The notes under the pieces: generated by a model
Seen by the model: only the letters and a program-made list of their open reading frames with translations
Told to the model about the DNA's origin: nothing
The model's database searches: none
Part shown: positions 1 through 64,000 of the stretch, piece by piece
How positions within the stretch are numbered: position 1 is the stretch's first letter
Layout of the letters: every line of letters starts with the position of its first letter
Program-made: the position numbers and the translations under genes
Origin: Novosphingobium subterraneum
Lineage (GTDB): Bacteria; Pseudomonadota; Alphaproteobacteria; Sphingomonadales; Sphingomonadaceae
Assembly: GCF_000807925.1 (NCBI RefSeq)
Contig: NZ_JRVC01000006.1
Coordinates: 124,001-188,000 of the forward strand
Length of the DNA stretch: 64,000 bases
Reading direction: 5' to 3'

Positions 1-51
1 TAGCCAAACTCGTCATCAAGTCCGGGCAAACAATTACAAAGCAAAGGATCA

Positions 52-136
52 TGGTGCGGACGGCGGGACTCGAACCCGCACGATCAAGGATCAAGGGATT
101 TTAAGTCCCCGGCGTCTACCATTCCGCCACGTCCGC
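52..136 (-). tRNA. tRNA-Leu (anticodon UAA)
   Basis: The minus strand folds as a class II tRNA: a 7-bp acceptor stem (GCGGACG with CGTCCGC), a long variable arm, the T-arm GGTTCGAGTCC, and an encoded CCA end. The anticodon loop is CTTAAAA, so the anticodon is UAA, which reads the leucine codon UUA. That codon is rare in GC-rich genomes, so this gene probably serves few codons. At 85 nt it has the expected size for a long-variable-arm tRNA. It lies downstream of ihfB on the same strand, separated from it by a hairpin terminator. Confidence 0.96.
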
Positions 137-204
137 AACTGTTGGCAGGTCAGGCTAAGGCCCTGAATGCTGCAACTCGTGCAAGTCGCGCCTGCCACAG
201 CACA

Positions 205-236
205 AAGGGCGCGGCAACGCCTGTTGCCGCGCCCTT
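205..236 (-). terminator. Hairpin terminator after ihfB
   Basis: A perfect 14-bp stem, AAGGGCGCGGCAAC with GTTGCCGCGCCCTT, closes a 4-nt loop. On the minus strand the stem is followed by a short T-rich run (CCTTTGTG). It sits about 20 bp past the ihfB stop codon and ends that transcript before the tRNA gene. Confidence 0.8.
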
Positions 237-257
237 GCTGAATTTCCGGTCGAAAGC

Positions 258-539
258 TCAGTCGGCGTTGAGCCGTTGCCGCATTTCCTTGCCTGCCTTG
301 AAATAGGGCACGCGCTTGCCCGGTACTTCGACGGTCTCGCCGGTTCGCGGGTTGCGGCCCTTCCGGGCATCGCGTTCGCGCGTGGAGAACGCGCCGAAAC
401 CACGAAGTTCGACACGCCCACCATCGGCCAGTCGCTTGGCAATCTCATCGAAGAAAACGTCGACAACCCGTTCGATTTCTTCGCTGCGCATGCCAGGACT
501 TTCCTTGGCGAGAGCCTGCAGCAGCTCCGATCTTATCAT
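258..539 (-). CDS. ihfB: Integration host factor subunit beta
   Basis: 93-aa DNA-bending protein of the HU/IHF family. The IHF-beta hallmarks are the N-terminal MIRSELL helix, the central [10 protein letters not shown] strand and the DNA-wrapping arm [10 protein letters not shown], followed by [11 protein letters not shown]. With IHF-alpha it forms a heterodimer that bends DNA sharply at promoters and replication origins. The reading frame is open 26 codons further upstream, but the ATG at 539 fits the family length and has a strong Shine-Dalgarno (GGAGGGAAAGA-ATG). It is a single gene, ended by the hairpin at 205-236. Confidence 0.95.
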
Positions 540-693
540 TCTTTCCCTCCGCCGAGCGACCATGCGGCCACACCCCGATTTTCTACGATCCCTGTGCCCA
601 AACCCCCGTATGAGCACATTCTAACATCCTGCCACGCCCAACCGGTCATGACAATCGTTTCATATTACTCAAAGTGGCCAAAAATGGACCGTT

Positions 694-1047
694 TCAGGCG
701 ATTTCCGCTACGTCGGCCAGGCTGAGGCCGAGCAGGCGCATCCGCGCCGCGACTGCGGGCCATTCATCTTGCAGGAAAGATTCGCGCTCCCGCTGGCGCA
801 AGGCTTCAACGGCACCGGGTGCTACGAACATCCCAACGCCGCGCTGGACAATCACCAAGCCTTCATCCTGAAACTGCTGATAGGCCTTGGCCACGGTCAG
901 GGGATTGGCGCCCTGTTCGGCCGCATAGGCCCGTACCGACGGCAGCATGGCGCCCTCCGCATAGCGACCGTCAAGGATCGCCGCACAGATTTCGTCGCGA
1001 AGGCGGAGGTAGACCGGGCGGCTTGCCTGGCTGGTGTTCATGCCCAT
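694..1047 (-). CDS. GntR-family regulator, short YtrA-like type
   Basis: 117-aa transcription factor. Residues 10-80 form a GntR winged helix (PVYLRLRDEI, LPSVRAYAAEQGANPLTVAKAYQ), followed by only about 40 residues of helical tail. That is the layout of the YtrA subfamily, whose members usually repress neighbouring transport genes and themselves. The chosen ATG at 1047 abuts a tandem GTGCCATA repeat that could be its operator; an in-frame ATG at 1041 is an alternative start. It is transcribed divergently from the POT transporter, which is therefore a candidate target (inference). Confidence 0.88.
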   Translation of the reverse strand: MGMNTSQASRPVYLRLRDEICAAILDGRYAEGAMLPSVRAYAAEQGANPLTVAKAYQQFQDEGLVIVQRGVGMFVAPGAVEALRQRERESFLQDEWPAVAARMRLLGLSLADVAEIA

Positions 1048-1048
1048 G

Positions 1049-1064
1049 GTGCCATAGTGCCATA
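1049..1064. promoter_or_regulatory. Tandem GTGCCATA repeat, possible GntR operator
   Basis: Two exact head-to-tail copies of GTGCCATA lie directly against the start codon of the GntR gene. A reverse-orientation partial copy (TGGCACTA) lies near 1171-1178, on the side of the divergent transporter gene. The position suits an autoregulatory operator. No binding consensus can be verified from sequence alone. Confidence 0.4.
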
Positions 1065-1254
1065 ATACAGCGCAGCACACAACGGCTCGTTGTGGCAGCT
1101 CTCCGGGCACGCTCCTGCCGCTTTGCGACATTGGTTGCGATTGAAAATAGTTTCTTGCCATCGCGACACGTGGCACTAAGGCGGAAATTTGCCGTGCGGG
1201 ACAGGCGCGGCAGTGCAAAAAGCTCACACAGCAACGACGGGATCGCTCGCCGGC

Positions 1255-3240
1255 ATGGCCCAAGAAGACACGAACTTCGCACGAACCACGACAACTGGCG
1301 AGTGGTTCGGCCATCCACCCCAATTGAAGCGCCTGTTCACGACCGAAATGTGGGAACGCTTCGGCTATTACGGCATGAGGGCGATTCTCACGCTCTATCT
1401 CGCCAAGCATTTTCTCTTCAACGATACCACCAGCACCGGCATCTACGGTGGCTTCACCGCACTCGTCTATCTTACCCCGCTGATCGGCGGGCTGATTGCT
1501 GATCGTTACCTGGGCTCCAAACGCTCGGTGAAATTCGGCGCGATCCTGATGGCGGTCGGCTATTTCATGCTCTGCTTCGGGGGCGAGGCGGCCAAGCCCT
1601 ATGCCACGATCGAAGGCCAGCGGTATGACGTGACCGTCACCGAGACCGCCGGCAGCGAAGTCCGTTCGGTCGAAATGAGCGGCCAACGCCTCGAAATCGT
1701 CGGAAACGACGACAAGTCTGTCTCGCTCAAGACGGCTGACGGGGTCGAGGCAAAGCGCATCGCGCCTGGCGGATTCCAGTCGGACGGCGAACGCTCGCAG
1801 CTGCACATCGCGATACTGCTCGTCGGCCTCTCGCTGGTCACGGTCGGCAACGGCTTCTTCAAACCCAACATTTCCACAATAGTCGGCTCGCTCTATGCCG
1901 ATGGTGACCGCCGCCGCGATGCCGGATTCACGATCTTTTACATGGGCATCAACCTGGGCTCGCTGATCTCGCAGTTCTTCTGCCCGATTCTCGCCGAATC
2001 CGTGGGCTGGTGGGCAGGATTTGGCCTTGCTGCCATCGGCATGACGTTGTCGTGGGTCCTGTTCCAGTTCGATGGCGGCAGGCTCGATGGCTATGGCGAG
2101 CGTCCCGCCGGGGCCGATCCGCGCAAGGACTGGCTCATCTACGGTACCGCGCTGGTCTGCGTGCCGCTGTTCTTCTTCCTGTTCACCAACCTGATGGCCT
2201 ATGTCGCGCCAGAGCCGGGCAAGGGACTGCTCGGGTATCTCCTCGGCCTGCCGATCATGGGCAAGCTGATGTTCGGCACCTTTCTTCTCGCCGTTCCCGG
2301 CATCCTGATCTGGGCGCTGGCATCGGGCAGCCGCGTCGAATTCCAGATGATGGTCGCGGCCATGGTGCTGATCGTTTTCAACACCGTGTTCTGGACCCTG
2401 TTCGAGCAGGCCGGCTCTTCGCTGACCCTGTTTGCCGAGCGCAACACCGTGCTCGAAGTGGGCTGGACTCGCGGTCTTTTCGCGTTCTTCAACGCCTATC
2501 CGTTCACCTACTACCTGTTCTTCGCTCTCCTGCTGGGCGGACTGGGCTGGCTGCTCACCTGGTTCTTCGGCAATGGTGAACCGGCAGCAACCAGGCGCAA
2601 GATGGGTGCTGGCTTCGCCCTGGTGATGACGGCCGGCTTCATCGGCATGGTCTATGCCCGGGCCAGGGGCTTTGCCACCGATGAGGTCTACGTCATGCCC
2701 GCGGGCCAGACGCAGATCTTCAATGCCCTGTTCATCGTCGCGCTGGCGCCGGTGTTCGGCGCAATGTGGAATGCGATGGCCCGGCGCGGCGTCGAACCTT
2801 CGATCCCGGTCAAGTTCGCCCTGGCGCTAATGGGCGTGGGCGCGGGCTTCCTGCTGCTGGTGTGGGGCGCGCAGTTTGCCGATGCGCAGTTCAAGGTCGG
2901 ACTCGTCTGGCTTGCTGGCCTGTACCTGGTCCACTCGATGGCCGAGCTGTGCATTTCGCCGGTGGGTCTGTCGATGATCACCAAGTTGTCCATGGCCCGC
3001 ATCGTCGGCATGATGATGGGGGTGTGGTTCCTGTCGATCGCGGTGGCGCAGTACGTTGCCGGGATGGTCGCGCAGGTGGCCAGCGTCGAAACCGTCGGCG
3101 GCCAGGTCACCAATCTCAAGGTCAGCCTCGATACCTACGTGGGTGTCTTCACGACGATCGGCTGGATATCGATCGGCATCGGCGCCGTACTTCTCGTCGT
3201 CGCGGTGCCGCTGAGGAAGCTGATGCACGGGGTGGCTTGA
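1255..3240 (+). CDS. POT/PTR-family proton-dependent oligopeptide transporter with periplasmic insert
   Basis: 661-aa inner-membrane di/tripeptide:H+ symporter. The family signature TTEMWERFGYYGMRA (ExxERFxYYG) is at residues 29-43, the cytoplasmic loop GGLIADRYLGSKR at 78-90, and GNGFFKPNIS at 199-208. About 12-14 hydrophobic segments follow. A hydrophilic block of about 70 residues (111-183) sits between the third and fourth membrane segments, where standard bacterial members have a short periplasmic loop. The ATG at 1255 was preferred over an upstream TTG at 1189 because it leaves a normal N-terminus; neither has a clear ribosome site. The divergent GntR gene may control it. Confidence 0.93.
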   Translation: MAQEDTNFARTTTTGEWFGHPPQLKRLFTTEMWERFGYYGMRAILTLYLAKHFLFNDTTSTGIYGGFTALVYLTPLIGGLIADRYLGSKRSVKFGAILMAVGYFMLCFGGEAAKPYATIEGQRYDVTVTETAGSEVRSVEMSGQRLEIVGNDDKSVSLKTADGVEAKRIAPGGFQSDGERSQLHIAILLVGLSLVTVGNGFFKPNISTIVGSLYADGDRRRDAGFTIFYMGINLGSLISQFFCPILAESVGWWAGFGLAAIGMTLSWVLFQFDGGRLDGYGERPAGADPRKDWLIYGTALVCVPLFFFLFTNLMAYVAPEPGKGLLGYLLGLPIMGKLMFGTFLLAVPGILIWALASGSRVEFQMMVAAMVLIVFNTVFWTLFEQAGSSLTLFAERNTVLEVGWTRGLFAFFNAYPFTYYLFFALLLGGLGWLLTWFFGNGEPAATRRKMGAGFALVMTAGFIGMVYARARGFATDEVYVMPAGQTQIFNALFIVALAPVFGAMWNAMARRGVEPSIPVKFALALMGVGAGFLLLVWGAQFADAQFKVGLVWLAGLYLVHSMAELCISPVGLSMITKLSMARIVGMMMGVWFLSIAVAQYVAGMVAQVASVETVGGQVTNLKVSLDTYVGVFTTIGWISIGIGAVLLVVAVPLRKLMHGVA

Positions 3241-3380
3241 TATTCTCCCTTATGGCGGGAACCGTTCGAACGTGAGAATGTTTCTGCAGGGGTTTGCTTT
3301 GGCCAACTTGAGAGTATCATCAGGGTAACGCGGGCGTTGGTCGAAAACGGCAACGGGGGCCGCGGATTGGGGGACAGTTC

Positions 3381-4061
3381 ATGGATCATGCGTTGATCCA
3401 ACTGATTGTGGCGACAACTGCTTTCGTTTTTTCGCATTTCGTGATGTCAGGGCCAATTCGTTCGCGCCTTCAGTTGATGATGGGCGCGCAAGGATTCCTG
3501 TTGTTCTATTCCTTGGTCTCGCTCTGCGCACTGGCCTGGGCGATCGTCACCTTTGACCGCGTCAAGGCGGGAACGCCGCTATGGGATGGCATGGCCGCCG
3601 GTCCCTGGGTGGTGGCCAGCCTGCTCACGATAACCGGCACAGCGTTCCTGCTGCCATCGTTCGTGCGCAATCCTGCGCTGGCCGGCAAGAATGCCGCCGG
3701 TGTCGGCACGTGGATTCCGGTCGGCGTGTTCAGGATCACCCGGCATCCGATGATGTGGGGCATTGCGCTATGGGCGCTCGGTCACATCGTCGCTTCGCCG
3801 ACGCCTCGTGTCCTTGTCTTCATGTCAGGCCTGATCGTGCTGGCGCTGCTCGGCTCGCACTTCCAGGACAAGCGCAAGGTCGCCCAGAACAAGCGCGAAT
3901 TCCTGCCATGGCAGCGCCGCACCAGCTTCTGGCCCCGTCTGCAGGAACTCGGCGGCCTGCGCCTTTCCTGGGTCCTTGCCTTCTTCGTCTGGTTCATCGC
4001 CACGTGGCTGCACTACCACCTGTTCGGCATTCCTGCCGGGCTGTGGATGTGGATCGGCTGA
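3381..4061 (+). CDS. NnrU-family integral membrane protein
   Basis: 226-aa protein with about six hydrophobic segments. It has the NnrU pattern: an N-terminal His/Phe-rich helix (FVFSHFVMSGP), the central RITRHPMMWGIALWALGH segment, and a His-containing C-terminal helix (ATWLHYHLFG). NnrU was first described near nitrite/nitric-oxide reductase genes; its exact reaction is unclear, and relatives include the isomerase-like NnrU domain of carotenoid and denitrification proteins. No denitrification genes are adjacent here. It is transcribed alone, convergent with dxs. Confidence 0.85.
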   Translation: MDHALIQLIVATTAFVFSHFVMSGPIRSRLQLMMGAQGFLLFYSLVSLCALAWAIVTFDRVKAGTPLWDGMAAGPWVVASLLTITGTAFLLPSFVRNPALAGKNAAGVGTWIPVGVFRITRHPMMWGIALWALGHIVASPTPRVLVFMSGLIVLALLGSHFQDKRKVAQNKREFLPWQRRTSFWPRLQELGGLRLSWVLAFFVWFIATWLHYHLFGIPAGLWMWIG

Positions 4062-4075
4062 ACGTGCGATAATCC

Positions 4076-4100
4076 GCCGGCACGATGTGGTCGTGCCGGC
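4076..4100. terminator. Hairpin between convergent NnrU-like gene and dxs
   Basis: A perfect 10-bp stem, GCCGGCACGA with TCGTGCCGGC, closes a 5-nt loop in the 52-bp gap between two converging genes. There is no strong T-run on either side, so it may act only as a weak or Rho-assisted end. Confidence 0.55.
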
Positions 4101-4113
4101 CGCAACTCCTGCG

Positions 4114-6036
4114 TCAGGCCCGCGCTTCGTTCACGCCGGCAGAGTTGTGCCGCAGTGCCTTGAGCACGGTATCGACGATATGCGGCGCATTGAGGCCCGC
4201 GGTGTCGTACTGCTTGTCCGGCGCATCGTGGTCCTGGAACACGTCGGGTAGCCGCATGGTGCGGATCTTGAGACCGCCATCGGTCAGCCCTTCGTCGCTC
4301 GCCATCGTCAGCACGTGTGCGCCAAGGCCGCCGATCGAGCCTTCCTCGATCGTCACGACAACCTCGTGCGTGGCCATCAACTGGCGGATCAGATCGGTGT
4401 CGAGCGGCTTGGCAAAGCGCAAGTCTGCCACCGTCGTCGAGAGCCCCTTGGCCTCGAGCTGGTCCGCCGCCTTCAATGCCTCGGCCAGACGGGTGCCGAG
4501 CGAAAGCAGCGCCACCTTCGAGCCCGAGCGCACGATGCGCCCCTTGCCGATCTCGAGCAGCTCCGGCTCGTCCGGCAGCGCCACGCCCGTGCCGTTGCCG
4601 CGCGGATAGCGGAACGCGATCGGGCCGCTGTCATGGCGGGCGGCGGTATAGGTCATGTGGACCAGTTCCGCCTCGTCCGCAGCCGCCATCACCACCATGT
4701 TCGGCAGGGTGGCGAGGTAGGTGATGTCGAACGATCCGGCATGGGTAGCGCCGTCGGCGCCGACCAGCCCGGCGCGGTCGATGGCAAAGCGCACCGGCAG
4801 GTTCTGGATCGCCACGTCATGCACGACCTGGTCGAAAGCGCGCTGCAGGAAGGTCGAATAGATCGCGCAGAACGGACGCATGCCTTCTGCCGCAAGACCT
4901 GCCGCGAAAGTCACGGCGTGCTGCTCGGCAATGCCGACGTCGAAGGTGCGCGTCGGATGCGCCTTGGCAAACTTGTCGACGCCCGTGCCGCTCGGCATGG
5001 CCGCCGTGATCGCGCAGATCGTCGGGTCGGTTTCCGCAAGCTTCGCCAGCGTCTCGCCGAACACGTTCTGGTAGGCCGGAGCACCGGGCTTGGCCTTGAC
5101 CTGCTCACCGGTGACCACGTCGAACTTCTGCACCCCGTGGTACTTGTCCGCCGCCTGTTCGGCCGGGGCATAGCCCTTGCCCTTCTGCGTCACGACATGG
5201 ACGAGGCATGGCCCTTCGGCCGCATCGCGCACGTTCTCCAGCACCGGGATCAGCTGGTCGATGTTGTGCCCGTCAAGCGGGCCGACATAGTAGAAGCCCA
5301 GCTCCTCGAACAGCGTCCCGCCCATGGCCATGCCCCGCGCGAACTCGTCGGTCTTGCGCGCGGCGGTGTGCAGCGGGCGCGGCAGCTTGCGCGAAAGCTT
5401 GCGCGCGATCTCGCGCAGGCCCAGGAACTGGCGCGAGGAGACCAGCCGCGCCAGATAGGCCGAAAGCCCGCCCACCGGCGGTGCGATCGACATGTCGTTG
5501 TCATTGAGGATGACGACAAGCCTGTTCCCCGCCTCGCCGGCGTTGTTCATCGCCTCGTAGGCCATCCCTGCGCTCATCGCGCCGTCGCCGATCACGGCAA
5601 TGCCCTTGCCCGGACGGTTGCTCAGCTTGTTGGCAATGGCAAAGCCCAGCGCCGCCGAGATCGAGGTACTCGAGTGTGCAGTGCCGAACGGGTCGTATTC
5701 GCTTTCGCTGCGCTTGGTGAAGCCCGAAAGCCCGCCACCCTGCCGCAAGGTGCGGATGCGGTCGCGCCGGCCGGTGATGATCTTGTGCGGATAGGCCTGG
5801 TGGCCCACGTCCCACACCAGCTTGTCCTGCGGCGTGTTGAACACATAGTGGATCGCCACGGTCAGTTCGACAACGCCAAGGCCCGATCCGAGATGTCCGC
5901 CGGTGGTGCCCACGGCAGAAATCATCTCGGTCCGCAATTCGTCCGAAAGCTGGCGAAGCTGCGAAGGTGCGAGCTTGCGTAGATCGTCTGGTGTCTTGAC
6001 CGTGTCGAGCAGCGGCGTTGCCGGTTCTGAATTCAT
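4114..6036 (-). CDS. dxs: 1-deoxy-D-xylulose-5-phosphate synthase
   Basis: 640-aa thiamine-diphosphate enzyme. It condenses pyruvate and glyceraldehyde 3-phosphate in the first step of the MEP isoprenoid pathway, feeding carotenoids, quinones and hopanoids. Seen: [11 protein letters not shown] at 76-86, the ThDP/Mg motif GDGAMSAG from residue 150 through NDND near 178-181, and the transketolase-like pyrimidine domain with [15 protein letters not shown]. Length is typical of the family. The ATG at 6036 has GGAGGG immediately upstream. The gene stands alone, convergent with the NnrU-like gene. Confidence 0.97.
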
Positions 6037-6078
6037 CCCTCCGCCCTTACACCGATGCTTTGGCGCTGTCGAACGGGA

Positions 6079-7356
6079 TCATGTTGCCACGGCCTTCCCG
6101 AAGGTCCGTGGCGCGCGGCGCCCCAGCATGAGCGAGGATGCGATCAGCGCCACCGCCGCAATCACGAAGGCATAGCCCGGCGCTGCAAGATCCCCACTTT
6201 GCCCGATGTAGCGGGTGAGCAGCACGGGAGTCAGCCCGAAAGTCACCGCCACCACCAGGCCATAGCCGATGCCGACCAGCCCGGCGCGATGCCGCTTGGG
6301 CGTGATCTCGACAAACGCGGCATAGGCAACCGCTGCCGAAACCGTCGCCATCAGCAGGAGCAAAGCCGCTGCAAGGGCAAGTTGTCCAAGCGACCCGCCC
6401 GCTATGCCCCAGCGGAACAGCGGCAGCGAAACAAGCGCCGCCAGCACTGCGGTGACAAAGTTCACCTTCTGCCGCCCGATCCTGTCACCCAGCCAGCCAC
6501 CGGCCAGCAGCCCGACGATCTGCGTGCCCGCCGCCGCCATCTGCAGCAGATAGCCGTTCGTCACCGGAATCTTGAGGAACGTCACTGCATAGACGAACAG
6601 GAAATCCCCGGTCGCGCCCGCCAGCAGGAACCCGAACACGCCAAGCAGCGCCGCCGCATAGGCCGCAACGTCAAGTTCGGTCACCACATTCGGCCCGGTC
6701 TCCGGCAAATGCAGCGTCTCGTCCAGCCGCCGCCGCAGAATGAAAGCCAGCGGCACTATCCCTGCACCGATCGCAAAGGCGATACGCCAGCCATAGGCAT
6801 CAAGCTCGGCCGGCGTCAGCGCGCTCGCCAGCACCAGCCCGACAAGGCCGCTGCCCAGGACGCCGATGCGCATGGCGACCAGTTGCAGCGCCACCAGCAT
6901 CCCGCGGCGCTCGGGCGGGGAGCTTTCGGCGAGGAACGCCGTGGTCGGCCCCACATCGCCGCCTGCCGCAAGCCCCTGCAGCAGCCGGAATGCCACCACG
7001 AGAATTGGCGCCCAGATGCCGATGCTCGCATAGCTTGGCGTCAGTGCCAGTCCGATTGCGCTGAAGCCCATCAGCGCGAATGTCGCCAGCATCGTCGGTC
7101 GGCGTCCCACCTTGTCACCGAGCAGTCCGAACAGGATCGCGCCCAGCGGCCGAGCGCCAAAACCGGCACCGGCCGTCATCAGCGTCAACAGCAGCGCACT
7201 GCCCGGCGCACCTGCGGGGAACATCACCCGCGAGACATTCACCGCGAAGAAGCTGAAGCTCAGGAAATCGTAGAATTCCAGCGCATTTCCGGAAATGACG
7301 GCGGCGAACTGCTTCCGCGTCGGCAGGTGCCGTGGCTCTCTCGCCTGATCGTCCAT
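6079..7356 (-). CDS. MFS transporter, metabolite:H+ symporter type
   Basis: 425-aa major-facilitator permease. The start region (SGNALEFYDFLSFSFFA) and the loop motif GLLGDKVGRRPTM resemble the MHS subgroup (shikimate, citrate, proline or alpha-ketoglutarate importers); a second DRIGRQKV loop marks the C-terminal half. Twelve hydrophobic segments can be counted. The substrate cannot be predicted. The ATG at 7356 was chosen because the membrane part starts soon after and GGGGGAGAGGGCGAC precedes it; the frame is open further upstream, into the neighbouring gene. It begins 40 bp after the Zur-like gene, so the two are probably co-transcribed. Confidence 0.88.
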   Translation of the reverse strand: MDDQAREPRHLPTRKQFAAVISGNALEFYDFLSFSFFAVNVSRVMFPAGAPGSALLLTLMTAGAGFGARPLGAILFGLLGDKVGRRPTMLATFALMGFSAIGLALTPSYASIGIWAPILVVAFRLLQGLAAGGDVGPTTAFLAESSPPERRGMLVALQLVAMRIGVLGSGLVGLVLASALTPAELDAYGWRIAFAIGAGIVPLAFILRRRLDETLHLPETGPNVVTELDVAAYAAALLGVFGFLLAGATGDFLFVYAVTFLKIPVTNGYLLQMAAAGTQIVGLLAGGWLGDRIGRQKVNFVTAVLAALVSLPLFRWGIAGGSLGQLALAAALLLLMATVSAAVAYAAFVEITPKRHRAGLVGIGYGLVVAVTFGLTPVLLTRYIGQSGDLAAPGYAFVIAAVALIASSLMLGRRAPRTFGKAVAT

Positions 7357-7396
7357 GTCGCCCTCTCCCCCAATCAGGCAAACCAGCTTTCGCCGA

Positions 7397-7864
7397 TCAA
7401 TCCTCGCTGGCGCACTCCGCGCAATGGCCGCGAATCTCCACGACCGGTCGCACTTCGGCAAAGCCTGCTGCCTGCGCCGCCAGGCGCAGCGCGCCCGTGA
7501 GCGCATCGTCATCGCTGTGCACGGCCTTGCCGCACAAGTCGCAGATCAGGAAGATGCAGTCATGCCGGCAGCCCGGATGCGTGTTGGCAACATAGGCATT
7601 GGCGCTTTCCACCCTGCGCGCCAGATTGGTGCGCACGAACAGGTCGAGAATGCGATAGACCGAATTGGCCGCCACGCGCTTGCCCCGCCGCGTGCCGACG
7701 CTCTCGGCGATGTCATAGGCCGACGCCGGCTTTTCGTGCGCCGCCAGCGCCTCGAACACGTCGGCGCGCATTTCCGTCCACTGCTCTCCTGAGGCTGTCA
7801 GCGCTTCACGCGCGGCCTCGATCAGCTTGTCGCCTGCGAAATCGTGATGATGGTGCCCGGACAT
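7397..7864 (-). CDS. Fur-family regulator, Zur-like
   Basis: 155-aa metal-responsive repressor. The winged helix occupies roughly residues 10-85 (VAANSVYRILDLFV recognition region). The dimer/metal domain carries HPGCRHDC (96-103) and two Cys pairs, C108-x2-C111 and C148-x2-C151, typical structural zinc ligands of Zur and Fur. An N-terminal HHHH run could add metal affinity. Zinc is favoured over iron because of the SANAYVANTHPGCRHD segment seen in Zur proteins. No znuABC genes are visible nearby; the MFS gene downstream is its operon partner. Peroxide sensing (PerR) is a less likely alternative. Confidence 0.85.
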   Translation of the reverse strand: MSGHHHHDFAGDKLIEAAREALTASGEQWTEMRADVFEALAAHEKPASAYDIAESVGTRRGKRVAANSVYRILDLFVRTNLARRVESANAYVANTHPGCRHDCIFLICDLCGKAVHSDDDALTGALRLAAQAAGFAEVRPVVEIRGHCAECASED

Positions 7865-7900
7865 CGGTCCTAGATAGGCACGACCGCGCGCTCGCGCAAA

Positions 7901-8578
7901 TCAGTTCCGCGTGAAGCCGACCTTGTAAAGATCAGGGAACAGTCGCTTGAGGTTGGCCACCTTCGGCGCGTCCCACCGCTTGATATAGCCGTGGTCGGGA
8001 TTGTTGGCGGCAAAGTCCTGATGATAGCCTTCCGCCGGGTAGAACGCCTTGTAGGGCTCGATCGTGGTGACGATCGGCTGCTTCCACAGGCCGGACTTCT
8101 TCAACTGACCAAGATAGGCCGCAGCAACGCGCGCCTGTTCCTTGTCCATCGGCACCAGCGCATTGCGATACTGCGAGCCGTGGTCCGGCCCCTGGTAATT
8201 GAGCTGCGTCGGATCTGCCCCCACGGCAAAGAACACCCGCAAGAGCTGATCGTAGCGAATCCTGGCCGGATCATAGGTCACGCGGACCGCCTCGGCATGG
8301 CCCGTCCGACCTGAGCCGACGACGTCGTAGATCGCCGTGTTCTTCGCGCCGCCGTGATAGCCCGAGACCACGCTGCTCACGCCCTTGAGATGGCTGAAAA
8401 CCGCTTCGATTCCCCAGAAGCACCCGCCTGCGAAAACGGCGGTCTTCTTGCCCGCCGGCTCGTTTGCCTGCACCGTCGCCGCAGGCGTCGCCACCGCGTT
8501 TTCGGCCTGTGCGGGTTGCTGGCACGATGCGGTAAAGATCCCCACCGCCAGTGCTGCGGAGAGGATCGGGCGGCGCAT
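7901..8578 (-). CDS. msrA: Peptide methionine (S)-S-oxide reductase, lipoprotein form
   Basis: 225-aa MsrA that repairs methionine-S-sulfoxide in proteins. The active-site motif GGCFWG is at residues 51-56, with Cys53 catalytic; downstream GHAEAVRVTYDP, DHGSQYRNA and GYHQDF are family signatures. The N-terminus has a signal peptide ending in a lipobox (TASC, Cys19), so the enzyme is probably anchored in the periplasm and repairs envelope proteins. The ATG at 8578 was chosen because it starts the signal peptide; it lies one base after the stop of a 46-aa ORF, suggesting translational coupling. Confidence 0.93.
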   Translation of the reverse strand: MRRPILSAALAVGIFTASCQQPAQAENAVATPAATVQANEPAGKKTAVFAGGCFWGIEAVFSHLKGVSSVVSGYHGGAKNTAIYDVVGSGRTGHAEAVRVTYDPARIRYDQLLRVFFAVGADPTQLNYQGPDHGSQYRNALVPMDKEQARVAAAYLGQLKKSGLWKQPIVTTIEPYKAFYPAEGYHQDFAANNPDHGYIKRWDAPKVANLKRLFPDLYKVGFTRN

Positions 8579-8579
8579 C

Positions 8580-8720
8580 TTAATGCGAAGCCTGTTCGCT
8601 GGCGTGTTCAAGATCCGGCGTCGCCAGTGCGGTGGTTCCGGCGGAAATGCCCATGACAGCGGCACCCATCAGGAACCCGAAGGCAAGCGAACGGAAGAAA
8701 TCAGGCTTGAACAGGCCCAT
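8580..8720 (-). CDS. Small single-pass membrane protein upstream of msrA (46 aa)
   Basis: A 46-codon ORF: an 11-residue polar start (MGLFKPDFFRS), one hydrophobic helix (LAFGFLMGAAVMGISAG) and a short polar tail ending EQASH. Its TAA stop is one base before the msrA ATG, a spacing typical of coupled genes, and msrA lacks a good ribosome site of its own. I do not recognise the family. It may be a small envelope protein or simply a leader for msrA translation. Evidence is gene arrangement and helix-like composition only. Confidence 0.5.
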   Translation of the reverse strand: MGLFKPDFFRSLAFGFLMGAAVMGISAGTTALATPDLEHASEQASH

Positions 8721-8858
8721 GGCATTCGGCTTTCACAAATCGTCTTGGCGTCTCGAACGCGATGCCTCGAGTCGCCTGAATCTTTGGTGACGCCCTGCAC
8801 AGGGTTTCGTTCAGGTGATGTGACAATCTATGAACCGTTCATCGCCTGCGACGAACCG

Positions 8859-9635
8859 TTAGTCGCGCAACTGCACCCATACCGGAGCGTGGTCGCTGGC
8901 CTTCTCGCGGCCACGGTATTCCTTGTCGACGCCTGCTGCCACGAGTCGGTCGGCCAGTTCGGGCGAGAGCAGGGCGTGATCGATGCGGAAGCCATGGTCG
9001 CGCTGCCAGGCACCGGCCTGGTAATCCCAGAACGTCCACACCCCGCCCTGCGGATTGAAGGTGTCGATCGCGTCGGTCCAGCCGTCGTTGAGCAGGCGGC
9101 GGTAGGCATCGCGTGATTCGGGCTGCATCAGCGCATCGCTGGCCATCGCCTTGACCGAGAAGGTGTCCTTGTCCTCGGGGATCACGTTGTAATCGCCGAT
9201 CACCACTGCAGGCACGTCCTCCGCCATGATCTCGGCCATGCGCCTGCGCAGGCGCTCCATCCAGCGGAGCTTGTAATCGAACTTCGGGCCTGGCTGCGGA
9301 TTGCCGTTGGGCAAGTAGATGCACACCACGCGAATGCCGAAGACATCGGCCTCAAGATAGCGTGAATGCTCGTCCTCGGGCTCTCCGGCAAGACCGCGCT
9401 GCACTTCCACGGGCGCCTGCCCATCGGCGAGGATCGCCACGCCGTTGAAGCCCTTCTGCCCGTGCCAGATCGCGTGATAGCCAATCTTCTCGAACTCGGC
9501 GGCGGGAAAGCCTTCGTCCTGCGTCTTGATTTCCTGAAGGCAGGCAACCGAGGGCCGCGTTTCCGCCAGCCATTCGAGCAGGCGGGGAAGGCGGGCCTTG
9601 ATCCCGTTGATGTTGAACGATGCGACCTTGATCAT
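8859..9635 (-). CDS. xth: Exodeoxyribonuclease III / AP endonuclease
   Basis: 258-aa Mg-dependent base-excision-repair nuclease. Seen: SFNINGIKARL at the start, the metal ligand in CLQEIKT, VCIYLPNG, the catalytic GDYNVIPEDKD, the DNA-contacting WTFWDYQAGAW and the C-terminal SDHAPVW with the catalytic His. Length matches XthA. The ATG at 9635 overlaps the erpA stop codon as ATGA, so the two are translationally coupled. Confidence 0.96.
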   Translation of the reverse strand: MIKVASFNINGIKARLPRLLEWLAETRPSVACLQEIKTQDEGFPAAEFEKIGYHAIWHGQKGFNGVAILADGQAPVEVQRGLAGEPEDEHSRYLEADVFGIRVVCIYLPNGNPQPGPKFDYKLRWMERLRRRMAEIMAEDVPAVVIGDYNVIPEDKDTFSVKAMASDALMQPESRDAYRRLLNDGWTDAIDTFNPQGGVWTFWDYQAGAWQRDHGFRIDHALLSPELADRLVAAGVDKEYRGREKASDHAPVWVQLRD

Positions 9636-9964
9636 ATCGCGAAGCTGGCGCCACAGCCGCAACCCGAAGCTGCTTGGGGATTGCTCACCCGGAACGCCGC
9701 GCCACCAAGCGATTCCACGTATTCCACGACGCTGCCTTCCAGCAGCCCAAGGCTGACCTCGTCGACCACCAGCCGCACGCCGTCGGTCTCGGCGATCAGG
9801 TCACCATCCTCTGGCGCCTCGGCCAGGCCGAACTTGTACTGGAAGCCCGAACAGCCACCGCCTTCGACCGAAAGCCGCAGGATCGCGGGCTTGCCCTGCT
9901 TTTGCGCAATGGTGGCAACGCGGGCGGCGGCGCTCGGGGCGAGGGTGACCTGTGTTTCGCTCAT
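9632..9964 (-). CDS. erpA: Iron-sulfur cluster insertion protein, A-type carrier
   Basis: 110-aa HesB/IscA-family carrier that delivers Fe-S clusters to apo-enzymes. The three conserved cysteines are C38 (GGGCSGFQY) and C102/C104 (SGCGCGASF). The ATG at 9964 gives the canonical start MSETQVTLAPSAA; the reading frame is open a few codons more upstream. It is called ErpA rather than IscA because it is encoded alone, away from any isc or suf genes; that subtype call is an inference. Overlaps xth by four bases. Confidence 0.9.
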   Translation of the reverse strand: MSETQVTLAPSAAARVATIAQKQGKPAILRLSVEGGGCSGFQYKFGLAEAPEDGDLIAETDGVRLVVDEVSLGLLEGSVVEYVESLGGAAFRVSNPQAASGCGCGASFAI

Positions 9965-10024
9965 GGCGCCAAGATAGGGGCGCAATGCCCAAACCTCAAC
10001 GCCAGAAACCCAAGGTTAGGACCC

Positions 10025-10318
10025 CTAGCGGTTCCGCTCGTCCTCGAGCCGGTCCTCGATCGATTCATCGTGGCCGGTCCCGCTGGACAGGAACACCAGC
10101 CCCATCAATGCCGCCATCAGCATGATCGTCAGCCAGACTCCCAATGCCGAGGCGATATAGAGGTGGATCGAGACGAAGCCGATCTGGATGTAGAGCACCG
10201 TGAGCACCACGCCGACGACGGCCGTGCTGAACAGCGCCATCCAGTTCATGATCTGCCGGTAACGGGCCCAGGCAAATCGTGCATTTTCAGGATCATCGAG
10301 CGGGGAATGTCCAGCCAT
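10025..10318 (-). CDS. Small two-helix membrane protein, unknown function
   Basis: 97-aa protein with a polar N-terminus (residues 1-25), two hydrophobic helices (about 27-48 and 53-77) and an acidic/basic tail (ESIEDRLEDERNR). No catalytic motif is visible. It is a conserved-looking hypothetical protein and I do not assign a function. It lies 60 bp upstream of erpA on the same strand and may be the first gene of an erpA-xth transcript. It is divergent from the CBS-domain gene. Confidence 0.8.
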   Translation of the reverse strand: MAGHSPLDDPENARFAWARYRQIMNWMALFSTAVVGVVLTVLYIQIGFVSIHLYIASALGVWLTIMLMAALMGLVFLSSGTGHDESIEDRLEDERNR

Positions 10319-10460
10319 GGCAAAGTCCTTTGGCGATCGAAGATGGTGCGCGCAACGGCTTTGACAATGGCCACCAAGATGGCATGATCCTTATGGGAGA
10401 CCAGGCGGCCCGAAAAGACGCCCGAAGGCGCAAGTCGGCCGCATCACGCAGGAGGATGCC

Positions 10461-10889
10461 ATGACGATTGCGCAAGTCATTCAGGGAAGAGGGGAAGTCT
10501 GGAGCGTGTCGGCCGACGCGCAGGTCTCCGACGCGATCGACATGCTCGCCCACCACCGCATCGGCGCCCTTCCGGTCAGCGATGGCGAGAGCGGCGTGGC
10601 GGGAATCTTTTCCGAACGCGACATGATCCGCTGCCTGCACAAGCATGGCGAGGCGGCGCTGCACATGAAGGTGCGCGACATGATGACGGCGCCCGTCGTC
10701 ACCGTTTCACCGCAGACGTCGGTGATGGAGGCGCTGGCCCTGATGACCCAGCGCCGCTTCCGCCATCTCCCTGTCGTGGAAGGAAATCGCATGGTCGCCT
10801 TCGTCTCGATCGGTGATCTCGTTAAGCACCGGCTCGACAAGATCGAGGCCGAGGCAGACGCGATGCGGGTCTATATCCAGCAGGCATGA
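10461..10889 (+). CDS. Protein of two CBS domains
   Basis: 142-aa stand-alone pair of CBS domains (about residues 8-60 and 74-128; IGALPVSDGESGVAGIFSERDMIR, then FRHLPVVEGNRMVAFVSIGDLVKHRL). Such Bateman modules bind adenosine nucleotides (AMP, ATP, SAM) and act as energy sensors; no partner domain is fused here, so the target is unknown. ATG follows AGGAGGATGCC, a strong ribosome site. Monocistronic. Confidence 0.92.
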   Translation: MTIAQVIQGRGEVWSVSADAQVSDAIDMLAHHRIGALPVSDGESGVAGIFSERDMIRCLHKHGEAALHMKVRDMMTAPVVTVSPQTSVMEALALMTQRRFRHLPVVEGNRMVAFVSIGDLVKHRLDKIEAEADAMRVYIQQA

Positions 10890-10990
10890 AGCGTTTCCAA
10901 CTCTCGGGGGCAGAACGGCAACTCCCCCTGAACTCACCCCCAACTTCCCCGTAACTCTGGGGCACTTTCGCCCTGCAAACGGGCATCTCG

Positions 10991-11006
10991 TATTTCACGT
11001 GAAACA
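10991..11006. other. parS-like ParB-binding site
   Basis: TATTTCACGTGAAACA differs at one position from the consensus TGTTTCACGTGAAACA. It is intergenic, upstream of the Xaa-Pro peptidase gene and about 18 kb from parB. It is the leftmost of six such sites in the window. Confidence 0.7.
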
Positions 11007-11040
11007 TTCTAGGCTTCCCTGATTGATAGGGAAATCCGAC

Positions 11041-12369
11041 ATGCACCTGACCCGCCGTTCGCTCCTCGCCGGAGCCGCCGCCGCGACTGCCTCGCTCTCG
11101 ATCTCGATCCGCGCGCAAGTCCTCCCGCCCCCAGGCTTCGCCACGCCGACTGGCACCTTCCCGTTCGCACCGGAAGTCTATCGCGAGCGCCGGGCGAAGC
11201 TCATGGCCACGCTCAAGGATGGCGTGGCAGTGATCCATGGGGCAGAGCGCGAACGGACCAGCGGGCCGGTAAGCCCGCCGTTCTATCAGTCCGGTGATTT
11301 TGCGTGGCTGACCGGCATCGTCGACGAACCCGGCGCGGTGCTGGTGCTTGCCCCGGCAGAGCGGACCTACAGGGAATTCCTGTTGCTGCCCTCGCGCGAC
11401 GTGGAGACCGAGCGCTGGGATGTCGAGCGCCTGCCGCTGGGCTCGCTGATCGAACAACGCACGGGAATTCAGCGGGTCAGGCGCACTTCGGGGCTGGACG
11501 GCCTCGTCACGCAGCTCGCCGCGCGGAGCCGGACGCTGCATTTCATGGGGCCGATCACCAGCGCTTCGGCCCCGGTGCCGCCGGCGATGGAACTCTATGG
11601 CCGGGTGATGAGCCACGTTCCCGGCTGCACGATGAAGGACCAGAGTGCGCTGCTTCCTGCCCTGCGCACCGTCAAGGAATCGCGCGAGCTGGAGCTGATG
11701 CGCAAGGCATTGGCCGCGACGCAGGCCGGGCATCTCGCCGCGATGAAGGCGGTGCGCCCCGGCATGACCGAGCGCCAGCTGACCGCAGTGCTGGAAGACG
11801 GCTTCCGTCAAGGCGGAGGCGAAGGGCTTTCCTACGATTCGATCGTGGCGACCGGCCGCAATGCCGCTTCGCTGCACTATGCCCATGGCAATGCGCTGAT
11901 CGGTGCGCAGGACCTAGTGCTGATCGACGCCGCCGCCTCGGTCGGCAGTTACGCCTGCGATATCACGCGCACCTTCCCGGCCTCGGGCAGGTTCACCACG
12001 CCGCAGCGCGCGGATTACGAACTGGTCATGGCGGCGCAGGACGCGGCGGCCAGGCTGTTGAAACCCGGCGTGATTCACGAGGACATGACCGAGGCCGTCT
12101 ATGCCCTGTTCCGCAAAGCCGGGCGGATTGACGAGTTCACGCATGGCCTTGGCCATTTCGTCGGCCTCGATGTCCATGACGCGGGCGACTATGCCAAGCC
12201 GATCCCGGCGGGCGCGGTCATCACCATCGAACCGGGGCTCTACAACCAGCAGATGAACCAGGGCATCCGCATCGAAGACCTCTACCTCGTCACCCCCACC
12301 GGCTGCGAACGCCTGAGCACCGGCATCCCGCGCACCGTGGCCGAGATCGAAGCATTCATGGCGCGGTAG
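11041..12369 (+). CDS. Xaa-Pro aminopeptidase (M24), Tat-exported
   Basis: 442-aa metallopeptidase that removes an N-terminal residue preceding proline. The creatinase-like N-domain is followed by the M24 pita-bread domain with the five expected metal ligands: Asp in VLIDAAAS, Asp in YACDITRTFP, His in HGLGHFVGL, Glu in TIEPGLY and Glu in RIEDLYLV. The N-terminus HLTRRSLLAGAAAATASL is a twin-arginine signal peptide, placing the enzyme in the periplasm. The ATG at 11041 starts this signal; a TTG six codons earlier is possible but weaker. Confidence 0.92.
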   Translation: MHLTRRSLLAGAAAATASLSISIRAQVLPPPGFATPTGTFPFAPEVYRERRAKLMATLKDGVAVIHGAERERTSGPVSPPFYQSGDFAWLTGIVDEPGAVLVLAPAERTYREFLLLPSRDVETERWDVERLPLGSLIEQRTGIQRVRRTSGLDGLVTQLAARSRTLHFMGPITSASAPVPPAMELYGRVMSHVPGCTMKDQSALLPALRTVKESRELELMRKALAATQAGHLAAMKAVRPGMTERQLTAVLEDGFRQGGGEGLSYDSIVATGRNAASLHYAHGNALIGAQDLVLIDAAASVGSYACDITRTFPASGRFTTPQRADYELVMAAQDAAARLLKPGVIHEDMTEAVYALFRKAGRIDEFTHGLGHFVGLDVHDAGDYAKPIPAGAVITIEPGLYNQQMNQGIRIEDLYLVTPTGCERLSTGIPRTVAEIEAFMAR

Positions 12370-12473
12370 GCCCCGACCGTTCCGGCGCAAAAATCGGCAC
12401 TCCCATTGTCCGATTCCGCTTGCGCCGCCCGCCCCTGTTGCCATGATCTGCGGTCAATAGGGGAGTTCCTGGG

Positions 12474-13088
12474 ATGGGTGGGCTGCTGGCCCCCGAGAAT
12501 CTGCCGTTTGCCGTGGCGCTGGCCCTGCTGGTGCTGCTGGTCATCGTGCAAATTACGGGTATATCGGACTTTCTTGGCGACGCGGATGGGCATGATGCGG
12601 ACCTTGACGCAGGTTCGGCGCTGGCCAGCGTGACGGGCTTGGGCGCGCTGCCGTTCATCGTCTGGCTATCGTTCTTCCTCGCGACCTTCGGGCTCGTCGG
12701 CCTGTCGCTGCAGGAACTGGTGACCTCGTTTTTCGGCGCTCCCTTCGGCCCCGGCGCGGCGACCGCGATGGGTCTTGTGGCGGCCTGGCCGGTCAACACC
12801 GTGGTAACCCGGCTGGCTGGCCGCGTCTGGCCGCATGACGAGACAACCGCCGTTCCGGTCGATGCGCTGCTCGGGCGCAAGGGCATCATCCAGATCGGCC
12901 GCGCCACCCGTGGCAGCGCGGCGCGGGCGCAGGTGCGCGACGTGCACGGACAGCTCCACCTCGTCATGGTCGAACCGCACGAGGACAGCGCGATGCTCGG
13001 CGAGGGCTGCGAGGTGCTGCTCGTCCACCGCGAGGGCGAGACGTTCTACGCCGTGCCGGTCGATGGCCCGCTGCGCCTTGCCGACTGA
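12474..13088 (+). CDS. yqiJ: YqiJ/NfeD-like membrane protein
   Basis: 204-aa protein with two to three membrane helices (about 12-30, 57-78 and 88-105) and a C-terminal OB-fold-like domain (DALLGRKGIIQIGRATRGSA to the end). This is the YqiJ (DUF1449) layout, functionally akin to NfeD, which pairs with flotillins to organise ordered membrane regions. It lies 36 bp upstream of the flotillin gene yqiK, the same pairing as in Escherichia coli. Start at ATG 12474, preceded by GGGGAG. Confidence 0.88.
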   Translation: MGGLLAPENLPFAVALALLVLLVIVQITGISDFLGDADGHDADLDAGSALASVTGLGALPFIVWLSFFLATFGLVGLSLQELVTSFFGAPFGPGAATAMGLVAAWPVNTVVTRLAGRVWPHDETTAVPVDALLGRKGIIQIGRATRGSAARAQVRDVHGQLHLVMVEPHEDSAMLGEGCEVLLVHREGETFYAVPVDGPLRLAD

Positions 13089-13124
13089 CCTTCCTTCAGG
13101 ATTTCTTCCTCTTCGGAGACTGAC

Positions 13125-14813
13125 ATGAACCAGCTTGTTCCCATCGGCATCTATGCGGGCACCGGCCTTGCGCTCCTGCTGGTGATCGCTTTCACGCTGA
13201 CCCGGCTCTATCGCCGCGCGACCAAGGAAGTGGGCTTCGTGCGCACCGGCTTCGGCGGTGAGAAGGTGGTGATCAACGGCGGCGCGCTGGTGCTGCCGGT
13301 GCTGCACGAAACGATGCCGGTGAACATGAACACCGTGCGCCTTGCCGTGGAGCGCAAGAACACCGATGCGCTGATCACGCTCGACCGGTTGCGGATCGAT
13401 GTGAAGGCCGAGTTCTACGTGCGCGTCCGCCCCGATGCCGGTGCCATCGCCATGGCCGCGCAGACGCTGGGCATGCGCACGATGCAGCCCGAAGCCTTGA
13501 AGGATCTGGTCGAAGGGAAGTTCGTCGACGCGCTGCGCTCGGTCGCGGCGGGCATGACGATGAACCAGTTGCACGAACAGCGCGCCGACTTCGTCCAGAA
13601 GGTGCAGCAGGTCTCCTCGAACGACCTCGCCATGAACGGGCTGGAGCTGGAATCGGTCTCGCTGACCGGGCTCGACCAGACCAGCATCGAACACTTCAAC
13701 GCCAACAATGCCTTCGACGCCGAGGGCCTGACCAAGCTGACCGAGCAGATCGAACTGCGCAAGAAGGCGCGCAACGACATCGAGCAGGACACGCGGGTGC
13801 AGATCGAGATGAAGAACCTCGAGGCCGAGCAGCAGTCCCTGAAGATCAAGCGCGACAACGAATTCGCCCGGCTGGAGCAGGAGCGCGAGATCGAGATGCG
13901 TCGGGCCGAGCAGGCGGCGGAAGTGGCGCGCGAGCAGTCCTTGCGCAATCAGGAAGCGGAAGCTGCGCGGATCGAGGCGAAGAAGCTGGTCGACAGCCAG
14001 CAGATCGAGGCCGATCGTGCGGTGCAGCAGGCGCGGATCGCGCAGCAGCAGGCCATCGAGATCGCCCGGCAGGAGCAGCAGATCGCGATCCAGAACAAGA
14101 GCCGCCAGGAAAGCCAGGCCAAGGCCGAAGCCGACGAGGCCCGCGCCAAGGCCGTTGCCGCCGAGGAACAGGTCGTCACTTCGCGCGAGACCGAAGTTGC
14201 CGAGCGCGGCAAGCGCATCGAGCTGATCGAAGCGGCCAAGGCGGCGGAACGCGATGCCATCCGCGTGAAGGTGGAAGCCGAGGCCGAGAAGGCCGCTGCC
14301 GCCAATCGCGCCGAAGCCGCCCGGCTTGAAGCCGAGGGCGAGGCCGAGGCCGAGAAGCTCCGCGCCGACGCTGCCCGGGTACGCTTCGAAGTGGAAGCGG
14401 CGGGCCAGCGTGCGATCAACGAGGCAGCGAACCTGCTCTCGTCCGACCAGATCTCGCTGCAGACCAAGCTGGCGCTGCTGAAAGTGCTGCCAGAGCTGGT
14501 GCGGGAATCAGCCAAGCCGCTGGAAGCGATCGATTCGATCAAGATCGTGCAGGTCGATGGGCTGACGCGCTCATCCGGTGGGGCAGGCGCCAATGGAGAA
14601 GGGGGCAGCGCGCCTTCGGCCAACGGCAACCTTGCCAGCGATGCGCTGACGGCTGCACTCAGCTATCGCGCGCAGGCGCCGATCATCGATGGCCTGATGA
14701 AGGAGCTGGGGCTCGACGGCGGATCGCTGGAGGGGCTGGTGAAGGCCGCGCCGGTAGTGGCGGCACCGGAGGCTTCATTTACTGTGAATGCAGGTGAAGC
14801 GGATCAGGCCTGA
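13125..14813 (+). CDS. yqiK: Flotillin-family protein YqiK
   Basis: 562-aa membrane-anchored scaffold. One N-terminal transmembrane helix (about 4-24) precedes a band-7/SPFH domain (about 35-200; VLPVLHETMPVNMNTVRL), then a long Glu/Ala/Gln-rich coiled coil (about 205-440) and the flotillin C-terminal region. It oligomerises at the membrane and is thought to organise microdomains and affect envelope stress and motility. Start ATG follows CGGAGACTGAC. Forms an operon with yqiJ. The coiled-coil repeats give long spurious open frames on the other strand. Confidence 0.94.
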   Translation: MNQLVPIGIYAGTGLALLLVIAFTLTRLYRRATKEVGFVRTGFGGEKVVINGGALVLPVLHETMPVNMNTVRLAVERKNTDALITLDRLRIDVKAEFYVRVRPDAGAIAMAAQTLGMRTMQPEALKDLVEGKFVDALRSVAAGMTMNQLHEQRADFVQKVQQVSSNDLAMNGLELESVSLTGLDQTSIEHFNANNAFDAEGLTKLTEQIELRKKARNDIEQDTRVQIEMKNLEAEQQSLKIKRDNEFARLEQEREIEMRRAEQAAEVAREQSLRNQEAEAARIEAKKLVDSQQIEADRAVQQARIAQQQAIEIARQEQQIAIQNKSRQESQAKAEADEARAKAVAAEEQVVTSRETEVAERGKRIELIEAAKAAERDAIRVKVEAEAEKAAAANRAEAARLEAEGEAEAEKLRADAARVRFEVEAAGQRAINEAANLLSSDQISLQTKLALLKVLPELVRESAKPLEAIDSIKIVQVDGLTRSSGGAGANGEGGSAPSANGNLASDALTAALSYRAQAPIIDGLMKELGLDGGSLEGLVKAAPVVAAPEASFTVNAGEADQA

Positions 14814-14829
14814 CCAGCAAACCGTGTTA

Positions 14830-14905
14830 CCCCGGCGCAGGCCGGGGTCCATGACCTCACCGTCGAGCCGGACATCGGCGTTATAGGCCCCGGCCTGCGC
14901 CAGGG
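14830..14905. repeat. Inverted pair of REP-like palindromes
   Basis: CCCCGGCGCAGGCCGGGG (14830-14847) and, in opposite orientation, GGCCCCGGCCTGCGCCAGGG (14886-14905) face each other in the gap between the converging flotillin and adenosine-kinase genes. Each is a GC-rich hairpin and together they can form a larger stem. This kind of element is common between sphingomonad genes and could end both transcripts. Confidence 0.7.
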
Positions 14906-14932
14906 CGACGGGTGATGTAAGTCGGGCGGGTT

Positions 14933-15928
14933 TCAGCCCAACCGCTTGGTCACCAGGTCCTGCAGGTTGGCTTCGGGCCGTGCGCCGTAGTGGGAGATGA
15001 TCTCGGCGGCGCAGATGGCACCGAGGGTGAGGCTTTCGGCGAGCGGTTTATTGCGAACGTAGCCGTAGAGGAAGCCGGCGGCGAAGAGGTCTCCGGCGCC
15101 GGTGGTGTCGATGACCTTGTCGATCGGCTCGGCCGGGACGTGGGCGTGTTCACCGTCGCTTATCGCATGGGCGCCGTTCTCGCTGCGGGTGACCACGACC
15201 GTCGGGACCTTGGCGGCGAGCTGTTCCAGCCCCGCGTGGAAGTCCTCGACGCCGGTGAGGGCGGCAAGTTCGTGTTCGTTGGCGAAAAGGATGTCGATCT
15301 GGCCGTCAGCGATCAGGGCGCGGAAATCGTCGCCGTGGCGCGAGATGACGAAGGCGTCTGACAGGGTGAAGGCGACCTTGCGGCCGGCGCTGCGCGCGGC
15401 GGCAATGGCGCGGCGCATGGCCTTGCGCGGCTCTTCCGGGTCCCACAGGTAGCCTTCGAGATAGAGCACGCTGGCAGACGCGATCTGGGCATCGTCCAAG
15501 GCTTCGGCGGGCAGGAACTGCGAGGCGCCAAGGAAGGTGTTCATCGTGCGCTGGCCATCGGGAGAGACGAAGATCAGGCAGCGCGCCGTCGGCGGCTCGT
15601 CAGCGCGGGTCGGCGTCTGGAAATCGATGCCGCCGGCGCGGATATCGTGGGCGAAGACTTCGCCGAGCTGGTCATCGGCGACCTGGCCGATGAAGGCGCA
15701 CTTCGCTCCCAGTGCGGCAAGGCCGGCCAGCGTGTTGGCAGCAGAACCGCCGGAAATTTCGCGCGCCGGGCCCATGGCGTCGTAAAGCTCCTGGGCACGG
15801 GCGGTATCGACCAGGGTCATGCCGCCCTTGGCGAGGCCGAGCCGTTCGATGTCCGCATCCTCGCAAGGAGCCATGACATCGACGATGGCGTTGCCGATGG
15901 CGATGACGTCGTAAACCGGTTCGGACAT
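14933..15928 (-). CDS. Adenosine kinase (PfkB family)
   Basis: 331-aa ribokinase-type enzyme predicted to phosphorylate adenosine to AMP (purine salvage). Seen: N-terminal GNAIVDVMA, the first PfkB signature SGGSAANTLAGLAALG (59-74), and the second signature with the anion hole and catalytic base DTTGAGDLFAAGFLYG. The alphaproteobacterial adenosine kinases share this length and N-terminus; other sugar kinases of the family cannot be ruled out from sequence. The gene stands alone; its start has only a weak ribosome site. Confidence 0.88.
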   Translation of the reverse strand: MSEPVYDVIAIGNAIVDVMAPCEDADIERLGLAKGGMTLVDTARAQELYDAMGPAREISGGSAANTLAGLAALGAKCAFIGQVADDQLGEVFAHDIRAGGIDFQTPTRADEPPTARCLIFVSPDGQRTMNTFLGASQFLPAEALDDAQIASASVLYLEGYLWDPEEPRKAMRRAIAAARSAGRKVAFTLSDAFVISRHGDDFRALIADGQIDILFANEHELAALTGVEDFHAGLEQLAAKVPTVVVTRSENGAHAISDGEHAHVPAEPIDKVIDTTGAGDLFAAGFLYGYVRNKPLAESLTLGAICAAEIISHYGARPEANLQDLVTKRLG

Positions 15929-16096
15929 TCAGGCAGGCTCCGTGATTTCGGGAATGGCGATGGCCTAGCCGCTATGCCGCGTTGCAGCAATAGCGGGGGG
16001 CAGCAAGCGCGCGAACGCGCCGGTCTGGACGGCCCGCGCGCCAGTCCGCCGAAGGCCACGGTTGACGATGGCCGGGGAGCGCGGCATCCCGCACCG

Positions 16097-16531
16097 GTGA
16101 CGTTCCCCAAGTTCCTCTCCGTCTCCGCTCTGGCCCTGCTGCTCGCATCATGCGGCGGAAGCGGTGCGCCGTCTGGCGGCAAGACTCCGGTGGTGCGGTC
16201 GGCATCATCGGCGCCGGTGCGGACCACGGTTCCACGGCCGGCTCCGGTCGGCAAGCCAATTGCGCAAGTGCAGATGATCCCCGGCCTTGAAGGCGTGATC
16301 GGATCGGACGCGCTGCAGCTTGGCCGCGTCTTCGGCACGCCGCGGCTCGACGTGATCGAGGATGACGCCCGCAAGATGCAGTGGTCGGGCACGGCCTGCA
16401 TTCTCGACGTCTATCTCTATCCGCCGGCGAATGGCGGCAAGCCGACGGCGACTTATGTCGACGCGCGGCGCGGCGATGGACGCGACGTGGATCGTGCAGC
16501 CTGCGTGGCTGCGCTCAGGAAGGCGCCGTAA
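16097..16531 (+). CDS. Small secreted lipoprotein, unknown function
   Basis: 144-aa protein. A signal peptide with lipobox LLLASC (Cys19) is followed by a low-complexity Ser/Pro/Val linker (20-55) and a conserved-looking C-terminal part (LEGVIGSDALQLGRVFGTPRLDVIEDDARKMQW, two Cys: one in GTACILDVYLYP, one in AACVAALRK). The frame is open far upstream, but the only start giving a clean signal peptide is the GTG at 16097. No named family is recognised. Convergent with the Rrf2 gene. Confidence 0.72.
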   Translation: MTFPKFLSVSALALLLASCGGSGAPSGGKTPVVRSASSAPVRTTVPRPAPVGKPIAQVQMIPGLEGVIGSDALQLGRVFGTPRLDVIEDDARKMQWSGTACILDVYLYPPANGGKPTATYVDARRGDGRDVDRAACVAALRKAP

Positions 16532-16967
16532 CCGCGCACGACGGTGCAGCCGGGATCGCTGCCCACGGCGCGAATGCGGCGACGCCCTCGCGCGAGACAT
16601 CGGCCAGAGTGTAGCGATCGAGCACGGCGAGGAAGGCTTCCAGCGCCTCGGCCAGAACGCTGCTGAGCGCGCAGTTGGTCCGCAAGGCGCAGGTGGCGCA
16701 ATCGGCGAGGCGCATGCCCTTTTCAAGTTTGCGGACCGCTTCGCCGACCGTGATTTCCGCTGCCGGGCGAGCCAGCGTGATGCCGCCGCTGCGGCCACGC
16801 TGCGATTGCGCGAGGCCCGCCTGCACCAGTCCTTGCGCGACCTTGGCGACATGGTGGTAGCTGAGGCCCTGTTCGGCGGAGAAGGCCGGCAGGCTGACCG
16901 CCGTGCCCTTGCGCGCGAGCACGATCAGCAGGCGCAGGCCGAAGTCGGTGTGCTGGGTAAGTTGCAT
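16515..16967 (-). CDS. nsrR: Rrf2-family iron-sulfur regulator, NsrR-like
   Basis: 150-aa winged-helix repressor. The HTH (SLPAFSAEQGLSYHHVAKVAQGL) is typical of Rrf2 proteins, and three cysteines in the DCATCALRTNC loop (C90, C93, C99) would hold the Fe-S cluster. QRGRSGGITLARP is the Rrf2 wing. NO-sensing NsrR is favoured over IscR or RirA because the divergent gene is a flavohaemoglobin-type globin and a perfect palindrome lies between them; spacing of the first two Cys is tighter than in the classic enteric NsrR. Overlaps the 3' end of the lipoprotein gene by 17 bp tail to tail. Confidence 0.85.
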   Translation of the reverse strand: MQLTQHTDFGLRLLIVLARKGTAVSLPAFSAEQGLSYHHVAKVAQGLVQAGLAQSQRGRSGGITLARPAAEITVGEAVRKLEKGMRLADCATCALRTNCALSSVLAEALEAFLAVLDRYTLADVSREGVAAFAPWAAIPAAPSCAVTAPS

Positions 16968-17008
16968 TCCGTGAGAATCGTTTTTCCGCTTGCCTAAATC
17001 AAGCAGAT

Positions 17009-17024
17009 AAAATACCGGTATTTT
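17009..17024. promoter_or_regulatory. Perfect 16-bp palindrome AAAATACCGGTATTTT, probable Rrf2/NsrR operator
   Basis: The palindrome lies in the 81-bp gap between the divergent Rrf2 and globin genes, 24 bp before the globin start. An additional partial half, CAATACC, follows at 17025-17031. An A/T-flanked dyad in exactly this place is what an NO- or Fe-S-responsive Rrf2 repressor controlling both genes would need. Confidence 0.65.
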
Positions 17025-17048
17025 CAATACCTGATTGGAGATCCCGAG

Positions 17049-17492
17049 ATGCGCACCGCTTCCGAACATGCAAAGACCATCGTCAAGGCCACCGCACCGG
17101 TTATCGAGAAGCATGGCGTGGATATCACCACTGCAATGTACAAGCGCTTGTTCCAGAACGAAGATGTGAAGGCCATGTTCGATCAGGCCGCGCAGGAAAG
17201 CGGCGAGCAGCCGCGCCGTCTCGCTGCGGCGATCCTTGCCTACTCGAAGAACATCGACAAGCTGGAGAACCTCGGGAGCGCGGTGACGCGGATGGTGCAG
17301 CGCCACGTCGAAACCGGCGTGAAGGCCGAGCATTACCCTTATGTGGCCGAGGCCCTGCTGCCGGCGATTCGCGACGTGCTGGGTGCCGAAGTTGCCACCG
17401 ATGAGGTGCTGGCAGCCTGGGGCGAGGCCTACTGGATGCTCGCCGACATCCTGATCGCTGCCGAGGCAGAGGCCTACGCCGCCGCGGCCTGA
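17049..17492 (+). CDS. Single-domain globin related to flavohaemoglobin (NO dioxygenase type)
   Basis: 147-aa haem protein matching the globin domain of Hmp without its reductase half. Aligned by eye with Hmp, Tyr31 (B10), Gln54 (E7) and the proximal His86 (F8, in VQRHVETGVKAEHY) are all present, the set used for oxygen binding and NO dioxygenation. It would need a separate reductase. Start ATG 17049 is preceded by TTGGAGATCCCGAG. Probably repressed by the divergent Rrf2 protein until NO is present (inference). Confidence 0.92.
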   Translation: MRTASEHAKTIVKATAPVIEKHGVDITTAMYKRLFQNEDVKAMFDQAAQESGEQPRRLAAAILAYSKNIDKLENLGSAVTRMVQRHVETGVKAEHYPYVAEALLPAIRDVLGAEVATDEVLAAWGEAYWMLADILIAAEAEAYAAAA

Positions 17493-17523
17493 GCCCACAG
17501 ATTGAGGGCTGCTGCTGCAACGA

Positions 17524-17567
17524 GCCCGCCTGCCGTGGATCCCCTCCGAAGCGGCAGGCGGGCTTTG
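17524..17567. terminator. Bidirectional terminator, globin / saccharopine-dehydrogenase-like gene
   Basis: A perfect 12-bp stem, GCCCGCCTGCCG with CGGCAGGCGGGC, is followed by TTTGTTGTGT on the plus strand. It lies between two converging genes. Confidence 0.85.
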
Positions 17568-17578
17568 TTGTGTGTATG

Positions 17579-18748
17579 CTACTCTGCCCCGAAGCTGATT
17601 TCGGCGTGGGTGCGCAGGCGCTCGACGAGGGTTTCCCCGAGGATGGCGCCGGGGGTCCCGATCATGCCGGGCGCCCTGGATGACAGCAGGGCGATGCCAG
17701 TTTCGGCGATCATGCGGCTGGTGGAGCCATAGCCTGGATCGTAGCGGCCCTTGACGCCATAGCGGATGGTCTGGCCGTCGGGCATCTCGCCCAGGAACAG
17801 CACGTCGTAAAAGCCGGTCTCGCGCTCTTCCTTCGAGGGGCCTTCACCCGGCTGGGGATCGTCGGGACGGCCGATCATCGGCGTTTTCGCCATGTGCTCG
17901 GCAATCGCCTTGCCCTGATCGCCGGGGCCGGTGAGCACCATCTCGTCATAGACGAAATCGGTGCCCCAGACGTGGCCGAGAAGGGCGTTGGTGCGGTGGA
18001 CGTTCTTGGTGTTGATCGCCGCCATGATGAACGGCGTTTCCCACGAATCCAGCGTATCGTCGTGCTGGACCTTGTCGCCCGCAGGCTGGGCCGGGCCTTC
18101 GAATCCGGGGGTGAGGCAGAAGCTGCTCTGCATCAGCGGGATCAGCGAGGGGTCCTTGGCCAGCGCGGCGAGCGTGGCCTTGAGGCTGGCGGCGGTCCCT
18201 CCCGAAGCGCCGCCCTTCATGCCGCGCACGCGCCCTTTCACGCGCGGAGCAGGGCGGCCGAACCGGGCCACCGCTTCCTTCTGCAGCATCAGTACGCCGA
18301 GATCGAACGGGATCGAATCGAAACCGCTAGAGAAGCAGATGCGCGCGCCGGTGCGCGTGGCCTCTTCGCCATACTTGTCGATCATCTGGCGCATCCACAC
18401 GGGTTCGCCGCACAAATCGGCGTAGTCCGTGCCGGCCGCGATGCAGGCGGCGAGCAGCGGTTCGCCATAAAGCTGGTAGGGGCCGACCGTGGTGACGACG
18501 ACTTTCGCTTGGGCTGCCATGGCCTTGAGGCTGGCCGGATCGGCAGCGTCGGCAACGATCAGCGGCGTGTTCTTGGGCGCCTCGATCAGGGCGCGAACCT
18601 CTGCCAGCTTTGCCGCCGAGCGTCCAGCCATGGCCCAGCGCGGGCCTTCCTGCCCGTAATGGCGTGCAAGATATTCTGCTACCAGCCGCCCGGTGAACCC
18701 TGTCGCCCCGTACACGACGATGTCATAGGGCCTCTCCGACTTCTCCAT
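17579..18748 (-). CDS. Saccharopine dehydrogenase-like NAD(P)-binding oxidoreductase
   Basis: 389-aa protein. The N-terminal Rossmann motif VVYGATGFTGRLVAEYLA (11-28) is followed by TTVGPYQLYGEPLLAAC and DLCGEPVWMRQMI, the pattern of the saccharopine-dehydrogenase/trans-acting enoyl-reductase group (for example mycobacterial proteins of lipid metabolism). True lysine-pathway saccharopine dehydrogenases differ in length and context. Substrate is unknown; a lipid-linked reduction is the usual guess. Single gene. Confidence 0.85.
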   Translation of the reverse strand: MEKSERPYDIVVYGATGFTGRLVAEYLARHYGQEGPRWAMAGRSAAKLAEVRALIEAPKNTPLIVADAADPASLKAMAAQAKVVVTTVGPYQLYGEPLLAACIAAGTDYADLCGEPVWMRQMIDKYGEEATRTGARICFSSGFDSIPFDLGVLMLQKEAVARFGRPAPRVKGRVRGMKGGASGGTAASLKATLAALAKDPSLIPLMQSSFCLTPGFEGPAQPAGDKVQHDDTLDSWETPFIMAAINTKNVHRTNALLGHVWGTDFVYDEMVLTGPGDQGKAIAEHMAKTPMIGRPDDPQPGEGPSKEERETGFYDVLFLGEMPDGQTIRYGVKGRYDPGYGSTSRMIAETGIALLSSRAPGMIGTPGAILGETLVERLRTHAEISFGAE

Positions 18749-18837
18749 CAGCCTCTCCGCCTGTTGTGCTTATGGCGGTCAGCTTGGCGAGTTCGGTGAC
18801 GATTGCAACCGGATTTAAGCGCCGGGTTAAGGGGTGC

Positions 18838-19392
18838 TTACAACCTGGGCAGGGTGACGCCGCGCTGGCCCATGTATTTGCCCGCGCGGTCGGCATAGCT
18901 GACTTCGCACGGTTCGTTGCCCTGCAGGAACAGGAACTGGCAGGCACCTTCGTTGGCATAGATCTTGGCCGGGAGCGGCGTGGTGTTCGAGAACTCCAGC
19001 GTGACGTGGCCTTCCCAACCCGGTTCCAGCGGGGTGACGTTCACGATGATGCCGCAGCGTGCATAAGTGCTCTTGCCAAGGCAGATCACCAGCACGTCGC
19101 GCGGCACGCGGAAGTATTCGACCGTGCGGGCCAGCGCGAAGGAATTGGGCGGGATCACGCAGACGTCGGTCTCGCGGTCGACCAGGCTGGCGCCATCGAA
19201 GTTCTTGGGGTCCACCACGGCAGAATCGACATTGGTGAAGATCTTGAACTCGGGCGCGACGCGGGCATCGTAGCCGTAGGACGAGAGGCCGTAGCTGATG
19301 CAGCCATCACGGCGCTGGTTCTCGACGAACGGCTCGATCATGCCTTCGTTGAGCGCCTTGTCGCGGATCCACTTGTCGGAAAGAATGGCCAA
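18838..19392 (-). CDS. dcd: dCTP deaminase (TTG start)
   Basis: 184-aa enzyme that converts dCTP to dUTP for thymidylate synthesis. Seen: [11 protein letters not shown] start, [24 protein letters not shown] and the catalytic-Glu strand [19 protein letters not shown]. The conserved N-terminus begins at a TTG codon (19392) with GGGAGA six bases before it; no in-frame ATG fits, so TTG is the start, read as Met. With cdd next to it the two supply pyrimidine salvage and deamination steps. Confidence 0.95.
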
Positions 19393-19436
19393 CTGGCTCT
19401 CCCATGTGAAGCTTGTGCGGGAATGCCCACCCCCGG

Positions 19437-19460
19437 CCCCTCCCGCTTTCGGGAGGGGGG
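19437..19460. repeat. Intergenic palindrome CCCCTCCCG...CGGGAGGGG
   Basis: A 9-bp GC-rich stem in the cdd-dcd gap. Very similar palindromes occur at 45726-45747 and 59397-59418, so this is one member of a dispersed repeat family. Confidence 0.6.
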
Positions 19461-19475
19461 AATGGCCCGAAATGT

Positions 19476-19910
19476 CTAAGCCAGATTGGCGGGGCCGAAG
19501 GCGTTGGGCAAGAGCACCGACAGGCGCATTTCCACGGTTTCCTGCGCGCCGACGCAGATCACCAGCGGATCGGTGCCGCCCAGCGCGGCCAATTCGTTCA
19601 ATATCTGGCGGCAGCGGCCACATGGGCTGATCGCGGCATCGATTGCGCCGCCCATGCCGCCAAGCACGGCCACGGCAAGCAGGCCACCGCGCCGTCCGGC
19701 GTGCGAGGCAATCGAGGCGGCGACCGTCTCGGCGCAGAGCGAGAGGCCGTAACTGGCATTCTCGAAATTCGCGCCGGTGACGATCGCGCCATCATCGAAC
19801 AGCAGCGCCGCACCGACGTGGAAGCCGGAGTACGGAGCATAGGCGCTGTCCATCGCGCGCCGGGCGGCGGCGATCAGGTCTTCGCGGGAATCGGCCAGAA
19901 CGTCGCTCAC
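19476..19910 (-). CDS. cdd: Cytidine deaminase (GTG start)
   Basis: 144-aa zinc enzyme deaminating (deoxy)cytidine. The zinc/catalytic motifs are CAE at 59-61 and PCGRC at 96-100; substrate residues lie in [14 protein letters not shown]. The first zinc ligand is Cys instead of His, as in tetrameric cytidine deaminases. Start: GTG at 19910, preceded by GAGGAT with a 6-nt spacer; this matches the family length better than the upstream in-frame ATG at 19964, which lies inside the preceding gene. It starts 11 bp after that gene's stop. Confidence 0.93.
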
Positions 19911-19920
19911 ACCGGCATCC

Positions 19921-20631
19921 TCATTGTTGCACCACCACCCAATGCACCGGCCTTGTGCTGGCATCCAGACGCAAGCGGTCGCTCGCCGTCCACATCACCC
20001 ATGGCCGGCCGGCATAGGTCGGCGCGAGAAAATTCTGCGCAACCCAGATGTTACGGTCAATCCGCGCGGCGAGGTGGTACTCCTTCTCGAGACCGCGCGA
20101 GACCATCAGGATCACCGGTTTTTCGGCGTGCTTTTCCACCTGGTTGAGGAAGGTGGTCAGCTCGCTCTGCATCTGCGCTTCGCCGGGGACCTGCGGGCAG
20201 GTGCGCGAATCGATGTCGAGCCGGATGGCGGGCGGCAGCAGGTCCTTCTCGCGCGGGACGATGGTGACGAAGTTCGCCGCCTGGGCATCGGCAGGCGCGC
20301 ACAGATCGTAGACGTGGACTGCGCCGACCTGAATGCCCCGCTGCCGCGCGGCGATCACGCCATCGGCAAAGGCGGCGTCGCGGGTCGAAGTGCCTTCGCT
20401 TGCGGTCAGGTAGGCGAAATCGGCCCCTGCGGCGCGCAACAGGCGCCAGTCGATCGGACCGTCATCGTCGCTCAGCCAGACGCCTTGCACCGCATAGTCG
20501 CGCCTGTCCGGCATCCATGTGCGGGCCTTCCACCACGCAAGGCCGCCGGCGACCAGGGCCACCAGCAGCAGGACGCCAAGAATGCGCCTTCGTGCCGCAC
20601 CGGGGCGGCGAGTATTCCGTTTTTTCGGCAT
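19921..20631 (-). CDS. GH25 (lysozyme-like) glycoside hydrolase, degenerate active site
   Basis: 236-aa protein anchored by one N-terminal helix (about 16-33) behind a very basic start (MPKKRNTRRPGAARRR). The body resembles GH25 lysozymes: GPIDWRLLRAAGADFAYLTASEG, GVIAARQRGIQVGAVHVYD, IRLDIDS. The usual first catalytic aspartate region (GVDVS) reads GVWLS and the DxE pair reads DID, so the canonical Glu is missing. It may bind peptidoglycan without cutting it, or use altered residues. Upstream partner of cdd and dcd by position only. Confidence 0.75.
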   Translation of the reverse strand: MPKKRNTRRPGAARRRILGVLLLVALVAGGLAWWKARTWMPDRRDYAVQGVWLSDDDGPIDWRLLRAAGADFAYLTASEGTSTRDAAFADGVIAARQRGIQVGAVHVYDLCAPADAQAANFVTIVPREKDLLPPAIRLDIDSRTCPQVPGEAQMQSELTTFLNQVEKHAEKPVILMVSRGLEKEYHLAARIDRNIWVAQNFLAPTYAGRPWVMWTASDRLRLDASTRPVHWVVVQQ

Positions 20632-20662
20632 ATGGAGAGTTGCGCGCGCCCCGAGTCTCAGA

Positions 20663-21145
20663 TCAGCCCCTGATATGCAGCACGCAGATCAGGGTAAAGA
20701 GCCGACGGGCCGTGGGGAAATCCGTATCGATCTTGCCTTCGAGCCGTTCGAGCAGGGTGTCGGCAGCATCGTTGTGAATGCCGCGCCGGGCCATGTCGAT
20801 CGTCTCGATCTCTGACGCCGTAGCCTTGCGAATCGCCTGATAGTAGCTGTCGCAGATCGCGAAATATTCGCGGATCGGGCGGCGGAAACGGCCCAGGCCG
20901 AGGATGATCGTCTCGAGCGGGGTGCCATCATTGTCGGCGATGGCGAGGACCAGCCGCCCGTCATCGACCGAAAGCTTGAGCCGATAGGGCCCGGTGTGCC
21001 CGGCTTCAAACGCGCGCAGCGGCTTGAAGGTGTTTTCCTCGATCAGATCGAAGATCGCGATGCGCCGCTCCTGCTCGATATCGGCGTTGCGCCAGATGAT
21101 CGTCGCTTCGTCCAGCTCGATATGCGAGATGCGCGGGTCGGCCAT
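20663..21145 (-). CDS. UPF0262 family protein
   Basis: 160-aa cytoplasmic protein of the alphaproteobacterial UPF0262 family: ISHIELDEATIIWRNADIEQERRIAIFDL at the start, FKPLRAF, GLGRFRRPIREYFAICDSYYQAI and MARRGIHNDAA. Function unknown. The reading frame stays open for hundreds of codons upstream through the antisense of dnaB, but the ATG at 21145 gives the family length and has AGGTG before it. Divergent from dnaB. Confidence 0.92.
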   Translation of the reverse strand: MADPRISHIELDEATIIWRNADIEQERRIAIFDLIEENTFKPLRAFEAGHTGPYRLKLSVDDGRLVLAIADNDGTPLETIILGLGRFRRPIREYFAICDSYYQAIRKATASEIETIDMARRGIHNDAADTLLERLEGKIDTDFPTARRLFTLICVLHIRG

Positions 21146-21207
21146 AGAGGTCACCTGTGTTGCAGACGCATTGGGCTCGGGCAAGGGTTTTGACCCGGTG
21201 CTCCCCG

Positions 21208-21216
21208 CTATCCACA
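21208..21216. promoter_or_regulatory. DnaA-box-like 9-mer CTATCCACA upstream of dnaB
   Basis: One mismatch to TTATCCACA, in the 117-bp gap between UPF0262 and dnaB. It could let DnaA modulate helicase expression; this is inference from position and similarity. Confidence 0.4.
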
Positions 21217-21262
21217 GGGTCCGTCCATTGCCGGATCGGGCCGGTTCGGGCACTATGGGCAA

Positions 21263-22777
21263 ATGTCCGCCAGCGAAGCCATCCTCACCCGCGAACCTTC
21301 GGAAATCCGCGCGCTCCCCTCCAACGTCGAGGCGGAAGCGGCCTTTCTGGGGGCGGTGCTGATCGATAATCGCATCCTGGAGGAACTGCAGACCCCGCTG
21401 AAATCCGAGCATTTCTTTGCCGCCGTCCATGGCCGGGTGTTCGAGCGCATCCAGGCGCTGATCGATCGCAAGGCGGTGGTCACCCCAGTGACATTGAAGC
21501 CCTATTTCGAGAGCGACGAGGGGCTGAAGGAACTCGGCGGCGTTGCCTATCTGGCGCGGCTGACCTCGGACGGGCAGGGCCTGCTCAATCCGCGCGAACT
21601 GGCCGAGCAGATCTATGATCTCGCCCTGCTGCGGGAGCTGATCTCGGTCGGGCGCAACCTTGTCGAAGGCGCGCTCGATACAAGCGATTCGGTCGCCCCG
21701 CTGGAGCAGGTGGAGAAAGCCGAAGCCGCACTCTATGCCGTGGCAGAAGGTGCGCAGACCGGGAGCGAGGCGCAGAGCTTTGCGCAGGCGACGCGCGCAT
21801 CGCTGGAGATGATCGAGAAGGCGCTGCTTTCGGGCGGCCATATCTCGGGCAAGACCACGGGCCTGACCTCGGTCAACGAGAAGATCGGCGGCCTGCACGA
21901 TTCGGACCTCATCATCCTTGCCGGACGCCCCGGCATGGGCAAGACCTCTCTCGTCACCAACATCGCATTCAACGCGGCCGACCGGCTGCGCCGCGACATG
22001 GCCGATGGCATTGCGCTCAAGGATTCGGTGGGGGCAGGGGTCGCCTTTTTCAGCCTGGAAATGAGCGCCGACCAGCTCGCCACGCGTATCCTGGCCGAAC
22101 AGTCGGGCATCAGTTCCGAAGCGCTGCGCATGGGCCGAATCAGCCGCGAGGACTTCCAGCAGCTGTCGTTCGCCAGCCAGCGTCTGGCCGAACTGCCCCT
22201 CTATATCGACGATACCCCGGCGCTGACGATCGGGTCCTTGCGCGCGCGTGCCCGCCGCCTGAAGCGTCGCCACGATATCGGGCTGATCATCGTCGACTAC
22301 CTGCAGCTGCTGCAGGGATCGGGCCGGAGCGACAACCGCGTGAACGAGATCTCGGAAATCTCGCGCGGTTTGAAAACGCTGGCCAAGGAACTCTCGGTTC
22401 CGGTGATCGCGCTTTCGCAGCTTTCCCGTGCGGTGGAACAGCGCGACGACAAGCGCCCGATGCTGTCGGACCTGCGCGAATCCGGCTCGATCGAGCAGGA
22501 CGCCGACATGGTGTGGTTCGTGTTCCGCGAGGACTATTACGTCGCCGCCAAGGAGCCGAAGCAGCCGCAGGGCAATGATGACGCCAAGGTGCAGGAAGCT
22601 CACGCCGCCTGGCAGGCGGAAATGGAGCGCGTCTATGGCCTGGCAGAACTGATCGTGGCCAAGCAGCGCCACGGCTCCACCGGCAAGGTCCGCCTGCGCT
22701 TCGAATCGCGCATCACCCGCTTCAGCGACCTTGCGCCGGATGACCTGCGTGCGGCTTATGCGAGTGATGATGAGTAG
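21263..22777 (+). CDS. dnaB: Replicative DNA helicase
   Basis: 504-aa hexameric 5'-3' helicase of the replisome. N-terminal DnaG-interacting domain (LPSNVEAEAAFLGAVLIDN), then the RecA-like core: Walker A AGRPGMGKTSL, FFSLEMSADQLATRIL, Walker B LIIVDYLQLL, and DKRPMLSDLRESGSIEQDAD. Length is usual for alphaproteobacteria. A DnaA-box-like 9-mer lies just upstream. Followed by rpoZ on the same strand after 72 bp. Confidence 0.98.
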   Translation: MSASEAILTREPSEIRALPSNVEAEAAFLGAVLIDNRILEELQTPLKSEHFFAAVHGRVFERIQALIDRKAVVTPVTLKPYFESDEGLKELGGVAYLARLTSDGQGLLNPRELAEQIYDLALLRELISVGRNLVEGALDTSDSVAPLEQVEKAEAALYAVAEGAQTGSEAQSFAQATRASLEMIEKALLSGGHISGKTTGLTSVNEKIGGLHDSDLIILAGRPGMGKTSLVTNIAFNAADRLRRDMADGIALKDSVGAGVAFFSLEMSADQLATRILAEQSGISSEALRMGRISREDFQQLSFASQRLAELPLYIDDTPALTIGSLRARARRLKRRHDIGLIIVDYLQLLQGSGRSDNRVNEISEISRGLKTLAKELSVPVIALSQLSRAVEQRDDKRPMLSDLRESGSIEQDADMVWFVFREDYYVAAKEPKQPQGNDDAKVQEAHAAWQAEMERVYGLAELIVAKQRHGSTGKVRLRFESRITRFSDLAPDDLRAAYASDDE

Positions 22778-22849
22778 TTTTCTTGACTTTTCCACACCTC
22801 CGGCCTAGCTGCCGTCCTTTCCGTATCCTTTGATTGATTGGAGTGCCTG

Positions 22850-23194
22850 ATGGCGCGCGTTACCGTCGAAGATTGCGTCGACAAGGTCCCCAACCGTTTC
22901 GATCTCGTCCTGCTGGCTGCCGAGCGCGCACGCGCGATTTCGGGCGGCGCCGAACTTACCGTCGATCGTGACCGCGACAAGAACCCGGTCGTCGCCCTGC
23001 GCGAGATCGCCGAAGAGACCGTGCGTCCCGCCGTGCTCAAGGAAAACGTGATCCAGTCGCTGCAGCGCGTGCTGCCCGATGACGACGATGAAGTCGATGA
23101 AATCGGCTCGCTGTCGCAGTCGGCCGAAGCGCTGCGCATCACCGCCGCGGCACCGGTGCGCAACACCTCGCTGGGTGCTGACTACGACGGCTGA
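22850..23194 (+). CDS. rpoZ: RNA polymerase omega subunit
   Basis: 114-aa subunit that helps assemble the beta-prime subunit. Diagnostic [20 protein letters not shown] start, [10 protein letters not shown] in the middle, and an acidic C-terminal extension ([10 protein letters not shown]) common in alphaproteobacteria. ATG at 22850 follows TTGGAGTGCCTG. Ended by a strong hairpin. No spoT/rel gene follows, unlike many genomes. Confidence 0.96.
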
Positions 23195-23220
23195 TTTGAG
23201 TTTCAGATCAATGACTTAAA

Positions 23221-23250
23221 AAAGCCCGCAGTTCGCGCTGCGGGCTTTTT
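23221..23250. terminator. Bidirectional terminator after rpoZ
   Basis: AAAGCCCGCAG with CTGCGGGCTTT closes a short loop, with a T-run on the plus side and an A-run before the stem, so it works both ways between rpoZ and the converging NTF2-like gene. Confidence 0.9.
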
Positions 23251-23634
23251 TCATGTGTTTTCCAGTCTTTCAGCCATCAGCTGCCAGACTTTGTTGATCG
23301 CCTTCAACGGGCGGACCATCACCTTGAAATCGGCGATGCGGCCTTCGAGGTCGAAGCGGATCAGGTCGATGCCATTGACCTTGATCCCGTCCATCTCGCA
23401 TTCGAACTCGAGGCAGGCTTCGGCCCCATCCACGAGCTCGCGCACGTAGCGGAAGGTGCCGTTGCCGAAGACCTCGCCGGCAGCGGTGAGGTACATCAGC
23501 ACCTTTTCGCGGCCCTCCTGCGGCGTGTGGACAACGGGGGAGTGGAACACGGCATCGTCGGCGACAAGTTCGTCGAGCAGCGCAATGTCGCCGCTGACCA
23601 TATATCGGTGCCAGGCTGCAAGGCCGAGTTTCAT
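23251..23634 (-). CDS. NTF2/SnoaL-like fold protein
   Basis: 127-aa protein with the SnoaL-like pattern: WHRYMVSGDIALLDELVADDAVFHSP at the N-terminus and GIDLIRFDLEGRIADFKVMVRPLKAINKVW at the C-terminus. Members include isomerases, hydrolases and simple binding proteins; residues here do not single out one reaction. It lies 76 bp downstream of the dienelactone-hydrolase gene on the same strand and is probably co-transcribed with it. Confidence 0.85.
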   Translation of the reverse strand: MKLGLAAWHRYMVSGDIALLDELVADDAVFHSPVVHTPQEGREKVLMYLTAAGEVFGNGTFRYVRELVDGAEACLEFECEMDGIKVNGIDLIRFDLEGRIADFKVMVRPLKAINKVWQLMAERLENT

Positions 23635-23710
23635 GTGCTTCTCCCGTTGTTCTGTTTCTGGTTAGGGCAGGGGCGTTGCATCGGCATTGATCCGGCGCAA
23701 CGCTGGCGCC

Positions 23711-24409
23711 TCAGCCGAGATGCTGCGCGAAGAAATCGCGGGTGCGGCGATCGGCGAGGGCCGCGCCGTCTTCGTCACGGCGGCTGCCCATCTCGGCAGC
23801 AAAGCCGTGGTCCAGCCCTTCGTAATCGTGCAGCGTGACCCGGGGATGCGGATCGAGCGCATTATGGATCGCCTTCTGCGCATCCGGACCAACGAAATGG
23901 TCAGCAGTCGGGATGTGCAGCATGAGCGGGTTGGCAATGGCGTGTGCTTCGTTCAGCATCTGGTCGATCATCACGCCGTAGTAGCCAACCGAGGCGTCGA
24001 TATCGGTGCGCGCCGCCGCCATGTAGGCCATACGCCCACCCAGGCAGAAGCCGACGAGGCCGACCTTGTCGATGCCTTCATATCCGCGCAGGAAGCGGAT
24101 CGCCGCTTCGATGTCCTTCACGCCCGCATCCGGATCGTACTGGCCGAAATAGCCGAGGGCTTCCTGGAACTGCTCGGGCACGTCGGCATCGAGCTCTACG
24201 CCGGGTGCAAAGCGCCAGAAGATGTCAGGCGCCAGCGCCATGTAGCCCAGATCGGCCCAGGCCTCGCACTTGTGGCGGATGCCGGGATTCACGCCGAAGA
24301 TCTCGGGGATGACGATGATGGCGGCGCGGATGGGGCCGTCGGGCGTTGCCAGATAGCCCGGAATTTCGCCTTCGCCATCGAGCGCTGCAAACGTGATCTT
24401 TTCACCCAT
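23711..24409 (-). CDS. Dienelactone hydrolase family protein
   Basis: 232-aa alpha/beta hydrolase. The nucleophile motif is GFCLGG (catalytic Cys, as in carboxymethylenebutenolidase), with the acid and base expected in PTADHFVG and LDHGFA. The N-terminal VIPEIFGVNPGIRHKCEAWADLGY is diagnostic. In aromatic degradation such enzymes open dienelactones, but many homologues act on unknown esters; no chlorocatechol genes are near. Divergent from the short gene at 24526. Confidence 0.9.
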   Translation of the reverse strand: MGEKITFAALDGEGEIPGYLATPDGPIRAAIIVIPEIFGVNPGIRHKCEAWADLGYMALAPDIFWRFAPGVELDADVPEQFQEALGYFGQYDPDAGVKDIEAAIRFLRGYEGIDKVGLVGFCLGGRMAYMAAARTDIDASVGYYGVMIDQMLNEAHAIANPLMLHIPTADHFVGPDAQKAIHNALDPHPRVTLHDYEGLDHGFAAEMGSRRDEDGAALADRRTRDFFAQHLG

Positions 24410-24525
24410 TGTCGTTCATCCTGCGATTCAAAGGAGTTGGTCGGATACCATGTTGGCCCCCGCGGTGGACTTTGCCAAGCGTGCATGACAATCTCTGCCG
24501 AACAGCGGATGCCGAAAGGGCGCAC

Positions 24526-24786
24526 ATGAAAGTCACCGTCGAAGTCGATTGCACGCCCGAAGAAGCCCGCCGGTTCCTCGGCTTGCCCGATGTCTCGAAA
24601 GCGAATGACGTCTATGTCGAGAGCGTCGCCAAGGCGATGCAGGGGGCGGGCAGCCTCGACCAGTTGCAGAGCTTCGCCAAGCAGGTCGCGCCGATGGGCG
24701 AGATCGGGCTGAAGCTCTTCCAGAACTTCATGGAGCAGGGCGGACTTGGCGCCATGAGCGGAAGTTCGAAGAAGCCGAAGGACTGA
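24526..24786 (+). CDS. Short conserved protein upstream of mnmE (DUF6489-like)
   Basis: 86-aa soluble protein starting MKVTVEVDCTPEEARRFLGL and ending SGSSKKPKD. The central helical part (ESVAKAMQGAGSLDQLQSFAKQVAPMGEIGLKLFQNFMEQ) suggests a small helical domain, perhaps membrane-associated. I recall this as a DUF6489-type protein, but that name needs checking. The ATG at 24526 gives the compact conserved form. It precedes mnmE by 31 bp, with a parS-like site in the gap. Confidence 0.75.
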   Translation: MKVTVEVDCTPEEARRFLGLPDVSKANDVYVESVAKAMQGAGSLDQLQSFAKQVAPMGEIGLKLFQNFMEQGGLGAMSGSSKKPKD

Positions 24787-24802
24787 CGTTTCACGTGGAA
24801 CA
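24787..24802. other. parS-like ParB-binding site
   Basis: CGTTTCACGTGGAACA: one half matches TGTTTCAC and the other the alternative half-site GTGGAACA. It lies in the gap upstream of mnmE, 4 kb from parA. Confidence 0.75.
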
Positions 24803-24817
24803 GTGTAGGGCGGAGCG

Positions 24818-26116
24818 GTGACCGACACCATCTTCGCCCTCTCTTCCGGCCCGCCGCCCGCGGGCATTGCTGTCATTCGGATCAGTGGTCCGCGAGCCGG
24901 TCCTGCCCTGAGCGTACTCACAGGCAAGCTACCCGCGCCGCGCCGCGCCGCTTTGGCAACTCTCGCCGATCCCGCAGACGGTACCCACCTCGACCGCACA
25001 ATGGTGCTCTGGCTGCCCGGCCCCGGAACGGCCACCGGTGAGGACAGTGCCGAACTGCATCTCCATGGCGGCCGGGCTGTCGTGGCTGCCGTGGAAGCAG
25101 CGCTCGAGCGCCTGCCGGGCTTGCGCAGAGCGCAGGCGGGCGAGTTCACCCGCCGTGCCTTTGCCAATGGCCGGATCGATCTGGCGGAGGCAGAGGGCCT
25201 TGCCGATCTGCTTTCTGCCGAGACCGAACTGCAGCGACGCGTCGCACTGGCCATGGCCGAAGGCGCGCTTTCGCGTGACGTTGAAGGCTGGCGCGCGGAA
25301 CTCCTGGGCATTTCGGCAAAGCTGGAAGCGGCGCTGGACTTTTCGGATGAAGACGATGTCGCGGAAGGGGAGTGTGCGCTACCGACAGGGTTTGCCGGTG
25401 ACTGCCTTGCACTGGCAGGAAAGATCGCCGCGTGGCTCGATCGGCCCCGCGCAGAACCGCTGAAGGAGGGCTTCCGCGTCGTACTTGCCGGACCTCCCAA
25501 CGCAGGCAAGTCAACCCTGTTTAATGCACTGGTAGAGCAGGAGGCTGCGATCACGGCGGCCGAGCCCGGCACCACCCGTGATGTGCTGACGTTCGCGGCG
25601 TCGCTCGATGGCGTGCCGTTCACCTTTGTCGATACCGCCGGCCTGCGCGATGAAGGCGCGGGCGAGATCGAACGGATCGGCATCGCAAGAGCGAGGGCGG
25701 CCGCAGAGAAGGCCGACCTGATCCTGTGGCTGGGTCCAGAAGGAAAGGGACCAGAAGGACGGACCCTGTGGGAAGTTTCTGCGCGGGCGGACGATCCGGC
25801 CGCTGCCAGGAAGTCAGGGGACGCGCTGATCGTCTCTGCACGGACAGGTGAGGGAATGATGGCGCTTCGCGCAGCACTGGTCGCTCATGCACAGGGCGCG
25901 CTGCCTGCGCCGGGAGACGCAGCGCTCAATCAACGACAGCATGACCGGTTGAGCGAGGTGGCGGCATCGCTTCGATTTGCGGCAGTGGAGCGCGATGGTC
26001 TGCTGGCCGCCGAGAACCTTCGCCTCGCGCGGCGGGCGCTGGATGCACTCGTTGGCCGGACCGGCACCGAGGACATGCTTGATGCGCTGTTCGGGCGGTT
26101 CTGCATCGGCAAGTAG
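24818..26116 (+). CDS. mnmE: tRNA uridine-5-carboxymethylaminomethyl modification GTPase
   Basis: 432-aa GTPase that with MnmG modifies U34 of certain tRNAs. N-terminal folate-binding domain (TIFALSSGPPPAGIAVIRISGP), helical domain, inserted G domain (GPPNAGKSTLFNAL, Walker A; DTAGLRDEGAGEIERIGI, G3) and the C-terminal CIGK with the essential Cys. The start is GTG at 24818 (GGAG just before). First gene of the origin-proximal mnmE-mnmG-rsmG-parA-parB run. Confidence 0.97.
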   Translation: MTDTIFALSSGPPPAGIAVIRISGPRAGPALSVLTGKLPAPRRAALATLADPADGTHLDRTMVLWLPGPGTATGEDSAELHLHGGRAVVAAVEAALERLPGLRRAQAGEFTRRAFANGRIDLAEAEGLADLLSAETELQRRVALAMAEGALSRDVEGWRAELLGISAKLEAALDFSDEDDVAEGECALPTGFAGDCLALAGKIAAWLDRPRAEPLKEGFRVVLAGPPNAGKSTLFNALVEQEAAITAAEPGTTRDVLTFAASLDGVPFTFVDTAGLRDEGAGEIERIGIARARAAAEKADLILWLGPEGKGPEGRTLWEVSARADDPAAARKSGDALIVSARTGEGMMALRAALVAHAQGALPAPGDAALNQRQHDRLSEVAASLRFAAVERDGLLAAENLRLARRALDALVGRTGTEDMLDALFGRFCIGK

Positions 26117-26132
26117 TGTTTCACGTGAAACA
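26117..26132. other. parS centromere site, perfect consensus
   Basis: TGTTTCACGTGAAACA is the exact 16-bp palindrome bound by ParB. It starts on the base right after the mnmE stop codon, in the 66-bp gap before mnmG. Confidence 0.92.
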
Positions 26133-26182
26133 GTGCACCTGATGCTTTGACGCGAATCCACAAGTCGCGTATCGCGCCACTC

Positions 26183-28030
26183 ATGCAGCAATTCGACATC
26201 ATCGTGGTCGGCGGCGGACATGCCGGCGTCGAGGCGGCCGCCGTTGCGGCGCGAATGGGTGCACGCACCGCTCTGGTCTCGTTCGATCCTGCAACGGTTG
26301 GCGCAATGAGCTGCAACCCGGCGATTGGCGGCCTAGGCAAGGGCCACTTGGTTCGCGAGGTCGATGCCTTTGACGGCCTGATCGCGCGCGCAGCCGACGC
26401 GAGCGCCATCCACTACCGCATGCTGAACAGGTCGAAGGGCAGCGCGGTGCAGGGACCGCGCGTGCAGGCGGACCGCAAGCGCTTCAAGGCGGCAATCCAG
26501 ATGATGATCGCCGCACAGCCGAACCTGACGCTTGTCGGGGGCGAGGCTGCGGCGCTCCATCTCGAAAACGGGCAAGTTGCCGGCGTAGACCTGGCCGACG
26601 GCTCGCGACTGCAGGGCAGGGCGGTCGTCCTGTGCACCGGCACGTTCCTGGGCGGGCGCCTGTTCCGCGGCGAGGAGCGCATGGACGGCGGCCGGATCGG
26701 GGAAAGTTCGGCGCATCGCCTCGCTCAGCAGTTGCGGGCAGCAGACCTGCCGATGGCGCGCCTCAAGACCGGGACGCCGCCACGTATCGACGGTCGGACC
26801 ATCGATTGGGCACGCCTGCCTGAGCAGCCGAGCGATGCCGACCCGTGGACGATGTCGCCGCTGACCAAGGCCCGTCCGCTGCCGCAGGTGTTCTGCGCCA
26901 TCGCCCGGACCAACGAACGGACGCACGAGATCATCCGGGCAGGGCTGGATCGGTCTCCGCTCTTCACCGGTGCCATCGGCGCACAGGGTCCGCGCTATTG
27001 CCCGTCGATCGAGGACAAGATCCATCGCTTCGGCGACCGTGACGGGCATCAGGTCTTCCTGGAACCAGAAGGGCTGGACGACCCGACCGTCTATCCCAAT
27101 GGAGTCTCCACCTCGCTGCCGACGGATGTGCAGGTGGCGATGATCCGTTCGATGGAAGGGCTGGAGCAGGCCGAGATCACCGTGCCCGGCTACGCTGTCG
27201 AGTACGACCACATCGATCCGCGCGCGCTGCGCCGGAGCCTTGAGGTCAAGGCGATTCCAGGCCTCTACTGCGCCGGCCAGATCAACGGCACGACCGGGTA
27301 CGAGGAAGCCGCGGCGCAGGGGCTCGTCGCCGGAATGCATGCCGCCGCGGCGGTGCTGGGACGTGAAGCTCCGGAGCTCGATCGCGCCAACAGCTACATG
27401 GCAGTGATGGTCGATGACCTGACCCTGCACGGCGTGAGCGAGCCCTACCGGATGCTGACGGCACGGGCCGAGTATCGCCTCCGCCTGCGGGCCAACAATG
27501 CGAGTTCGCGGCTGACGCCGATCGGCCTGGCGGTCGGGTGCATCGCTGATGAGCGAGCCCAGTGGTTCGAAGCGCGACAGGCGATGCGGGGACGGCTGGA
27601 AGAAGCACTGGCGCAGACAGCAACGCCTACCGAGCTCGGCCGCGTCGGCATGACGGTTGGCGCGGATGGAGCGCGACGCTCACTGACAGAATGGCTGCGC
27701 TTTCCGGAAGTGACGCTCGAAACCTTGCGGCCTTGGATAGGCGATGAGACCTTCGATCCACTCCTTGCCGAGGAGATTGAGGAAGACGCAGCTTACGCGC
27801 CGTACCTCGCACGGCAGGAGGCTGAGCTGCGGGACCTGCGTGCGTCGGAACATGTCCCCTTGGGGGAGGGCTTCCCCTTTGCTGAAGTGCCCGGCCTGTC
27901 GCGCGAGATGGTCGAGCGACTGGAGAAGGCTCAGCCTGACACCCTTGCTGCTGCCGGTCGCATTGCCGGAATTACCCCGGCAGCGCTCGCCAGTCTGCTG
28001 GTTCACGCGCGGCGGAGGATTCTGGCATGA
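26183..28030 (+). CDS. mnmG: tRNA uridine-5-carboxymethylaminomethyl modification enzyme, FAD-dependent
   Basis: 615-aa partner of MnmE (formerly GidA). FAD-binding [10 protein letters not shown] at the N-terminus, [20 protein letters not shown], and the conserved [14 protein letters not shown] segment ([15 protein letters not shown]); the C-terminal MnmE-binding part ends LVHARRRIL. The ATG at 26183 was chosen from the FAD-domain start; it lacks a clear ribosome site, and an upstream TTG at 26147 is in frame. Its stop overlaps the rsmG start as ATGA. Confidence 0.97.
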
Positions 28031-28701
28031 CGATCGCAACCGAAGCTGAAGCGCAGGCATGGTTGCGCGATGGGCTGGAGGTAGACGCTGCCACCATGGA
28101 GCGATTGGCCCATCTGGTGTCGCTGCTGCTGGAAGAGAACGAGCGGCAGAACCTCGTGGCGAGAGGAACGTTGCCGCACGTGTGGGTGCGCCATATCGTT
28201 GATTCCGCCCAATTGCTGCATGTTTCACGTGAAACACTTCCAGCGGGGGAGTGGCTCGATCTTGGCACCGGTGCGGGCTTTCCGGGCCTCGCCATCGCTG
28301 CGCTGCAACCTCAACGGCCGGTGACACTGGTAGATTCCCGGCGCCTGCGCACCGAGTGGCTTCAGCGCGCGGCAGATGTACTGGGACTAGGCAATGTCCG
28401 CGTTGTGCTGTCGCGGGTGGAGGACCTTCCATCCGGTCCGCATGCGGTCATTTCTGCTCGGGCATTTGCGCCTCTGGACAAGCTGGTCACTCTTTCCGCA
28501 CGCTTTTCCACACCGGACACGGTCTGGCTGTTGCCGAAAGGGGCAGGGGCAGCGCAAGAATTGCAGATGCTCCCCGAATCATGGAATCACATGTTCCACG
28601 TGGAACAATCCCTCACGGATGCGAACGCTGGTGTGATCTGCGGCCGACTTCTCGGCGGCAGTCCACCGCGCCCCTCGAACGCCAAGGGCAAACGCAAATG
28701 A
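28027..28701 (+). CDS. rsmG: 16S rRNA (guanine527-N7)-methyltransferase
   Basis: 224-aa SAM-dependent methyltransferase (formerly GidB) acting on G527 of 16S rRNA; loss gives low-level streptomycin resistance in other bacteria. Seen: [21 protein letters not shown], the SAM loop [14 protein letters not shown] and [11 protein letters not shown]. Overlaps mnmG (ATGA) and parA (ATGA). Two perfect parS sites are embedded in the coding sequence without breaking the frame. Confidence 0.96.
28221..28236. other. parS centromere site inside rsmG, perfect consensus
   Basis: TGTTTCACGTGAAACA, identical to the site at 26117-26132, encoded within rsmG (reads LHVSRETL). Confidence 0.92.
28592..28607. other. 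parS centromere site inside rsmG, GG/CC variant
   Basis: TGTTCCACGTGGAACA, a perfect palindrome of the alternative parS half-site, 371 bp from the previous copy and 91 bp before parA. Confidence 0.88.
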
Positions 28702-29474
28702 TCACGATCGCGGTCGCAAACCAGAAGGGCGGAGTGGGCAAGACCACTACGGCGATCAACATCGCCACCGCACTCGCGGCAACGGGGTGGAAGACGCTGC
28801 TGGTCGATCTCGATCCGCAGGGCAACTGCTCGACGGGCATCGGTATCGCGGCGGGTGAACGTGAGCGATCTTCCTATGACTTGCTGATCGATCAGGCTTC
28901 GGTCGCCGATTGCCTGATGGCGACACGCATCCCGGGCCTGGATATCGTACCTGCGACGGTCGATCTGTCCGGCGCGGAAGTGGAGCTGGTCAGTGTCGAG
29001 GACCGCACTCATCGCCTGCGCAAGGTGCTCAATGGCGATACCGGGCATGACATCTGCCTGATCGATTGCCCGCCGTCGCTCGGGTTGCTGACGCTCAATG
29101 CCCTTACCGCGGCGGACACGATCCTGGTGCCGCTGCAATGCGAGTTCTTCGCGCTCGAAGGGTTGAGTCAATTGTTGCAGACGGTGGAGCGGGTGCAGGA
29201 GCGGTTCAATCCGGACCTGGGCATCCTTGGCATCGTGCTGACCATGTATGACCGGCGCAACCGCCTGACCGACCAGGTCGCCGATGACGTGCGTTCGTGC
29301 CTGCGCGATCTGGTGTTCGAGAGCGTGATTCCGCGCAACGTGCGCTTGTCGGAAGCGCCGAGCCACGGGTTGCCAGCGCTGATCTATGACCATGCCTGCC
29401 CCGGATCGCAGGCCTACATGAAACTGGCGCGCGAACTGATCGGTCGCCTGCCCGAGAGGAGACAAGCGGCATGA
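28698..29474 (+). CDS. parA: Chromosome-partitioning ATPase ParA
   Basis: 258-aa Walker-type ATPase that moves ParB-parS complexes and newly copied origins. Deviant Walker A KGGVGKTTT at 10-18, Walker A' DLDPQGN at 38-44, Walker B DICLIDCPPSLG at 118-129. The start at 28698 overlaps the rsmG stop (ATGA), and its own stop overlaps parB the same way. The Soj-type length (no N-terminal HTH) is that of chromosomal ParA. Confidence 0.97.
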   Translation: MITIAVANQKGGVGKTTTAINIATALAATGWKTLLVDLDPQGNCSTGIGIAAGERERSSYDLLIDQASVADCLMATRIPGLDIVPATVDLSGAEVELVSVEDRTHRLRKVLNGDTGHDICLIDCPPSLGLLTLNALTAADTILVPLQCEFFALEGLSQLLQTVERVQERFNPDLGILGIVLTMYDRRNRLTDQVADDVRSCLRDLVFESVIPRNVRLSEAPSHGLPALIYDHACPGSQAYMKLARELIGRLPERRQAA

Positions 29475-30412
29475 GCGGCGAAGACGCAGTGAAAGCACCG
29501 GCACGCCGGACCGGGCTTGGCCGTGGCCTTGGCGCACTGATGGGTGAAGTGCGGCGCGAGGAGCCAATCGCGCGCATCTCGGTTTCGCCCGCGGATGTCG
29601 CCGAGAGCCGGGACGGCGGGCTGGCGCTGCTGACAGTAGCGTCGATCGAGCCGCATCCGGAACAGCCGCGCCGGCATTTTGATGAAGACGCGCTTGAAGA
29701 GCTGGCGCAGTCGATCGCGGCACGCGGCGTGATCCAGCCGGTGGTCGTGCGGCCATTGCCGGGCGGACGATATCAGCTTGTGGCTGGTGAGCGGCGCTGG
29801 CGTGCGGCGCAGAAGGCGCAGGTTCACGAGATTCCAGCGATCGTGCGCAAGCTGGATGATCGCGATGTTGCCGCGCTGGCGCTGATCGAGAACCTGCAGC
29901 GCGAGGATCTCAACCCGGTCGAAGAAGCTCGGGCCTATCAGCGCCTGGCCGACAGCGAGGGCCTGACGCAGAACGATATCGCCAAGTTCGTGGACAAGTC
30001 ACGCAGCCACGTCGCCAACATGATGCGCCTGCTCGGGCTGCCCGATGAAGTGCTCGACATGGTGGTGCGCAGCGAACTGTCGATGGGCCATGCCCGCGCG
30101 CTGATCAACGCACCCGATCCGATCGGGCTTGCACGCGAAGTGGTGGCCAAGGACCTTTCGGTTCGCGATGTCGAGAAGCTGGCGCGCAAGGCGTCGCGGC
30201 CCGAAGGCCAGCGTCGCCAGGCTCGCGCGGGCAAGGATCCGGTGGGCGCGGCGGATCTGGCAGCGATCCAGCAGCACCTCGAGGACTTCCTCGGGCTCAA
30301 GGTCACGATCCAGCCGGACTCCGATCCGACGACCGGCGCGGTGACGATTCGCTACAAGAACCTCGACCAGCTGGACCTGATCTGCCAGCGCCTGACGGGC
30401 GGTGAGTTCTAA
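29471..30412 (+). CDS. parB: Chromosome-partitioning protein ParB
   Basis: 313-aa CTP-dependent clamp that loads at parS and spreads. N-terminal ParA-activating Arg-rich segment (RRTGLGRGLGALMGE), the CTPase/ParB domain (PEQPRRHFDE, VAGERRWRAAQ near residue 105), HTH for parS (LTQNDIAKFVDKSRSHVANMMRLL) and a C-terminal dimerisation domain. Overlaps parA by four bases. The six parS-like sites in the window are its expected targets. Confidence 0.97.
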   Translation: MSGEDAVKAPARRTGLGRGLGALMGEVRREEPIARISVSPADVAESRDGGLALLTVASIEPHPEQPRRHFDEDALEELAQSIAARGVIQPVVVRPLPGGRYQLVAGERRWRAAQKAQVHEIPAIVRKLDDRDVAALALIENLQREDLNPVEEARAYQRLADSEGLTQNDIAKFVDKSRSHVANMMRLLGLPDEVLDMVVRSELSMGHARALINAPDPIGLAREVVAKDLSVRDVEKLARKASRPEGQRRQARAGKDPVGAADLAAIQQHLEDFLGLKVTIQPDSDPTTGAVTIRYKNLDQLDLICQRLTGGEF

Positions 30413-30473
30413 ATATCTGAAATTGTTGGCCTGTTCTGACGTCACGGCGTCAGCACTGCCTGCACCATCGGAC

Positions 30474-30491
30474 ATTAATTGGTCGATTAAT
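30474..30491. promoter_or_regulatory. Inverted repeat ATTAAT-N6-ATTAAT, possible operator
   Basis: Located between parB and an acyl-CoA dehydrogenase gene. It is followed at 30497 by TTGACC and, 17 bp on, a CATAGG box that could be -35/-10. An earlier stem CTGACG...CGTCAG (30437-30454) is also present. A TetR- or FadR-like operator is plausible, but no regulator gene is adjacent. Confidence 0.35.
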
Positions 30492-30559
30492 TCTCGTTGA
30501 CCGGGATGGGGCTGTGCGCATAGGCTGCGTGCAAACAACCAGAACCGGAGAGATTGGCC

Positions 30560-31714
30560 ATGTCGCTCGACCTGATCCCGCGCACAGCCTACAACGAAGA
30601 CCACGAAGCCTTCCGCCAGACCGTCCGCCGCTTTCTGCAGGACGAAGTCGCCCCGCACGCGAACGAATGGGCCGAAGCTGGCATCGTGCCCAAGAGCATC
30701 TGGCCCAAGGCAGGTGAGCTTGGCCTGCTGTGCCCGACGGTGCCCGAGGAATACGGCGGGCTCGGCCTCGACTTCGGCTACAACGCCATCGTCGACGAAG
30801 AGAGCGCCTACTATGGCCGCGTGGCCACCGGCTTCTCGCTGCAGTCGGACATCGTGGTCAACTACATCGTCTCCTACGGCTCCGAAGAGCAGAAGAAGAA
30901 GTGGCTGCCCAAGATGGTCTCGGGCGAGGTGATCACCGCCATCGCCATGACTGAACCGGGCACCGGCTCGGACCTTCAGGGCATGAAGACCACCGCGAAG
31001 AAAGACGGCAACCACTATGTGATCAACGGGTCGAAGACCTACATCACCAATGGCCAGAACGCCGACCTGATCCTGGTGTGCTGCAAGACCGACACCGACG
31101 TGCAGCCCGCATGGAAGGGCGTTTCGATCGTGCTGGTCGAAGCCGACCGTGAGGGCTTCAAGCGTGGTCGCAACCTCGACAAGATCGGCCAGGACGAAGC
31201 CGATACCTCGGAGCTGTTCTTCGAGGACGTGCGCGTTCCGATCACCAACTGCCTTGGTGAGGAGGGCAAGGGCTTCATCTACCTGATGAGCGAACTGCCG
31301 CAGGAGCGCCTGTCGATTGCCGTCAGTGCGCAGGCGTCGGCGCAGAAGGCTTTTGACGATACGGTGGAGTTCACCCGCGAGCGCAAGGCATTCGGCAAGC
31401 CGATCCTCGACTTCCAGAATACCCGCTTCACGCTGGCCGACATCAAGGCGAAGCTGCAGGTGGGCTGGGCACACCTCGATTGGGCCCTGGCGCGGCATCT
31501 GAAGCGCGAACTCACCCCCGAAGAAGGTGCTGCCGCCAAGCTTTGGCACACCGAACTGCAGTGGGAAGTGATGGACAAGTGCCTGCAGCTCCATGGCGGC
31601 GCCGGCTACATGAACGAATACGCGATTGCCCGTGCATGGCGCGGCGCGCGCGTGACGCGCATCTTCGGCGGCACCAACGAGATTATGAAGGAGCTGATCG
31701 GGCGCAAGCTTTGA
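30560..31714 (+). CDS. Acyl-CoA dehydrogenase
   Basis: 384-aa FAD enzyme introducing the alpha-beta double bond in fatty-acid or branched-chain acyl-CoA oxidation. Seen: AMTEPGTGSDLQGMKT (FAD-binding), NGSKTYITNGQNADLILV, RKAFGKPI, LQLHGGAGYMNEY and the C-terminal TRIFGGTNEIMKELI; the catalytic Glu would sit in this last half. ATG at 30560 follows GGAGAG. Substrate length not predictable. Single gene, ended by a strong hairpin. Confidence 0.94.
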   Translation: MSLDLIPRTAYNEDHEAFRQTVRRFLQDEVAPHANEWAEAGIVPKSIWPKAGELGLLCPTVPEEYGGLGLDFGYNAIVDEESAYYGRVATGFSLQSDIVVNYIVSYGSEEQKKKWLPKMVSGEVITAIAMTEPGTGSDLQGMKTTAKKDGNHYVINGSKTYITNGQNADLILVCCKTDTDVQPAWKGVSIVLVEADREGFKRGRNLDKIGQDEADTSELFFEDVRVPITNCLGEEGKGFIYLMSELPQERLSIAVSAQASAQKAFDDTVEFTRERKAFGKPILDFQNTRFTLADIKAKLQVGWAHLDWALARHLKRELTPEEGAAAKLWHTELQWEVMDKCLQLHGGAGYMNEYAIARAWRGARVTRIFGGTNEIMKELIGRKL

Positions 31715-31748
31715 TCGGTTGTGGGTCTAATCCCCGCCTGGAAATAGG

Positions 31749-31784
31749 AAGGGCCCGCTCTCCATGCCAGAGGGCGGGCCCTTT
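31749..31784. terminator. Bidirectional terminator after acyl-CoA dehydrogenase
   Basis: AAGGGCCCGC with GCGGGCCCTTT, extended by CTCT/AGAG pairs, with T's on the plus strand. It lies between the acyl-CoA dehydrogenase and the converging glycine-zipper gene. Confidence 0.88.
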
Positions 31785-31805
31785 CGCTTTGAGCACTGCT
31801 GGGGT

Positions 31806-32549
31806 TCAACCGGTGTAGACGCGCTTTTCCTTGACCCGCTTGTCGCGGACGACCGGACGGCGGGGGACCACGCGGGCGCGCTTTGTCTCGACCCAGGTTT
31901 CGGTGACGACGGTTTTCTCGACGCAGGGCTTCTGCGGCGGAAGCATGACCGGGACCATCACATATCCGTAGGGCGCGTAACCGGGATAGTAGCCCGGATA
32001 GCCTCCGGGATAAGGCCCGCCGGGATAAGGCTGCGGCGGAAGCGAGGCGAAATAGTCGTCGCATTCGCGGCGCAGGCTCTTGTCCTCGGCCTTGTCGATC
32101 ACGTTACCCGCCACTGCGCCAACGGCAGCGCCTGCGACAGTGCCGAGCACGCGATCGCCCTTTCCGGCGATGCGGTTGCCCGCCACGCCGCCGATCACGC
32201 CGCCTAGCAGCGCGCCGCCGACACCCTTGTCACCATAGATCTTGGCGCAGCGTTCATTCATTTCGGCCCAGCGCGGGTCTGGCTGCGGGTAGGCGTTGGG
32301 ATAGTAGCCCTGCGGCGGCGGGGGAGGGGGCGGCGCATCGACCACAGGCTGGGTCATCACCACGGTGGGGTAGGGCGCGCCGATCATTGGCGGATAGTAG
32401 ACGGGGCCTGCCGCACCGCCGTAATAGCCGCCGGTGTAACCGCCCTGCCAGCCACCGCTGACCGGACCGGGATGACGGTGTTCACCAGCCAGTGCCGGAG
32501 ATGACACGGCACCCAGCGCAACGGCTGCGATCAAGAGACGACGAAGCAT
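31806..32549 (-). CDS. Secreted glycine-zipper 2TM protein
   Basis: 247-aa envelope protein. Signal peptide 1-21 (ending SSPALA), a Gly/Tyr/Pro-rich region with a run of seven prolines, then a glycine zipper (GVGGALLGGVIGGVAGNRIAG, GTVAGAAVGAVAGNVID, about residues 109-150) as in the Rickettsia 17-kDa antigen family, and a Tyr/Pro/Gly repeat region before a basic tail (KRARVVPRRPVVRDKRVKEKR). Probably outer-membrane or periplasmic; function unknown. Single gene. Confidence 0.85.
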   Translation of the reverse strand: MLRRLLIAAVALGAVSSPALAGEHRHPGPVSGGWQGGYTGGYYGGAAGPVYYPPMIGAPYPTVVMTQPVVDAPPPPPPPQGYYPNAYPQPDPRWAEMNERCAKIYGDKGVGGALLGGVIGGVAGNRIAGKGDRVLGTVAGAAVGAVAGNVIDKAEDKSLRRECDDYFASLPPQPYPGGPYPGGYPGYYPGYAPYGYVMVPVMLPPQKPCVEKTVVTETWVETKRARVVPRRPVVRDKRVKEKRVYTG

Positions 32550-32672
32550 GCGGTTTGCCCCTGAGAAGGTTCGTTAACCACAAACTTACCATCACGACCC
32601 GCATAAAACCAAGGTTTCCGACGCGCGAGAGTGTCGCCTGTCCCGAATCGGGGCAGGAATCAGATGCCAGGA

Positions 32673-33155
32673 TCAGATGCGAGTCGCGATTGCTGTGGCA
32701 AGCGCCTCGATCCCGCGCGCGTCGTCCTCGTCGAAACGGTCGGGCGAGGGGCTGTCGAGATCGATCACTGCAATCACGGCGCCATCGCGAATCACCGGCA
32801 CGACCAGTTCAGAGCGGCTCGCCGCATCGCAGGCAATGTGGCCCGGAAAGGCGTGCACATCCGGCACGAGCTGGGTCGTCGCGGTTGCTGCCGCCGTGCC
32901 GCAAACGCCCGAGCCGAGCGCGATGCGGATGCAGGCGGGCTTGCCGATGAAGGGGCCAAGCACAAGCTCCCCGCCGACCATGCGGTAGAAGCCTGCCCAG
33001 TTCAGATCCGGCAGGTATTGCCAGATCAGCGCCGCCAGATTGGCCATGTTGGCGATACCGTCGGGCTCGCCTTCAGTGAGGGCCTTGGCGGCTTCGAGAA
33101 GATCGATGTGGAGTTCGGCGCGGCTCTGGCCGTCGGTGGGTGCGAATGTGAACAT
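32673..33155 (-). CDS. msrC: Free methionine-(R)-sulfoxide reductase (GAF domain)
   Basis: 160-aa GAF-fold enzyme that reduces free Met-R-sulfoxide. The three redox cysteines are C75, C85 and C109, with exactly the spacing of the E. coli enzyme (C84, C94, C118). LNWAGFYRM and GPFIGKPACIRIALGSGVCG are family signatures. The ATG at 33155 gives the usual length; the frame is open about 15 codons more. Together with lipoprotein MsrA at 7.9 kb, methionine repair is covered in two compartments. Confidence 0.94.
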   Translation of the reverse strand: MFTFAPTDGQSRAELHIDLLEAAKALTEGEPDGIANMANLAALIWQYLPDLNWAGFYRMVGGELVLGPFIGKPACIRIALGSGVCGTAAATATTQLVPDVHAFPGHIACDAASRSELVVPVIRDGAVIAVIDLDSPSPDRFDEDDARGIEALATAIATRI

Positions 33156-33254
33156 GGCAAGGTATCTAGCGTAACCGGTCCGAAAAGTCGCGCCGCGCAA
33201 CTTCGCACAGGTGTGCCATTGCCCTGAGACACGGTCAGGCCTAGATTCCGGGCC

Positions 33255-34715
33255 ATGACGCTCCTCAAGAAACTGCTGATCGCGCTGCTCGTGATCGTCG
33301 CCATCATCGCCGCCTGGGTTGCCTGGTCAATTCACGGGTCCCCGGCCGAGTACACGCTCAACGAAACCTCGGGACCGAAACCCAAGCTGGCGCGACCCGA
33401 CGGCCAGACAATCCCGACGATCAAGACGGCCGATCCGATTGGCTGGAAGGACGGCGAGGCTCCGGTCGCGGCGCAGGGTCTGCAGGTCACCCGCTTTGCC
33501 GACAAGCTCGATCACCCGCGCACCGTGGTGACCCTGCCCAACGGGGACGTGCTGGTTGCCGAGACCAATTCGCCGCCGCGCAAGGTCGAAGGCATCACCG
33601 GAGTCGTGATGGGGTATCTGTTCAAGAAGGTTGGCGCTGGCGGCCCTTCGCCCAACAAGATCGTGCTGCTGCGCGATGGCGATGGCGACGGCAAGGCCGA
33701 GCAGCGCTTCGTGATGGAGAACCCGGCGCTGGATTCGCCATTTGGCATGGCCTTCCGCGACGGTCGCCTGCTGGTGGCAAACCACAACGCAGTGCTCTCG
33801 TTCCCGTATGAGCTGGGGCAGACCGCGCTGACGGGCAGCCCCGAGAAGCTGATGGACCTGCCGGGCGGCGGCAACCACTGGGCCCGCAACCTCCTGCTTG
33901 CGCCGGACGGTTCCAAGCTGTTCGTCACGGTCGGCTCGGCCTCGAACATTGCCGAAGAGGGCATCGATACCGAATATCGCCGTGCTTCGATCCACCAGTA
34001 CGATTTCGCCAAGAAGAAGTCGTTCGAGTACGCAGGCGGGCTGCGCAACCCCAATGGTCTGGACTTCAATCCCTACAGTGAAGAGCTGTGGACCGTGGTC
34101 AACGAGCGCGACATGCTCGGGTCGGACCTCGTGCCCGATTATCTCACCAACGTACCGTTTGGCGCGAACTATGGCTGGCCGTGGGTCTACTGGAAGAACA
34201 ACATCGACCAGCGCGTAACCGCGCCGATGCCGGAATACATGCTCGATTACGTGCGCAAGCCTGAATACGGCCTTGGCGCACACACTGCTCCGCTGGGGCT
34301 TGCCTTTGCGAAGGGTGGCAACCTGATGGGCGACAAGTTCCAGCAGGGTGCGTTCGTTGCGCGCCACGGGTCATGGAACCGCCGTCCGCTTTCGGGCTAC
34401 GATGTTGTCTTCGTGAAGTTCGACACGCGCGGCAACGTCCTGCCCAATCCGCCGGTGCCGGTGCTGACCGGGTTCCTGACCGATGACGACAAGGCGCGTG
34501 GCCGTCCGACTTGGGTTGCCTTTGCGAAGGACGGCGCGCTGCTGGTCAGCGACGATACCGGTGGCGTGATCTGGCGAGTCTCGGCTCCGGGGGCGAAGCC
34601 AGCTGCCGCCATAACGCCGCTCCCGACGCGTACGGCACCGCCGCAGCCCAAGGGCACCGGCAAGTTCATCATGAAACCCAACGCTGATTCGGACCTGATG
34701 AAACCTCAGCAGTAA
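33255..34715 (+). CDS. Membrane-anchored PQQ-dependent sugar dehydrogenase (sorbosone dehydrogenase-like)
   Basis: 486-aa periplasmic enzyme. One N-terminal helix (about 5-25) anchors a six-bladed beta-propeller of the soluble glucose/sorbosone dehydrogenase family: HPRTVVTLPNGDVLVAET, SPFGMAFRDGRLLVANH, GGNHWARNLLLAPDGSKLFVTVGS, GGLRNPNGLDFNP, HTAPLGLAFAKGG, RHGSWNRRPLSGY. The quinone would be used for oxidising aldose- or sorbosone-like substrates; the true substrate is unknown and no pqq genes are in the window. Followed by an inverted repeat. Confidence 0.92.
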   Translation: MTLLKKLLIALLVIVAIIAAWVAWSIHGSPAEYTLNETSGPKPKLARPDGQTIPTIKTADPIGWKDGEAPVAAQGLQVTRFADKLDHPRTVVTLPNGDVLVAETNSPPRKVEGITGVVMGYLFKKVGAGGPSPNKIVLLRDGDGDGKAEQRFVMENPALDSPFGMAFRDGRLLVANHNAVLSFPYELGQTALTGSPEKLMDLPGGGNHWARNLLLAPDGSKLFVTVGSASNIAEEGIDTEYRRASIHQYDFAKKKSFEYAGGLRNPNGLDFNPYSEELWTVVNERDMLGSDLVPDYLTNVPFGANYGWPWVYWKNNIDQRVTAPMPEYMLDYVRKPEYGLGAHTAPLGLAFAKGGNLMGDKFQQGAFVARHGSWNRRPLSGYDVVFVKFDTRGNVLPNPPVPVLTGFLTDDDKARGRPTWVAFAKDGALLVSDDTGGVIWRVSAPGAKPAAAITPLPTRTAPPQPKGTGKFIMKPNADSDLMKPQQ

Positions 34716-34722
34716 GCGCTTT

Positions 34723-34803
34723 TGCCCACCCCGCCCCCTCCTGCCTGCGGAAGGGCCGCGAGACTTTCTGAACGCAGTGAAGTCAGTCGCGGCGGGGTGG
34801 GCT
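34723..34803. repeat. Long inverted repeat GCCCACCCCGCC...GGCGGGGTGGGC
   Basis: Outer 12-bp arms at the ends of an 81-bp gap enclose a smaller structured middle (CCTCCTGCC, GGAAGGGCCGCG, TCGCGGC). It sits between the converging PQQ-dehydrogenase and ATPase genes and may serve as terminator for both. The arms resemble GC-rich repeats elsewhere in the window. Confidence 0.6.
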
Positions 34804-34805
34804 CG

Positions 34806-35621
34806 TCAGAGCGACCGACCAGCCCGTCCCGCCAGCTCGTTGACGTACTGCCACGCCACGCGGCCGGAGCGGCCACCCCGGCGCTTTGACCATTCCAGCG
34901 CGTCGCCTTCCTCGTAAGCCAGGCCGAAGTGCGCCGCGTAGCCGGCGATGATGGCGAGGTAATCGTCCTGCGTGCAGTTGTGGAAGCCGAGGCTGAGGCC
35001 GAAGCGGTCGGCAAGAGCCAGCCGGTCATCCACAACGTCGCGCGGGTTGATCGGATCGTCCTGCTCGGAAAGATGGCGCTCCACAATCGCGCGGCGGTTC
35101 GACGTTACTGCCAGGCGCACGTTGGCCGGGCGTGCCTCCACGCCACCCTCCAGCCACGAACGCAACTTGCGCGCACCATCGCTGTCGGAGGCGTCAAATC
35201 CGAGATCGTCCAGGAAGACTAGGAAGCGGCGATCGACCTTGCGCAGGATCGCGAAGAGATCGGCGAGGCCAGCGTCCGGGCTCGCCTGCACCAGCGCGAT
35301 GGATCCGGGCAGAGCGGTCTGCGCTGCCAGCGTCGCCGCCCGCAGCAGGGCCGATTTGCCCATGCCGCGCGCGCCCCACAGCAACATGTCGTGCGATGCA
35401 GCGCCGCGCGAAAGCCGTGCGACGTTTTCGACCACTGCCGCCTTCTGCTTGTCGATTCCCTGCATCAGGTCGAGCGCGGGCGCTTCCAGCGGATCGATCC
35501 CCCGCGCCGCCTTGCCGTCCCAGACATAGGCGGGGAAGGCCAGCCAATCGGCGCTGGCCTCGCGCGGCGGGGCAAGGCGCTCCAGCGCCTCGGCTATGCG
35601 GGTGAGCAGGGCTGCGGTCAT
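34806..35621 (-). CDS. AAA+ ATPase, DUF815 family
   Basis: 271-aa P-loop protein. Walker A WGARGMGKSAL, Walker B FLVFLDDLGFD and sensor VTSNRR are present; the family signature GIDKQKAAVVENVARLSRG precedes the P-loop. Function is unknown, though DUF815 proteins resemble chaperone-like loaders of other AAA+ proteins. ATG at 35621 chosen for the typical start (MTAALLTRIAEALERL). It starts 26 bp past the stop of the acyl-CoA dehydrogenase on the same strand. Confidence 0.88.
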   Translation of the reverse strand: MTAALLTRIAEALERLAPPREASADWLAFPAYVWDGKAARGIDPLEAPALDLMQGIDKQKAAVVENVARLSRGAASHDMLLWGARGMGKSALLRAATLAAQTALPGSIALVQASPDAGLADLFAILRKVDRRFLVFLDDLGFDASDSDGARKLRSWLEGGVEARPANVRLAVTSNRRAIVERHLSEQDDPINPRDVVDDRLALADRFGLSLGFHNCTQDDYLAIIAGYAAHFGLAYEEGDALEWSKRRGGRSGRVAWQYVNELAGRAGRSL

Positions 35622-35646
35622 GCCCAGCCGATTATCGGGCCGGCGG

Positions 35647-37365
35647 TTATCCCGCAAGCGCCTCGCTGTCGAGATCGTAGAGCAGCGCTGCGCCCGCCAT
35701 GGCGGAGGAGCCGAGGCCTCGCGCTTCGGGTACGATCACGCGGTTGAAGAACTTGGTGACCGCGATCTTGCCGTGCAGGTCGGACGCGCGCGACTGGCGT
35801 GCCAGCTGCCAACCGGCGACAGCGACGGCGCACATCGTGGTGAAGGGCACCGAGCCCGCCAGCTTGTCGTCCAGCGAGGCAGTAGTGCTCATCCATTGGC
35901 CAATGGCCGCCGCGTCCCTGGCGAGCGCGGCGACTTCGGGGACGTCTTCCATTTCCGACGCGATCTCGGCCATCAGGGCCTGCAGCACGCCGCCGTTTTC
36001 GTATCCGAGCTTGCGCGTGACGAGATCCGCCGCCTGGATGCCGTTGGTGCCCTCGTAGATCGGAGCAATCCGTGAATCGCGCAGGTGCTGGGCCGCGCCG
36101 GTCTCCTCGATAAAGCCCATGCCGCCGTGGACCTGAATGCCGAGGCTGGCGACTTCGCAGCCGATGTCGGTGCCCCACGCCTTGAGCATCGGCACGAGCA
36201 GTTCCGCGCGCTTCTGCGCCGCTTCGTTGCCGAGCGCACCGCGATCGACCTGGCCTGCGGTGTAGTAGAGCAGGGCGCGGCTGCCTTCGGTCAGCGCCCG
36301 CATGCGCATCAGCATGCGGCGCACGTCGGGATGTTCGATGATCGCGACGGGGGCCTTGTCGGCCGAACCGGCGCGGGCCGACTGCACACGGTCACGCGCA
36401 TAGGCCCGCGCCTGCTGGAAGGCGCGCTCGGCGATCTGCACGCCCTGGCTGCCGACATTGATGCGGGCCGAGTTCATCATCGTGAACATGGCCCGCAAGC
36501 CGCCGTTCTCGTGGCCGACCATCTCGCCGATGCATTCGCCATCGTCGCCATAGCTCATGACGCAGGTGGGCGAGGCATGGATGCCAAGCTTGTGCTCGAT
36601 CGAGACGCAGCGCACATCGTTGCGTGCGCCAAGCGATCCGTCCTGTTCCACGTGAAACTTCGGCACGATAAACAGCGAGATACCGCGCGAACCTTCCGGC
36701 GCACCCGGCGTGCGGGCAAGAACGAGGTGGACCACGTTATCAGCCGCGTCATGCTCGCCGAACGTGATGTAGATCTTGGTCCCGGCGATGCGCCACTTGC
36801 CGGCGTGAGGCCCTTCGGTGATCGGCGTGGCGGTGGTGCGCAGCGCTCCAACATCGGAGCCGGCCTGCGGCTCGGTCAGGTTCATCGTGCCCGACCACTC
36901 GCCGCTGATCAGCTTGGGCAGGTACATGGCCTTTTGCGCGTCGCTGCCGTGATGCTCCAGCGCCTCGATCGCGCCAACAGTGAGCATCGGTAGCAGGGTG
37001 AAGCCCATGTTGGCCGCGCCCAGCGTTTCGAGAGTGGCAGTGGCCAGCGTGAACGGCAGTCCCTGACCGCCAAATTCCGTGGACCCCGCGATCGAGTTCC
37101 AGCCCTGCTCGACGAAGGCCTTGTAAGCGTCGACATAGCCGGGGGGCAGTGTCACCTCGCCATCGCGCCACTTCGCGCCGATCTGGTCGCCCGCGCGGTG
37201 CAGCGGCGCCCATTCGCCCGCAGCGAATGCGCCAATGCCTTCGACGATCGCCTCGACCAGATCGGGCGTGGCAGCGGCAAAACGTTCGCTCTGGGCCAGT
37301 TCGTCGATCCCGGCGCTCACGCGGATGGCGAGAAGCTGGTCGGCGGTGGGCGGCGTGAAAGTCAT
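35647..37365 (-). CDS. Acyl-CoA dehydrogenase with C-terminal extension (DmdC/FadE5-like)
   Basis: 572-aa enzyme, longer than the 380-residue class, of the group that includes 3-methylmercaptopropionyl-CoA dehydrogenase and long-chain acyl-CoA dehydrogenases. Seen: MNLTEPQAGSDVGALRT, GTKIYITFGEHDAADN, MNSARINVGSQGVQIAERA, GMGFIEETGAAQHLRD, RIAPIYEGTNGIQA, and a C-terminal helical domain (about 460-572). ATG follows AGGAGAGGACG. A parS-like site lies inside the coding sequence at 36644. Confidence 0.93.
   Translation of the reverse strand: MTFTPPTADQLLAIRVSAGIDELAQSERFAAATPDLVEAIVEGIGAFAAGEWAPLHRAGDQIGAKWRDGEVTLPPGYVDAYKAFVEQGWNSIAGSTEFGGQGLPFTLATATLETLGAANMGFTLLPMLTVGAIEALEHHGSDAQKAMYLPKLISGEWSGTMNLTEPQAGSDVGALRTTATPITEGPHAGKWRIAGTKIYITFGEHDAADNVVHLVLARTPGAPEGSRGISLFIVPKFHVEQDGSLGARNDVRCVSIEHKLGIHASPTCVMSYGDDGECIGEMVGHENGGLRAMFTMMNSARINVGSQGVQIAERAFQQARAYARDRVQSARAGSADKAPVAIIEHPDVRRMLMRMRALTEGSRALLYYTAGQVDRGALGNEAAQKRAELLVPMLKAWGTDIGCEVASLGIQVHGGMGFIEETGAAQHLRDSRIAPIYEGTNGIQAADLVTRKLGYENGGVLQALMAEIASEMEDVPEVAALARDAAAIGQWMSTTASLDDKLAGSVPFTTMCAVAVAGWQLARQSRASDLHGKIAVTKFFNRVIVPEARGLGSSAMAGAALLYDLDSEALAG
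36644..36659. other. parS-like ParB-binding site inside acyl-CoA dehydrogenase gene
   Basis: TGTTCCACGTGAAACT has one mismatch to the Bacillus-type parS TGTTCCACGTGAAACA. It is the rightmost of the six sites, about 6 kb past parB towards oriC. Confidence 0.75.
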
Positions 37366-37446
37366 CGTCCTCTCCTGTCTCGCGCAATTTCAGGCGCAGG
37401 GCATGTGCGCTTGGCGCGGAGCCTGGGTCTCCCTATAGCGAGCCTG

Positions 37447-38394
37447 ATGGAGCCGACAAAGCCTTCCAAAGTGCATCTGTCCGACGCCCGAGGACTCGAG
37501 CTCGCCGCGCAGGTCATCACGCGCGGCGGGACGGTCGCCGTGCCGACCGAGACGGTCTATGGCTTGGCCGCCCGCGCCGACGACGATGCGGCGGTGGCCG
37601 GGATCTACCGCGCCAAGGGCCGGCCCGATTTCAACCCGCTGATCGTGCACGTGCCCGACGTTACGGCCGCCGAAGCTCTTGCTCTGTTTGACAGGCGCGC
37701 GACGAGCCTGGCGAAGGCCTTCTGGCCCGGTGCGCTGACCATTGTCCTGCCCTTGCGCGAGGGTGCACGATTGGCGCCCGCCGTCAGCGCCGGATTGCCC
37801 ACCGTGGCCCTGCGTTGTCCGGCACATCCGGTAATGCAGGCCCTGTTGAAAACCTGTGGATTGCCACTCGCCGCACCATCGGCGAATCGCTCGGGCGCGG
37901 TGAGCCCGACCAGCGCAGCCCATGTCGGGGCATCTCTGGGTGACCGCGTCGACCTGATTCTCGATGGCGGCGAGACGCGGCAGGGAATCGAATCCACGAT
38001 CGTCGGCCTGCGCGCGGATGGGTCATGGACCGTCCTGCGTCCGGGCCCGATCACCGAAGCCGAAATTGCCGGGGTTCTGGGCGGACAGAGCGCCGCCATG
38101 ACGTCAGCAAAGATCGAGGCTCCGGGGCAGCTGGCGAGCCACTACGCCCCGGGCAAGCCCGTGCGGCTGAACGCGGTGGAGCCGCGGGCAGGGGAGTTCA
38201 TGATCGGCTTCGGCGATATCGCGGGAGACGTGACGCTGTCGGCAGCTGGCGATCTGGCGGAGGCGGCTGCGCGGCTCTACGCCTGCCTGCATCAAGGCTC
38301 GACGGCGCCGCAACCGCTTATCGCCGTGGCACCGATCCCCGACGAAGGCATCGGCGTGGCGATCAACGACCGCCTGCGCCGTGCTGCGGCCTAG
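37447..38394 (+). CDS. tsaC: L-threonylcarbamoyladenylate synthase, Sua5 type
   Basis: 315-aa enzyme making the activated carbamoyl-threonine for the t6A37 modification of tRNAs that read ANN codons. The YrdC/Sua5 domain is clear: VAVPTETVYGLAARA, IYRAKGRPDFNPLIVHV, LPLAAPSANRSGAVSPTSA, IESTIVGL. The C-terminal Sua5 extension (LASHYAPGKPVRLN onward) distinguishes it from short TsaC. The frame is open upstream, but the ATG at 37447 gives the proper start. It runs head-on against the minus-strand genes between it and the origin. Confidence 0.94.
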   Translation: MEPTKPSKVHLSDARGLELAAQVITRGGTVAVPTETVYGLAARADDDAAVAGIYRAKGRPDFNPLIVHVPDVTAAEALALFDRRATSLAKAFWPGALTIVLPLREGARLAPAVSAGLPTVALRCPAHPVMQALLKTCGLPLAAPSANRSGAVSPTSAAHVGASLGDRVDLILDGGETRQGIESTIVGLRADGSWTVLRPGPITEAEIAGVLGGQSAAMTSAKIEAPGQLASHYAPGKPVRLNAVEPRAGEFMIGFGDIAGDVTLSAAGDLAEAAARLYACLHQGSTAPQPLIAVAPIPDEGIGVAINDRLRRAAA

Positions 38395-38400
38395 AGCGCT

Positions 38401-38748
38401 TTAGTCGCGTGCCTCATAGGGCACGCTGGCCCGCATCGCGTCCATCTCGGCATAGATGCTGCGGGCGTCACTGCAGGCCTCATCATCACCACGGCTGCAA
38501 TCGCGGCGCGCCTCTTCGTATTGCCGCGCAAGCTTGCCATAGCGCTCTTCACGGCGGCGGATTTCGCGGCCGCGCTTCTGGTCCCGCTCGGAATCGCTGA
38601 CCGTGATGCGATCGTAGACGCCAGCCGTCGTGTTGACGGCCTTCGCGCCCACCCGCACCGGCGCTGTCGCCAAGTCGAACGCGCTTTTGGCGACGCAGCC
38701 GGAAAGCGCGAACGCCAGAATGGAAAGCCCTGTCAGGCGACGGCGCAT
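38401..38748 (-). CDS. Small lipoprotein, charged helical, unknown function
   Basis: 115-aa protein. Signal peptide with lipobox ALSGC (MRRRLTGLSILAFALSGC), then a segment AFDLATAPVRVGAKAVNTT and a highly charged helix (SERDQKRGREIRRREERYGKLARQYEEARRDC) likely to be a coiled coil. Two Cys near the end may pair. ATG at 38748 has GGAGAA ten bases before it; the frame also reads a TTG slightly earlier. No known family is recognised. Its stop lies 7 bp from the tsaC stop. Confidence 0.78.
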   Translation of the reverse strand: MRRRLTGLSILAFALSGCVAKSAFDLATAPVRVGAKAVNTTAGVYDRITVSDSERDQKRGREIRRREERYGKLARQYEEARRDCSRGDDEACSDARSIYAEMDAMRASVPYEARD

Positions 38749-38855
38749 GAACTTCTCCCTCAAGGGAAAAATCCCACTATCCTAGCCACTTGGCAAGCAG
38801 GACCTGCACCAGTTTGGTCCTCGCGGAGTCAATCCGGTGCAGGTTGCACTGCAGG

Positions 38856-39659
38856 TCACTGGCCGTCGGCATCTTCGCTGGCGTCAGCCGCGCCTGCCGT
38901 ATCCTTATCGCTGTTCGGCGTGACGCCATTCTCGCAGACCAGCTTGCCCGAGCCCATGGCGCTGACCTTGCAGGTAGCGCGGCCGAAAACACGCACTTCG
39001 CCCGAACCCATGATGTTGGCGTTGACGTGTCCGATGGAGGCAAAGCGGGCATTGCCCGAACCGGCAACGTCGACCTTGACATCGTCGACCGTCAGCCCGT
39101 CCATTTCGGCATCGCCGCTGCCGGCGACAGTCATCTTCAATTCCCTGGCCTTGCCCGCCGCGCGCAGCTTGCCCGAACCGACCACGTCGATGCCGAGCTT
39201 CTGCGCGTCGATCGCGCGCGCCTCGACCACGCCTGACCCGGCGACGGTGATCTTGGCATCGCTGCCGCCGAGCTGGTCTGTGGTAAGATTGCCGGATCCG
39301 GCCAGCACGACCTCGCTCAACGCTGGAAGCGTGACGTTGACCGTAGCCGCGCGGGTTGACTGGCCGAGCTTCCAATCCTCGCGCGTGATGCCAAGCTGGC
39401 CTTCGGACAGGGCAAAGCGCAGCTTGTCGGCGCCTTCGCCCTCGACCGTGATCGCCAGCTTGTCGCCCCGGGTGATGCGCACGTTGTCGGGACCGAGCAG
39501 GGCAATGCCGGTCGGCGCCGCACCGCTTAGATCGAGATCGGCAAGCGGAACGCCCTTCTTGCCATTGAACGAGATATTGCCGCCGTCACAACCAGCGAGC
39601 GAAGTGGCCAGACCCATGACGGCAACACCAGCAAGCGCGCGAGCAAAATTCCTTAACAT
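38856..39659 (-). CDS. Lipoprotein with GIN (DUF2807) head domain
   Basis: 267-aa envelope protein. Lipobox TSLAGC follows the signal (MLRNFARALAGVAVMGLA). The body shows the repetitive beta-helix pattern of DUF2807: VVLAGSGNLTT, ITVAGSGVVEA, GIDVVGSGKLRA, MTVAGSGDAEM, VDVAGSGNARF, NIMGSGEVRV, SAMGSGKLVC, one turn about every 20 residues. Likely surface or periplasmic adhesion/scaffold; function unknown. ATG follows AGGAGTGACCAAGTC. Confidence 0.88.
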   Translation of the reverse strand: MLRNFARALAGVAVMGLATSLAGCDGGNISFNGKKGVPLADLDLSGAAPTGIALLGPDNVRITRGDKLAITVEGEGADKLRFALSEGQLGITREDWKLGQSTRAATVNVTLPALSEVVLAGSGNLTTDQLGGSDAKITVAGSGVVEARAIDAQKLGIDVVGSGKLRAAGKARELKMTVAGSGDAEMDGLTVDDVKVDVAGSGNARFASIGHVNANIMGSGEVRVFGRATCKVSAMGSGKLVCENGVTPNSDKDTAGAADASEDADGQ

Positions 39660-39773
39660 GACTTGGTCACTCCTGACGCTATTTCTGACTGTATTGCCGA
39701 TATAACACGGTGATACGATCTCGACCAAGTCGTTGGTGGAGCCGGGCCATAAGTTGGTCGCAAAACCGGCAAC

Positions 39774-39808
39774 GAAAAAGGCCCCCGGTTTCCCGGAGGC
39801 CTCTTTTC
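39774..39808 (-). terminator. Terminator after carD
   Basis: On the minus strand, AAAAGAGGCCTCCGGG, a short AAA loop and CCCGGGGGCC are followed by TTTTT. It lies 20 bp past the carD stop codon. Confidence 0.85.
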
Positions 39809-39830
39809 ATGCGCAAGTGCGTGAAACGGA

Positions 39831-40355
39831 TCAGGCCGTTTCGTAGTACTTCGGCGCGTGTTCGTTGAGGATCGCGAGGATCTTCTTGAGCGCAGCAGGC
39901 TCGTCGGTCTTTTCCATTGCCGCGAGTTCGCGGGCGAGGCGCGAGGAAGCCGCTTCGAAGATCTGGCGTTCCGAGTAGGACTGCTCCGGCTGATCGTCGG
40001 CGCGGAACAGGTCGCGCGTCACTTCGGCGATCGACACGAGGTCACCGGAGTTGATCTTCGCTTCGTATTCCTGGGCGCGGCGCGACCACATGGTGCGCTT
40101 GACCTTGGGCTTGCCCTTGAGAGTATCGAGCGCTTCGCGCAGCGTCTTGTCGGACGACAGCTTGCGCATTCCGATCGCTTCGACCTTGTTGACAGGAACG
40201 CGCAAAGTCATGCGTTCCTTTTCGAAGCGCAGCACGTAGAGCTGCAGCTTCATGCCGGCAATTTCTTCGTCCTGAAGTTCGACCACCCGGCCGACACCAT
40301 GCTTCGGATAAACGACGTAGTCCCCAACATCGAAGGCGAGAGCCTTACCTGCCAT
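39831..40355 (-). CDS. carD: CarD-family transcription regulator
   Basis: 174-aa RNA-polymerase-binding protein. The N-terminal RID domain (FDVGDYVVYPKHGVGRV, LQLYVLRFEKERMTLRVP) contacts the beta subunit; the C-terminal helical domain (MWSRRAQEYEAKINSGDLVSIAEVTRDL) touches promoter DNA and stabilises open complexes, notably at rRNA promoters. ATG at 40355 was chosen for the MAGKALAF start with AGGA upstream; the frame is open 23 codons further. It is preceded by a 349-bp gene-free region. Confidence 0.95.
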   Translation of the reverse strand: MAGKALAFDVGDYVVYPKHGVGRVVELQDEEIAGMKLQLYVLRFEKERMTLRVPVNKVEAIGMRKLSSDKTLREALDTLKGKPKVKRTMWSRRAQEYEAKINSGDLVSIAEVTRDLFRADDQPEQSYSERQIFEAASSRLARELAAMEKTDEPAALKKILAILNEHAPKYYETA

Positions 40356-40704
40356 TGGTAATCCTTTCGACGCGGGCAGGACCGGCAAACGGAGATCAGC
40401 GAAGCCATTGGGGGAAATGGACATGAGCCCGCCGGATCGACGGTCATGCGAGGCTTGCGATCCGGTTGCTGTTCTTGTCCTGCCGTTTTTCGTGGTGAAA
40501 GACGCCGGACGGGCATGAACCCACCGGCGCTTGGCGGCCTACATAACATCTCGGCAACAAAATTACCACCCCTGAACGCACTGCAGCGCAGCGGAAATCG
40601 TTTGCTGTCTCCGTTGCGAAGACAACAAACGCCTTACGCTGCGCAGGCGGAGGGTCGGAAGCGCAAGGGCGGCAGGAGCCACCGGCCCTTGCAACGTGCT
40701 GAAA
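40356..40704. other. Gene-free region between fdxA and carD with structured element
   Basis: 349 bp without a convincing ORF in either direction. The carD promoter and leader must lie in the half next to carD. A two-step inverted repeat at 40581-40646 is the only marked structure. I see no riboswitch or tRNA here. Confidence 0.6.
40581..40646. repeat. Two-tier inverted repeat (nested stems) downstream of fdxA
   Basis: Outer arms CAGCGCAGCG (40584-40593) and CGCTGCGCAG (40637-40646) enclose inner arms CGTTTGCTGTCT and AGACAACAAACG (one mismatch) around a 7-9-nt loop. As RNA on either strand it gives a long interrupted hairpin. It could end fdxA transcripts or be a small structured RNA; no T-run follows. 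Confidence 0.55.
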
Positions 40705-41043
40705 TCAGTCGCCTTCGCCGGGCTCGGCGGAGAAGTACTTGTCGAACTTGCCTTCTTCGCCCTTGTGCTCGTCGGCATCGGCCGGAGCGTCCTTCTTGGC
40801 GGTGATGTTCGGCCACTCTGCCGAATACTTGGCGTTCAGTTCAAGCCACTGCTCGAGCCCGGATTCGGTATCGGGCAGAATCGCTTCGGCCGGGCATTCC
40901 GGTTCGCACACGCCGCAGTCGATGCACTCGCTGGGGTTGATCACCAGCATGTTCTCGCCCTCGTAAAAGCAATCAACGGGGCACACTTCGACGCAATCCA
41001 TGAACTTGCAGCGGATACAGGCGTCGGTGACGACGTAGGTCAT
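40705..41043 (-). CDS. fdxA: Seven-iron ferredoxin FdxA
   Basis: 112-aa electron carrier. Cysteines at 9, 17 and 50 fit a [3Fe-4S] cluster, and 21, 40, 43 and 46 a [4Fe-4S] cluster ([32 protein letters not shown]). The C-terminal tail is acidic ([16 protein letters not shown]), typical of alphaproteobacterial FdxA. It likely supplies low-potential electrons to unidentified partners. Follows the S4-domain gene after 73 bp. Confidence 0.96.
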
Positions 41044-41116
41044 GGCGATTTTATCCCTCAGGTCTTCGTTTGAGGCCGTGCTAGAGGGCTTTATGCCGTG
41101 GCGTCAAGCGGGGCCA

Positions 41117-41401
41117 TCAAACCGGCAACCCGTCTGGCGAGGATTGGTCAGGAATTTCGAGCACACGGTAGCAGGATTGTGCTTCGCTGGCCGGGCCGCG
41201 CCGTCCGGGGATCGCCAGAACCTCGATAACGGTCACCCGGCTGCGCATCGGCAGGACGAGCACGTCGCCCATCTTCACGCCCGCGCTGCATCGCTCGATC
41301 CGGCGGCCGTTGAGGCGGATGTGGCCCGCGGAAACCCAATCTTGGGCAAGGCCGCGGCTGCCGGCGAAACGGGTGAACCAGAGGAACTTGTCGATCCGCA
41401 A
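41117..41401 (-). CDS. S4-domain RNA-binding protein, Hsp15-like (TTG start)
   Basis: 94-aa RNA-binding protein with one S4 domain: RIDKFLWFTRFAGSRGLAQDWVSAGHIRLNGRRI, then a short tail. The family start MRIDKFLWF begins at a TTG codon (41401); no ATG fits. Hsp15-type proteins bind stalled 50S subunits with nascent chain; that role is inference from similarity. It begins 17 bp after the stop of the helicase gene, so the two are probably co-transcribed. Confidence 0.85.
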   Translation of the reverse strand: MRIDKFLWFTRFAGSRGLAQDWVSAGHIRLNGRRIERCSAGVKMGDVLVLPMRSRVTVIEVLAIPGRRGPASEAQSCYRVLEIPDQSSPDGLPV

Positions 41402-41418
41402 GCAGGCTGTCTCCTCTC

Positions 41419-43980
41419 CTATCGCGCCACCAGTTCGGCGAGCGCGGCAAATGCTCCTGTGGGTGGCGGCTTCGGTCTTTCCGGCTCGGTCGCAGGTTCG
41501 CGACGGGAAGGCCGCCAGTCCCATAGTGGCGGGTGCGGGGGGCCGAATGCCTTTTCGGGCAGGCTGCGCCCCATGTGCACGCGAAAGCCTCCGGCACGCA
41601 GCAAGGCGGCATAAGCGGCGGTCGAAAGACTCATCGAGCGGGCAATCGCGGGATCCAGGAAGACGCGCCTTGCCTTCGTGGCCATGCGGGTTGCATGCGC
41701 CGCCTGGAGCAGCTTTTCGGCAAGATCGACCCGAAGACTTTCGTTGCCGAGCCTGCGGTATCCGGCAGGTGCAATCTTCGCGTGGACAACCGGCTGCATC
41801 GTCTCGGGCGGCAGGGGCGCAGGTCTGCCCCAGATGCGCGCCAGCCGGTGCCACGCCTGCATCGCACCAGGGCGCAAGGCATTGGGCAGGAACAGGTCGA
41901 GCGCACCAATGCGCACGCCCAGCTTCTTCAGGCGCTGGCGCTGCGCTGCGTCGAGCCGGTCCAGTCCCGAGCCTTCCCGCACCAGCACCCCGCCCGCTTC
42001 CACGAGATGGAGCAGCAGCGCGCGCAGTTCAGGCCCGGAAGCGGGATCGCGGCTGGCTTCGTCGAGCGCAAGCAGGGGTTTGAGATGACGCTGGTGCTGC
42101 GTCTGCAACCAGCCGTCCAGCGCCGCGACGACTTCCGCCTTGTCGGTGGGAGCAAGCCTGTCCAGCGCGACGTCGGGCTTGAGCCGAGGGGCCAGCATGG
42201 TTCGCCCGCGCTCGAGCTTGGCGACCACCGTGTCCTGCCAGACCAGCGCGGTGTCCTCGAACTCGATGCCCCTGGATTCGCGCGTGGCTTTGGCCAGCGC
42301 CTTGGCGCGATTGTGCAGGAGGCCCGGCAAGTGGCGCTCGGCGGCAGCCAGCAGCAGTCGGCGATCCTCGGCACGGGCGAGGGGATCGACCACGAAGCGG
42401 AAGCCCTCAAGATGTCCGATCGGCTCGTCATCCACGAGTACCGCGCCCTCGTCCGACAGACGCACCGGCAGCAGCGATGCGTCAGCCCCGGCCTTGCGCA
42501 TCAGCACGGCAGTGCGGCGATTGACGAAGCGTTCGGTCAGCCGCGCGTGCAGCGCATCGGAAAGGCGCGCCTCTACGGCGCGGGCGCGGGCGGACATTTC
42601 GTCCTTGGCAAGCACCCAGTCAGGCCGCTGCGCGATGTAAGCCCACGAACGGATTGCGGAAATTCGAGCCTGCAGAGTGTCGATATCGCCCGAAGGATTG
42701 TCGAGCTGGGCGATCGCCTGCGCCACGTAGTCCGCGCCGAGATAGCCATGGCGCAGATCCTGCCACAGGCGGGCGACGAAGCGGCTGTGCGTTTCCTCCC
42801 CCTGCGAGCGGAAATCGGGCAGGCGGCAGACGTCCCAGAACCGTTCGACCGCACGCTTGCCACGAACGCTCGATGCCGTATCCGCATCTTCGGCCAGGCG
42901 TTTGAGCACAGCAAGGTCGATAGCCTGCGGAGGTGTCGCCAGTTCGGGGCGAGGGGGAAGGCTTTCGAGGTCCTCGATCAATGTTGCAATGCTGTCGAAA
43001 CGTGGCTCCGCCTCGCGCCAGAACAGGCGGGTGAGGGGCGGGAAGCGGTGTTCCTCGATCGCGTAGATTTCCTCGTCGGTGAATTCAGGATTGGTGCCGC
43101 CCGCGCCTGCCAACGTGCCGAAAGTGCCATCGCGCTGGTGCCGCCCGGCGCGGCCGGCGATCTGTGCCATTTCCACTGTCGTCAGGCGGCGCTGGCGATG
43201 GCCGTCGAACTTGGACAAACCGGCGAAGGCGACATGATGGACATCGAGATTGAGCCCCATGCCCACGGCATCGGTGGCAACGAGATAGTCGACCTCGCCC
43301 GCCTGGTACATCGCCACCTGGGCATTGCGGGTCTGCGGGCTGAGCGCACCCATGACCACCGCCGCACCCCCACGGAACCGCCGCAGCATCTCGGCCATGA
43401 CATAGACCTGCTCGGCACTGAAGGCGACAATCGCGCTGCGCGGCGGAATGCGCGAAAGCTTCTTGGCACCGACATGGGTGAGCGTCGAAAAGCGCGGGCG
43501 GGTGACGACTTCCGCCTCGGGCACCAGCGCCTTGATCATTGGCTCCAATGTCGAGGAGCCAAGCAGCATCGTCTCCTCGCGCCCCCGCGTGTGCAGCAGA
43601 CGGTCAGTGAAGACGTGGCCGCGTTCGGGATCGGCGGAGAGTTGCGCCTCGTCCAGCGCGACGAAGGCAAGGTCCGGGCGCGAAGGCATCGCCTCGACCG
43701 TGCAGAGATGCCAGCGCGCGCCCTTGGGCTCGATCTTCTCCTCGCCGGTGATCAGCGCGACGTTGTCCGCGCCCTTGATCGCGCAGACACGGTCATAGAC
43801 CTCACGCGCCAGCAGCCGCAGCGGAAAGCCGATCGCACCCGAGGAGTGCGCGCAGAGACGTTCGATCGCGAGGTGGGTCTTGCCGGTGTTGGTCGGCCCA
43901 AGCACCGCCTTGACCACGCCTCCACCATTTGCGCCGGTGTGGGCGCTCTTCCGAGGCTGGGCAGGAATGCGCGGGGCCAT
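41419..43980 (-). CDS. Superfamily 2 RNA/DNA helicase, Suv3-like
   Basis: 853-aa helicase. Walker A GPTNTGKTHLA, DEAQ box VALDEAQLSAD, LLGSSTL (motif III), YLVATDAVGMGLNLDV (motif V) and QIAGRAGRHQRDG (motif VI) match the Suv3/SKI2-like group that in mitochondria works with RNA-degrading enzymes. A long C-terminal alphaproteobacterial extension (about 400-853) lacks known domains. The start is uncertain: ATG at 43980 was used; ATGs at 44001 and 44010 are in frame. A terminator-like hairpin for rho lies just upstream. Confidence 0.9.
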   Translation of the reverse strand: MAPRIPAQPRKSAHTGANGGGVVKAVLGPTNTGKTHLAIERLCAHSSGAIGFPLRLLAREVYDRVCAIKGADNVALITGEEKIEPKGARWHLCTVEAMPSRPDLAFVALDEAQLSADPERGHVFTDRLLHTRGREETMLLGSSTLEPMIKALVPEAEVVTRPRFSTLTHVGAKKLSRIPPRSAIVAFSAEQVYVMAEMLRRFRGGAAVVMGALSPQTRNAQVAMYQAGEVDYLVATDAVGMGLNLDVHHVAFAGLSKFDGHRQRRLTTVEMAQIAGRAGRHQRDGTFGTLAGAGGTNPEFTDEEIYAIEEHRFPPLTRLFWREAEPRFDSIATLIEDLESLPPRPELATPPQAIDLAVLKRLAEDADTASSVRGKRAVERFWDVCRLPDFRSQGEETHSRFVARLWQDLRHGYLGADYVAQAIAQLDNPSGDIDTLQARISAIRSWAYIAQRPDWVLAKDEMSARARAVEARLSDALHARLTERFVNRRTAVLMRKAGADASLLPVRLSDEGAVLVDDEPIGHLEGFRFVVDPLARAEDRRLLLAAAERHLPGLLHNRAKALAKATRESRGIEFEDTALVWQDTVVAKLERGRTMLAPRLKPDVALDRLAPTDKAEVVAALDGWLQTQHQRHLKPLLALDEASRDPASGPELRALLLHLVEAGGVLVREGSGLDRLDAAQRQRLKKLGVRIGALDLFLPNALRPGAMQAWHRLARIWGRPAPLPPETMQPVVHAKIAPAGYRRLGNESLRVDLAEKLLQAAHATRMATKARRVFLDPAIARSMSLSTAAYAALLRAGGFRVHMGRSLPEKAFGPPHPPLWDWRPSRREPATEPERPKPPPTGAFAALAELVAR

Positions 43981-44018
43981 GTGTCTGAATGTGGCGGGCA
44001 TGATGCCCATAAACAAGA

Positions 44019-44043
44019 AAGGGCGGGGAATTTATCCCCGCCC
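44019..44043. terminator. Terminator hairpin between rho and the helicase gene
   Basis: AAAGGGCGGGG with CCCCGCCCTCG around an AATTTAT loop. On the minus strand CTTTCTTGTTT follows. It ends rho transcripts 43 bp after the stop. Confidence 0.8.
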
Positions 44044-44085
44044 TCGATTCTCGTGCGCTCATCGAGCTTACTGGTTCCCCCAGAG

Positions 44086-45342
44086 TTACTGGTTCATCGT
44101 CGCGAAGAAGTCTTCGTTGGTCTTCGAATCCTTCATCTTGTCGAGCAGGAACTCCATCGCATCGACAGTGCCCATCTGCATGAGGATGCGGCGCAGGACC
44201 CACATCTTCGAGAGCTGGTCCTTCGGCACAAGCAGCTCTTCCTTGCGGGTGCCGCTCTTGCCCACATCGAGCGCGGGGAAGATGCGCTTGTCGGCAACCT
44301 TGCGGTCGAGCACGATTTCCGAGTTGCCGGTGCCCTTGAATTCTTCGAAGATCACTTCGTCCATGCGGCTGCCGGTGTCGATCAGCGCGGTGGCGATGAT
44401 CGACAGCGAGCCGCCTTCCTCGATGTTGCGGGCAGCACCGAAGAAGCGCTTGGGGCGCTGCAGGGCATTGGCGTCGACACCGCCGGTCAGCACCTTGCCC
44501 GAGGAGGGCACCACGGTGTTGTAGGCCCGGCCCAGGCGAGTGATCGAATCGAGCAGGATGACGACGTCACGCTTGTGCTCGACCAGGCGCTTGGCCTTTT
44601 CGATGACCATCTCGGCAACCTGCACGTGGCGCGTGGCGGGCTCGTCGAAGGTCGAGGAGATGACCTCGCCCTTCACGCTGCGCTGCATGTCGGTGACTTC
44701 TTCCGGGCGTTCGTCGACCAGCAGCACGATCAGGAAGACTTCCGGATGATTGTCGGTGATCGCCTTGGCCATGTTCTGCAGCAGCACGGTCTTGCCGGTG
44801 CGCGGCGGGGCGACGATCAGCGCGCGCTGGCCCTTGCCCTGCGGGCTGACCAGATCGATCACGCGGGCCGACTTGTCCTTGACCGTCGGGTCGAGCGTGT
44901 CGAGCTTGAGGCGCTCGTTCGGGTAGAGCGGGGTGAGGTTGTCGAAGTTGACGCGGTGGCGCACGGCCTCCGGCTCGTCGAAGTTCACCTTGATCAGGCG
45001 GGTGATCGCGAAATAGCGTTCACCATCCTTGGGCGCGCGGACTTCGCCTTCGACGGTATCGCCGGTGCGCAGGCCCCACTTGCGGACCTGGTTGGGCGAA
45101 ACATAGATATCGTCAGGGCCGGCAAGGTAGTTGGCCTCGGGGCTGCGCAGGAAGCCGAAGCCGTCCGGCAGGACTTCGATCGTGCCGATGCCGAGGATTT
45201 CCTCGCCGTCTTCCGCCATTTCCTTGAGGATGGCGAACATCAGGTCCTGGCGGCGCATGGTGCTGGCGCCTTCGACCTCGAGCTCTTCGGCCATCTGGAC
45301 CAGCTCGGCGGGGGTTTTCTGCTTGAGTTCCTTCAGGTGCAT
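44086..45342 (-). CDS. rho: Transcription termination factor Rho
   Basis: 418-aa hexameric RNA translocase. N-terminal RNA-binding cold-shock-like domain ([28 protein letters not shown]), Walker [11 protein letters not shown], Walker [17 protein letters not shown], the Q/R loops and [18 protein letters not shown] at 45342 gives the standard start [14 protein letters not shown]; the frame is open 30 codons upstream. Origin-proximal in several alphaproteobacteria. Its leader holds a DnaA-box-like 9-mer at 45483. Confidence 0.98.
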
Positions 45343-45482
45343 TTCGTGTTTTTCCAAAGGGTTGGATAGATGGCCGGAAACCTCTGAAGGGCTTGGAGAA
45401 AGCGAGAGGGCGGCTGCATCGATCGGCAGCACATCTGCATTCCGGTTCGCCGCAGATATGCCTGCGCCAGCCGATAGTCAAT

Positions 45483-45491
45483 TGTGGATAG
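45483..45491. promoter_or_regulatory. DnaA-box-like 9-mer (CTATCCACA, minus strand) in rho upstream region
   Basis: TGTGGATAG on the plus strand is one mismatch from TGTGGATAA. It is located between rho and a small divergent ORF, about 1.8 kb from oriC, and is the same 9-mer as upstream of dnaB. Confidence 0.4.
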
Positions 45492-45554
45492 GGGCACGGG
45501 GGTGGTATCCTCCCGGCATCAAACCGGAAAACCGGTCTTTCGAGAGGAACAACA

Positions 45555-45713
45555 ATGATCAGATTGCCCCGCCGCGGCGAAACCTTCCCCCGCCCGCAGG
45601 CACAAGATGCTCCGGCCAATGCCTGGGGCTCGCAATGGAAGCATCTGCCGCGTTCGCCCATGCACCTGGTGCGTAACGCAATGCGCGATGGCCTGCGGAC
45701 CTTGCGCGGCTGA
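45555..45713 (+). CDS. Small basic protein (52 aa), unknown
   Basis: A 52-codon ORF divergent from rho with a good ribosome site (GAGAGGAAC-AACA-ATG) and TGA stop. The product is basic and Trp/Arg/Pro-containing (MIRLPRRGETFPRP, NAWGSQWKHLPRSPMHLV, RDGLRTLRG) with a likely amphipathic C-terminal helix. I do not recognise it; support is the ribosome site, isolated position and protein-like composition. It runs towards hemJ. Confidence 0.55.
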   Translation: MIRLPRRGETFPRPQAQDAPANAWGSQWKHLPRSPMHLVRNAMRDGLRTLRG

Positions 45714-45725
45714 CCTGGGCTCTGA

Positions 45726-45747
45726 CCCCTCCCGCCTGAGGGAGGGG
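45726..45747. repeat. Intergenic palindrome CCCCTCCC...GGGAGGGG
   Basis: An 8-bp stem between the 52-aa ORF and the hemJ stop. Same family as 19437 and 59397. Could end both converging transcripts. Confidence 0.6.
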
Positions 45748-45754
45748 AGAAGAG

Positions 45755-46198
45755 TCAGAACGGCTTCACGATCACCATGATCACGATCACCGCGGCAGCG
45801 ATGCCCGGGATCTCGTTGAGCATGCGCAGCTTCTTGCCTGAAAGCTTCCGCACCCCTTGGGCGAGCAACTGCGCGTAGCTGGCCAGCCAGAAGTGATAGG
45901 CCGTCAGCACCAGGACGAAGGCCAGCTTGAGGTGGAACCACCCTTGCGCAAACGCGCCGATGTCCACCGCCAGCAGCAGCCCGAGCACCCAGACCACCAC
46001 CAGCGCCGGCCACATGATGATCTTCATCAGCTTGCGCTCGCGGTCCACCCAGACCGCATTCTCGGGCGAGCCTTCCGGCGCCTCCTGATGGTAGACGAAG
46101 AAGCGCGGCAGCATGAACAGGCCGGCCATCCAGAAGATCACGAAGATGACATGGCCCGCCTTGAGCCAGAGATAGAGCATCGCCAATACCTGCTGCAT
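45755..46198 (-). CDS. hemJ: Protoporphyrinogen IX oxidase, HemJ type
   Basis: 147-aa membrane protein with four to five helices that oxidises protoporphyrinogen IX in haem synthesis. Seen: YLWLKAGHVIFVIFWMAGLFMLPRFFVYH with the conserved His, RKLMKIIMWPAL, WFHLKLAFVLVLTAYHFWL and the C-terminal NEIPGIAAAVIVIMVIVKPF. It lies 82 bp downstream of hemE, pairing two haem-pathway steps on one transcript. Confidence 0.93.
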   Translation of the reverse strand: MQQVLAMLYLWLKAGHVIFVIFWMAGLFMLPRFFVYHQEAPEGSPENAVWVDRERKLMKIIMWPALVVVWVLGLLLAVDIGAFAQGWFHLKLAFVLVLTAYHFWLASYAQLLAQGVRKLSGKKLRMLNEIPGIAAAVIVIMVIVKPF

Positions 46199-46280
46199 CT
46201 GTTGCGGCTCCGCCTGCCAGTGCGCCCCTGCTGAGGGCTATTTCGGCGCGGAAACCGGGGTTTGCAAGTGCCCGAAAAGT

Positions 46281-47309
46281 TCAGTCGCGCGACCAGCTCC
46301 GCACGATCTTCAGCAGGGCCTCGACGTTTTCGATCGGAGTGTGCTGGCCGATGCCGTGGCCCAGGTTGAACACGTGCGGACGGTCGGCGAAGGCTTCGAG
46401 GACGCGGATCGTCTGCTTTTCCAGCTCCGGTCCACCCGCCAACAGCAGCAGCGGATCGACGTTGCCCTGCACCGGCATCCCGGCAGGCATTTCGCGCGCG
46501 GCCCACAGCGGGTCAATCGTCTCGTCGACGCCGACGGCATTGACGCCGGTCTCGCGGGCATAGGCGGCCAGCTTCTCGCCTGCGCCCTTGGGGAAGCCGA
46601 TCACCGGCACGGGCGGATAACGGCGCTGCATTTCGGCCGCGATCCTGGCATTGGGCGCGATGACCCAGCGTTCGAATTCGGCAGGGGCAAGGCTGCCCGA
46701 CCATGAATCGAACAGCTGCAGGCCTTCGGCACCGGCCTCGACCTGTCCCGAAAGGTATTCGATGGTCACCTGCGTGATGGCATCGATGATCGCCTGGAAC
46801 TGGCCGGGATCGCGATAGGCCAGCGCACGGGTATCGTGATGATCGCGGCTGCCTTCGCCTGCCACCATGTATGTGGCAACCGTCCATGGGCTTCCGGCAA
46901 AGCCCAGTAGCGTCGTCTCAGGGCCGATCTGTGCCTTCACCTTGGCCACCGTCTCGTAGATCGGCGAAAGGCGCTCAGGCGCCGCGACAAGGCTTTCCAG
47001 CGCAACGTCGAGCAGGCGCGGAGACAGGTCCGGGCCTTCGCCGACGAGGAACTTGAGATCCTGACCCATCGCATAGGGCACGATCAGGATGTCCGAGAAC
47101 AGGATCGCACCGTCGAAACCGAAGCGGCGGATCGGCTGCACGGTCACTTCTGCCGCGGCGTCAGTGTCATAGACCAGCGCCAGGAAACCGCCCTTTTCAG
47201 CGCGCAACTCGCGGTATTCGGGCAGGTAGCGCCCCGCCTGGCGCATCAGCCAGATCGGCCGACGAGAAAGATTCTCACCCTGAAGAGTCCTGAGAAGAGG
47301 GCCGGGCAT
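46281..47309 (-). CDS. hemE: Uroporphyrinogen decarboxylase
   Basis: 342-aa enzyme converting uroporphyrinogen III to coproporphyrinogen III. Seen: the N-terminal signature RPIWLMRQAGRYLPEYR, FSDILIVPYAMGQ with the catalytic Asp, GFAGSPWTVATYMVAG, FDSWSGSLAP, and NLGHGIGQHTP near the end. ATG at 47309 was preferred over the in-frame GTG at 47324, which would add five residues. In alphaproteobacteria hemE flanks oriC, and here the region upstream of its start has origin features. Confidence 0.97.
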   Translation of the reverse strand: MPGPLLRTLQGENLSRRPIWLMRQAGRYLPEYRELRAEKGGFLALVYDTDAAAEVTVQPIRRFGFDGAILFSDILIVPYAMGQDLKFLVGEGPDLSPRLLDVALESLVAAPERLSPIYETVAKVKAQIGPETTLLGFAGSPWTVATYMVAGEGSRDHHDTRALAYRDPGQFQAIIDAITQVTIEYLSGQVEAGAEGLQLFDSWSGSLAPAEFERWVIAPNARIAAEMQRRYPPVPVIGFPKGAGEKLAAYARETGVNAVGVDETIDPLWAAREMPAGMPVQGNVDPLLLLAGGPELEKQTIRVLEAFADRPHVFNLGHGIGQHTPIENVEALLKIVRSWSRD

Positions 47310-47650
47310 TTCGATCCAATCCACTAAAATAGATTCTTAGAATCAGGTTGAAGGTGTTTGTTGGCCCTGTGGAAACCGGGGATTGCGTGTCACTGCCCGA
47401 TTTGTGAGTCCGCTTCCACACTTTTTGCTGTTCGCGACTCTGGACAGCACATGAGTCAACGCGAAGTTCTCACCGCTCTCCACAGGCTGGGGAAAACACT
47501 GTCCACTTGTCCACAAATGGTCCTGAACAGGACTCGGATCGAGGGTGAATCTGCCGGTCAAACTTGTCCCTGACTCTGTCCCGTGGTTTATCGGTGCTGT
47601 TTCCACAGGGTCATCCCGGCCCTGCCCGGATGTCCACGGAAAGCCCGCCA
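47310..47650. other. Probable chromosomal replication origin (oriC)
   Basis: 341 bp without a gene between divergent hemE and ppsR. DnaA-box-like 9-mers: TTGTCCACA (47507-47515, one mismatch to TTATCCACA), GTTTCCACA on both strands (47368-47376 minus, 47599-47607 plus), CTCTCCACA (47476-47484) and GCTTCCACA (47412-47420). Eight GANTC sites lie at 47332, 47340, 47406, 47436, 47453, 47531, 47547 and 47572. The hemE end is A+T-rich (47320-47345, with GATTC-TTA-GAATC palindrome) and could melt first. Gene order hemE-oriC-ppsR is the Caulobacter/Rickettsia arrangement. Identification by structure and context; not experimentally proven here. Confidence 0.85.
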
Positions 47651-48493
47651 ATGCAGCGCCTGCACCTGCACCTCCTGTCGGATTCCACTGGTGAAACGCT
47701 GGAAATGATCGCCAAGGCGGCGCTCGCGCAGTTCGATGGCGCAGACGTCGTGCGGCATTTCTGGCCGATGGTGCGTTCGATGCAGCATCTCGATCGCATC
47801 ATGGGCGAAATTGCCGCAAATCCGGGACTTGTCCTGTTCACGCTGGTCAATGCCGAAACGCGCGAGCGACTGGAACAGCGCTGCATTGCCCTGGGCCTGC
47901 CGATGGTCCCCGCGCTCGATGCGGTGACGGATGCGCTGCAGCAGCAGCTCGGCGTTCAGGCCAAGGGTCGCCCCGGCCGCCAGCACATGATGGACGAGGC
48001 CTATTTCGCCCGCGTCGATGCGATCCAGTTCACCATTGCCCACGATGACGGCGTGAACTGGGAAAACTGGGAAGAGGCCGACATCGTGCTCGCCGGCGTT
48101 TCGCGCAGTTCGAAGACGCCGACCTCGATCTACCTTGCCAATCGTGGATACAAGGTGGCGAACATTCCGATCGTGGTGGAAAGCCCGCCGCCGCCGATGC
48201 TGTTTTCCCTGCGTCGGCCAATGGTCGTGGGCCTCACCACCAGCCCGGAGCGCCTGATCGCGGTGCGTCGCAACCGCCTCCTGTCCTTGAACCAGGCGCC
48301 CGAGACCGCATATGTCGACAACGAACAGGTGACGCGCGAAGTGCAGTACGCCCGCCGCATGTTCGCCGACAATGGCTGGCCGGTGATCGACGTGTCGCGG
48401 CGTTCAATCGAGGAAACAGCAGCGGCCGTGATCAATCTCTATAACGAACGTGGCGCTGCTGGCGGCAGCGGGGACGGAGCAAAACCGATATGA
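47651..48493 (+). CDS. ppsR: Pyruvate,water dikinase / PPDK regulatory protein (bifunctional kinase/phosphorylase)
   Basis: 280-aa DUF299 protein that switches PEP synthase or pyruvate phosphate dikinase by threonine phosphorylation and phosphorolysis. Seen: [20 protein letters not shown], the P-loop [11 protein letters not shown], and [15 protein letters not shown]. The start is uncertain: ATG at 47651 has GGAAAG eight bases before; ATG at 47630 would add seven residues. This is the gene right of oriC in Caulobacter (RP001 homologue). Overlaps maf (ATGA). Confidence 0.94.
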
Positions 48494-49092
48494 CACTCGT
48501 GCCCCAGAAGCTGATTTTGGCCAGCCAGAGCTTCTCGCGCCGGATGATGCTCGAAGCCGCGGGCGTGCCCTTCGAGACGCGCACGTCCGATGTTGACGAA
48601 GCCGCGATCAAGCGCGAGCTGATCGGCGTCACCGGCTGCCAGATTGCCAGCGTTCTTGCCGAAGCCAAGGCTTTTGCCGTGTCCCTCGCCATGCCCGGAC
48701 GGCTGGTGCTCGGCGGGGACTCGATGGTCGAAGTCTGCGGCCGTCAGTTCGACAAGCCGACGAGCCGCGAGAACGCTGTCGAGCATCTCGAATTCTTCTC
48801 AGGCAAAGACATGCACCTCCATTCCGCTGCCGTGCTGATGCGCGATGGCAAGGTGGTGTGGAAAACCTGCGAGACCGCAAACCTGCGGGTCCGGGAGCTT
48901 TCTCCCGCATTTATCCAGAGCTATCTCGACAGGGAGTGGCCCGAGGTTTCGGGCTGTGTCGGCGTGTTCCGCATCGAGGCACTGGGCGTGCAACTGTTCG
49001 AGAGAATCGAGGGCAGCCATTTCACGGTTCTCGGAATGCCGCTATTGGCGCTGCTGGGCGCGTTGCGTGAACAGGGTGAGTTGCCGTCTTGA
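48490..49092 (+). CDS. maf: Maf-like nucleoside triphosphate pyrophosphatase
   Basis: 200-aa Maf/HAM1-fold protein. The first motif reads [10 protein letters not shown] (canonical SxSPRRxELL) and the catalytic GADT region reads [35 protein letters not shown] is clear. The replacements mark a divergent, origin-linked alphaproteobacterial clade; activity on non-canonical nucleotides is plausible but unproven. Coupled to ppsR before it and aroE after it. Confidence 0.88.
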
Positions 49093-49961
49093 AGCCTGAC
49101 AAAGTTTCCGGGCCTTATTCCGAAGTGATCGGCGATCCGATCGCACAATCGAAATCCCCGGTGATCCACGGCTTCTGGCTGGAAAAGCTCGGCCTCGAAG
49201 GGCGCTATGATCGCGCGCATGTGAAGCCTGAAGGTCTCGCCGACTACCTTGCCGCGCGTCGCGCCGATCCTGACTGGCGCGGCTGCAACGTGACCATGCC
49301 GCACAAGCAGACGGTGATTCCGCTGCTCGACCGGCTGGACCCCTTGGCCGCGCGCATCGGCGCAGTGAACACCGTGGTGCCCGAAGATGGCGCGCTGGTC
49401 GGCTACAATACCGACGCGCCCGGCTTCCTCGAACCGCTGCGCGAAGACCTCGGCAGACCTCACTACTTCCGCATGGCCCGCGTGCTCGGCACCGGCGGAG
49501 CGGCGCGGGCCATCATCGCCGCGCTGGCGGACGAGCACATGGTCGTGGTGCTGGCCGGCCGCAATGTCGAAAAGGCCCGTGCCCTGCTCGACGAACTCGA
49601 TCCGCAGGGCGAGCACCACGTTGCCCCGCTCGATCATTTTGCCGACGCCACCGATTTCGCTTTCGACGACCGCGAAGGCTGCTTCGATCTCGTCGTCAAC
49701 GCCTCGTCGCTGGGGATGAGTGGCCAACCCCCGCTCGCCTTCGACATGACCCACGCCCCGCCGGGCTCGGTATTCTACGACATCGTCACCAGCCCGCTCG
49801 AAACCGAATTCCTGAAAGCCGCCAAGGCCGCCGGATTCCGCACGGTCGATGGCCTCTCGATGCTGATCGGCCAGGCCGACCACGCCTTCCGCCGCTTCTT
49901 CGGCGCCGTGCCGCCGCGTGGGCAGGCAGACAACGAACTGCGTGCGAGAATTCTGGCATGA
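49089..49961 (+). CDS. aroE: Shikimate dehydrogenase (TTG start)
   Basis: 290-aa NADPH enzyme of aromatic amino-acid synthesis. Seen: [21 protein letters not shown] with the catalytic region, [10 protein letters not shown] (substrate Lys), [14 protein letters not shown] (NADP loop), [10 protein letters not shown] and the C-terminal [18 protein letters not shown]. Starts at TTG 49089, overlapping the maf stop. Stop overlaps coaE as ATGA. Confidence 0.96.
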
Positions 49962-50563
49962 GCAGGCCCTACATCCTCGGACTCACCGGCTCGATCGGCA
50001 TGGGCAAGTCTGCCGTCGCGCTCATGCTGCGCGAACTGGGCGTGCCGGTATTCGATGCCGATGCCGCCGTGCACCACTTGCAAGGCCCGGGCGGCGAACT
50101 GATCCCGGCCATCGAGGAAGCCTTCCCCGGCACCACCGGCCCCGAAGGCGTCAAACGGCAGGAATTGGGCGCAAGGGTATTCGGCAATCCCGAAGCATTG
50201 AAGCGTCTTGAAGCCATCGTCCATCCTGCCGTTGCCCGCATGCGCCACGCCTTTATGGTAGAGCACATGGGCGAACCGCTCGTGGTGTTCGACATTCCGC
50301 TGCTTTATGAAAAGGGCCATGGGGCTGACCTCGACGCGGTCATGGTCGTCTCCGCCCCCGCCGAGGTGCAGCGACAGCGCGTGCTCGCCCGTCCCGGCAT
50401 GACGCCCGAGAAATTCGCCCACATTCTTTCGCTGCAGGTGCCTGACGCCGAGAAGCGCGCCCGGGCGACCCACGTGATCAACACCGGCGTCACCCTCGCC
50501 GAGACGGAGGCCCAAGTTGCCGCGCTGGTTGCGGCCATCCGGGAAAAAAACCCCCGTCAGTAA
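49958..50563 (+). CDS. coaE: Dephospho-CoA kinase
   Basis: 201-aa last enzyme of CoA synthesis. Walker A GLTGSIGMGKSAV, then FDADAAVHHLQGPGGELIPAIEEAFPG, HPAVARMRHAF and VFDIPLLYEKG with the lid RQRVLARPGMTPEKF. Overlaps aroE (ATGA). Ends 49 bp before dnaQ. Confidence 0.96.
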   Translation: MSRPYILGLTGSIGMGKSAVALMLRELGVPVFDADAAVHHLQGPGGELIPAIEEAFPGTTGPEGVKRQELGARVFGNPEALKRLEAIVHPAVARMRHAFMVEHMGEPLVVFDIPLLYEKGHGADLDAVMVVSAPAEVQRQRVLARPGMTPEKFAHILSLQVPDAEKRARATHVINTGVTLAETEAQVAALVAAIREKNPRQ

Positions 50564-50612
50564 CCGTCTCACCCCCTTGCCAGTCCGCGGCGAGGGGTCC
50601 ACATATTCTTCA

Positions 50613-51314
50613 ATGCGTGAGATCGTTTTCGATACCGAGACGACCGGACTGGACCCGAAAAGCGGGGATCGGCTGGTCGAGATCGGCTGTGTCGAAATGG
50701 TCAACCGGGTGCCTACGGGCCAGGTTTTCCATTGTTATTTCAATCCTGAGCGCGACATGCCGGCCGAGGCTGAAGCTGTCCACGGCCTGTCGATCACATT
50801 CCTTTCCGACAAGCCGAAGTTTGCCGAACTGGCAGACGAGTTTCTCGCCTTCATCGCCGACTCGCCGATGGTCGCGCACAACGCCGGATTCGACTTCGGC
50901 TTCATCAACAACGAGCTGGAAATGTGCGGGCGCCAACCTGTCAGCCGGGATCGCATGGTCGATACGGTGGCGATCGCGCGGCGCAAGCACCCCGGTGCCA
51001 AGCTCAGCCTCGATGCCTTGTGCACGCGCTACGGCATAGATCGCAGCCACCGCACCAAGCACGGGGCGCTACTTGACGCGGAACTGCTCGCCCAGCTCTA
51101 TGTCGAGCTGATGGGCGGGCGGCAGATCGGCCTTGAACTGGCGGCAGTTGCCGCAGGGGCAGCCGGTCTCGTCGTGGTGGAGGAGTCGATCACCGTCACC
51201 TCCAGCCTGACCCGCACCTTCCGTTCCCCGCGCCCGCACGCTGCGAGCGCAGAGGAGCTTGCCCGTCATGCCGAATTCATGGCGGGCTTTGCCGAGCCGA
51301 TCTGGTCGCGCTGA
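50613..51314 (+). CDS. dnaQ: DNA polymerase III epsilon subunit (proofreading exonuclease)
   Basis: 233-aa DnaQ with the 3'-5' exonuclease motifs: VFDTETTGLDP (Asp7, Glu9), VAHNAGFDFGFINNE, and HGALLDAELLAQLYVEL with His and Asp of motif III. A C-terminal linker (RTFRSPRPHAAS) leads to the polymerase-binding tail. ATG at 50613 was chosen for the MREIVFDTET start. Located right of oriC, as in Caulobacter. Confidence 0.96.
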   Translation: MREIVFDTETTGLDPKSGDRLVEIGCVEMVNRVPTGQVFHCYFNPERDMPAEAEAVHGLSITFLSDKPKFAELADEFLAFIADSPMVAHNAGFDFGFINNELEMCGRQPVSRDRMVDTVAIARRKHPGAKLSLDALCTRYGIDRSHRTKHGALLDAELLAQLYVELMGGRQIGLELAAVAAGAAGLVVVEESITVTSSLTRTFRSPRPHAASAEELARHAEFMAGFAEPIWSR

Positions 51315-51382
51315 AACCTTCCGGCTTGCCCGTGGGTTCAGTCAGACCGGGCGTCTCGCCCGAGTGACAGGAGAAGTGACTT

Positions 51383-51967
51383 ATGGATATTCGCGTTTCG
51401 GGACACCAGGTCGAAACCGGCGCTGCGCTGCAGACCCATGCCGAGGAGCGCCTCGGCGCCATCGTCGACAAGCACTTTTCCCGAGCGCTTTCCTCGAACG
51501 TGACCTTGGGCAAGGCCCCGCACGGGGGCTTTCGATGTGACATCGTAACCCACGTTACCCAGGGTCTGATCCTCAAGGGCAGCGCAGTGGCGCAGGACGC
51601 GCACGTTGCGCTCGACCAGTCGGCCGAGAAGATCGAGAAGCAGCTGCGCCGTTATCGCCGCCGCATCAAGGACCGCCATGAAGGCGCCGATCACGCCCGC
51701 AAGGCAGACGAGGCCAACTTCGAACTGCAGGAAGCCGCCTACACCGTCTTCGCCCATGACGAAGTGGGCGAGGAAGAACCGGCCGACGCACCGCTGGTCA
51801 TCGCCGAAACCCGCGTCGACGTGCCCACCGCCAGCGTCTCGGACGCAGTGATGATGCTCGACTTGCGCAACACCAATGCCCTGCTGTTCAAGAACGCCGG
51901 CACCGGGGTGCACAACATGGTCTATCGCCGTGGTGACGGATCGATCGGCTGGGTCGAACCCAAGTAA
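51383..51967 (+). CDS. hpf: Ribosome hibernation promoting factor, long form
   Basis: 194-aa protein that dimerises 70S ribosomes in stationary phase. The N-terminal HPF/YfiA domain (MDIRVSGHQVETGAALQTHAEERL) and the C-terminal dimerisation domain (about 130-194; KNAGTGVHNMVYRRGDGSIGWVEPK) mark the long form. Strong ribosome site AGGAGAAGTGACTT-ATG. Upstream of ptsN, as rpoN-linked hpf often is, though rpoN is not here. Confidence 0.96.
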   Translation: MDIRVSGHQVETGAALQTHAEERLGAIVDKHFSRALSSNVTLGKAPHGGFRCDIVTHVTQGLILKGSAVAQDAHVALDQSAEKIEKQLRRYRRRIKDRHEGADHARKADEANFELQEAAYTVFAHDEVGEEEPADAPLVIAETRVDVPTASVSDAVMMLDLRNTNALLFKNAGTGVHNMVYRRGDGSIGWVEPK

Positions 51968-52140
51968 GGCCCAAGTAAGGACCGCCACGCCAACCCGGCT
52001 CGCCACGGCGGGCCGGAGATGGCAAATGCAAGCCTGCGTACGGCCCAGGAACGTGCTTTGCGCTTGCCTTCCCCCGCATTCGGGAGCATGGCGCGCCCCA
52101 ATTCACCGTGCCTTTGCACTCATGTGATACGTTTTACCGT

Positions 52141-52602
52141 ATGTCGGCTCTGTTCCAACTCGATCCACAAGCTGTCCGCGTCATCCGCGCCGATTCCAAG
52201 CAGCAGATCCTTGCCGATCTCGCTGCCTGCTTCGCGTCGGTCTACGCGCTCGACAAGGAAGTGGTGATCGATGGGATCGAGGAACGCGAAAAGCTTGGCA
52301 GCACCGGCTTCGGCCGAGGCGTTGCCATTCCCCACGCGCGTATCGACGGGCTGGAACGTCCGGTTGCAGTGTTCTTCCGGCTCGAGAATCCGGTCGAATT
52401 TGCCGCCGCCGATGGCATGCCGGTCGATTGCGTGTTCGGTCTGCTCTCGCCCTCGCAGGCTGGCGCCACGCATCTTCAGGCCCTCGCTGCGATCTCGCGC
52501 CTGATGCGGGACGAGCGGATGCACGAGCGTCTGGTCTCCGCTACCGATGCCGATGCGATCTACGGCCTGCTTGTCAACGTCATCGATCGCGATGCCGCCT
52601 GA
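52141..52602 (+). CDS. ptsN: Nitrogen-PTS EIIA component
   Basis: 153-aa EIIA-Ntr protein. The phospho-acceptor His is in GRGVAIPHARIDGL (His65); start MSALFQLDP and end of the alpha/beta fold QALAAISRLMRDE are typical. It passes phosphate from NPr in a regulatory cascade linking nitrogen, potassium and carbon status. ATG at 52141; the following thioesterase gene starts inside its last codons. Confidence 0.93.
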   Translation: MSALFQLDPQAVRVIRADSKQQILADLAACFASVYALDKEVVIDGIEEREKLGSTGFGRGVAIPHARIDGLERPVAVFFRLENPVEFAAADGMPVDCVFGLLSPSQAGATHLQALAAISRLMRDERMHERLVSATDADAIYGLLVNVIDRDAA

Positions 52603-53074
52603 GGACGGCGCCGACAGCGCAAGCCTGCACTGGCGCGCGCTGGAAGGTCTCTACGCTTCGGCGCCGGTCAACAGCCTGTTCGAATCCCGCCTGGAAATCG
52701 TCGGCGAGGGCTTGTCCCGCATCCATTTCGATGTCTCGCCCTCGTGTTTTCATGCTGCTGGGGCGGCCCATGGCACCATCTACTTCAAGATGCTCGATGA
52801 CGCCGCGTTCTACGCTGCGAACACGCTGGTTACCGACCGTTTCCTGCTGACCACATCGTTCAACCTGTTCTTCAGCCGCCCGATCAAGGGCGGGCGCGTC
52901 ACGGCGGAAGGGCGCTGGGTCTCGGGCCGGCGCCGCGTGCTCGTGGCCGAAGCGCGCCTGATCGATGAGGAAGGCGAGGAAGTGGGGCGGGGAACCGGCA
53001 CGTTCCAGCGCTCGCGCATCCCCTTGTCCAGCCTCGATGGCTACAACGCCGGCCTGCGCGCCGCGCTCGCCTGA
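52592..53074 (+). CDS. PaaI-like hotdog-fold thioesterase
   Basis: 160-aa protein with hotdog features: NSLFESRLEIVGEGLSRIHFDV, HAAGAAHGTIYFKMLDDAAFYAANTLV (active-site helix), FLLTTSFNLFFSRPIKGG and GRVTAEGRWVSGRRRVLVAEARL. Likely hydrolyses an aryl- or acyl-CoA; substrate unknown. Begins at ATG 52592 within the last codons of ptsN, so translation is coupled. Followed at 6 bp by the DUF1491 gene. Confidence 0.88.
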   Translation: MPPEDGADSASLHWRALEGLYASAPVNSLFESRLEIVGEGLSRIHFDVSPSCFHAAGAAHGTIYFKMLDDAAFYAANTLVTDRFLLTTSFNLFFSRPIKGGRVTAEGRWVSGRRRVLVAEARLIDEEGEEVGRGTGTFQRSRIPLSSLDGYNAGLRAALA

Positions 53075-53080
53075 TCCGCA

Positions 53081-53425
53081 GTGACGGAATCGCGCCTTCC
53101 GGCACACCTCGAAGTCCAGGGAATCATCCGTGCGGTCCAAGCCGAAGGCGGCTTTGCCATGGTGCTGCACAAGGGCGAACGCGATGGCGGAACAGTCCTG
53201 ATTGTTATCTTGGAAAATCAGTCTCTTGGCATTCTTTACGAACGCATGCCCGACGTTGATGGACGCCGCAAATGGCGGGTTTCCAAGTCACAAGTAATTG
53301 ATAATAAGCAGGAATTCGAAGACTATCTGAGCCGCCGAATGCAGCAGGATCCGGACGTGTGGATAGTTGAACTGACCGTCGCGGATCGCGAACGGTTCGT
53401 CCGGGACAACCTTTCCGCTGGCTGA
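53081..53425 (+). CDS. DUF1491 family protein (GTG start)
   Basis: 114-aa small cytoplasmic protein. The family pattern is clear: RLPAHLEVQGIIRAVQAEGGFAMVLHKGERDGGTVLIVI, RKWRVSKS, FEDYLSRRMQQDPDVWIVELTVADRERF. No catalytic residues stand out; function unknown. GTG at 53081 lies 7 bp after the thioesterase stop, so it belongs to the ptsN-thioesterase transcript. Confidence 0.9.
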   Translation: MTESRLPAHLEVQGIIRAVQAEGGFAMVLHKGERDGGTVLIVILENQSLGILYERMPDVDGRRKWRVSKSQVIDNKQEFEDYLSRRMQQDPDVWIVELTVADRERFVRDNLSAG

Positions 53426-53638
53426 ACGCGGGTTGACTCTTCCGCAGCGCACAATAAAGGCCCCATACCGATTTTTGCGCAGGCGGTGACGGACGGCAGC
53501 AAGGCCCGACGCACTGGCACGCAGACGGGGGGCAACCGACATGGCCCTTCGGCGATTGACCGGCACGCGGCATCGTTCGCGCACACCGGCCTTTTGTCGC
53601 GCCATGGCAGGAAGCTCACCGCCCATTGACGACAAAGT

Positions 53639-54271
53639 ATGAGCACGAAGTTCAAATACGCAGCCAGCTTCAGCATTGCTGCGACTTTCATCACAACGCT
53701 TCTCAGCACTGGCGGATCCCACGCCGCCGCTCAAAGCCTCAACACCCCGGCCGCGATCACCGCGACCTTCATCTCCCAGCCCGTGGTTCAGCCCACCCCG
53801 ATTCAAGCCGTTGCCACCGCAACGCCCGGAGCTGCCATCGAAGCTGAAGCCGCCGACGCGGATTCGCTTGCCGAGCTGGTCGAGGACACCCAGATTCCCG
53901 CCACGCTGTCGAACGAGCTCGAGTGCCTTGCCGGCGCCGTCTACTTCGAGGCCAAGAGCGAAACTCTTGCCGGACAGCTTGCCGTCGGTCGCGTGATCGT
54001 CGCTCGCGCCAATTCCGGGCGCTTTCCTTCGTCGTACTGCGGCGTGGTCTACCAGCCCTCGCAGTTTTCGTTCGTGCGCGGCCACGGCATGCCGGCAATC
54101 AACCGCGACAGCCGCGCCTGGCAGACGGCCGTGCGCATCGCCAAGATCGCCGATGAAGGCCTGTGGAAGAGCCCGGTAGAGGGCGCAATGTTCTTCCACG
54201 CGGCGCACGTCTCACCGCGCTGGGGCAAGACCCGCATCGCGCGCGTCGACAGCCATATCTTCTATCGCTGA
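53639..54271 (+). CDS. Cell-wall hydrolase, SleB-like
   Basis: 210-aa secreted protein. Signal peptide (about 1-30, cleavage after SHA) and an Ala/Thr/Pro-rich linker precede a Hydrolase_2/SleB domain: LECLAGAVYFEAKSETLAGQLAVGRVIVARANSGRFP with the catalytic Glu, QFSFVRGHGMP, FFHAAHVSPRWG. Cleaves peptidoglycan as lytic transglycosylase-like enzymes do. Single gene, ended by a strong hairpin. Confidence 0.92.
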   Translation: MSTKFKYAASFSIAATFITTLLSTGGSHAAAQSLNTPAAITATFISQPVVQPTPIQAVATATPGAAIEAEAADADSLAELVEDTQIPATLSNELECLAGAVYFEAKSETLAGQLAVGRVIVARANSGRFPSSYCGVVYQPSQFSFVRGHGMPAINRDSRAWQTAVRIAKIADEGLWKSPVEGAMFFHAAHVSPRWGKTRIARVDSHIFYR

Positions 54272-54295
54272 TTTCAGCTGCCTTGGACGGCAATG

Positions 54296-54332
54296 AAAAG
54301 GGCCGGTCCCCGATGCGGGGCCGGCCCTTTCT
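54296..54332. terminator. Bidirectional terminator, SleB-like gene / purH
   Basis: AAAGGGCCGG-CCCC with GGGG-CCGGCCCTTT, followed by CTTCTT on the plus strand and A-rich on the other side. Confidence 0.9.
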
Positions 54333-54373
54333 TCTTGGCGTCTCCCTCGCCGTGGCGAGGGAGACGTAATCAA

Positions 54374-55963
54374 TCAATGTCGGAAGTGGCGCATGCCCGT
54401 GAAGACCATGGCCAGGCCGGCCTCGTCGGCAGCCTTGATCACGTCTTCGTCGCGGATCGAGCCACCGGGCTGGATCACGCAGGTCGCGCCTGCTTCCACC
54501 GCCGCCATCAGGCCATCGGCAAACGGGAAGAACGCATCCGAAGCAACGGCAGAGCCTACCGTGCGCGCTTCGGCAAAACCGTGGGTTTCAGCCGCTTCCT
54601 TGGCCTTGGCTGCCGCAATGCGCGAGCTGTCGCGGCGATTCATCTGGCCCGCACCGATACCGGCGGTGACGCCGTCCTTGGCATAGACGATCGCGTTTGA
54701 CTTGACGTGCTTGGCCACGGTCCACGCGAACAGGGCGTCTTCCAGCTCCTGCTCGGTCGGGGCGCGCTTGGTCACGACCTTGAGGTCGGCCTTCTCGATC
54801 TTGCCGGCATCGCGATCCTGCACCAGCAGGCCGCCTGCGATCGGCACCGTCGTCAGGCCCTTGCGATTGGCATCGGGCAGACTGTCGATCAGCAGCAGGC
54901 GCAGGTTCTTCTTGCGCGCAAAGGCTTCCTTGGCCGCATCGTCGGCGCCGGGCGCCACGACCACCTCGGTGAAGATTTCGCAAATCGCGTTCGCGGTCGG
55001 CCCGTCGAGCGGAACGTTGGTCGCGACGATGCCGCCGAATGCCGAAACCGAATCGCACTCCAGCGCGTCCTTCCACGCATCGAGCAGCGTTTCCGCCGTG
55101 GCGACGCCGCAGGGATTGGCGTGCTTGACGATGACCACGGTCGGCTTGGCGCCGGCGAACTCCGCCACCAGTTCCAGCGCGGCGTTGGCATCGTTGTAGT
55201 TGTTGTAGGACAGCTCCTTGCCCTGCACCTGGGTTGCCTGTGGCAGGCCGGTGACGGCAGGATTGCGCGGCACATAGAGCGCTGCGTCCTGGTGCGGATT
55301 CTCGCCATAGCGCAGCGTCGTCACGCGGGTGTGCGCGGTGGCGAGGACGGGCGGGAAGTGCTCGCCCTGGTCCACGGTGGCGAACCACTGCGAGATCGCC
55401 GAGTCATAGGCCGCCGTCGCCGCATAGGCCTTGGCCGCCATCTTGCGCCGGAAGGCCAGCGTCGTCGCGCCGCCGGTCTGCTCCAGCTCACCCAGGAACG
55501 TGGCGTAGTCCGCAGCGTCGGTCAGGATCGTCACGTAATCGTGGTTCTTGGCGGCAGAGCGCACCATCGAAGGTCCGCCGATGTCGATGTTCTCGATCAC
55601 TTCGTCGCGCTCGGCACCCTTGGCCACGGTCGCCTCGAAGGGATAGAGGTTGACCACGACCAGATCGATCGCGCCGATCTGGTGTTCGGCCATGGCGGCG
55701 GCGTGTTCGGGATTGTCGCGCACGGCCAGAAGGCCACCGTGGATCGTCGGGTGCAGTGTCTTGACGCGGCCATCCATCATTTCTGGAAAGCCGGTGTGCT
55801 CCGACACGTCCTTCACGGTGAGGCCTGCATCGCGCAGCGCCTTGGCGGTGCCGCCGGTCGAAAGCAGCTCGACGCCGCGCGCTGCCAGCGCCTTGCCAAG
55901 ATCCACAAGACCGGACTTGTCGGACACCGAAAGCAGCGCCCGCTTGATCGTAACCTCGCTCAC
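54374..55963 (-). CDS. purH: Bifunctional AICAR transformylase / IMP cyclohydrolase (GTG start)
   Basis: 529-aa enzyme catalysing the last two steps to IMP. IMP cyclohydrolase N-domain ([47 protein letters not shown]) and AICAR transformylase C-domain ([31 protein letters not shown]). The true start is GTG at 55963 with AGGAATTCCCAC before it, giving exactly the family length; a longer frame upstream overlaps the heparinase-like gene. Confidence 0.97.
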
Positions 55964-55977
55964 GTGGGAATTCCTAT

Positions 55978-57867
55978 CTATCGCATCTTCTTCAGCAGCC
56001 AGGAGAAGCTCTCGCCGCTGCGGGGAACCTTGGCCGTCACGACCAATTGCCGCGTGCCGATAGGCCTTCCGAGCCCGTCTGCCCAGAGGGATTCCTCTAT
56101 TCCGACCGCATCGCGGCCAGAGCGGAACTGCCACAGGCTGCCATCTGGCAGCGACAGCGTCACGCCCTTGCCATCGGCGCTGGCGGCCAGTTCGATATGG
56201 GGCCCGAGATGAAAGCGCAGAGCAACGCCGATCATCCCGCGCTTGCCCTTGCGCCCCGACGGCACCAGCAGGTCTTCACCGCGCAGCTCGGTCCCGTCAT
56301 CGCGCAGGATCAGGATGCGGCGGTGGGTCAGGCCGTAGCGGCTGACGTAACCGTTGTGGCTCGCCTCGATCCGCGTCGCGCCGGGCCCTGCACCTTCGGC
56401 CGAAAGCGTGCGCCGATCGACTTCGACCTCGGACACGCCGGATCCCAGCTTGCCGTTGATCAGCACTGCGGTGGAATTGAAATCGTCGATCGTCAGCGTC
56501 GAATGCGCTGCCGTCGCGCGCAGGCCCTGTTCAAGCCGCAGCGGGATCATGCCGCCGGCAAAGGCTGCACCACCGCAGTTTACGATCAGTCGCTCCGCCC
56601 CGTGGCTCAGCTCGAATGCCAGCGTCGAAGCACAGCCATCGCGCGTATGCCGCGCTACCGGCGGCGGCCCCGCATCGAACTGCAGCACCGCCTTGCCTGC
56701 CGTCGCGCGTTGGTAGCCCCACTGCCGCGCATCGCGCAGGGGCCGCGTGCGGACGCCGCTGGCGCGCACCAGCTCCTCGATCCGCTCGGCCGGGATCGCG
56801 CCCGCGCCCTGCCAGTTGCCAAGGCCGCCATCGCCGTGAAGCAGCGCCAGCAGGGGCGGCACCAGCAGCGTCAGCATCGTCTGGATCTGCGGTAGCGGTT
56901 CGGCCCGGATCGCCTCGTAGCAGGCGCGCAGGTCCACCAGCAGCTCGATCGCCTCGATCTGGCAGAGCGGGCTGCGCGACAGCACGCCGCCATCGTCACC
57001 CACCAGTTCGCCCAGCGCCTTGACCAGCCCGGCCTCGCCATAAAGGCGGCGCGGCTTGCCATCGGCCATGAGCAGACCGACCGCGACCAGCGCGCACCAG
57101 CCTGCCACTTCGGAAAGCCGGTCGTCAGCCTTGGTCACGCGGCGGTCGAGCCAGCGCGCCGTGTCCTCGATCGTGTGCAGCACCCGCGTCCGGAACGCGC
57201 GGTCCTGGCCCGAAAGGATCAGCGGCGCGTGGACCATCCAGTTCAGCAGGCGGTGGCCAACATTGCCCACGTCCCACGCCGGCGTGGGGTCCGGCTTGGG
57301 ATTGGCGGCCAGCCAGGTCTGGAGAATACGCTCGGCCACTTGTGCGCATTGTGCCCGCGTGCCGCCCGATTCAAGATCGCGCAGCCAGCGGAAACCATGG
57401 ACCATCCGCTCGAACGAGGGCGACAGGCGGGGCCCCGAAAAGGCCGTGTCGGCGATGGGTGACTTGTAGCCGTGGACAAGGAAATGCCCGGCGCGCAAGG
57501 CCTTGCCCGCTGCGGCATCGCCCGGCAGCGGCGGCGTGACCGTGGCCGTCAATCGCGTGCGGGCGCGCTTGCGGAAAGGATGGATCGCGCTGGCCGGAAG
57601 TCCCAGGCTGTAGGCGAACCGCACCAGCCTGTCGCCCGTGCCGATGGCGGGAGGTGCGAAATCGGCAAGGGCAAGCGCGCGCCCCGGCTCGATCACCGCC
57701 GGGTCCGGGCGGTCGTCGTCAAGCGCCACGTAGCGGCTGCTTGCCTCGGGCGTCGGATCGGCCAGCGGTTCCTCCTTCGTCGCATCGAGCGGGATGGCGG
57801 GCGTGGGAGCAGAGCGGCCAGCACCTGCCGGGCGACTTCCAACATCCGGGAAGCCGCGTGTCTCCAT
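55978..57867 (-). CDS. Heparinase II/III-family protein
   Basis: 629-aa protein with the heparinase II/III alpha-toroid plus beta-sandwich layout: helical repeats ([65 protein letters not shown]) and the C-terminal lyase-associated domain ([42 protein letters not shown]). It lacks an obvious signal peptide. The rpe-heparinase-purH order is conserved in alphaproteobacteria, which suggests a housekeeping, not polysaccharide-eating, role. Lies between rpe (1-bp gap) and purH (14-bp gap). Confidence 0.9.
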
Positions 57868-57868
57868 G

Positions 57869-58543
57869 TCAGGCGGCCTCGCCCTGCCCGAGGGCCTTCA
57901 GGGCGGCGATGTTGGCCGCATACTGCGAAGGGCCGCCCTTGAACGTGGCGGTCCCGGCGACCAGCACGTCGGCCCCGGCTTCGACGCAGGAGCGGATCGT
58001 GCGGGTGTCGACCCCGCCGTCGACCTCGAGGTGGATGTCACGGCCCGACTTGTCGATCATTTTCCTCACCGCCTCGATCTTGCGAAGCTGGCTGGAAATG
58101 AAGCTCTGCCCGCCAAACCCGGGGTTCACGCTCATGATCAGGACCAGATCGACGTCATCGATAAGGAAATCGAGCATCTTCGCCGGGGTTCCGGGGTTGA
58201 GCGAAACGCCCGCCTTCTTGCCAAGGCCCTTGATCGCCTGAACCGTGCGATGAATGTGCGGGCCTGCTTCGGGATGAACCGTGATGATGTCCGCCCCGGC
58301 ATCGGCAAATGCCTGAAGGTAGGAATCGACCGGCGAGATCATCAGGTGCACGTCAAACGGCTTGGTCGTGTGCGGGCGCAGCGCCTTTACCACCATCGGT
58401 CCGATCGTGATGTTGGGCACGAAGTGGCCGTCCATCACGTCGACGTGGATCCAGTCTGCCCCGGCTGCATCGATTGCGCGCACTTCCTCGCCCAGCTTGG
58501 CGAAATCTGCGGAAAGGATCGACGGCGAAATCAGCGGGGTCAT
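57869..58543 (-). CDS. rpe: Ribulose-phosphate 3-epimerase
   Basis: 224-aa TIM-barrel enzyme of the pentose-phosphate pathway. Seen: [36 protein letters not shown] (metal His and Asp), [23 protein letters not shown] and [14 protein letters not shown] at 58543 chosen for family length; the frame is open 43 codons further. First gene of rpe-heparinase-purH. Confidence 0.97.
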
Positions 58544-58885
58544 CTGGTCATCTTCCTGCGTCGGGTGGCAGGCAGATTGGTAAACGCTCATGCGCTCAGG
58601 CATAGCCACCCCATCCCTTGCGCTTACCTTTCGCGAATCGGCGGAACAAGCACTATCGGCCTCATTATCCACACGGAATGTCCCGCTTTGGAGGCGGTTG
58701 ATGGGATGAACGGCGGGCGAGCCAAGGGGTCAGCCACTATTCACGGCACGAATCTTACTTAACGAACCAGCCAACCGCCGTTATTGGAATCGGCGGGGAA
58801 GAAACGAGGCGCTGCGAGAGCTTTCATTGGAAGCGCGTGGATCAAGCGGTTGCCGCAGGAAACATCGAAATCGGGGCTTTTTGAT
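58544..58885. other. Gene-free divergent region rpe / DUF2141 with a perfect DnaA box
   Basis: 342 bp without a convincing gene on either strand. It must hold the promoters of both divergent genes. It contains TTATCCACA at 58665-58673 and three GANTC sites (58635, 58750, 58787). Confidence 0.6.
58665..58673. promoter_or_regulatory. Perfect DnaA box TTATCCACA
   Basis: This is the only exact consensus box noticed in the window outside oriC, sitting in the divergent rpe/DUF2141 promoter region, 11 kb from oriC. Confidence 0.55.
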
Positions 58886-59383
58886 ATGACCAAGCCGAGA
58901 CGGCTGCGCGCTGCGGCCGCTTTGACTGCCACTGCACTCGCCGCCACTGCAATGGGTGGAAGCACTGCTGCCAGTGCGGCTGGCCCGAACTGTGCAGGGC
59001 CGGTGAGCGACACCTGGATCAACGTCACGATCGACGGCGTGCGCAACGGCAATGGACTGATGGCGGTGACCCTCTATGCCGACGAGCCGCGCAAGTTCCT
59101 CGTCAAGAAGGGCTCGATGTACGTCGGCCGCGTTGATGCCACGGCGCCCGAAACGCGCATGTGCCTTTATGTGCCCAAGCCCGGCGTCTATGCGCTCGCC
59201 GTCTATCACGACGAGGATGCGAGCCGTAACATCAAGCGCAGCGGGGTTCTCGGCCTGCCCGAGGAAGGCTTCGGCTTTTCCAACAATCCGCCGACGATCG
59301 CAAGCATTCCCTCGTTCCGCTCGGTCCGCCTGAACATCTCGAAGTCGGGCCTGTCGACCCGGATTCATCTTAAGTATCCGTGA
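58886..59383 (+). CDS. Secreted DUF2141 family protein
   Basis: 165-aa periplasmic protein. Signal peptide (MTKPRRLRAAAALTATALAATAMGGSTAASA) and a DUF2141 beta-sandwich: INVTIDGVRNGNGLMAVTLYAD, CLYVPKPGVYALAVYHDEDASRNI, GLPEEGFGFSNNPP. Two Cys in the mature part may pair. Function unknown. ATG at 58886 follows a short poly-T; frame open 34 codons upstream. Confidence 0.88.
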   Translation: MTKPRRLRAAAALTATALAATAMGGSTAASAAGPNCAGPVSDTWINVTIDGVRNGNGLMAVTLYADEPRKFLVKKGSMYVGRVDATAPETRMCLYVPKPGVYALAVYHDEDASRNIKRSGVLGLPEEGFGFSNNPPTIASIPSFRSVRLNISKSGLSTRIHLKYP

Positions 59384-59396
59384 ACGCTTGCCTCCT

Positions 59397-59418
59397 CCCC
59401 TCCCGCAGGCGGGAGGGG
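59397..59418. repeat. Intergenic palindrome CCCCTCCCGC-AG-GCGGGAGGGG
   Basis: A perfect 10-bp stem in the 57-bp gap between the converging DUF2141 and nucleotidyltransferase genes. Same repeat family as 19437 and 45726. Confidence 0.65.
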
Positions 59419-59440
59419 TTGGGGGTGGGAAGCTGGTGTA

Positions 59441-60199
59441 TTACTCGCCCGCAGGCACGCCGATATCCGCGAAAGTGCGCGCCAGGTGCCATGGCGCCAG
59501 TTCCTCGGCCAGCGCATGGGCGCGCGGATCGTCGACGTCCATCCACCACGCATCGTCGATGTCCATGGTGCCCGCGCGTCCTGCATCGGCGAGCCGTTGC
59601 ATGCCGTCCGAAAGGCTGCCGGGCTTGCCTTCGGCAATCGCCTCGTGGATCGCCCTGGCCAGGTCCGGGGTGGCCAGAAATGCCCCGCAATCGACCGCAT
59701 CATAGGGTGCGATGGTCTTGCCGATAGCGGTAATCATGCCGTCGTCATCCATCTTGACCCAAGTCGCGTCCTCGGGATCGACCAGCGGGTTGTCGATGCG
59801 GCGGTCAACCGCCAGCGTCACGGCGCAGTCCGGCCGGTGTTCGTGGATCAGCCGCTCCAGAATGTCGGCATCGAACATGTGGTCGGCCATCATCAGCAGA
59901 TAGTTGCCGTCGCAGCGCGTGGCCCCGGCCATGACCGAATGGCCGTTGGGCGTGGACCAGTTGGTCAGTCGCACCGGCACGATCTCGATGCCGGCGCGCA
60001 TCGAAAGGTCGGCAAGAAAACCTTCCAGAAGGTCGGCCTGATGGCCCGTAACCACGACGACGCGCGTAACGCCGGCCTGCATGGCCTGCCGCACGCCGAT
60101 TTCGATCAGCGGCACGCCTGCAACCGGGGTCATCGGCTTCGACGGGGAAAGCTCGGCAAGGCGGCTGCCAAAACCGGCAGCGATGATCAGCGCATCCAT
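59441..60199 (-). CDS. NTP transferase, candidate inositol-phosphate cytidylyltransferase
   Basis: 252-aa sugar-nucleotidyltransferase-fold protein: DALIIAAGFGSRLAELSPSKPM (nucleotide loop), VVVTGHQADLLEGFL, LLMMADHMFDADILERLI, DDAWWMDVDD. This layout occurs in inositol-1-phosphate cytidylyltransferase (IPCT) and mobA/GlmU-like enzymes. The adjacent upstream inositol-3-phosphate synthase gene makes the inositol role likely (inference). A terminator lies between them, so expression may differ. ATG at 60199. Confidence 0.8.
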   Translation of the reverse strand: MDALIIAAGFGSRLAELSPSKPMTPVAGVPLIEIGVRQAMQAGVTRVVVVTGHQADLLEGFLADLSMRAGIEIVPVRLTNWSTPNGHSVMAGATRCDGNYLLMMADHMFDADILERLIHEHRPDCAVTLAVDRRIDNPLVDPEDATWVKMDDDGMITAIGKTIAPYDAVDCGAFLATPDLARAIHEAIAEGKPGSLSDGMQRLADAGRAGTMDIDDAWWMDVDDPRAHALAEELAPWHLARTFADIGVPAGE

Positions 60200-60232
60200 G
60201 GTCGCTTCGGGTAAAGGTTTAGGAGCCAAATG

Positions 60233-60268
60233 AAAAGGCCGACCAGACGAAACGTCGGGCCGGCCTTT
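60233..60268 (-). terminator. Terminator after inositol-3-phosphate synthase
   Basis: On the minus strand, AAAGGCCGGCCCGACG and GTCTGGTCGGCCTTTT fold around TTTC, with trailing T's. Confidence 0.85.
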
Positions 60269-60291
60269 CAATCCGTCAGGGAAGCTGTCGC

Positions 60292-61392
60292 TTATTCAGC
60301 GGCCAGCTTCTCCACCGAAGCGTATTCGTCGACCATCTGGGCGGCGACGTCGTCGTTGAACTGCTGCGGCGGGTGCTTGCAGAAGTAGGCCGACGGGCCG
60401 ATCAGCGCACCACCTTCGCCACGGTCGAGCGCGACCTTGCAGCAGCGGATCGCGTCCATCACGCAAGCAGCCGAGTTCGGGCTGTCTTCAACCGACAGGC
60501 GCAGTTCCAGGTTCATCGGAACGTTGCCCCACTGCTGGCCTTCCATGCGGATGAAGCACAGCTTGTTGTCCTTCTGCCAGGGAACATAGTCCGAAGGACC
60601 GACGTGGATGTTCTCGTCCTCGAGACGCGTGGCGAGCATTGCCTGCACGGCCTCGGTCTTCGATTCCTTCTTGCTGCCCAGACGCTGGCGGTCGAGCATG
60701 TTCATGAAGTCGGTGTTGCCACCGGTGTTGAGCTGGTAGGTGCGCTCGACGTTCACGCCGCGAGCAGCGAACAGGCTGGAAAGCACGCGGTGAACGATCG
60801 TTGCGCCGACCTGTGCCTTGATGTCGTCGCCGACGATGGGGATGCGCTTCTCGCGGAACTTCGCTTCCCACTCCGGGGTCGAAGCGATGAACACGGGCAT
60901 GCAGTTGACGACGGCGACGCCGGCTTCAAGCGCGCATTCCATGTAGAATTCGGTCGCTTCCTGCGAACCGACGGGGAGGAAGTTCAGGAGGACTTCAGCG
61001 CCCGATTCCTTGAGAGCCTTGACGATGTCGGCCTGGGTGGCTTCGGGCTGGTCGGCCACGATGAAGCCCTTTTCGCCGACCGAGGTCATGTGCGCGGCAA
61101 CGCCGTCCGACACGCGGCCCATGATCACCTTGCCGCCGGTCATCGGGACATTGGGCTGGAACACGGTGGTGTTGTTCGGCGCGGCGAAGATCGCCTCGGC
61201 GATGTCCTTGCCAACCTTGCGCGCATCGACGTCGACGCCGAGCACGAAATCGACGTCACCGGCGCCATAGCCGCCAATGCGGTCGTGGATGAGGCCCTGC
61301 GACGAATTGTTGTTGCGATAGTAGGCTACACCCTGCACCAGCGAGCTAGCGCAGTTGCCCACGCCGATCACGGCGACCTTGATTGGCTTCAT
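60292..61392 (-). CDS. ino1: Inositol-3-phosphate synthase
   Basis: 366-aa NAD-dependent enzyme turning glucose 6-phosphate into L-myo-inositol 3-phosphate (1L numbering). Seen: Rossmann VAVIGVGNCASSLVQGVAYY, LNFLPVGSQEATEFY, QLNTGGNTDFMNM, and GPSDYVPWQKDNKLCFIRMEG with catalytic Lys region. It is of the short actinobacterial/archaeal type. Inositol synthesis is unusual in Alphaproteobacteria. ATG at 61392; 276 bp upstream is gene-free. Confidence 0.95.
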   Translation of the reverse strand: MKPIKVAVIGVGNCASSLVQGVAYYRNNNSSQGLIHDRIGGYGAGDVDFVLGVDVDARKVGKDIAEAIFAAPNNTTVFQPNVPMTGGKVIMGRVSDGVAAHMTSVGEKGFIVADQPEATQADIVKALKESGAEVLLNFLPVGSQEATEFYMECALEAGVAVVNCMPVFIASTPEWEAKFREKRIPIVGDDIKAQVGATIVHRVLSSLFAARGVNVERTYQLNTGGNTDFMNMLDRQRLGSKKESKTEAVQAMLATRLEDENIHVGPSDYVPWQKDNKLCFIRMEGQQWGNVPMNLELRLSVEDSPNSAACVMDAIRCCKVALDRGEGGALIGPSAYFCKHPPQQFNDDVAAQMVDEYASVEKLAAE

Positions 61393-61668
61393 GAATAACG
61401 ATCCCTTCAGACAGGCGCCCTGCGGCGGCTGTAATCAAACTGCCTCAAAATACCGAAATGCCATCGAATGCAAGCCGAATCCTCAGTCCGTCAAGACGAA
61501 GCGGGGAACCGCCGGTCATGGCAGACCTTGCAATCCCCACTCCCTGCTCGCAATCGTGCCGCCTGCGCTGCACCAAAGGGTGGGCGCGCAAGCCACAGCA
61601 ATTTCCGATGGGACCGCGCCCTTAACGGAAAAAAGCTGCCAGCGATAGCCCGTTTCGCCAGAAGCCCT

Positions 61669-62352
61669 TCACAAGCTGGTCACAGCGTCGGCAACCGTTG
61701 CAATATGGTCACCGAGATCGGCCAGGTTCATCAGGGTCCGGGTGCCCGGAACCGCCCGTTCGAAATCTTCCGGACCAAAGGCATCGGTCAGAAGAGCACG
61801 AAAACGCACCCGTGCGGCGGCCGCGATGTGGGCGTCGTTCGGTGAATCTCCGGTGAACAGGAAGGCGGAGCGGTCGATTCCGAACCGCTCCTCGATCGCT
61901 CCGAAGTGCGGTTCGCCCTTGGCAAAGCCGGGATCATCCATTGACGGGGCGCGATAGCCCAAAGCGCAATCGACCGGCCAATCGCTCGCCAGACGCTCGA
62001 CATATTGCTCGAGGTTGTTCGAGGAGATGACCACGAGAAGGCCGGAATCGCGCCACCGCTGCAGCAGCGCGGCCGTGTCGGGGGCAATGGCAATCCCGGT
62101 AAGGTAGCCGTCCTTCCAGTCCTCGAAGCGCTGCGCAACCGGATCGGTGTCCTGCCCGGGGTAAAGCTGGCGCAACTGCTTTTCGAATGGCAGGCCCGAG
62201 GTTGCGAAGTAGGAGCGGCGGGCCAGCGCAAACGGCGTGCCGAATGATTCTTCCATCAATTGCGCCGCACGGTCGGCGTAGTCCTCCATCGTCGGCACCA
62301 GCGTACCGTCGAGGTCGAACACCAGAACGCGGACATTCTGCTCCTGGCTCAC
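61669..62352 (-). CDS. HAD-superfamily phosphatase (GTG start)
   Basis: 227-aa hydrolase. Motif I VFDLDGTLVPT, motif II VVISSNN, motif IV GDSPNDAHIAAAA. In this cluster it may remove the phosphate from an inositol phosphodiester intermediate, analogous to DIPP or PIP phosphatases (inference). Its GTG start overlaps the NTP-transferase stop (GTGA), so the two are coupled. Confidence 0.88.
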   Translation of the reverse strand: MSQEQNVRVLVFDLDGTLVPTMEDYADRAAQLMEESFGTPFALARRSYFATSGLPFEKQLRQLYPGQDTDPVAQRFEDWKDGYLTGIAIAPDTAALLQRWRDSGLLVVISSNNLEQYVERLASDWPVDCALGYRAPSMDDPGFAKGEPHFGAIEERFGIDRSAFLFTGDSPNDAHIAAAARVRFRALLTDAFGPEDFERAVPGTRTLMNLADLGDHIATVADAVTSL

Positions 62353-63071
62353 GCGGTCAGGCTTTCGCGGGCCACGGCGAGGTCCTCGGGCGTGTCGACT
62401 TCGAACCACTTGAGGCCGGAAAGCCAGCGCACCTGCGGGGCGGTCGCCTCGTCCTGCGCCAGTTCATGCAGCACCATCTCGACCGAGGCAGTGGCGAGGT
62501 CCTTGGTTTCGCGGACCCTCTCGAACGCGGCCCAGTATGCGTCGCGGGCTGACTCGCGTACGAACGTCGTGCCGATATAGGCGCCGTCATACCTCGGCAG
62601 GGTCTTGGAAATGGCCTGCAGCGCGCCGTCCTTCTCGATGACCTTCATCTCGTCGGGCAGGACCGGCCGTTCCCGCTCGCAGGCGACCGCCACAGTAGCG
62701 CCCGCCGCTTCGGTGGTGAAATGGCGGGTGTACATGTCGGCGGGGAAGAGGTGGTCGGCGTTGGTCAGCACGAAGGGCGCGTCGCCGATGAGCTCCCGCG
62801 CCGCACCCAGCGAGGTCAGGTTCCCGGCTTCGAGCTGCGTGTTGCGCACGGTCCGCACCGGGGCACCCGGCCACTCGGCAGCGATGTGATCCTCGATCAG
62901 CTGCGCGCGATAGCCGGTCACCACGATCACGTCGTCGGCCACCGCAAGCAGGGCTTCGATCGCGAAATCGAGACAGGTGCGCGAGGCGACCGCCATCAGC
63001 GGCTTGGGCAGGGACTCGGTCGCGTCGCCGAGCCGACTGCCACGGCCCGCAGCAAGGATAACACCTTTCAT
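62349..63071 (-). CDS. NTP transferase, sugar/inositol nucleotidyltransferase type
   Basis: 240-aa protein with the nucleotidyltransferase loop VILAAGRGSRLGDATESLPKPLM, VIVVTGYRAQLIEDHI, FVLTNADHLFPADMYTRHF, and WFEVDTPEDLAVARESL at the end. Related in fold to the protein at 59441, but clearly a separate paralogue. Transcribed between the CDP-alcohol transferase gene and the HAD gene. Confidence 0.9.
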   Translation of the reverse strand: MKGVILAAGRGSRLGDATESLPKPLMAVASRTCLDFAIEALLAVADDVIVVTGYRAQLIEDHIAAEWPGAPVRTVRNTQLEAGNLTSLGAARELIGDAPFVLTNADHLFPADMYTRHFTTEAAGATVAVACERERPVLPDEMKVIEKDGALQAISKTLPRYDGAYIGTTFVRESARDAYWAAFERVRETKDLATASVEMVLHELAQDEATAPQVRWLSGLKWFEVDTPEDLAVARESLTA

Positions 63072-63266
63072 GTTTTCTCACGGTTCCTTGTTGCGGTCGT
63101 TGCTTGGGCTAATTTGGGGGAAGGCGGCGCATCGCGCAAGGGGTGGGGCTGATTGGTGCCGCGTTGCAGCACCAAAGGGTGCCCGAGTTCGCACCAGGTT
63201 ACCTGCAAGTTGTGCCAGAGTTGCCGGGGAGTTGCCCGGAAGTTCGGGAGAGTTGGAAATGCCGGG

Positions 63267-64000
63267 TCAGAGCTGGCGCATGTGCGGCGGAAGCAGCAAG
63301 CCTTCGCTGTCGGCGGCAATCAGCGGCGCGCACCAGGCCACTGCGCCAAGCCAGATGCACAGGCCGCCGAGCAGCATTCCCGGGAGGACCCAGGCAAGGC
63401 CCAGGAGGCAGAACACGCAGGCAACAAGCACATAGACGTCGCGCTTGAACAGGCGCTCCAGCGTCAGCGTCACGCTCTGCAGGATCGGACGACCTTCCAG
63501 CCTGCGCTCAAGCGCCGCGCGCAGAACATCGAAGCTGCCGCGCTTGGGGCCGATACGGACAAGGATGCTCATGGCCACGATGCCGCAGACCAGCAACACC
63601 ACGCAGGCCAGGGCAATCCAGCCATAATCCAAGCCATAGGTGCGGATGACGCCGGTCATCAGCCCGATCACGAAGCCGAGATTGGCCACCATGTCGCAGG
63701 CGGTATCGAGCAGCGCACCGCGCCGGCTCATCGCCCACGAGACGCGGGCAATGTCGCCATCGACGCAATCGGTGACGGAAACCGCCTGGAACAGGAAACC
63801 GCCCAGGGCCAGCCATTCCACGCCGCCCTGTCCCAGAATGACGGCCATCACCATGGCCAGCGCCAGGGTGAACCAGGTGATGGGGTCGGGACCAAGGCCG
63901 AACTTCATCGCCAGCGCGGACATGCGGAACGAAATCGGCCGGTTGATCCAGCGACCTACCGGTCCTTCAGTGGGCTTCAGCGTCGCGCGCAGCAGCGCCA
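63267..64000 (-). CDS. CDP-alcohol phosphotransferase, partial (cut by window end)
   Basis: The visible part has at least 243 residues with five to six hydrophobic segments and the full motif D-x2-DG-x2-AR-x8-G-x3-D-x3-D (TDCVDGDIARVSWAMSRRG, then ALLDTACD). This family makes phospholipids or inositol phosphodiesters from a CDP-activated alcohol. The frame runs open through the window edge (LKPTEGPVGRWINRPISFR), so an N-terminal domain, perhaps an IPCT-like one, may be missing. The ATG at 63923 is one possible internal start. Confidence 0.85.
   Translation of the reverse strand, partial: ALLRATLKPTEGPVGRWINRPISFRMSALAMKFGLGPDPITWFTLALAMVMAVILGQGGVEWLALGGFLFQAVSVTDCVDGDIARVSWAMSRRGALLDTACDMVANLGFVIGLMTGVIRTYGLDYGWIALACVVLLVCGIVAMSILVRIGPKRGSFDVLRAALERRLEGRPILQSVTLTLERLFKRDVYVLVACVFCLLGLAWVLPGMLLGGLCIWLGAVAWCAPLIAADSEGLLLPPHMRQL

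What the first reader, a model, noticed from the sequence alone, without database searches (positions are those of the whole stretch)
47310..47650. Probable oriC between hemE and ppsR
The gene-free gap has five DnaA-box-like 9-mers (best TTGTCCACA), an A+T-rich edge with a GATTC-TTA-GAATC palindrome, and the hemE / ppsR-maf-aroE-coaE-dnaQ context that marks the origin in Caulobacter and Rickettsia. Locating oriC from sequence gives a testable origin for this organism.
Basis: partly seen in the sequence, partly recalled or inferred. Interest (0 to 1): 0.85.

Follow-up and report, generated by a model that had tools for sequence, protein, structure and literature searches.

The report
Replication origin studded with methylation sites
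The 341-base gap between the genes hemE and ppsR in this Novosphingobium genome is very likely where copying of the chromosome starts, and it holds the densest cluster of GANTC sites on its 224-kb contig, sites that the cell-cycle enzyme CcrM is predicted to methylate, one of which sits at the same place in 99 of the 106 such gaps compared.

Summary
The six parS sites found in the 4.88-Mb draft (up to one mismatch) all lie on this contig. In four relatives sampled along the chromosome, skew and GGGNAGGG polarity favour an origin at or near this gap, within the limits of the sampling. The gap has the densest DnaA-box-like cluster on the 224-kb contig and a layout conserved in 106 distinct gaps. 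dnaA lies about 197 kb or more away in 16 of 16 single-contig relatives with PpsR.

The local skew test fails: on this contig a local skew minimum and the polarity switch lie about 30-50 kb away. A 13-kb mnmE-parB inversion accounts for the polarity, not fully for the skew.

The kind is known: hemE origins were predicted for most Sphingomonadaceae. What I did not find in print is a dense GANTC (CcrM-site) array, 8 sites against 0.6 expected. The site at 47436 is kept in 99 of 106 gaps, 67-69 nt from a conserved DnaA-like box in 91 of the 98 gaps that have the box; its middle base changed at least 15 times on the tree, its presence at least twice. No exact CtrA box was found. CcrM gating is an inference to be tested.

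The parts
47310..47650 (.). predicted chromosomal origin (oriC), gap between hemE and ppsR
   Evidence: signals in relatives
47314..47343 (.). A+T-rich block at the hemE edge, predicted duplex-unwinding element
   Evidence: 73% A+T; the most A+T-rich 30-mer starts within 60 nt of hemE in 106 of 106 distinct gaps
47332..47344 (.). palindrome GATTC-TTA-GAATC, two GANTC sites at the A+T-rich block
   Evidence: exact form in 6 of 78 named loci
47368..47376 (-). DnaA-box-like GTTTCCACA (TGTGGA landmark on the + strand)
   Evidence: TGTGGA within 140 nt of hemE in 98 of 106 gaps
47412..47420 (+). DnaA-box-like GCTTCCACA
47476..47484 (+). DnaA-box-like CTCTCCACA
47488..47496 (-). weak DnaA-box-like TTTTCCCCA
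47507..47515 (+). best DnaA-box-like site TTGTCCACA
47599..47607 (+). DnaA-box-like GTTTCCACA near ppsR
   Evidence: GTGGTTTAT then TCCAC after 6-16 nt in 88 of 106 gaps
47436..47440 (.). conserved GANTC site (GACTC here), predicted CcrM target
   Evidence: 99 of 106 gaps; 67-69 nt from TGTGGA in 91 of 98; centre base at least 15 changes, presence at least 2
47406..47410 (.). GANTC site (GAGTC)
47453..47457 (.). GANTC site (GAGTC)
   Evidence: 33 of 106 gaps
47531..47535 (.). GANTC site (GACTC)
   Evidence: 24 of 106 gaps
47547..47551 (.). GANTC site (GAATC)
47572..47576 (.). GANTC site (GACTC)
47564..47591 (+). conserved promoter-like pair TTGTCC-N17-TTTAT holding GTGGTTTAT, predicted ppsR promoter
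   Evidence: TTGTCn-N17-TTTAT in 87 of 106 gaps, GTGGTTTAT in 91
46281..47309 (-). hemE, uroporphyrinogen decarboxylase
   Evidence: TIGR01464
47651..48493 (+). ppsR (COG1806/DUF299 regulator)
   Evidence: NF003742
10992..11005 (.). parS-like site, 1 mismatch
24788..24801 (.). parS-like site, 1 mismatch
26118..26131 (.). parS site, exact
28222..28235 (.). parS site, exact
36645..36658 (.). parS-like site, 1 mismatch
28251..30412 (+). parA-parB (longest ORFs), inside the block inverted relative to strain ERN07
   Evidence: Pfam AAA_31 and ParB_N; inversion

Best explanation
The hemE-ppsR gap is very likely the chromosomal replication origin of this Novosphingobium: DnaA is predicted to assemble on the TCCACA-type boxes and to open the A+T-rich block beside hemE, from which two forks would leave in opposite directions. 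Shown by sequence: the box cluster, the A+T-rich edge, the conserved layout, parS on the same contig, and a change of strand polarity at or near this place in four relatives. Inferred: DnaA binding, unwinding and firing. Added reading, also inferred: CcrM would methylate the GANTC array, so that a freshly copied origin is hemimethylated until CcrM acts late in the cycle. That state could mark or restrain the new origin, in the role that Dam/GATC/SeqA has in E. coli, or could time a GcrA-dependent promoter inside the origin. No exact CtrA box is present, so the Caulobacter-type CtrA lock is not expected here.
For: parS: 6 unique sites in the whole 4.88-Mb draft (two exact, four with one mismatch), all on this contig, 10.7-36.4 kb from the gap. 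In 16 single-contig family genomes, 10 have exact parS, 12 sites in all, each 5.8-10.8 kb from ppsR on the hemE side; 6 have none. Sampled relatives: with origin at the gap and terminus opposite, 84 of 100 (G095), 75 of 89 (G088), 57 of 80 (G215) and 106 of 137 (G266) GGGNAGGG sites point the expected way, and 17 of 20, 17 of 20, 17 of 20 and 24 of 31 stretches have the expected skew sign. In G095 the lowest summed skew is in the stretch that holds the gap; in G215 12 of 12 stretches from 230 kb to the gap stretch are negative and the 7 after it positive; in G266, PpsR 96% identical, the four stretches up to the gap stretch are negative and the next three positive. Densest box cluster on the contig. 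dnaA about 197 kb or more from ppsR in 16 of 16. GANTC: 8 against 0.59 expected, the only place with 6 or more per 341 bases in 224 kb; 0 of 2000 shuffles reach 8, and the seven other motifs of the same make-up number 1-2 each in the gap; 30 family gaps (this one included) 144 against 47 in shuffles; 78 named loci 16.2 against 2.3 per kb. CcrM-type methylase (N6_N4_Mtase plus RAMA) and a GcrA-family protein are encoded. GANTC is m6A-methylated in Sphingomonas sp. AAP5 (PMC8067484, passages).
Against: On the window's own contig there is a local skew minimum near C6 132-137 kb (window about 8-13 kb), none at the gap (the lowest sum of the contig is near its start), and the best GGGNAGGG switch is at C6 120.7-142.8 kb: 34 of 41 sites fit there, 24 of 41 at the gap. 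The inversion accounts for eight of the misplaced GGGNAGGG sites, not fully for the skew. In 61 related loci 45 have left < right skew within 9 kb but only 20 have left < 0 < right. In the sampled relatives the interpolated skew minimum falls 28 (G095), 145 (G088), -47 (G215) and 256 kb (G266) from ppsR after removal of the mean, and 78, 135, 8 and 6 kb without it. In G088 stretches at 2.16 and 2.34 Mb are positive; in G215 stretches at 2.07 and 2.40 Mb have GGGNAGGG against the reading, and in G266 the 664-684 kb stretch has 12 to 0 against it. No exact TTATCCACA and no IHF consensus in the gap. GANTC is enriched between genes on most alphaproteobacterial chromosomes (PMC8116508). The GANTC count is not always a local record: in 78 loci of up to about 20 kb the gap is strictly highest in 41, tied in 18, lower in 19. 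In 19 other alphaproteobacterial gaps it ranges from 0 to 8. In Caulobacter, cells without CcrM had a DNA content like wild type (PMC3973325, passages).
Confidence: 0.92

Rival explanations
1. The gap is only a divergent promoter region for hemE and ppsR, regulated through GANTC methylation and GcrA; replication starts elsewhere.
For: A promoter-like pair before ppsR is conserved in 87 of 106 gaps. The 47436 site has TTGAC on the other strand at 13-14 nt in 70 of 99, which looks like a -35 element. A GcrA-family protein is encoded. GANTC is generally enriched between genes (PMC8116508).
Against: It does not explain the box cluster, the A+T block at the same end in 106 of 106 gaps, parS nearby, or the polarity change near this place in four relatives. 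YGAKTCK is found at only 24 of 99 copies of the site, against 115 of 390 contig GANTC sites.
Confidence: 0.04
2. The origin of this strain lies about 30-50 kb away, at the local skew and GGGNAGGG switch (C6 121-143 kb).
For:: both local signals switch there, and one parS-like site is at C6 134992.
Against: No box cluster of three or more and no GANTC cluster of six or more there. Eight of the GGGNAGGG sites that shift the switch lie in a block inverted against strain ERN07, where the block has mostly the expected polarity. In G266 the skew sign changes at the gap stretch although the stretch with its parS sites has 12 GGGNAGGG sites of the unexpected orientation.
Confidence: 0.04
3. The origin is real but the GANTC array has no role in replication; it serves transcription, or reflects the general enrichment of GANTC between genes. 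(This rival concerns only the added reading, so its odds do not compete with the first statement.)
For: In Caulobacter CcrM is not needed for initiation control (PMC3973325). GANTC is enriched between genes on most alphaproteobacterial chromosomes (PMC8116508). Most GANTC sites of the array turn over: 5-23 presence changes on the tree for the six others counted.
Against: The site at 47436 is kept with a free centre base (at least 15 changes) and a fixed distance to a DnaA-like box. The seven other motifs of the same make-up are rarer in the 30 gaps, 6-70 against 144. No other stretch of the 224-kb contig, intergenic ones included, reaches six per 341 bases.
Confidence: 0.55

Closest known systems
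Predicted oriC of Sphingopyxis granuli TFA and of most Sphingomonadaceae in DoriC (PMC4741004, passages)
   Same: Next to hemE; conserved gene order; DnaA boxes and a putative unwinding element.
   Different: The passages seen do not mention GANTC sites, parS distances or an inverted mnmE-parB block; there the organism is Sphingopyxis.
Caulobacter crescentus Cori (PMC1914354 and PMC8959179, passages)
   Same: Between hemE and COG1806 (ppsR); DnaA boxes; A+T-rich region; several GANTC motifs (PMC3973325).
   Different: Cori has five CtrA sites (TTAA-N7-TTAA) and an IHF site; here neither consensus is found.
E. coli oriC with Dam/GATC and SeqA sequestration (general knowledge; also mentioned in PMC11514494)
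   Same: An array of sites for an adenine methylase inside the origin.
   Different: Other methylase and site; GATC is not enriched here (2 against 3.0 expected); no SeqA-like reader was looked for, and sequestration is untested.
repABC origins rich in GANTC (PMC6090056) and A. tumefaciens ori2 (PMC11514494); passages seen
   Same: GANTC at an origin; for ori2, hemimethylation is proposed to prevent renewed firing.
   Different: Those use RepC; this origin has DnaA-type boxes and is chromosomal.

Membership tests
hemE-type alphaproteobacterial chromosomal origin | intergenic region next to hemE and/or COG1806 (ppsR) | tested here: met
   also 19 of 20 other alphaproteobacterial regions fetched have a hemE-ppsR gap; these 20 were chosen from 40 such genomes with a PpsR match, and 34 of 76 class genomes had none
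hemE-type alphaproteobacterial chromosomal origin | cluster of DnaA-box-like sites beyond chance | tested here: met
hemE-type alphaproteobacterial chromosomal origin | A+T-rich segment | tested here: met
hemE-type alphaproteobacterial chromosomal origin | replication polarity (skew, GGGNAGGG) switches here | tested here: inconclusive
   favoured in four sampled relatives within sampling limits; not met on the window's own contig
hemE-type alphaproteobacterial chromosomal origin | parS sites in the neighbourhood | tested here: met
   10 of 16 relatives
hemE-type alphaproteobacterial chromosomal origin | DnaA binds and replication starts in cells | not testable with these tools
   needs footprinting, marker frequency or a plasmid test
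CtrA-controlled Caulobacter Cori subtype | TTAA-N7-TTAA CtrA boxes in the gap | tested here: not met
   no exact box in this gap or in the 29 other family gaps; 17 of the 30 have at least one TTAA, this one none
CtrA-controlled Caulobacter Cori subtype | IHF consensus WATCAANNNNTTR in the gap | tested here: not met
   none on either strand of the gap
methylation-gated origin (Dam/SeqA-like) | methylase sites enriched in the origin | tested here: met
   GANTC 8 against 0.59; controls
methylation-gated origin (Dam/SeqA-like) | cognate methylase encoded | tested here: met
   CcrM-type ORF with N6_N4_Mtase and RAMA domains; its specificity is inferred
methylation-gated origin (Dam/SeqA-like) | hemimethylated state changes initiation | not testable with these tools
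   needs experiment

The most novel reading that the evidence does not exclude
Sphingomonad origins are CcrM-gated: a GANTC site locked about 68 nt from the left DnaA box, with a variable array of further GANTC sites around the boxes and the unwinding block, makes initiation depend on the methylation state, an alphaproteobacterial counterpart of Dam/SeqA sequestration in place of the missing CtrA boxes.
Probability: 0.28. Interest if true: 0.78.

Novelty: new member of a known kind. Interest (0 to 1): 0.45.

Why it matters
It gives the likely origin of a Novosphingobium and the family layout of its parts. It also bears on an open question: whether CcrM methylation controls DnaA-type origins. 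In Caulobacter the answer was no (PMC3973325), although a cell-cycle model assumed that the origin must be fully methylated (PMC2217572). A GANTC site held in place in 99 of 106 gaps gives one 5-base target with which to test it in sphingomonads, where ctrA is reported dispensable in Sphingomonas melonis (PMC8116508). The window also shows that local GC skew can mislead: here a local minimum lies some 35 kb away from the likely origin.

Tried and rejected
A dif consensus (recalled, up to 2 mismatches) found only 2 matches in 17 genomes and none in this one, so it gave no terminus. Exact TTATCCACA and the IHF and CtrA consensus were not found in the gap. The idea that the 47436 site is a classic GcrA motif YGAKTCK was tested and not supported (24 of 99). 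The idea that the mnmE-parB inversion explains the whole local skew anomaly was tested against strain ERN07 and rejected: ERN07 has its own skew switch 26-31 kb away although the block has the other orientation there, and colinear segments differ in sign. It explains only part of the GGGNAGGG anomaly (eight sites). dnaA as the origin was rejected by distance; that dnaA is not conserved near ori in Sphingomonadales is already in print (PMC8116508, passages). The palindrome as a general unwinding element was rejected: it is kept only in near relatives. Rows dropped before counts: of 17 single-contig genomes, G007 had no PpsR match and was left out; 2 of 80 named loci had no readable hemE start; the 106 distinct gaps are those of 280-450 bases out of 30 plus 78, duplicates removed, so the 976-base gap of L037 is left out; L194 had no hemE upstream; the skew comparison used 61 of 78 loci with enough flank.

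Full report
What was checked. The gap 47310-47650 lies between hemE (- strand, start 47309) and ppsR (+ strand, start 47651, or 47630 in frame), followed by maf, aroE and coaE and an exonuclease of the RNase_T (DnaQ) family. The window is bases 124001-188000 of contig C6 (223,945 bases) of a 54-contig, 4.88-Mb draft. Its PpsR is 97% identical to that of Novosphingobium jiangmenense.

Is it more than chance? Five TCCACA cores in 341 bases against 0.11 expected from the contig; 0 of 2000 dinucleotide shuffles reach five; it is the densest cluster of box-like 9-mers on the contig, five against three for the next separate one. The A+T-rich 30-mer at 47314-47343 is matched by 0.007% of the contig's 30-mers.

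Is it the origin? Four kinds of evidence were used. First, parS: the genome has six unique sites at up to one mismatch, two of them exact, all on this contig, from C6 134,992 to 208,085. In 16 single-contig genomes of the family (17, less G007 without PpsR), 10 have exact parS; the 12 sites all lie 5.8-10.8 kb from ppsR on the hemE side; 6 genomes have none.

Second, signals along the chromosome in relatives, sampled as 20-kb stretches. With the origin at the gap and the terminus opposite, GGGNAGGG sites point the expected way in 84 of 100 (G095), 75 of 89 (G088), 57 of 80 (G215) and 106 of 137 (G266), and the skew sign fits in 17 of 20, 17 of 20, 17 of 20 and 24 of 31 stretches. G095: summed skew is lowest in the stretch with the gap, and with switches placed just after that stretch and before 1.0 Mb the majority polarity fits in 20 of 20 stretches. 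G088: the lowest sum is shared by the gap stretch and the next one; two stretches at 2.16 and 2.34 Mb have the wrong skew sign, and polarity has one stretch and one tie against it. G215: 12 of 12 stretches from 230 kb to the gap stretch are negative and the 7 after it positive; polarity has stretches at 2.07 and 2.40 Mb against it. G266, a near relative (PpsR 96% identical): skew is negative in the four stretches from 620 kb to the gap stretch and positive in the next three, mixed further out, and polarity changes again at 2.15-2.25 Mb, about half a contig away; the stretch at 664-684 kb, with parS, has 12 to 0 against the reading, as the inverted block does here. Interpolated skew minima fall 28, 145, -47 and 256 kb from ppsR with the mean removed, and 78, 135, 8 and 6 kb without, so sampling places the origin only roughly.

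Third, dnaA: about 197 kb or more from ppsR in 16 of 16, and on another contig in this draft. Fourth, conservation: in 106 distinct gaps, this one included, the most A+T-rich 30-mer lies within 60 nt of hemE in 106, TGTGGA within 140 nt of hemE in 98, and GTGGTTTAT is present in 91. A hemE-ppsR gap is also found in 19 of 20 regions fetched from other alphaproteobacterial families; those 20 were chosen from 40 with a PpsR match, and 34 of 76 class genomes had no match.

What does not fit. On the window's own contig the skew sum has no minimum at the gap; a local minimum lies near C6 132-137 kb (the lowest value is near the contig start), and the best GGGNAGGG switch is at C6 120.7-142.8 kb: 34 of 41 sites fit there and 24 of 41 at the gap. 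Compared with strain ERN07 (L057, G180), the block from -28.8 to -15.9 kb (window about 18850-31715), which holds mnmE, mnmG, rsmG, parA and parB, is inverted here. It carries eight forward GGGNAGGG sites in this genome; the corresponding block of ERN07 has eight reverse and one forward. In 49 of 49 related loci in which mnmE is visible it lies on the - strand; here it is on the + strand. So most of the polarity shift is explained by a local inversion. The GC skew is not: ERN07 has a sharp switch 26-31 kb away without that inversion, and colinear segments of the two strains have opposite signs. In 61 related loci, left skew is below right skew in 45, and on both sides of zero in 20. I leave this unexplained; rearrangement around the origin is a likely but unproven cause.

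The GANTC array. The gap has eight GANTC sites against 0.59 expected from the contig, and it is the only place in 224 kb with six or more per 341 bases; GATC is not enriched. This matters because GANTC is enriched between genes on most alphaproteobacterial chromosomes (PMC8116508, passages), and the scan includes every intergenic stretch of the contig. Shuffles of the gap give a mean of 1.7 and reach eight in 0 of 2000. Seven other gapped palindromes of the same make-up number one or two each in the gap; in 30 family gaps they total 6-70 each (AGNCT most) against 144 GANTC, for which shuffles give a mean of 47. In 78 named loci the gaps have 16.2 per kb and the rest 2.3 per kb; the gap is strictly the densest place of the locus in 41, tied in 18, lower in 19. 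In 19 gaps from other alphaproteobacterial families the number ranges from 0 to 8, so the array is strongest in, but not confined to, sphingomonads.

One site stands out. The site at 47436 is present in 99 of 106 gaps with centre base C (64) or A (35); a C before it is conserved, the bases beyond are poorly conserved. Without any alignment, CGA[AC]TC lies 67-69 nt from the TGTGGA box in 91 of the 98 gaps that have the box; here it is 68. On a ppsR tree the centre base changes at least 15 times while presence changes at least twice; six other GANTC positions change 5-23 times. This pattern points to selection on the GA-TC frame, hence on methylation or a reader of it. The genome encodes a CcrM-type methylase and a GcrA-family protein (the family search also rang in one archaeal control). 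In Sphingomonas sp. AAP5 the GANTC motif is m6A-methylated (PMC8067484, passages). A GcrA promoter at the site is possible: TTGAC lies on the other strand at 13-14 nt in 70 of 99. But the extended motif YGAKTCK (PMC7987155, passages) is present at only 24 of 99, no more than on the contig at large (115 of 390).

What is known. The hemE-side origin was predicted for most Sphingomonadaceae in DoriC and compared in Sphingopyxis (PMC4741004, passages). The Caulobacter and Rickettsia origins lie between the same genes (PMC1914354, passages). dnaA is not conserved near ori in Sphingomonadales, and parAB is named as a possible anchor (PMC8116508, passages). Several GANTC motifs in the Caulobacter origin are noted in PMC3973325, which found that CcrM is not required for initiation control (passages). 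GANTC-rich repABC origins are noted in PMC6090056 (passages), and a hemimethylation block at A. tumefaciens ori2 is proposed in PMC11514494 (passages). Searches for GANTC or CcrM with Novosphingobium, oriC, Cori, Sphingomonadales or the chromosome origin, and for Novosphingobium with oriC, listed no paper that I could see to describe this array or the fixed site; of most hits only titles and abstract starts were seen. Sphingomonadales keep CckA-ChpT-CtrA (PMC2877005, passages), yet none of 30 family gaps has an exact CtrA box, though 17 have a TTAA.

Verdict. An ordinary kind of object, correctly recognised: a hemE-type oriC, very likely functional. The array of predicted CcrM sites, with one site locked in place, is the part worth following.

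Noticed in passing
window about 18850-31715 (C6 about 142.8-155.7 kb): The mnmE-mnmG-rsmG-parA-parB block is inverted relative to strain ERN07; mnmE has the opposite strand in 49 of 49 related loci where it is visible.
   Followed up: partly
C6 120-185 kb (window to about 61000): Local GC skew differs in sign between this strain and ERN07 in colinear segments; not explained.
   Followed up: partly
window 47564-47591: Promoter-like TTGTCC-N17-TTTAT with GTGGTTTAT, conserved in 87-91 of 106 gaps; likely the ppsR promoter, or a further protein site.
   Followed up: partly
window 58665-58673: The only exact TTATCCACA of the window lies here, far from the origin.
   Followed up: no
G007, G024, G025, G077, G082: 5 of 99 family genomes gave no PpsR match, among them G024 and G077, which are 99% complete; where their origin lies was not examined.
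   Followed up: no
L061 and L062, about +9.4 kb from hemE: carD and the helicase gene, which lie between parB and rho here, are on the other side of the origin in Novosphingobium sp. SG919 and N. capsulatum.
   Followed up: no
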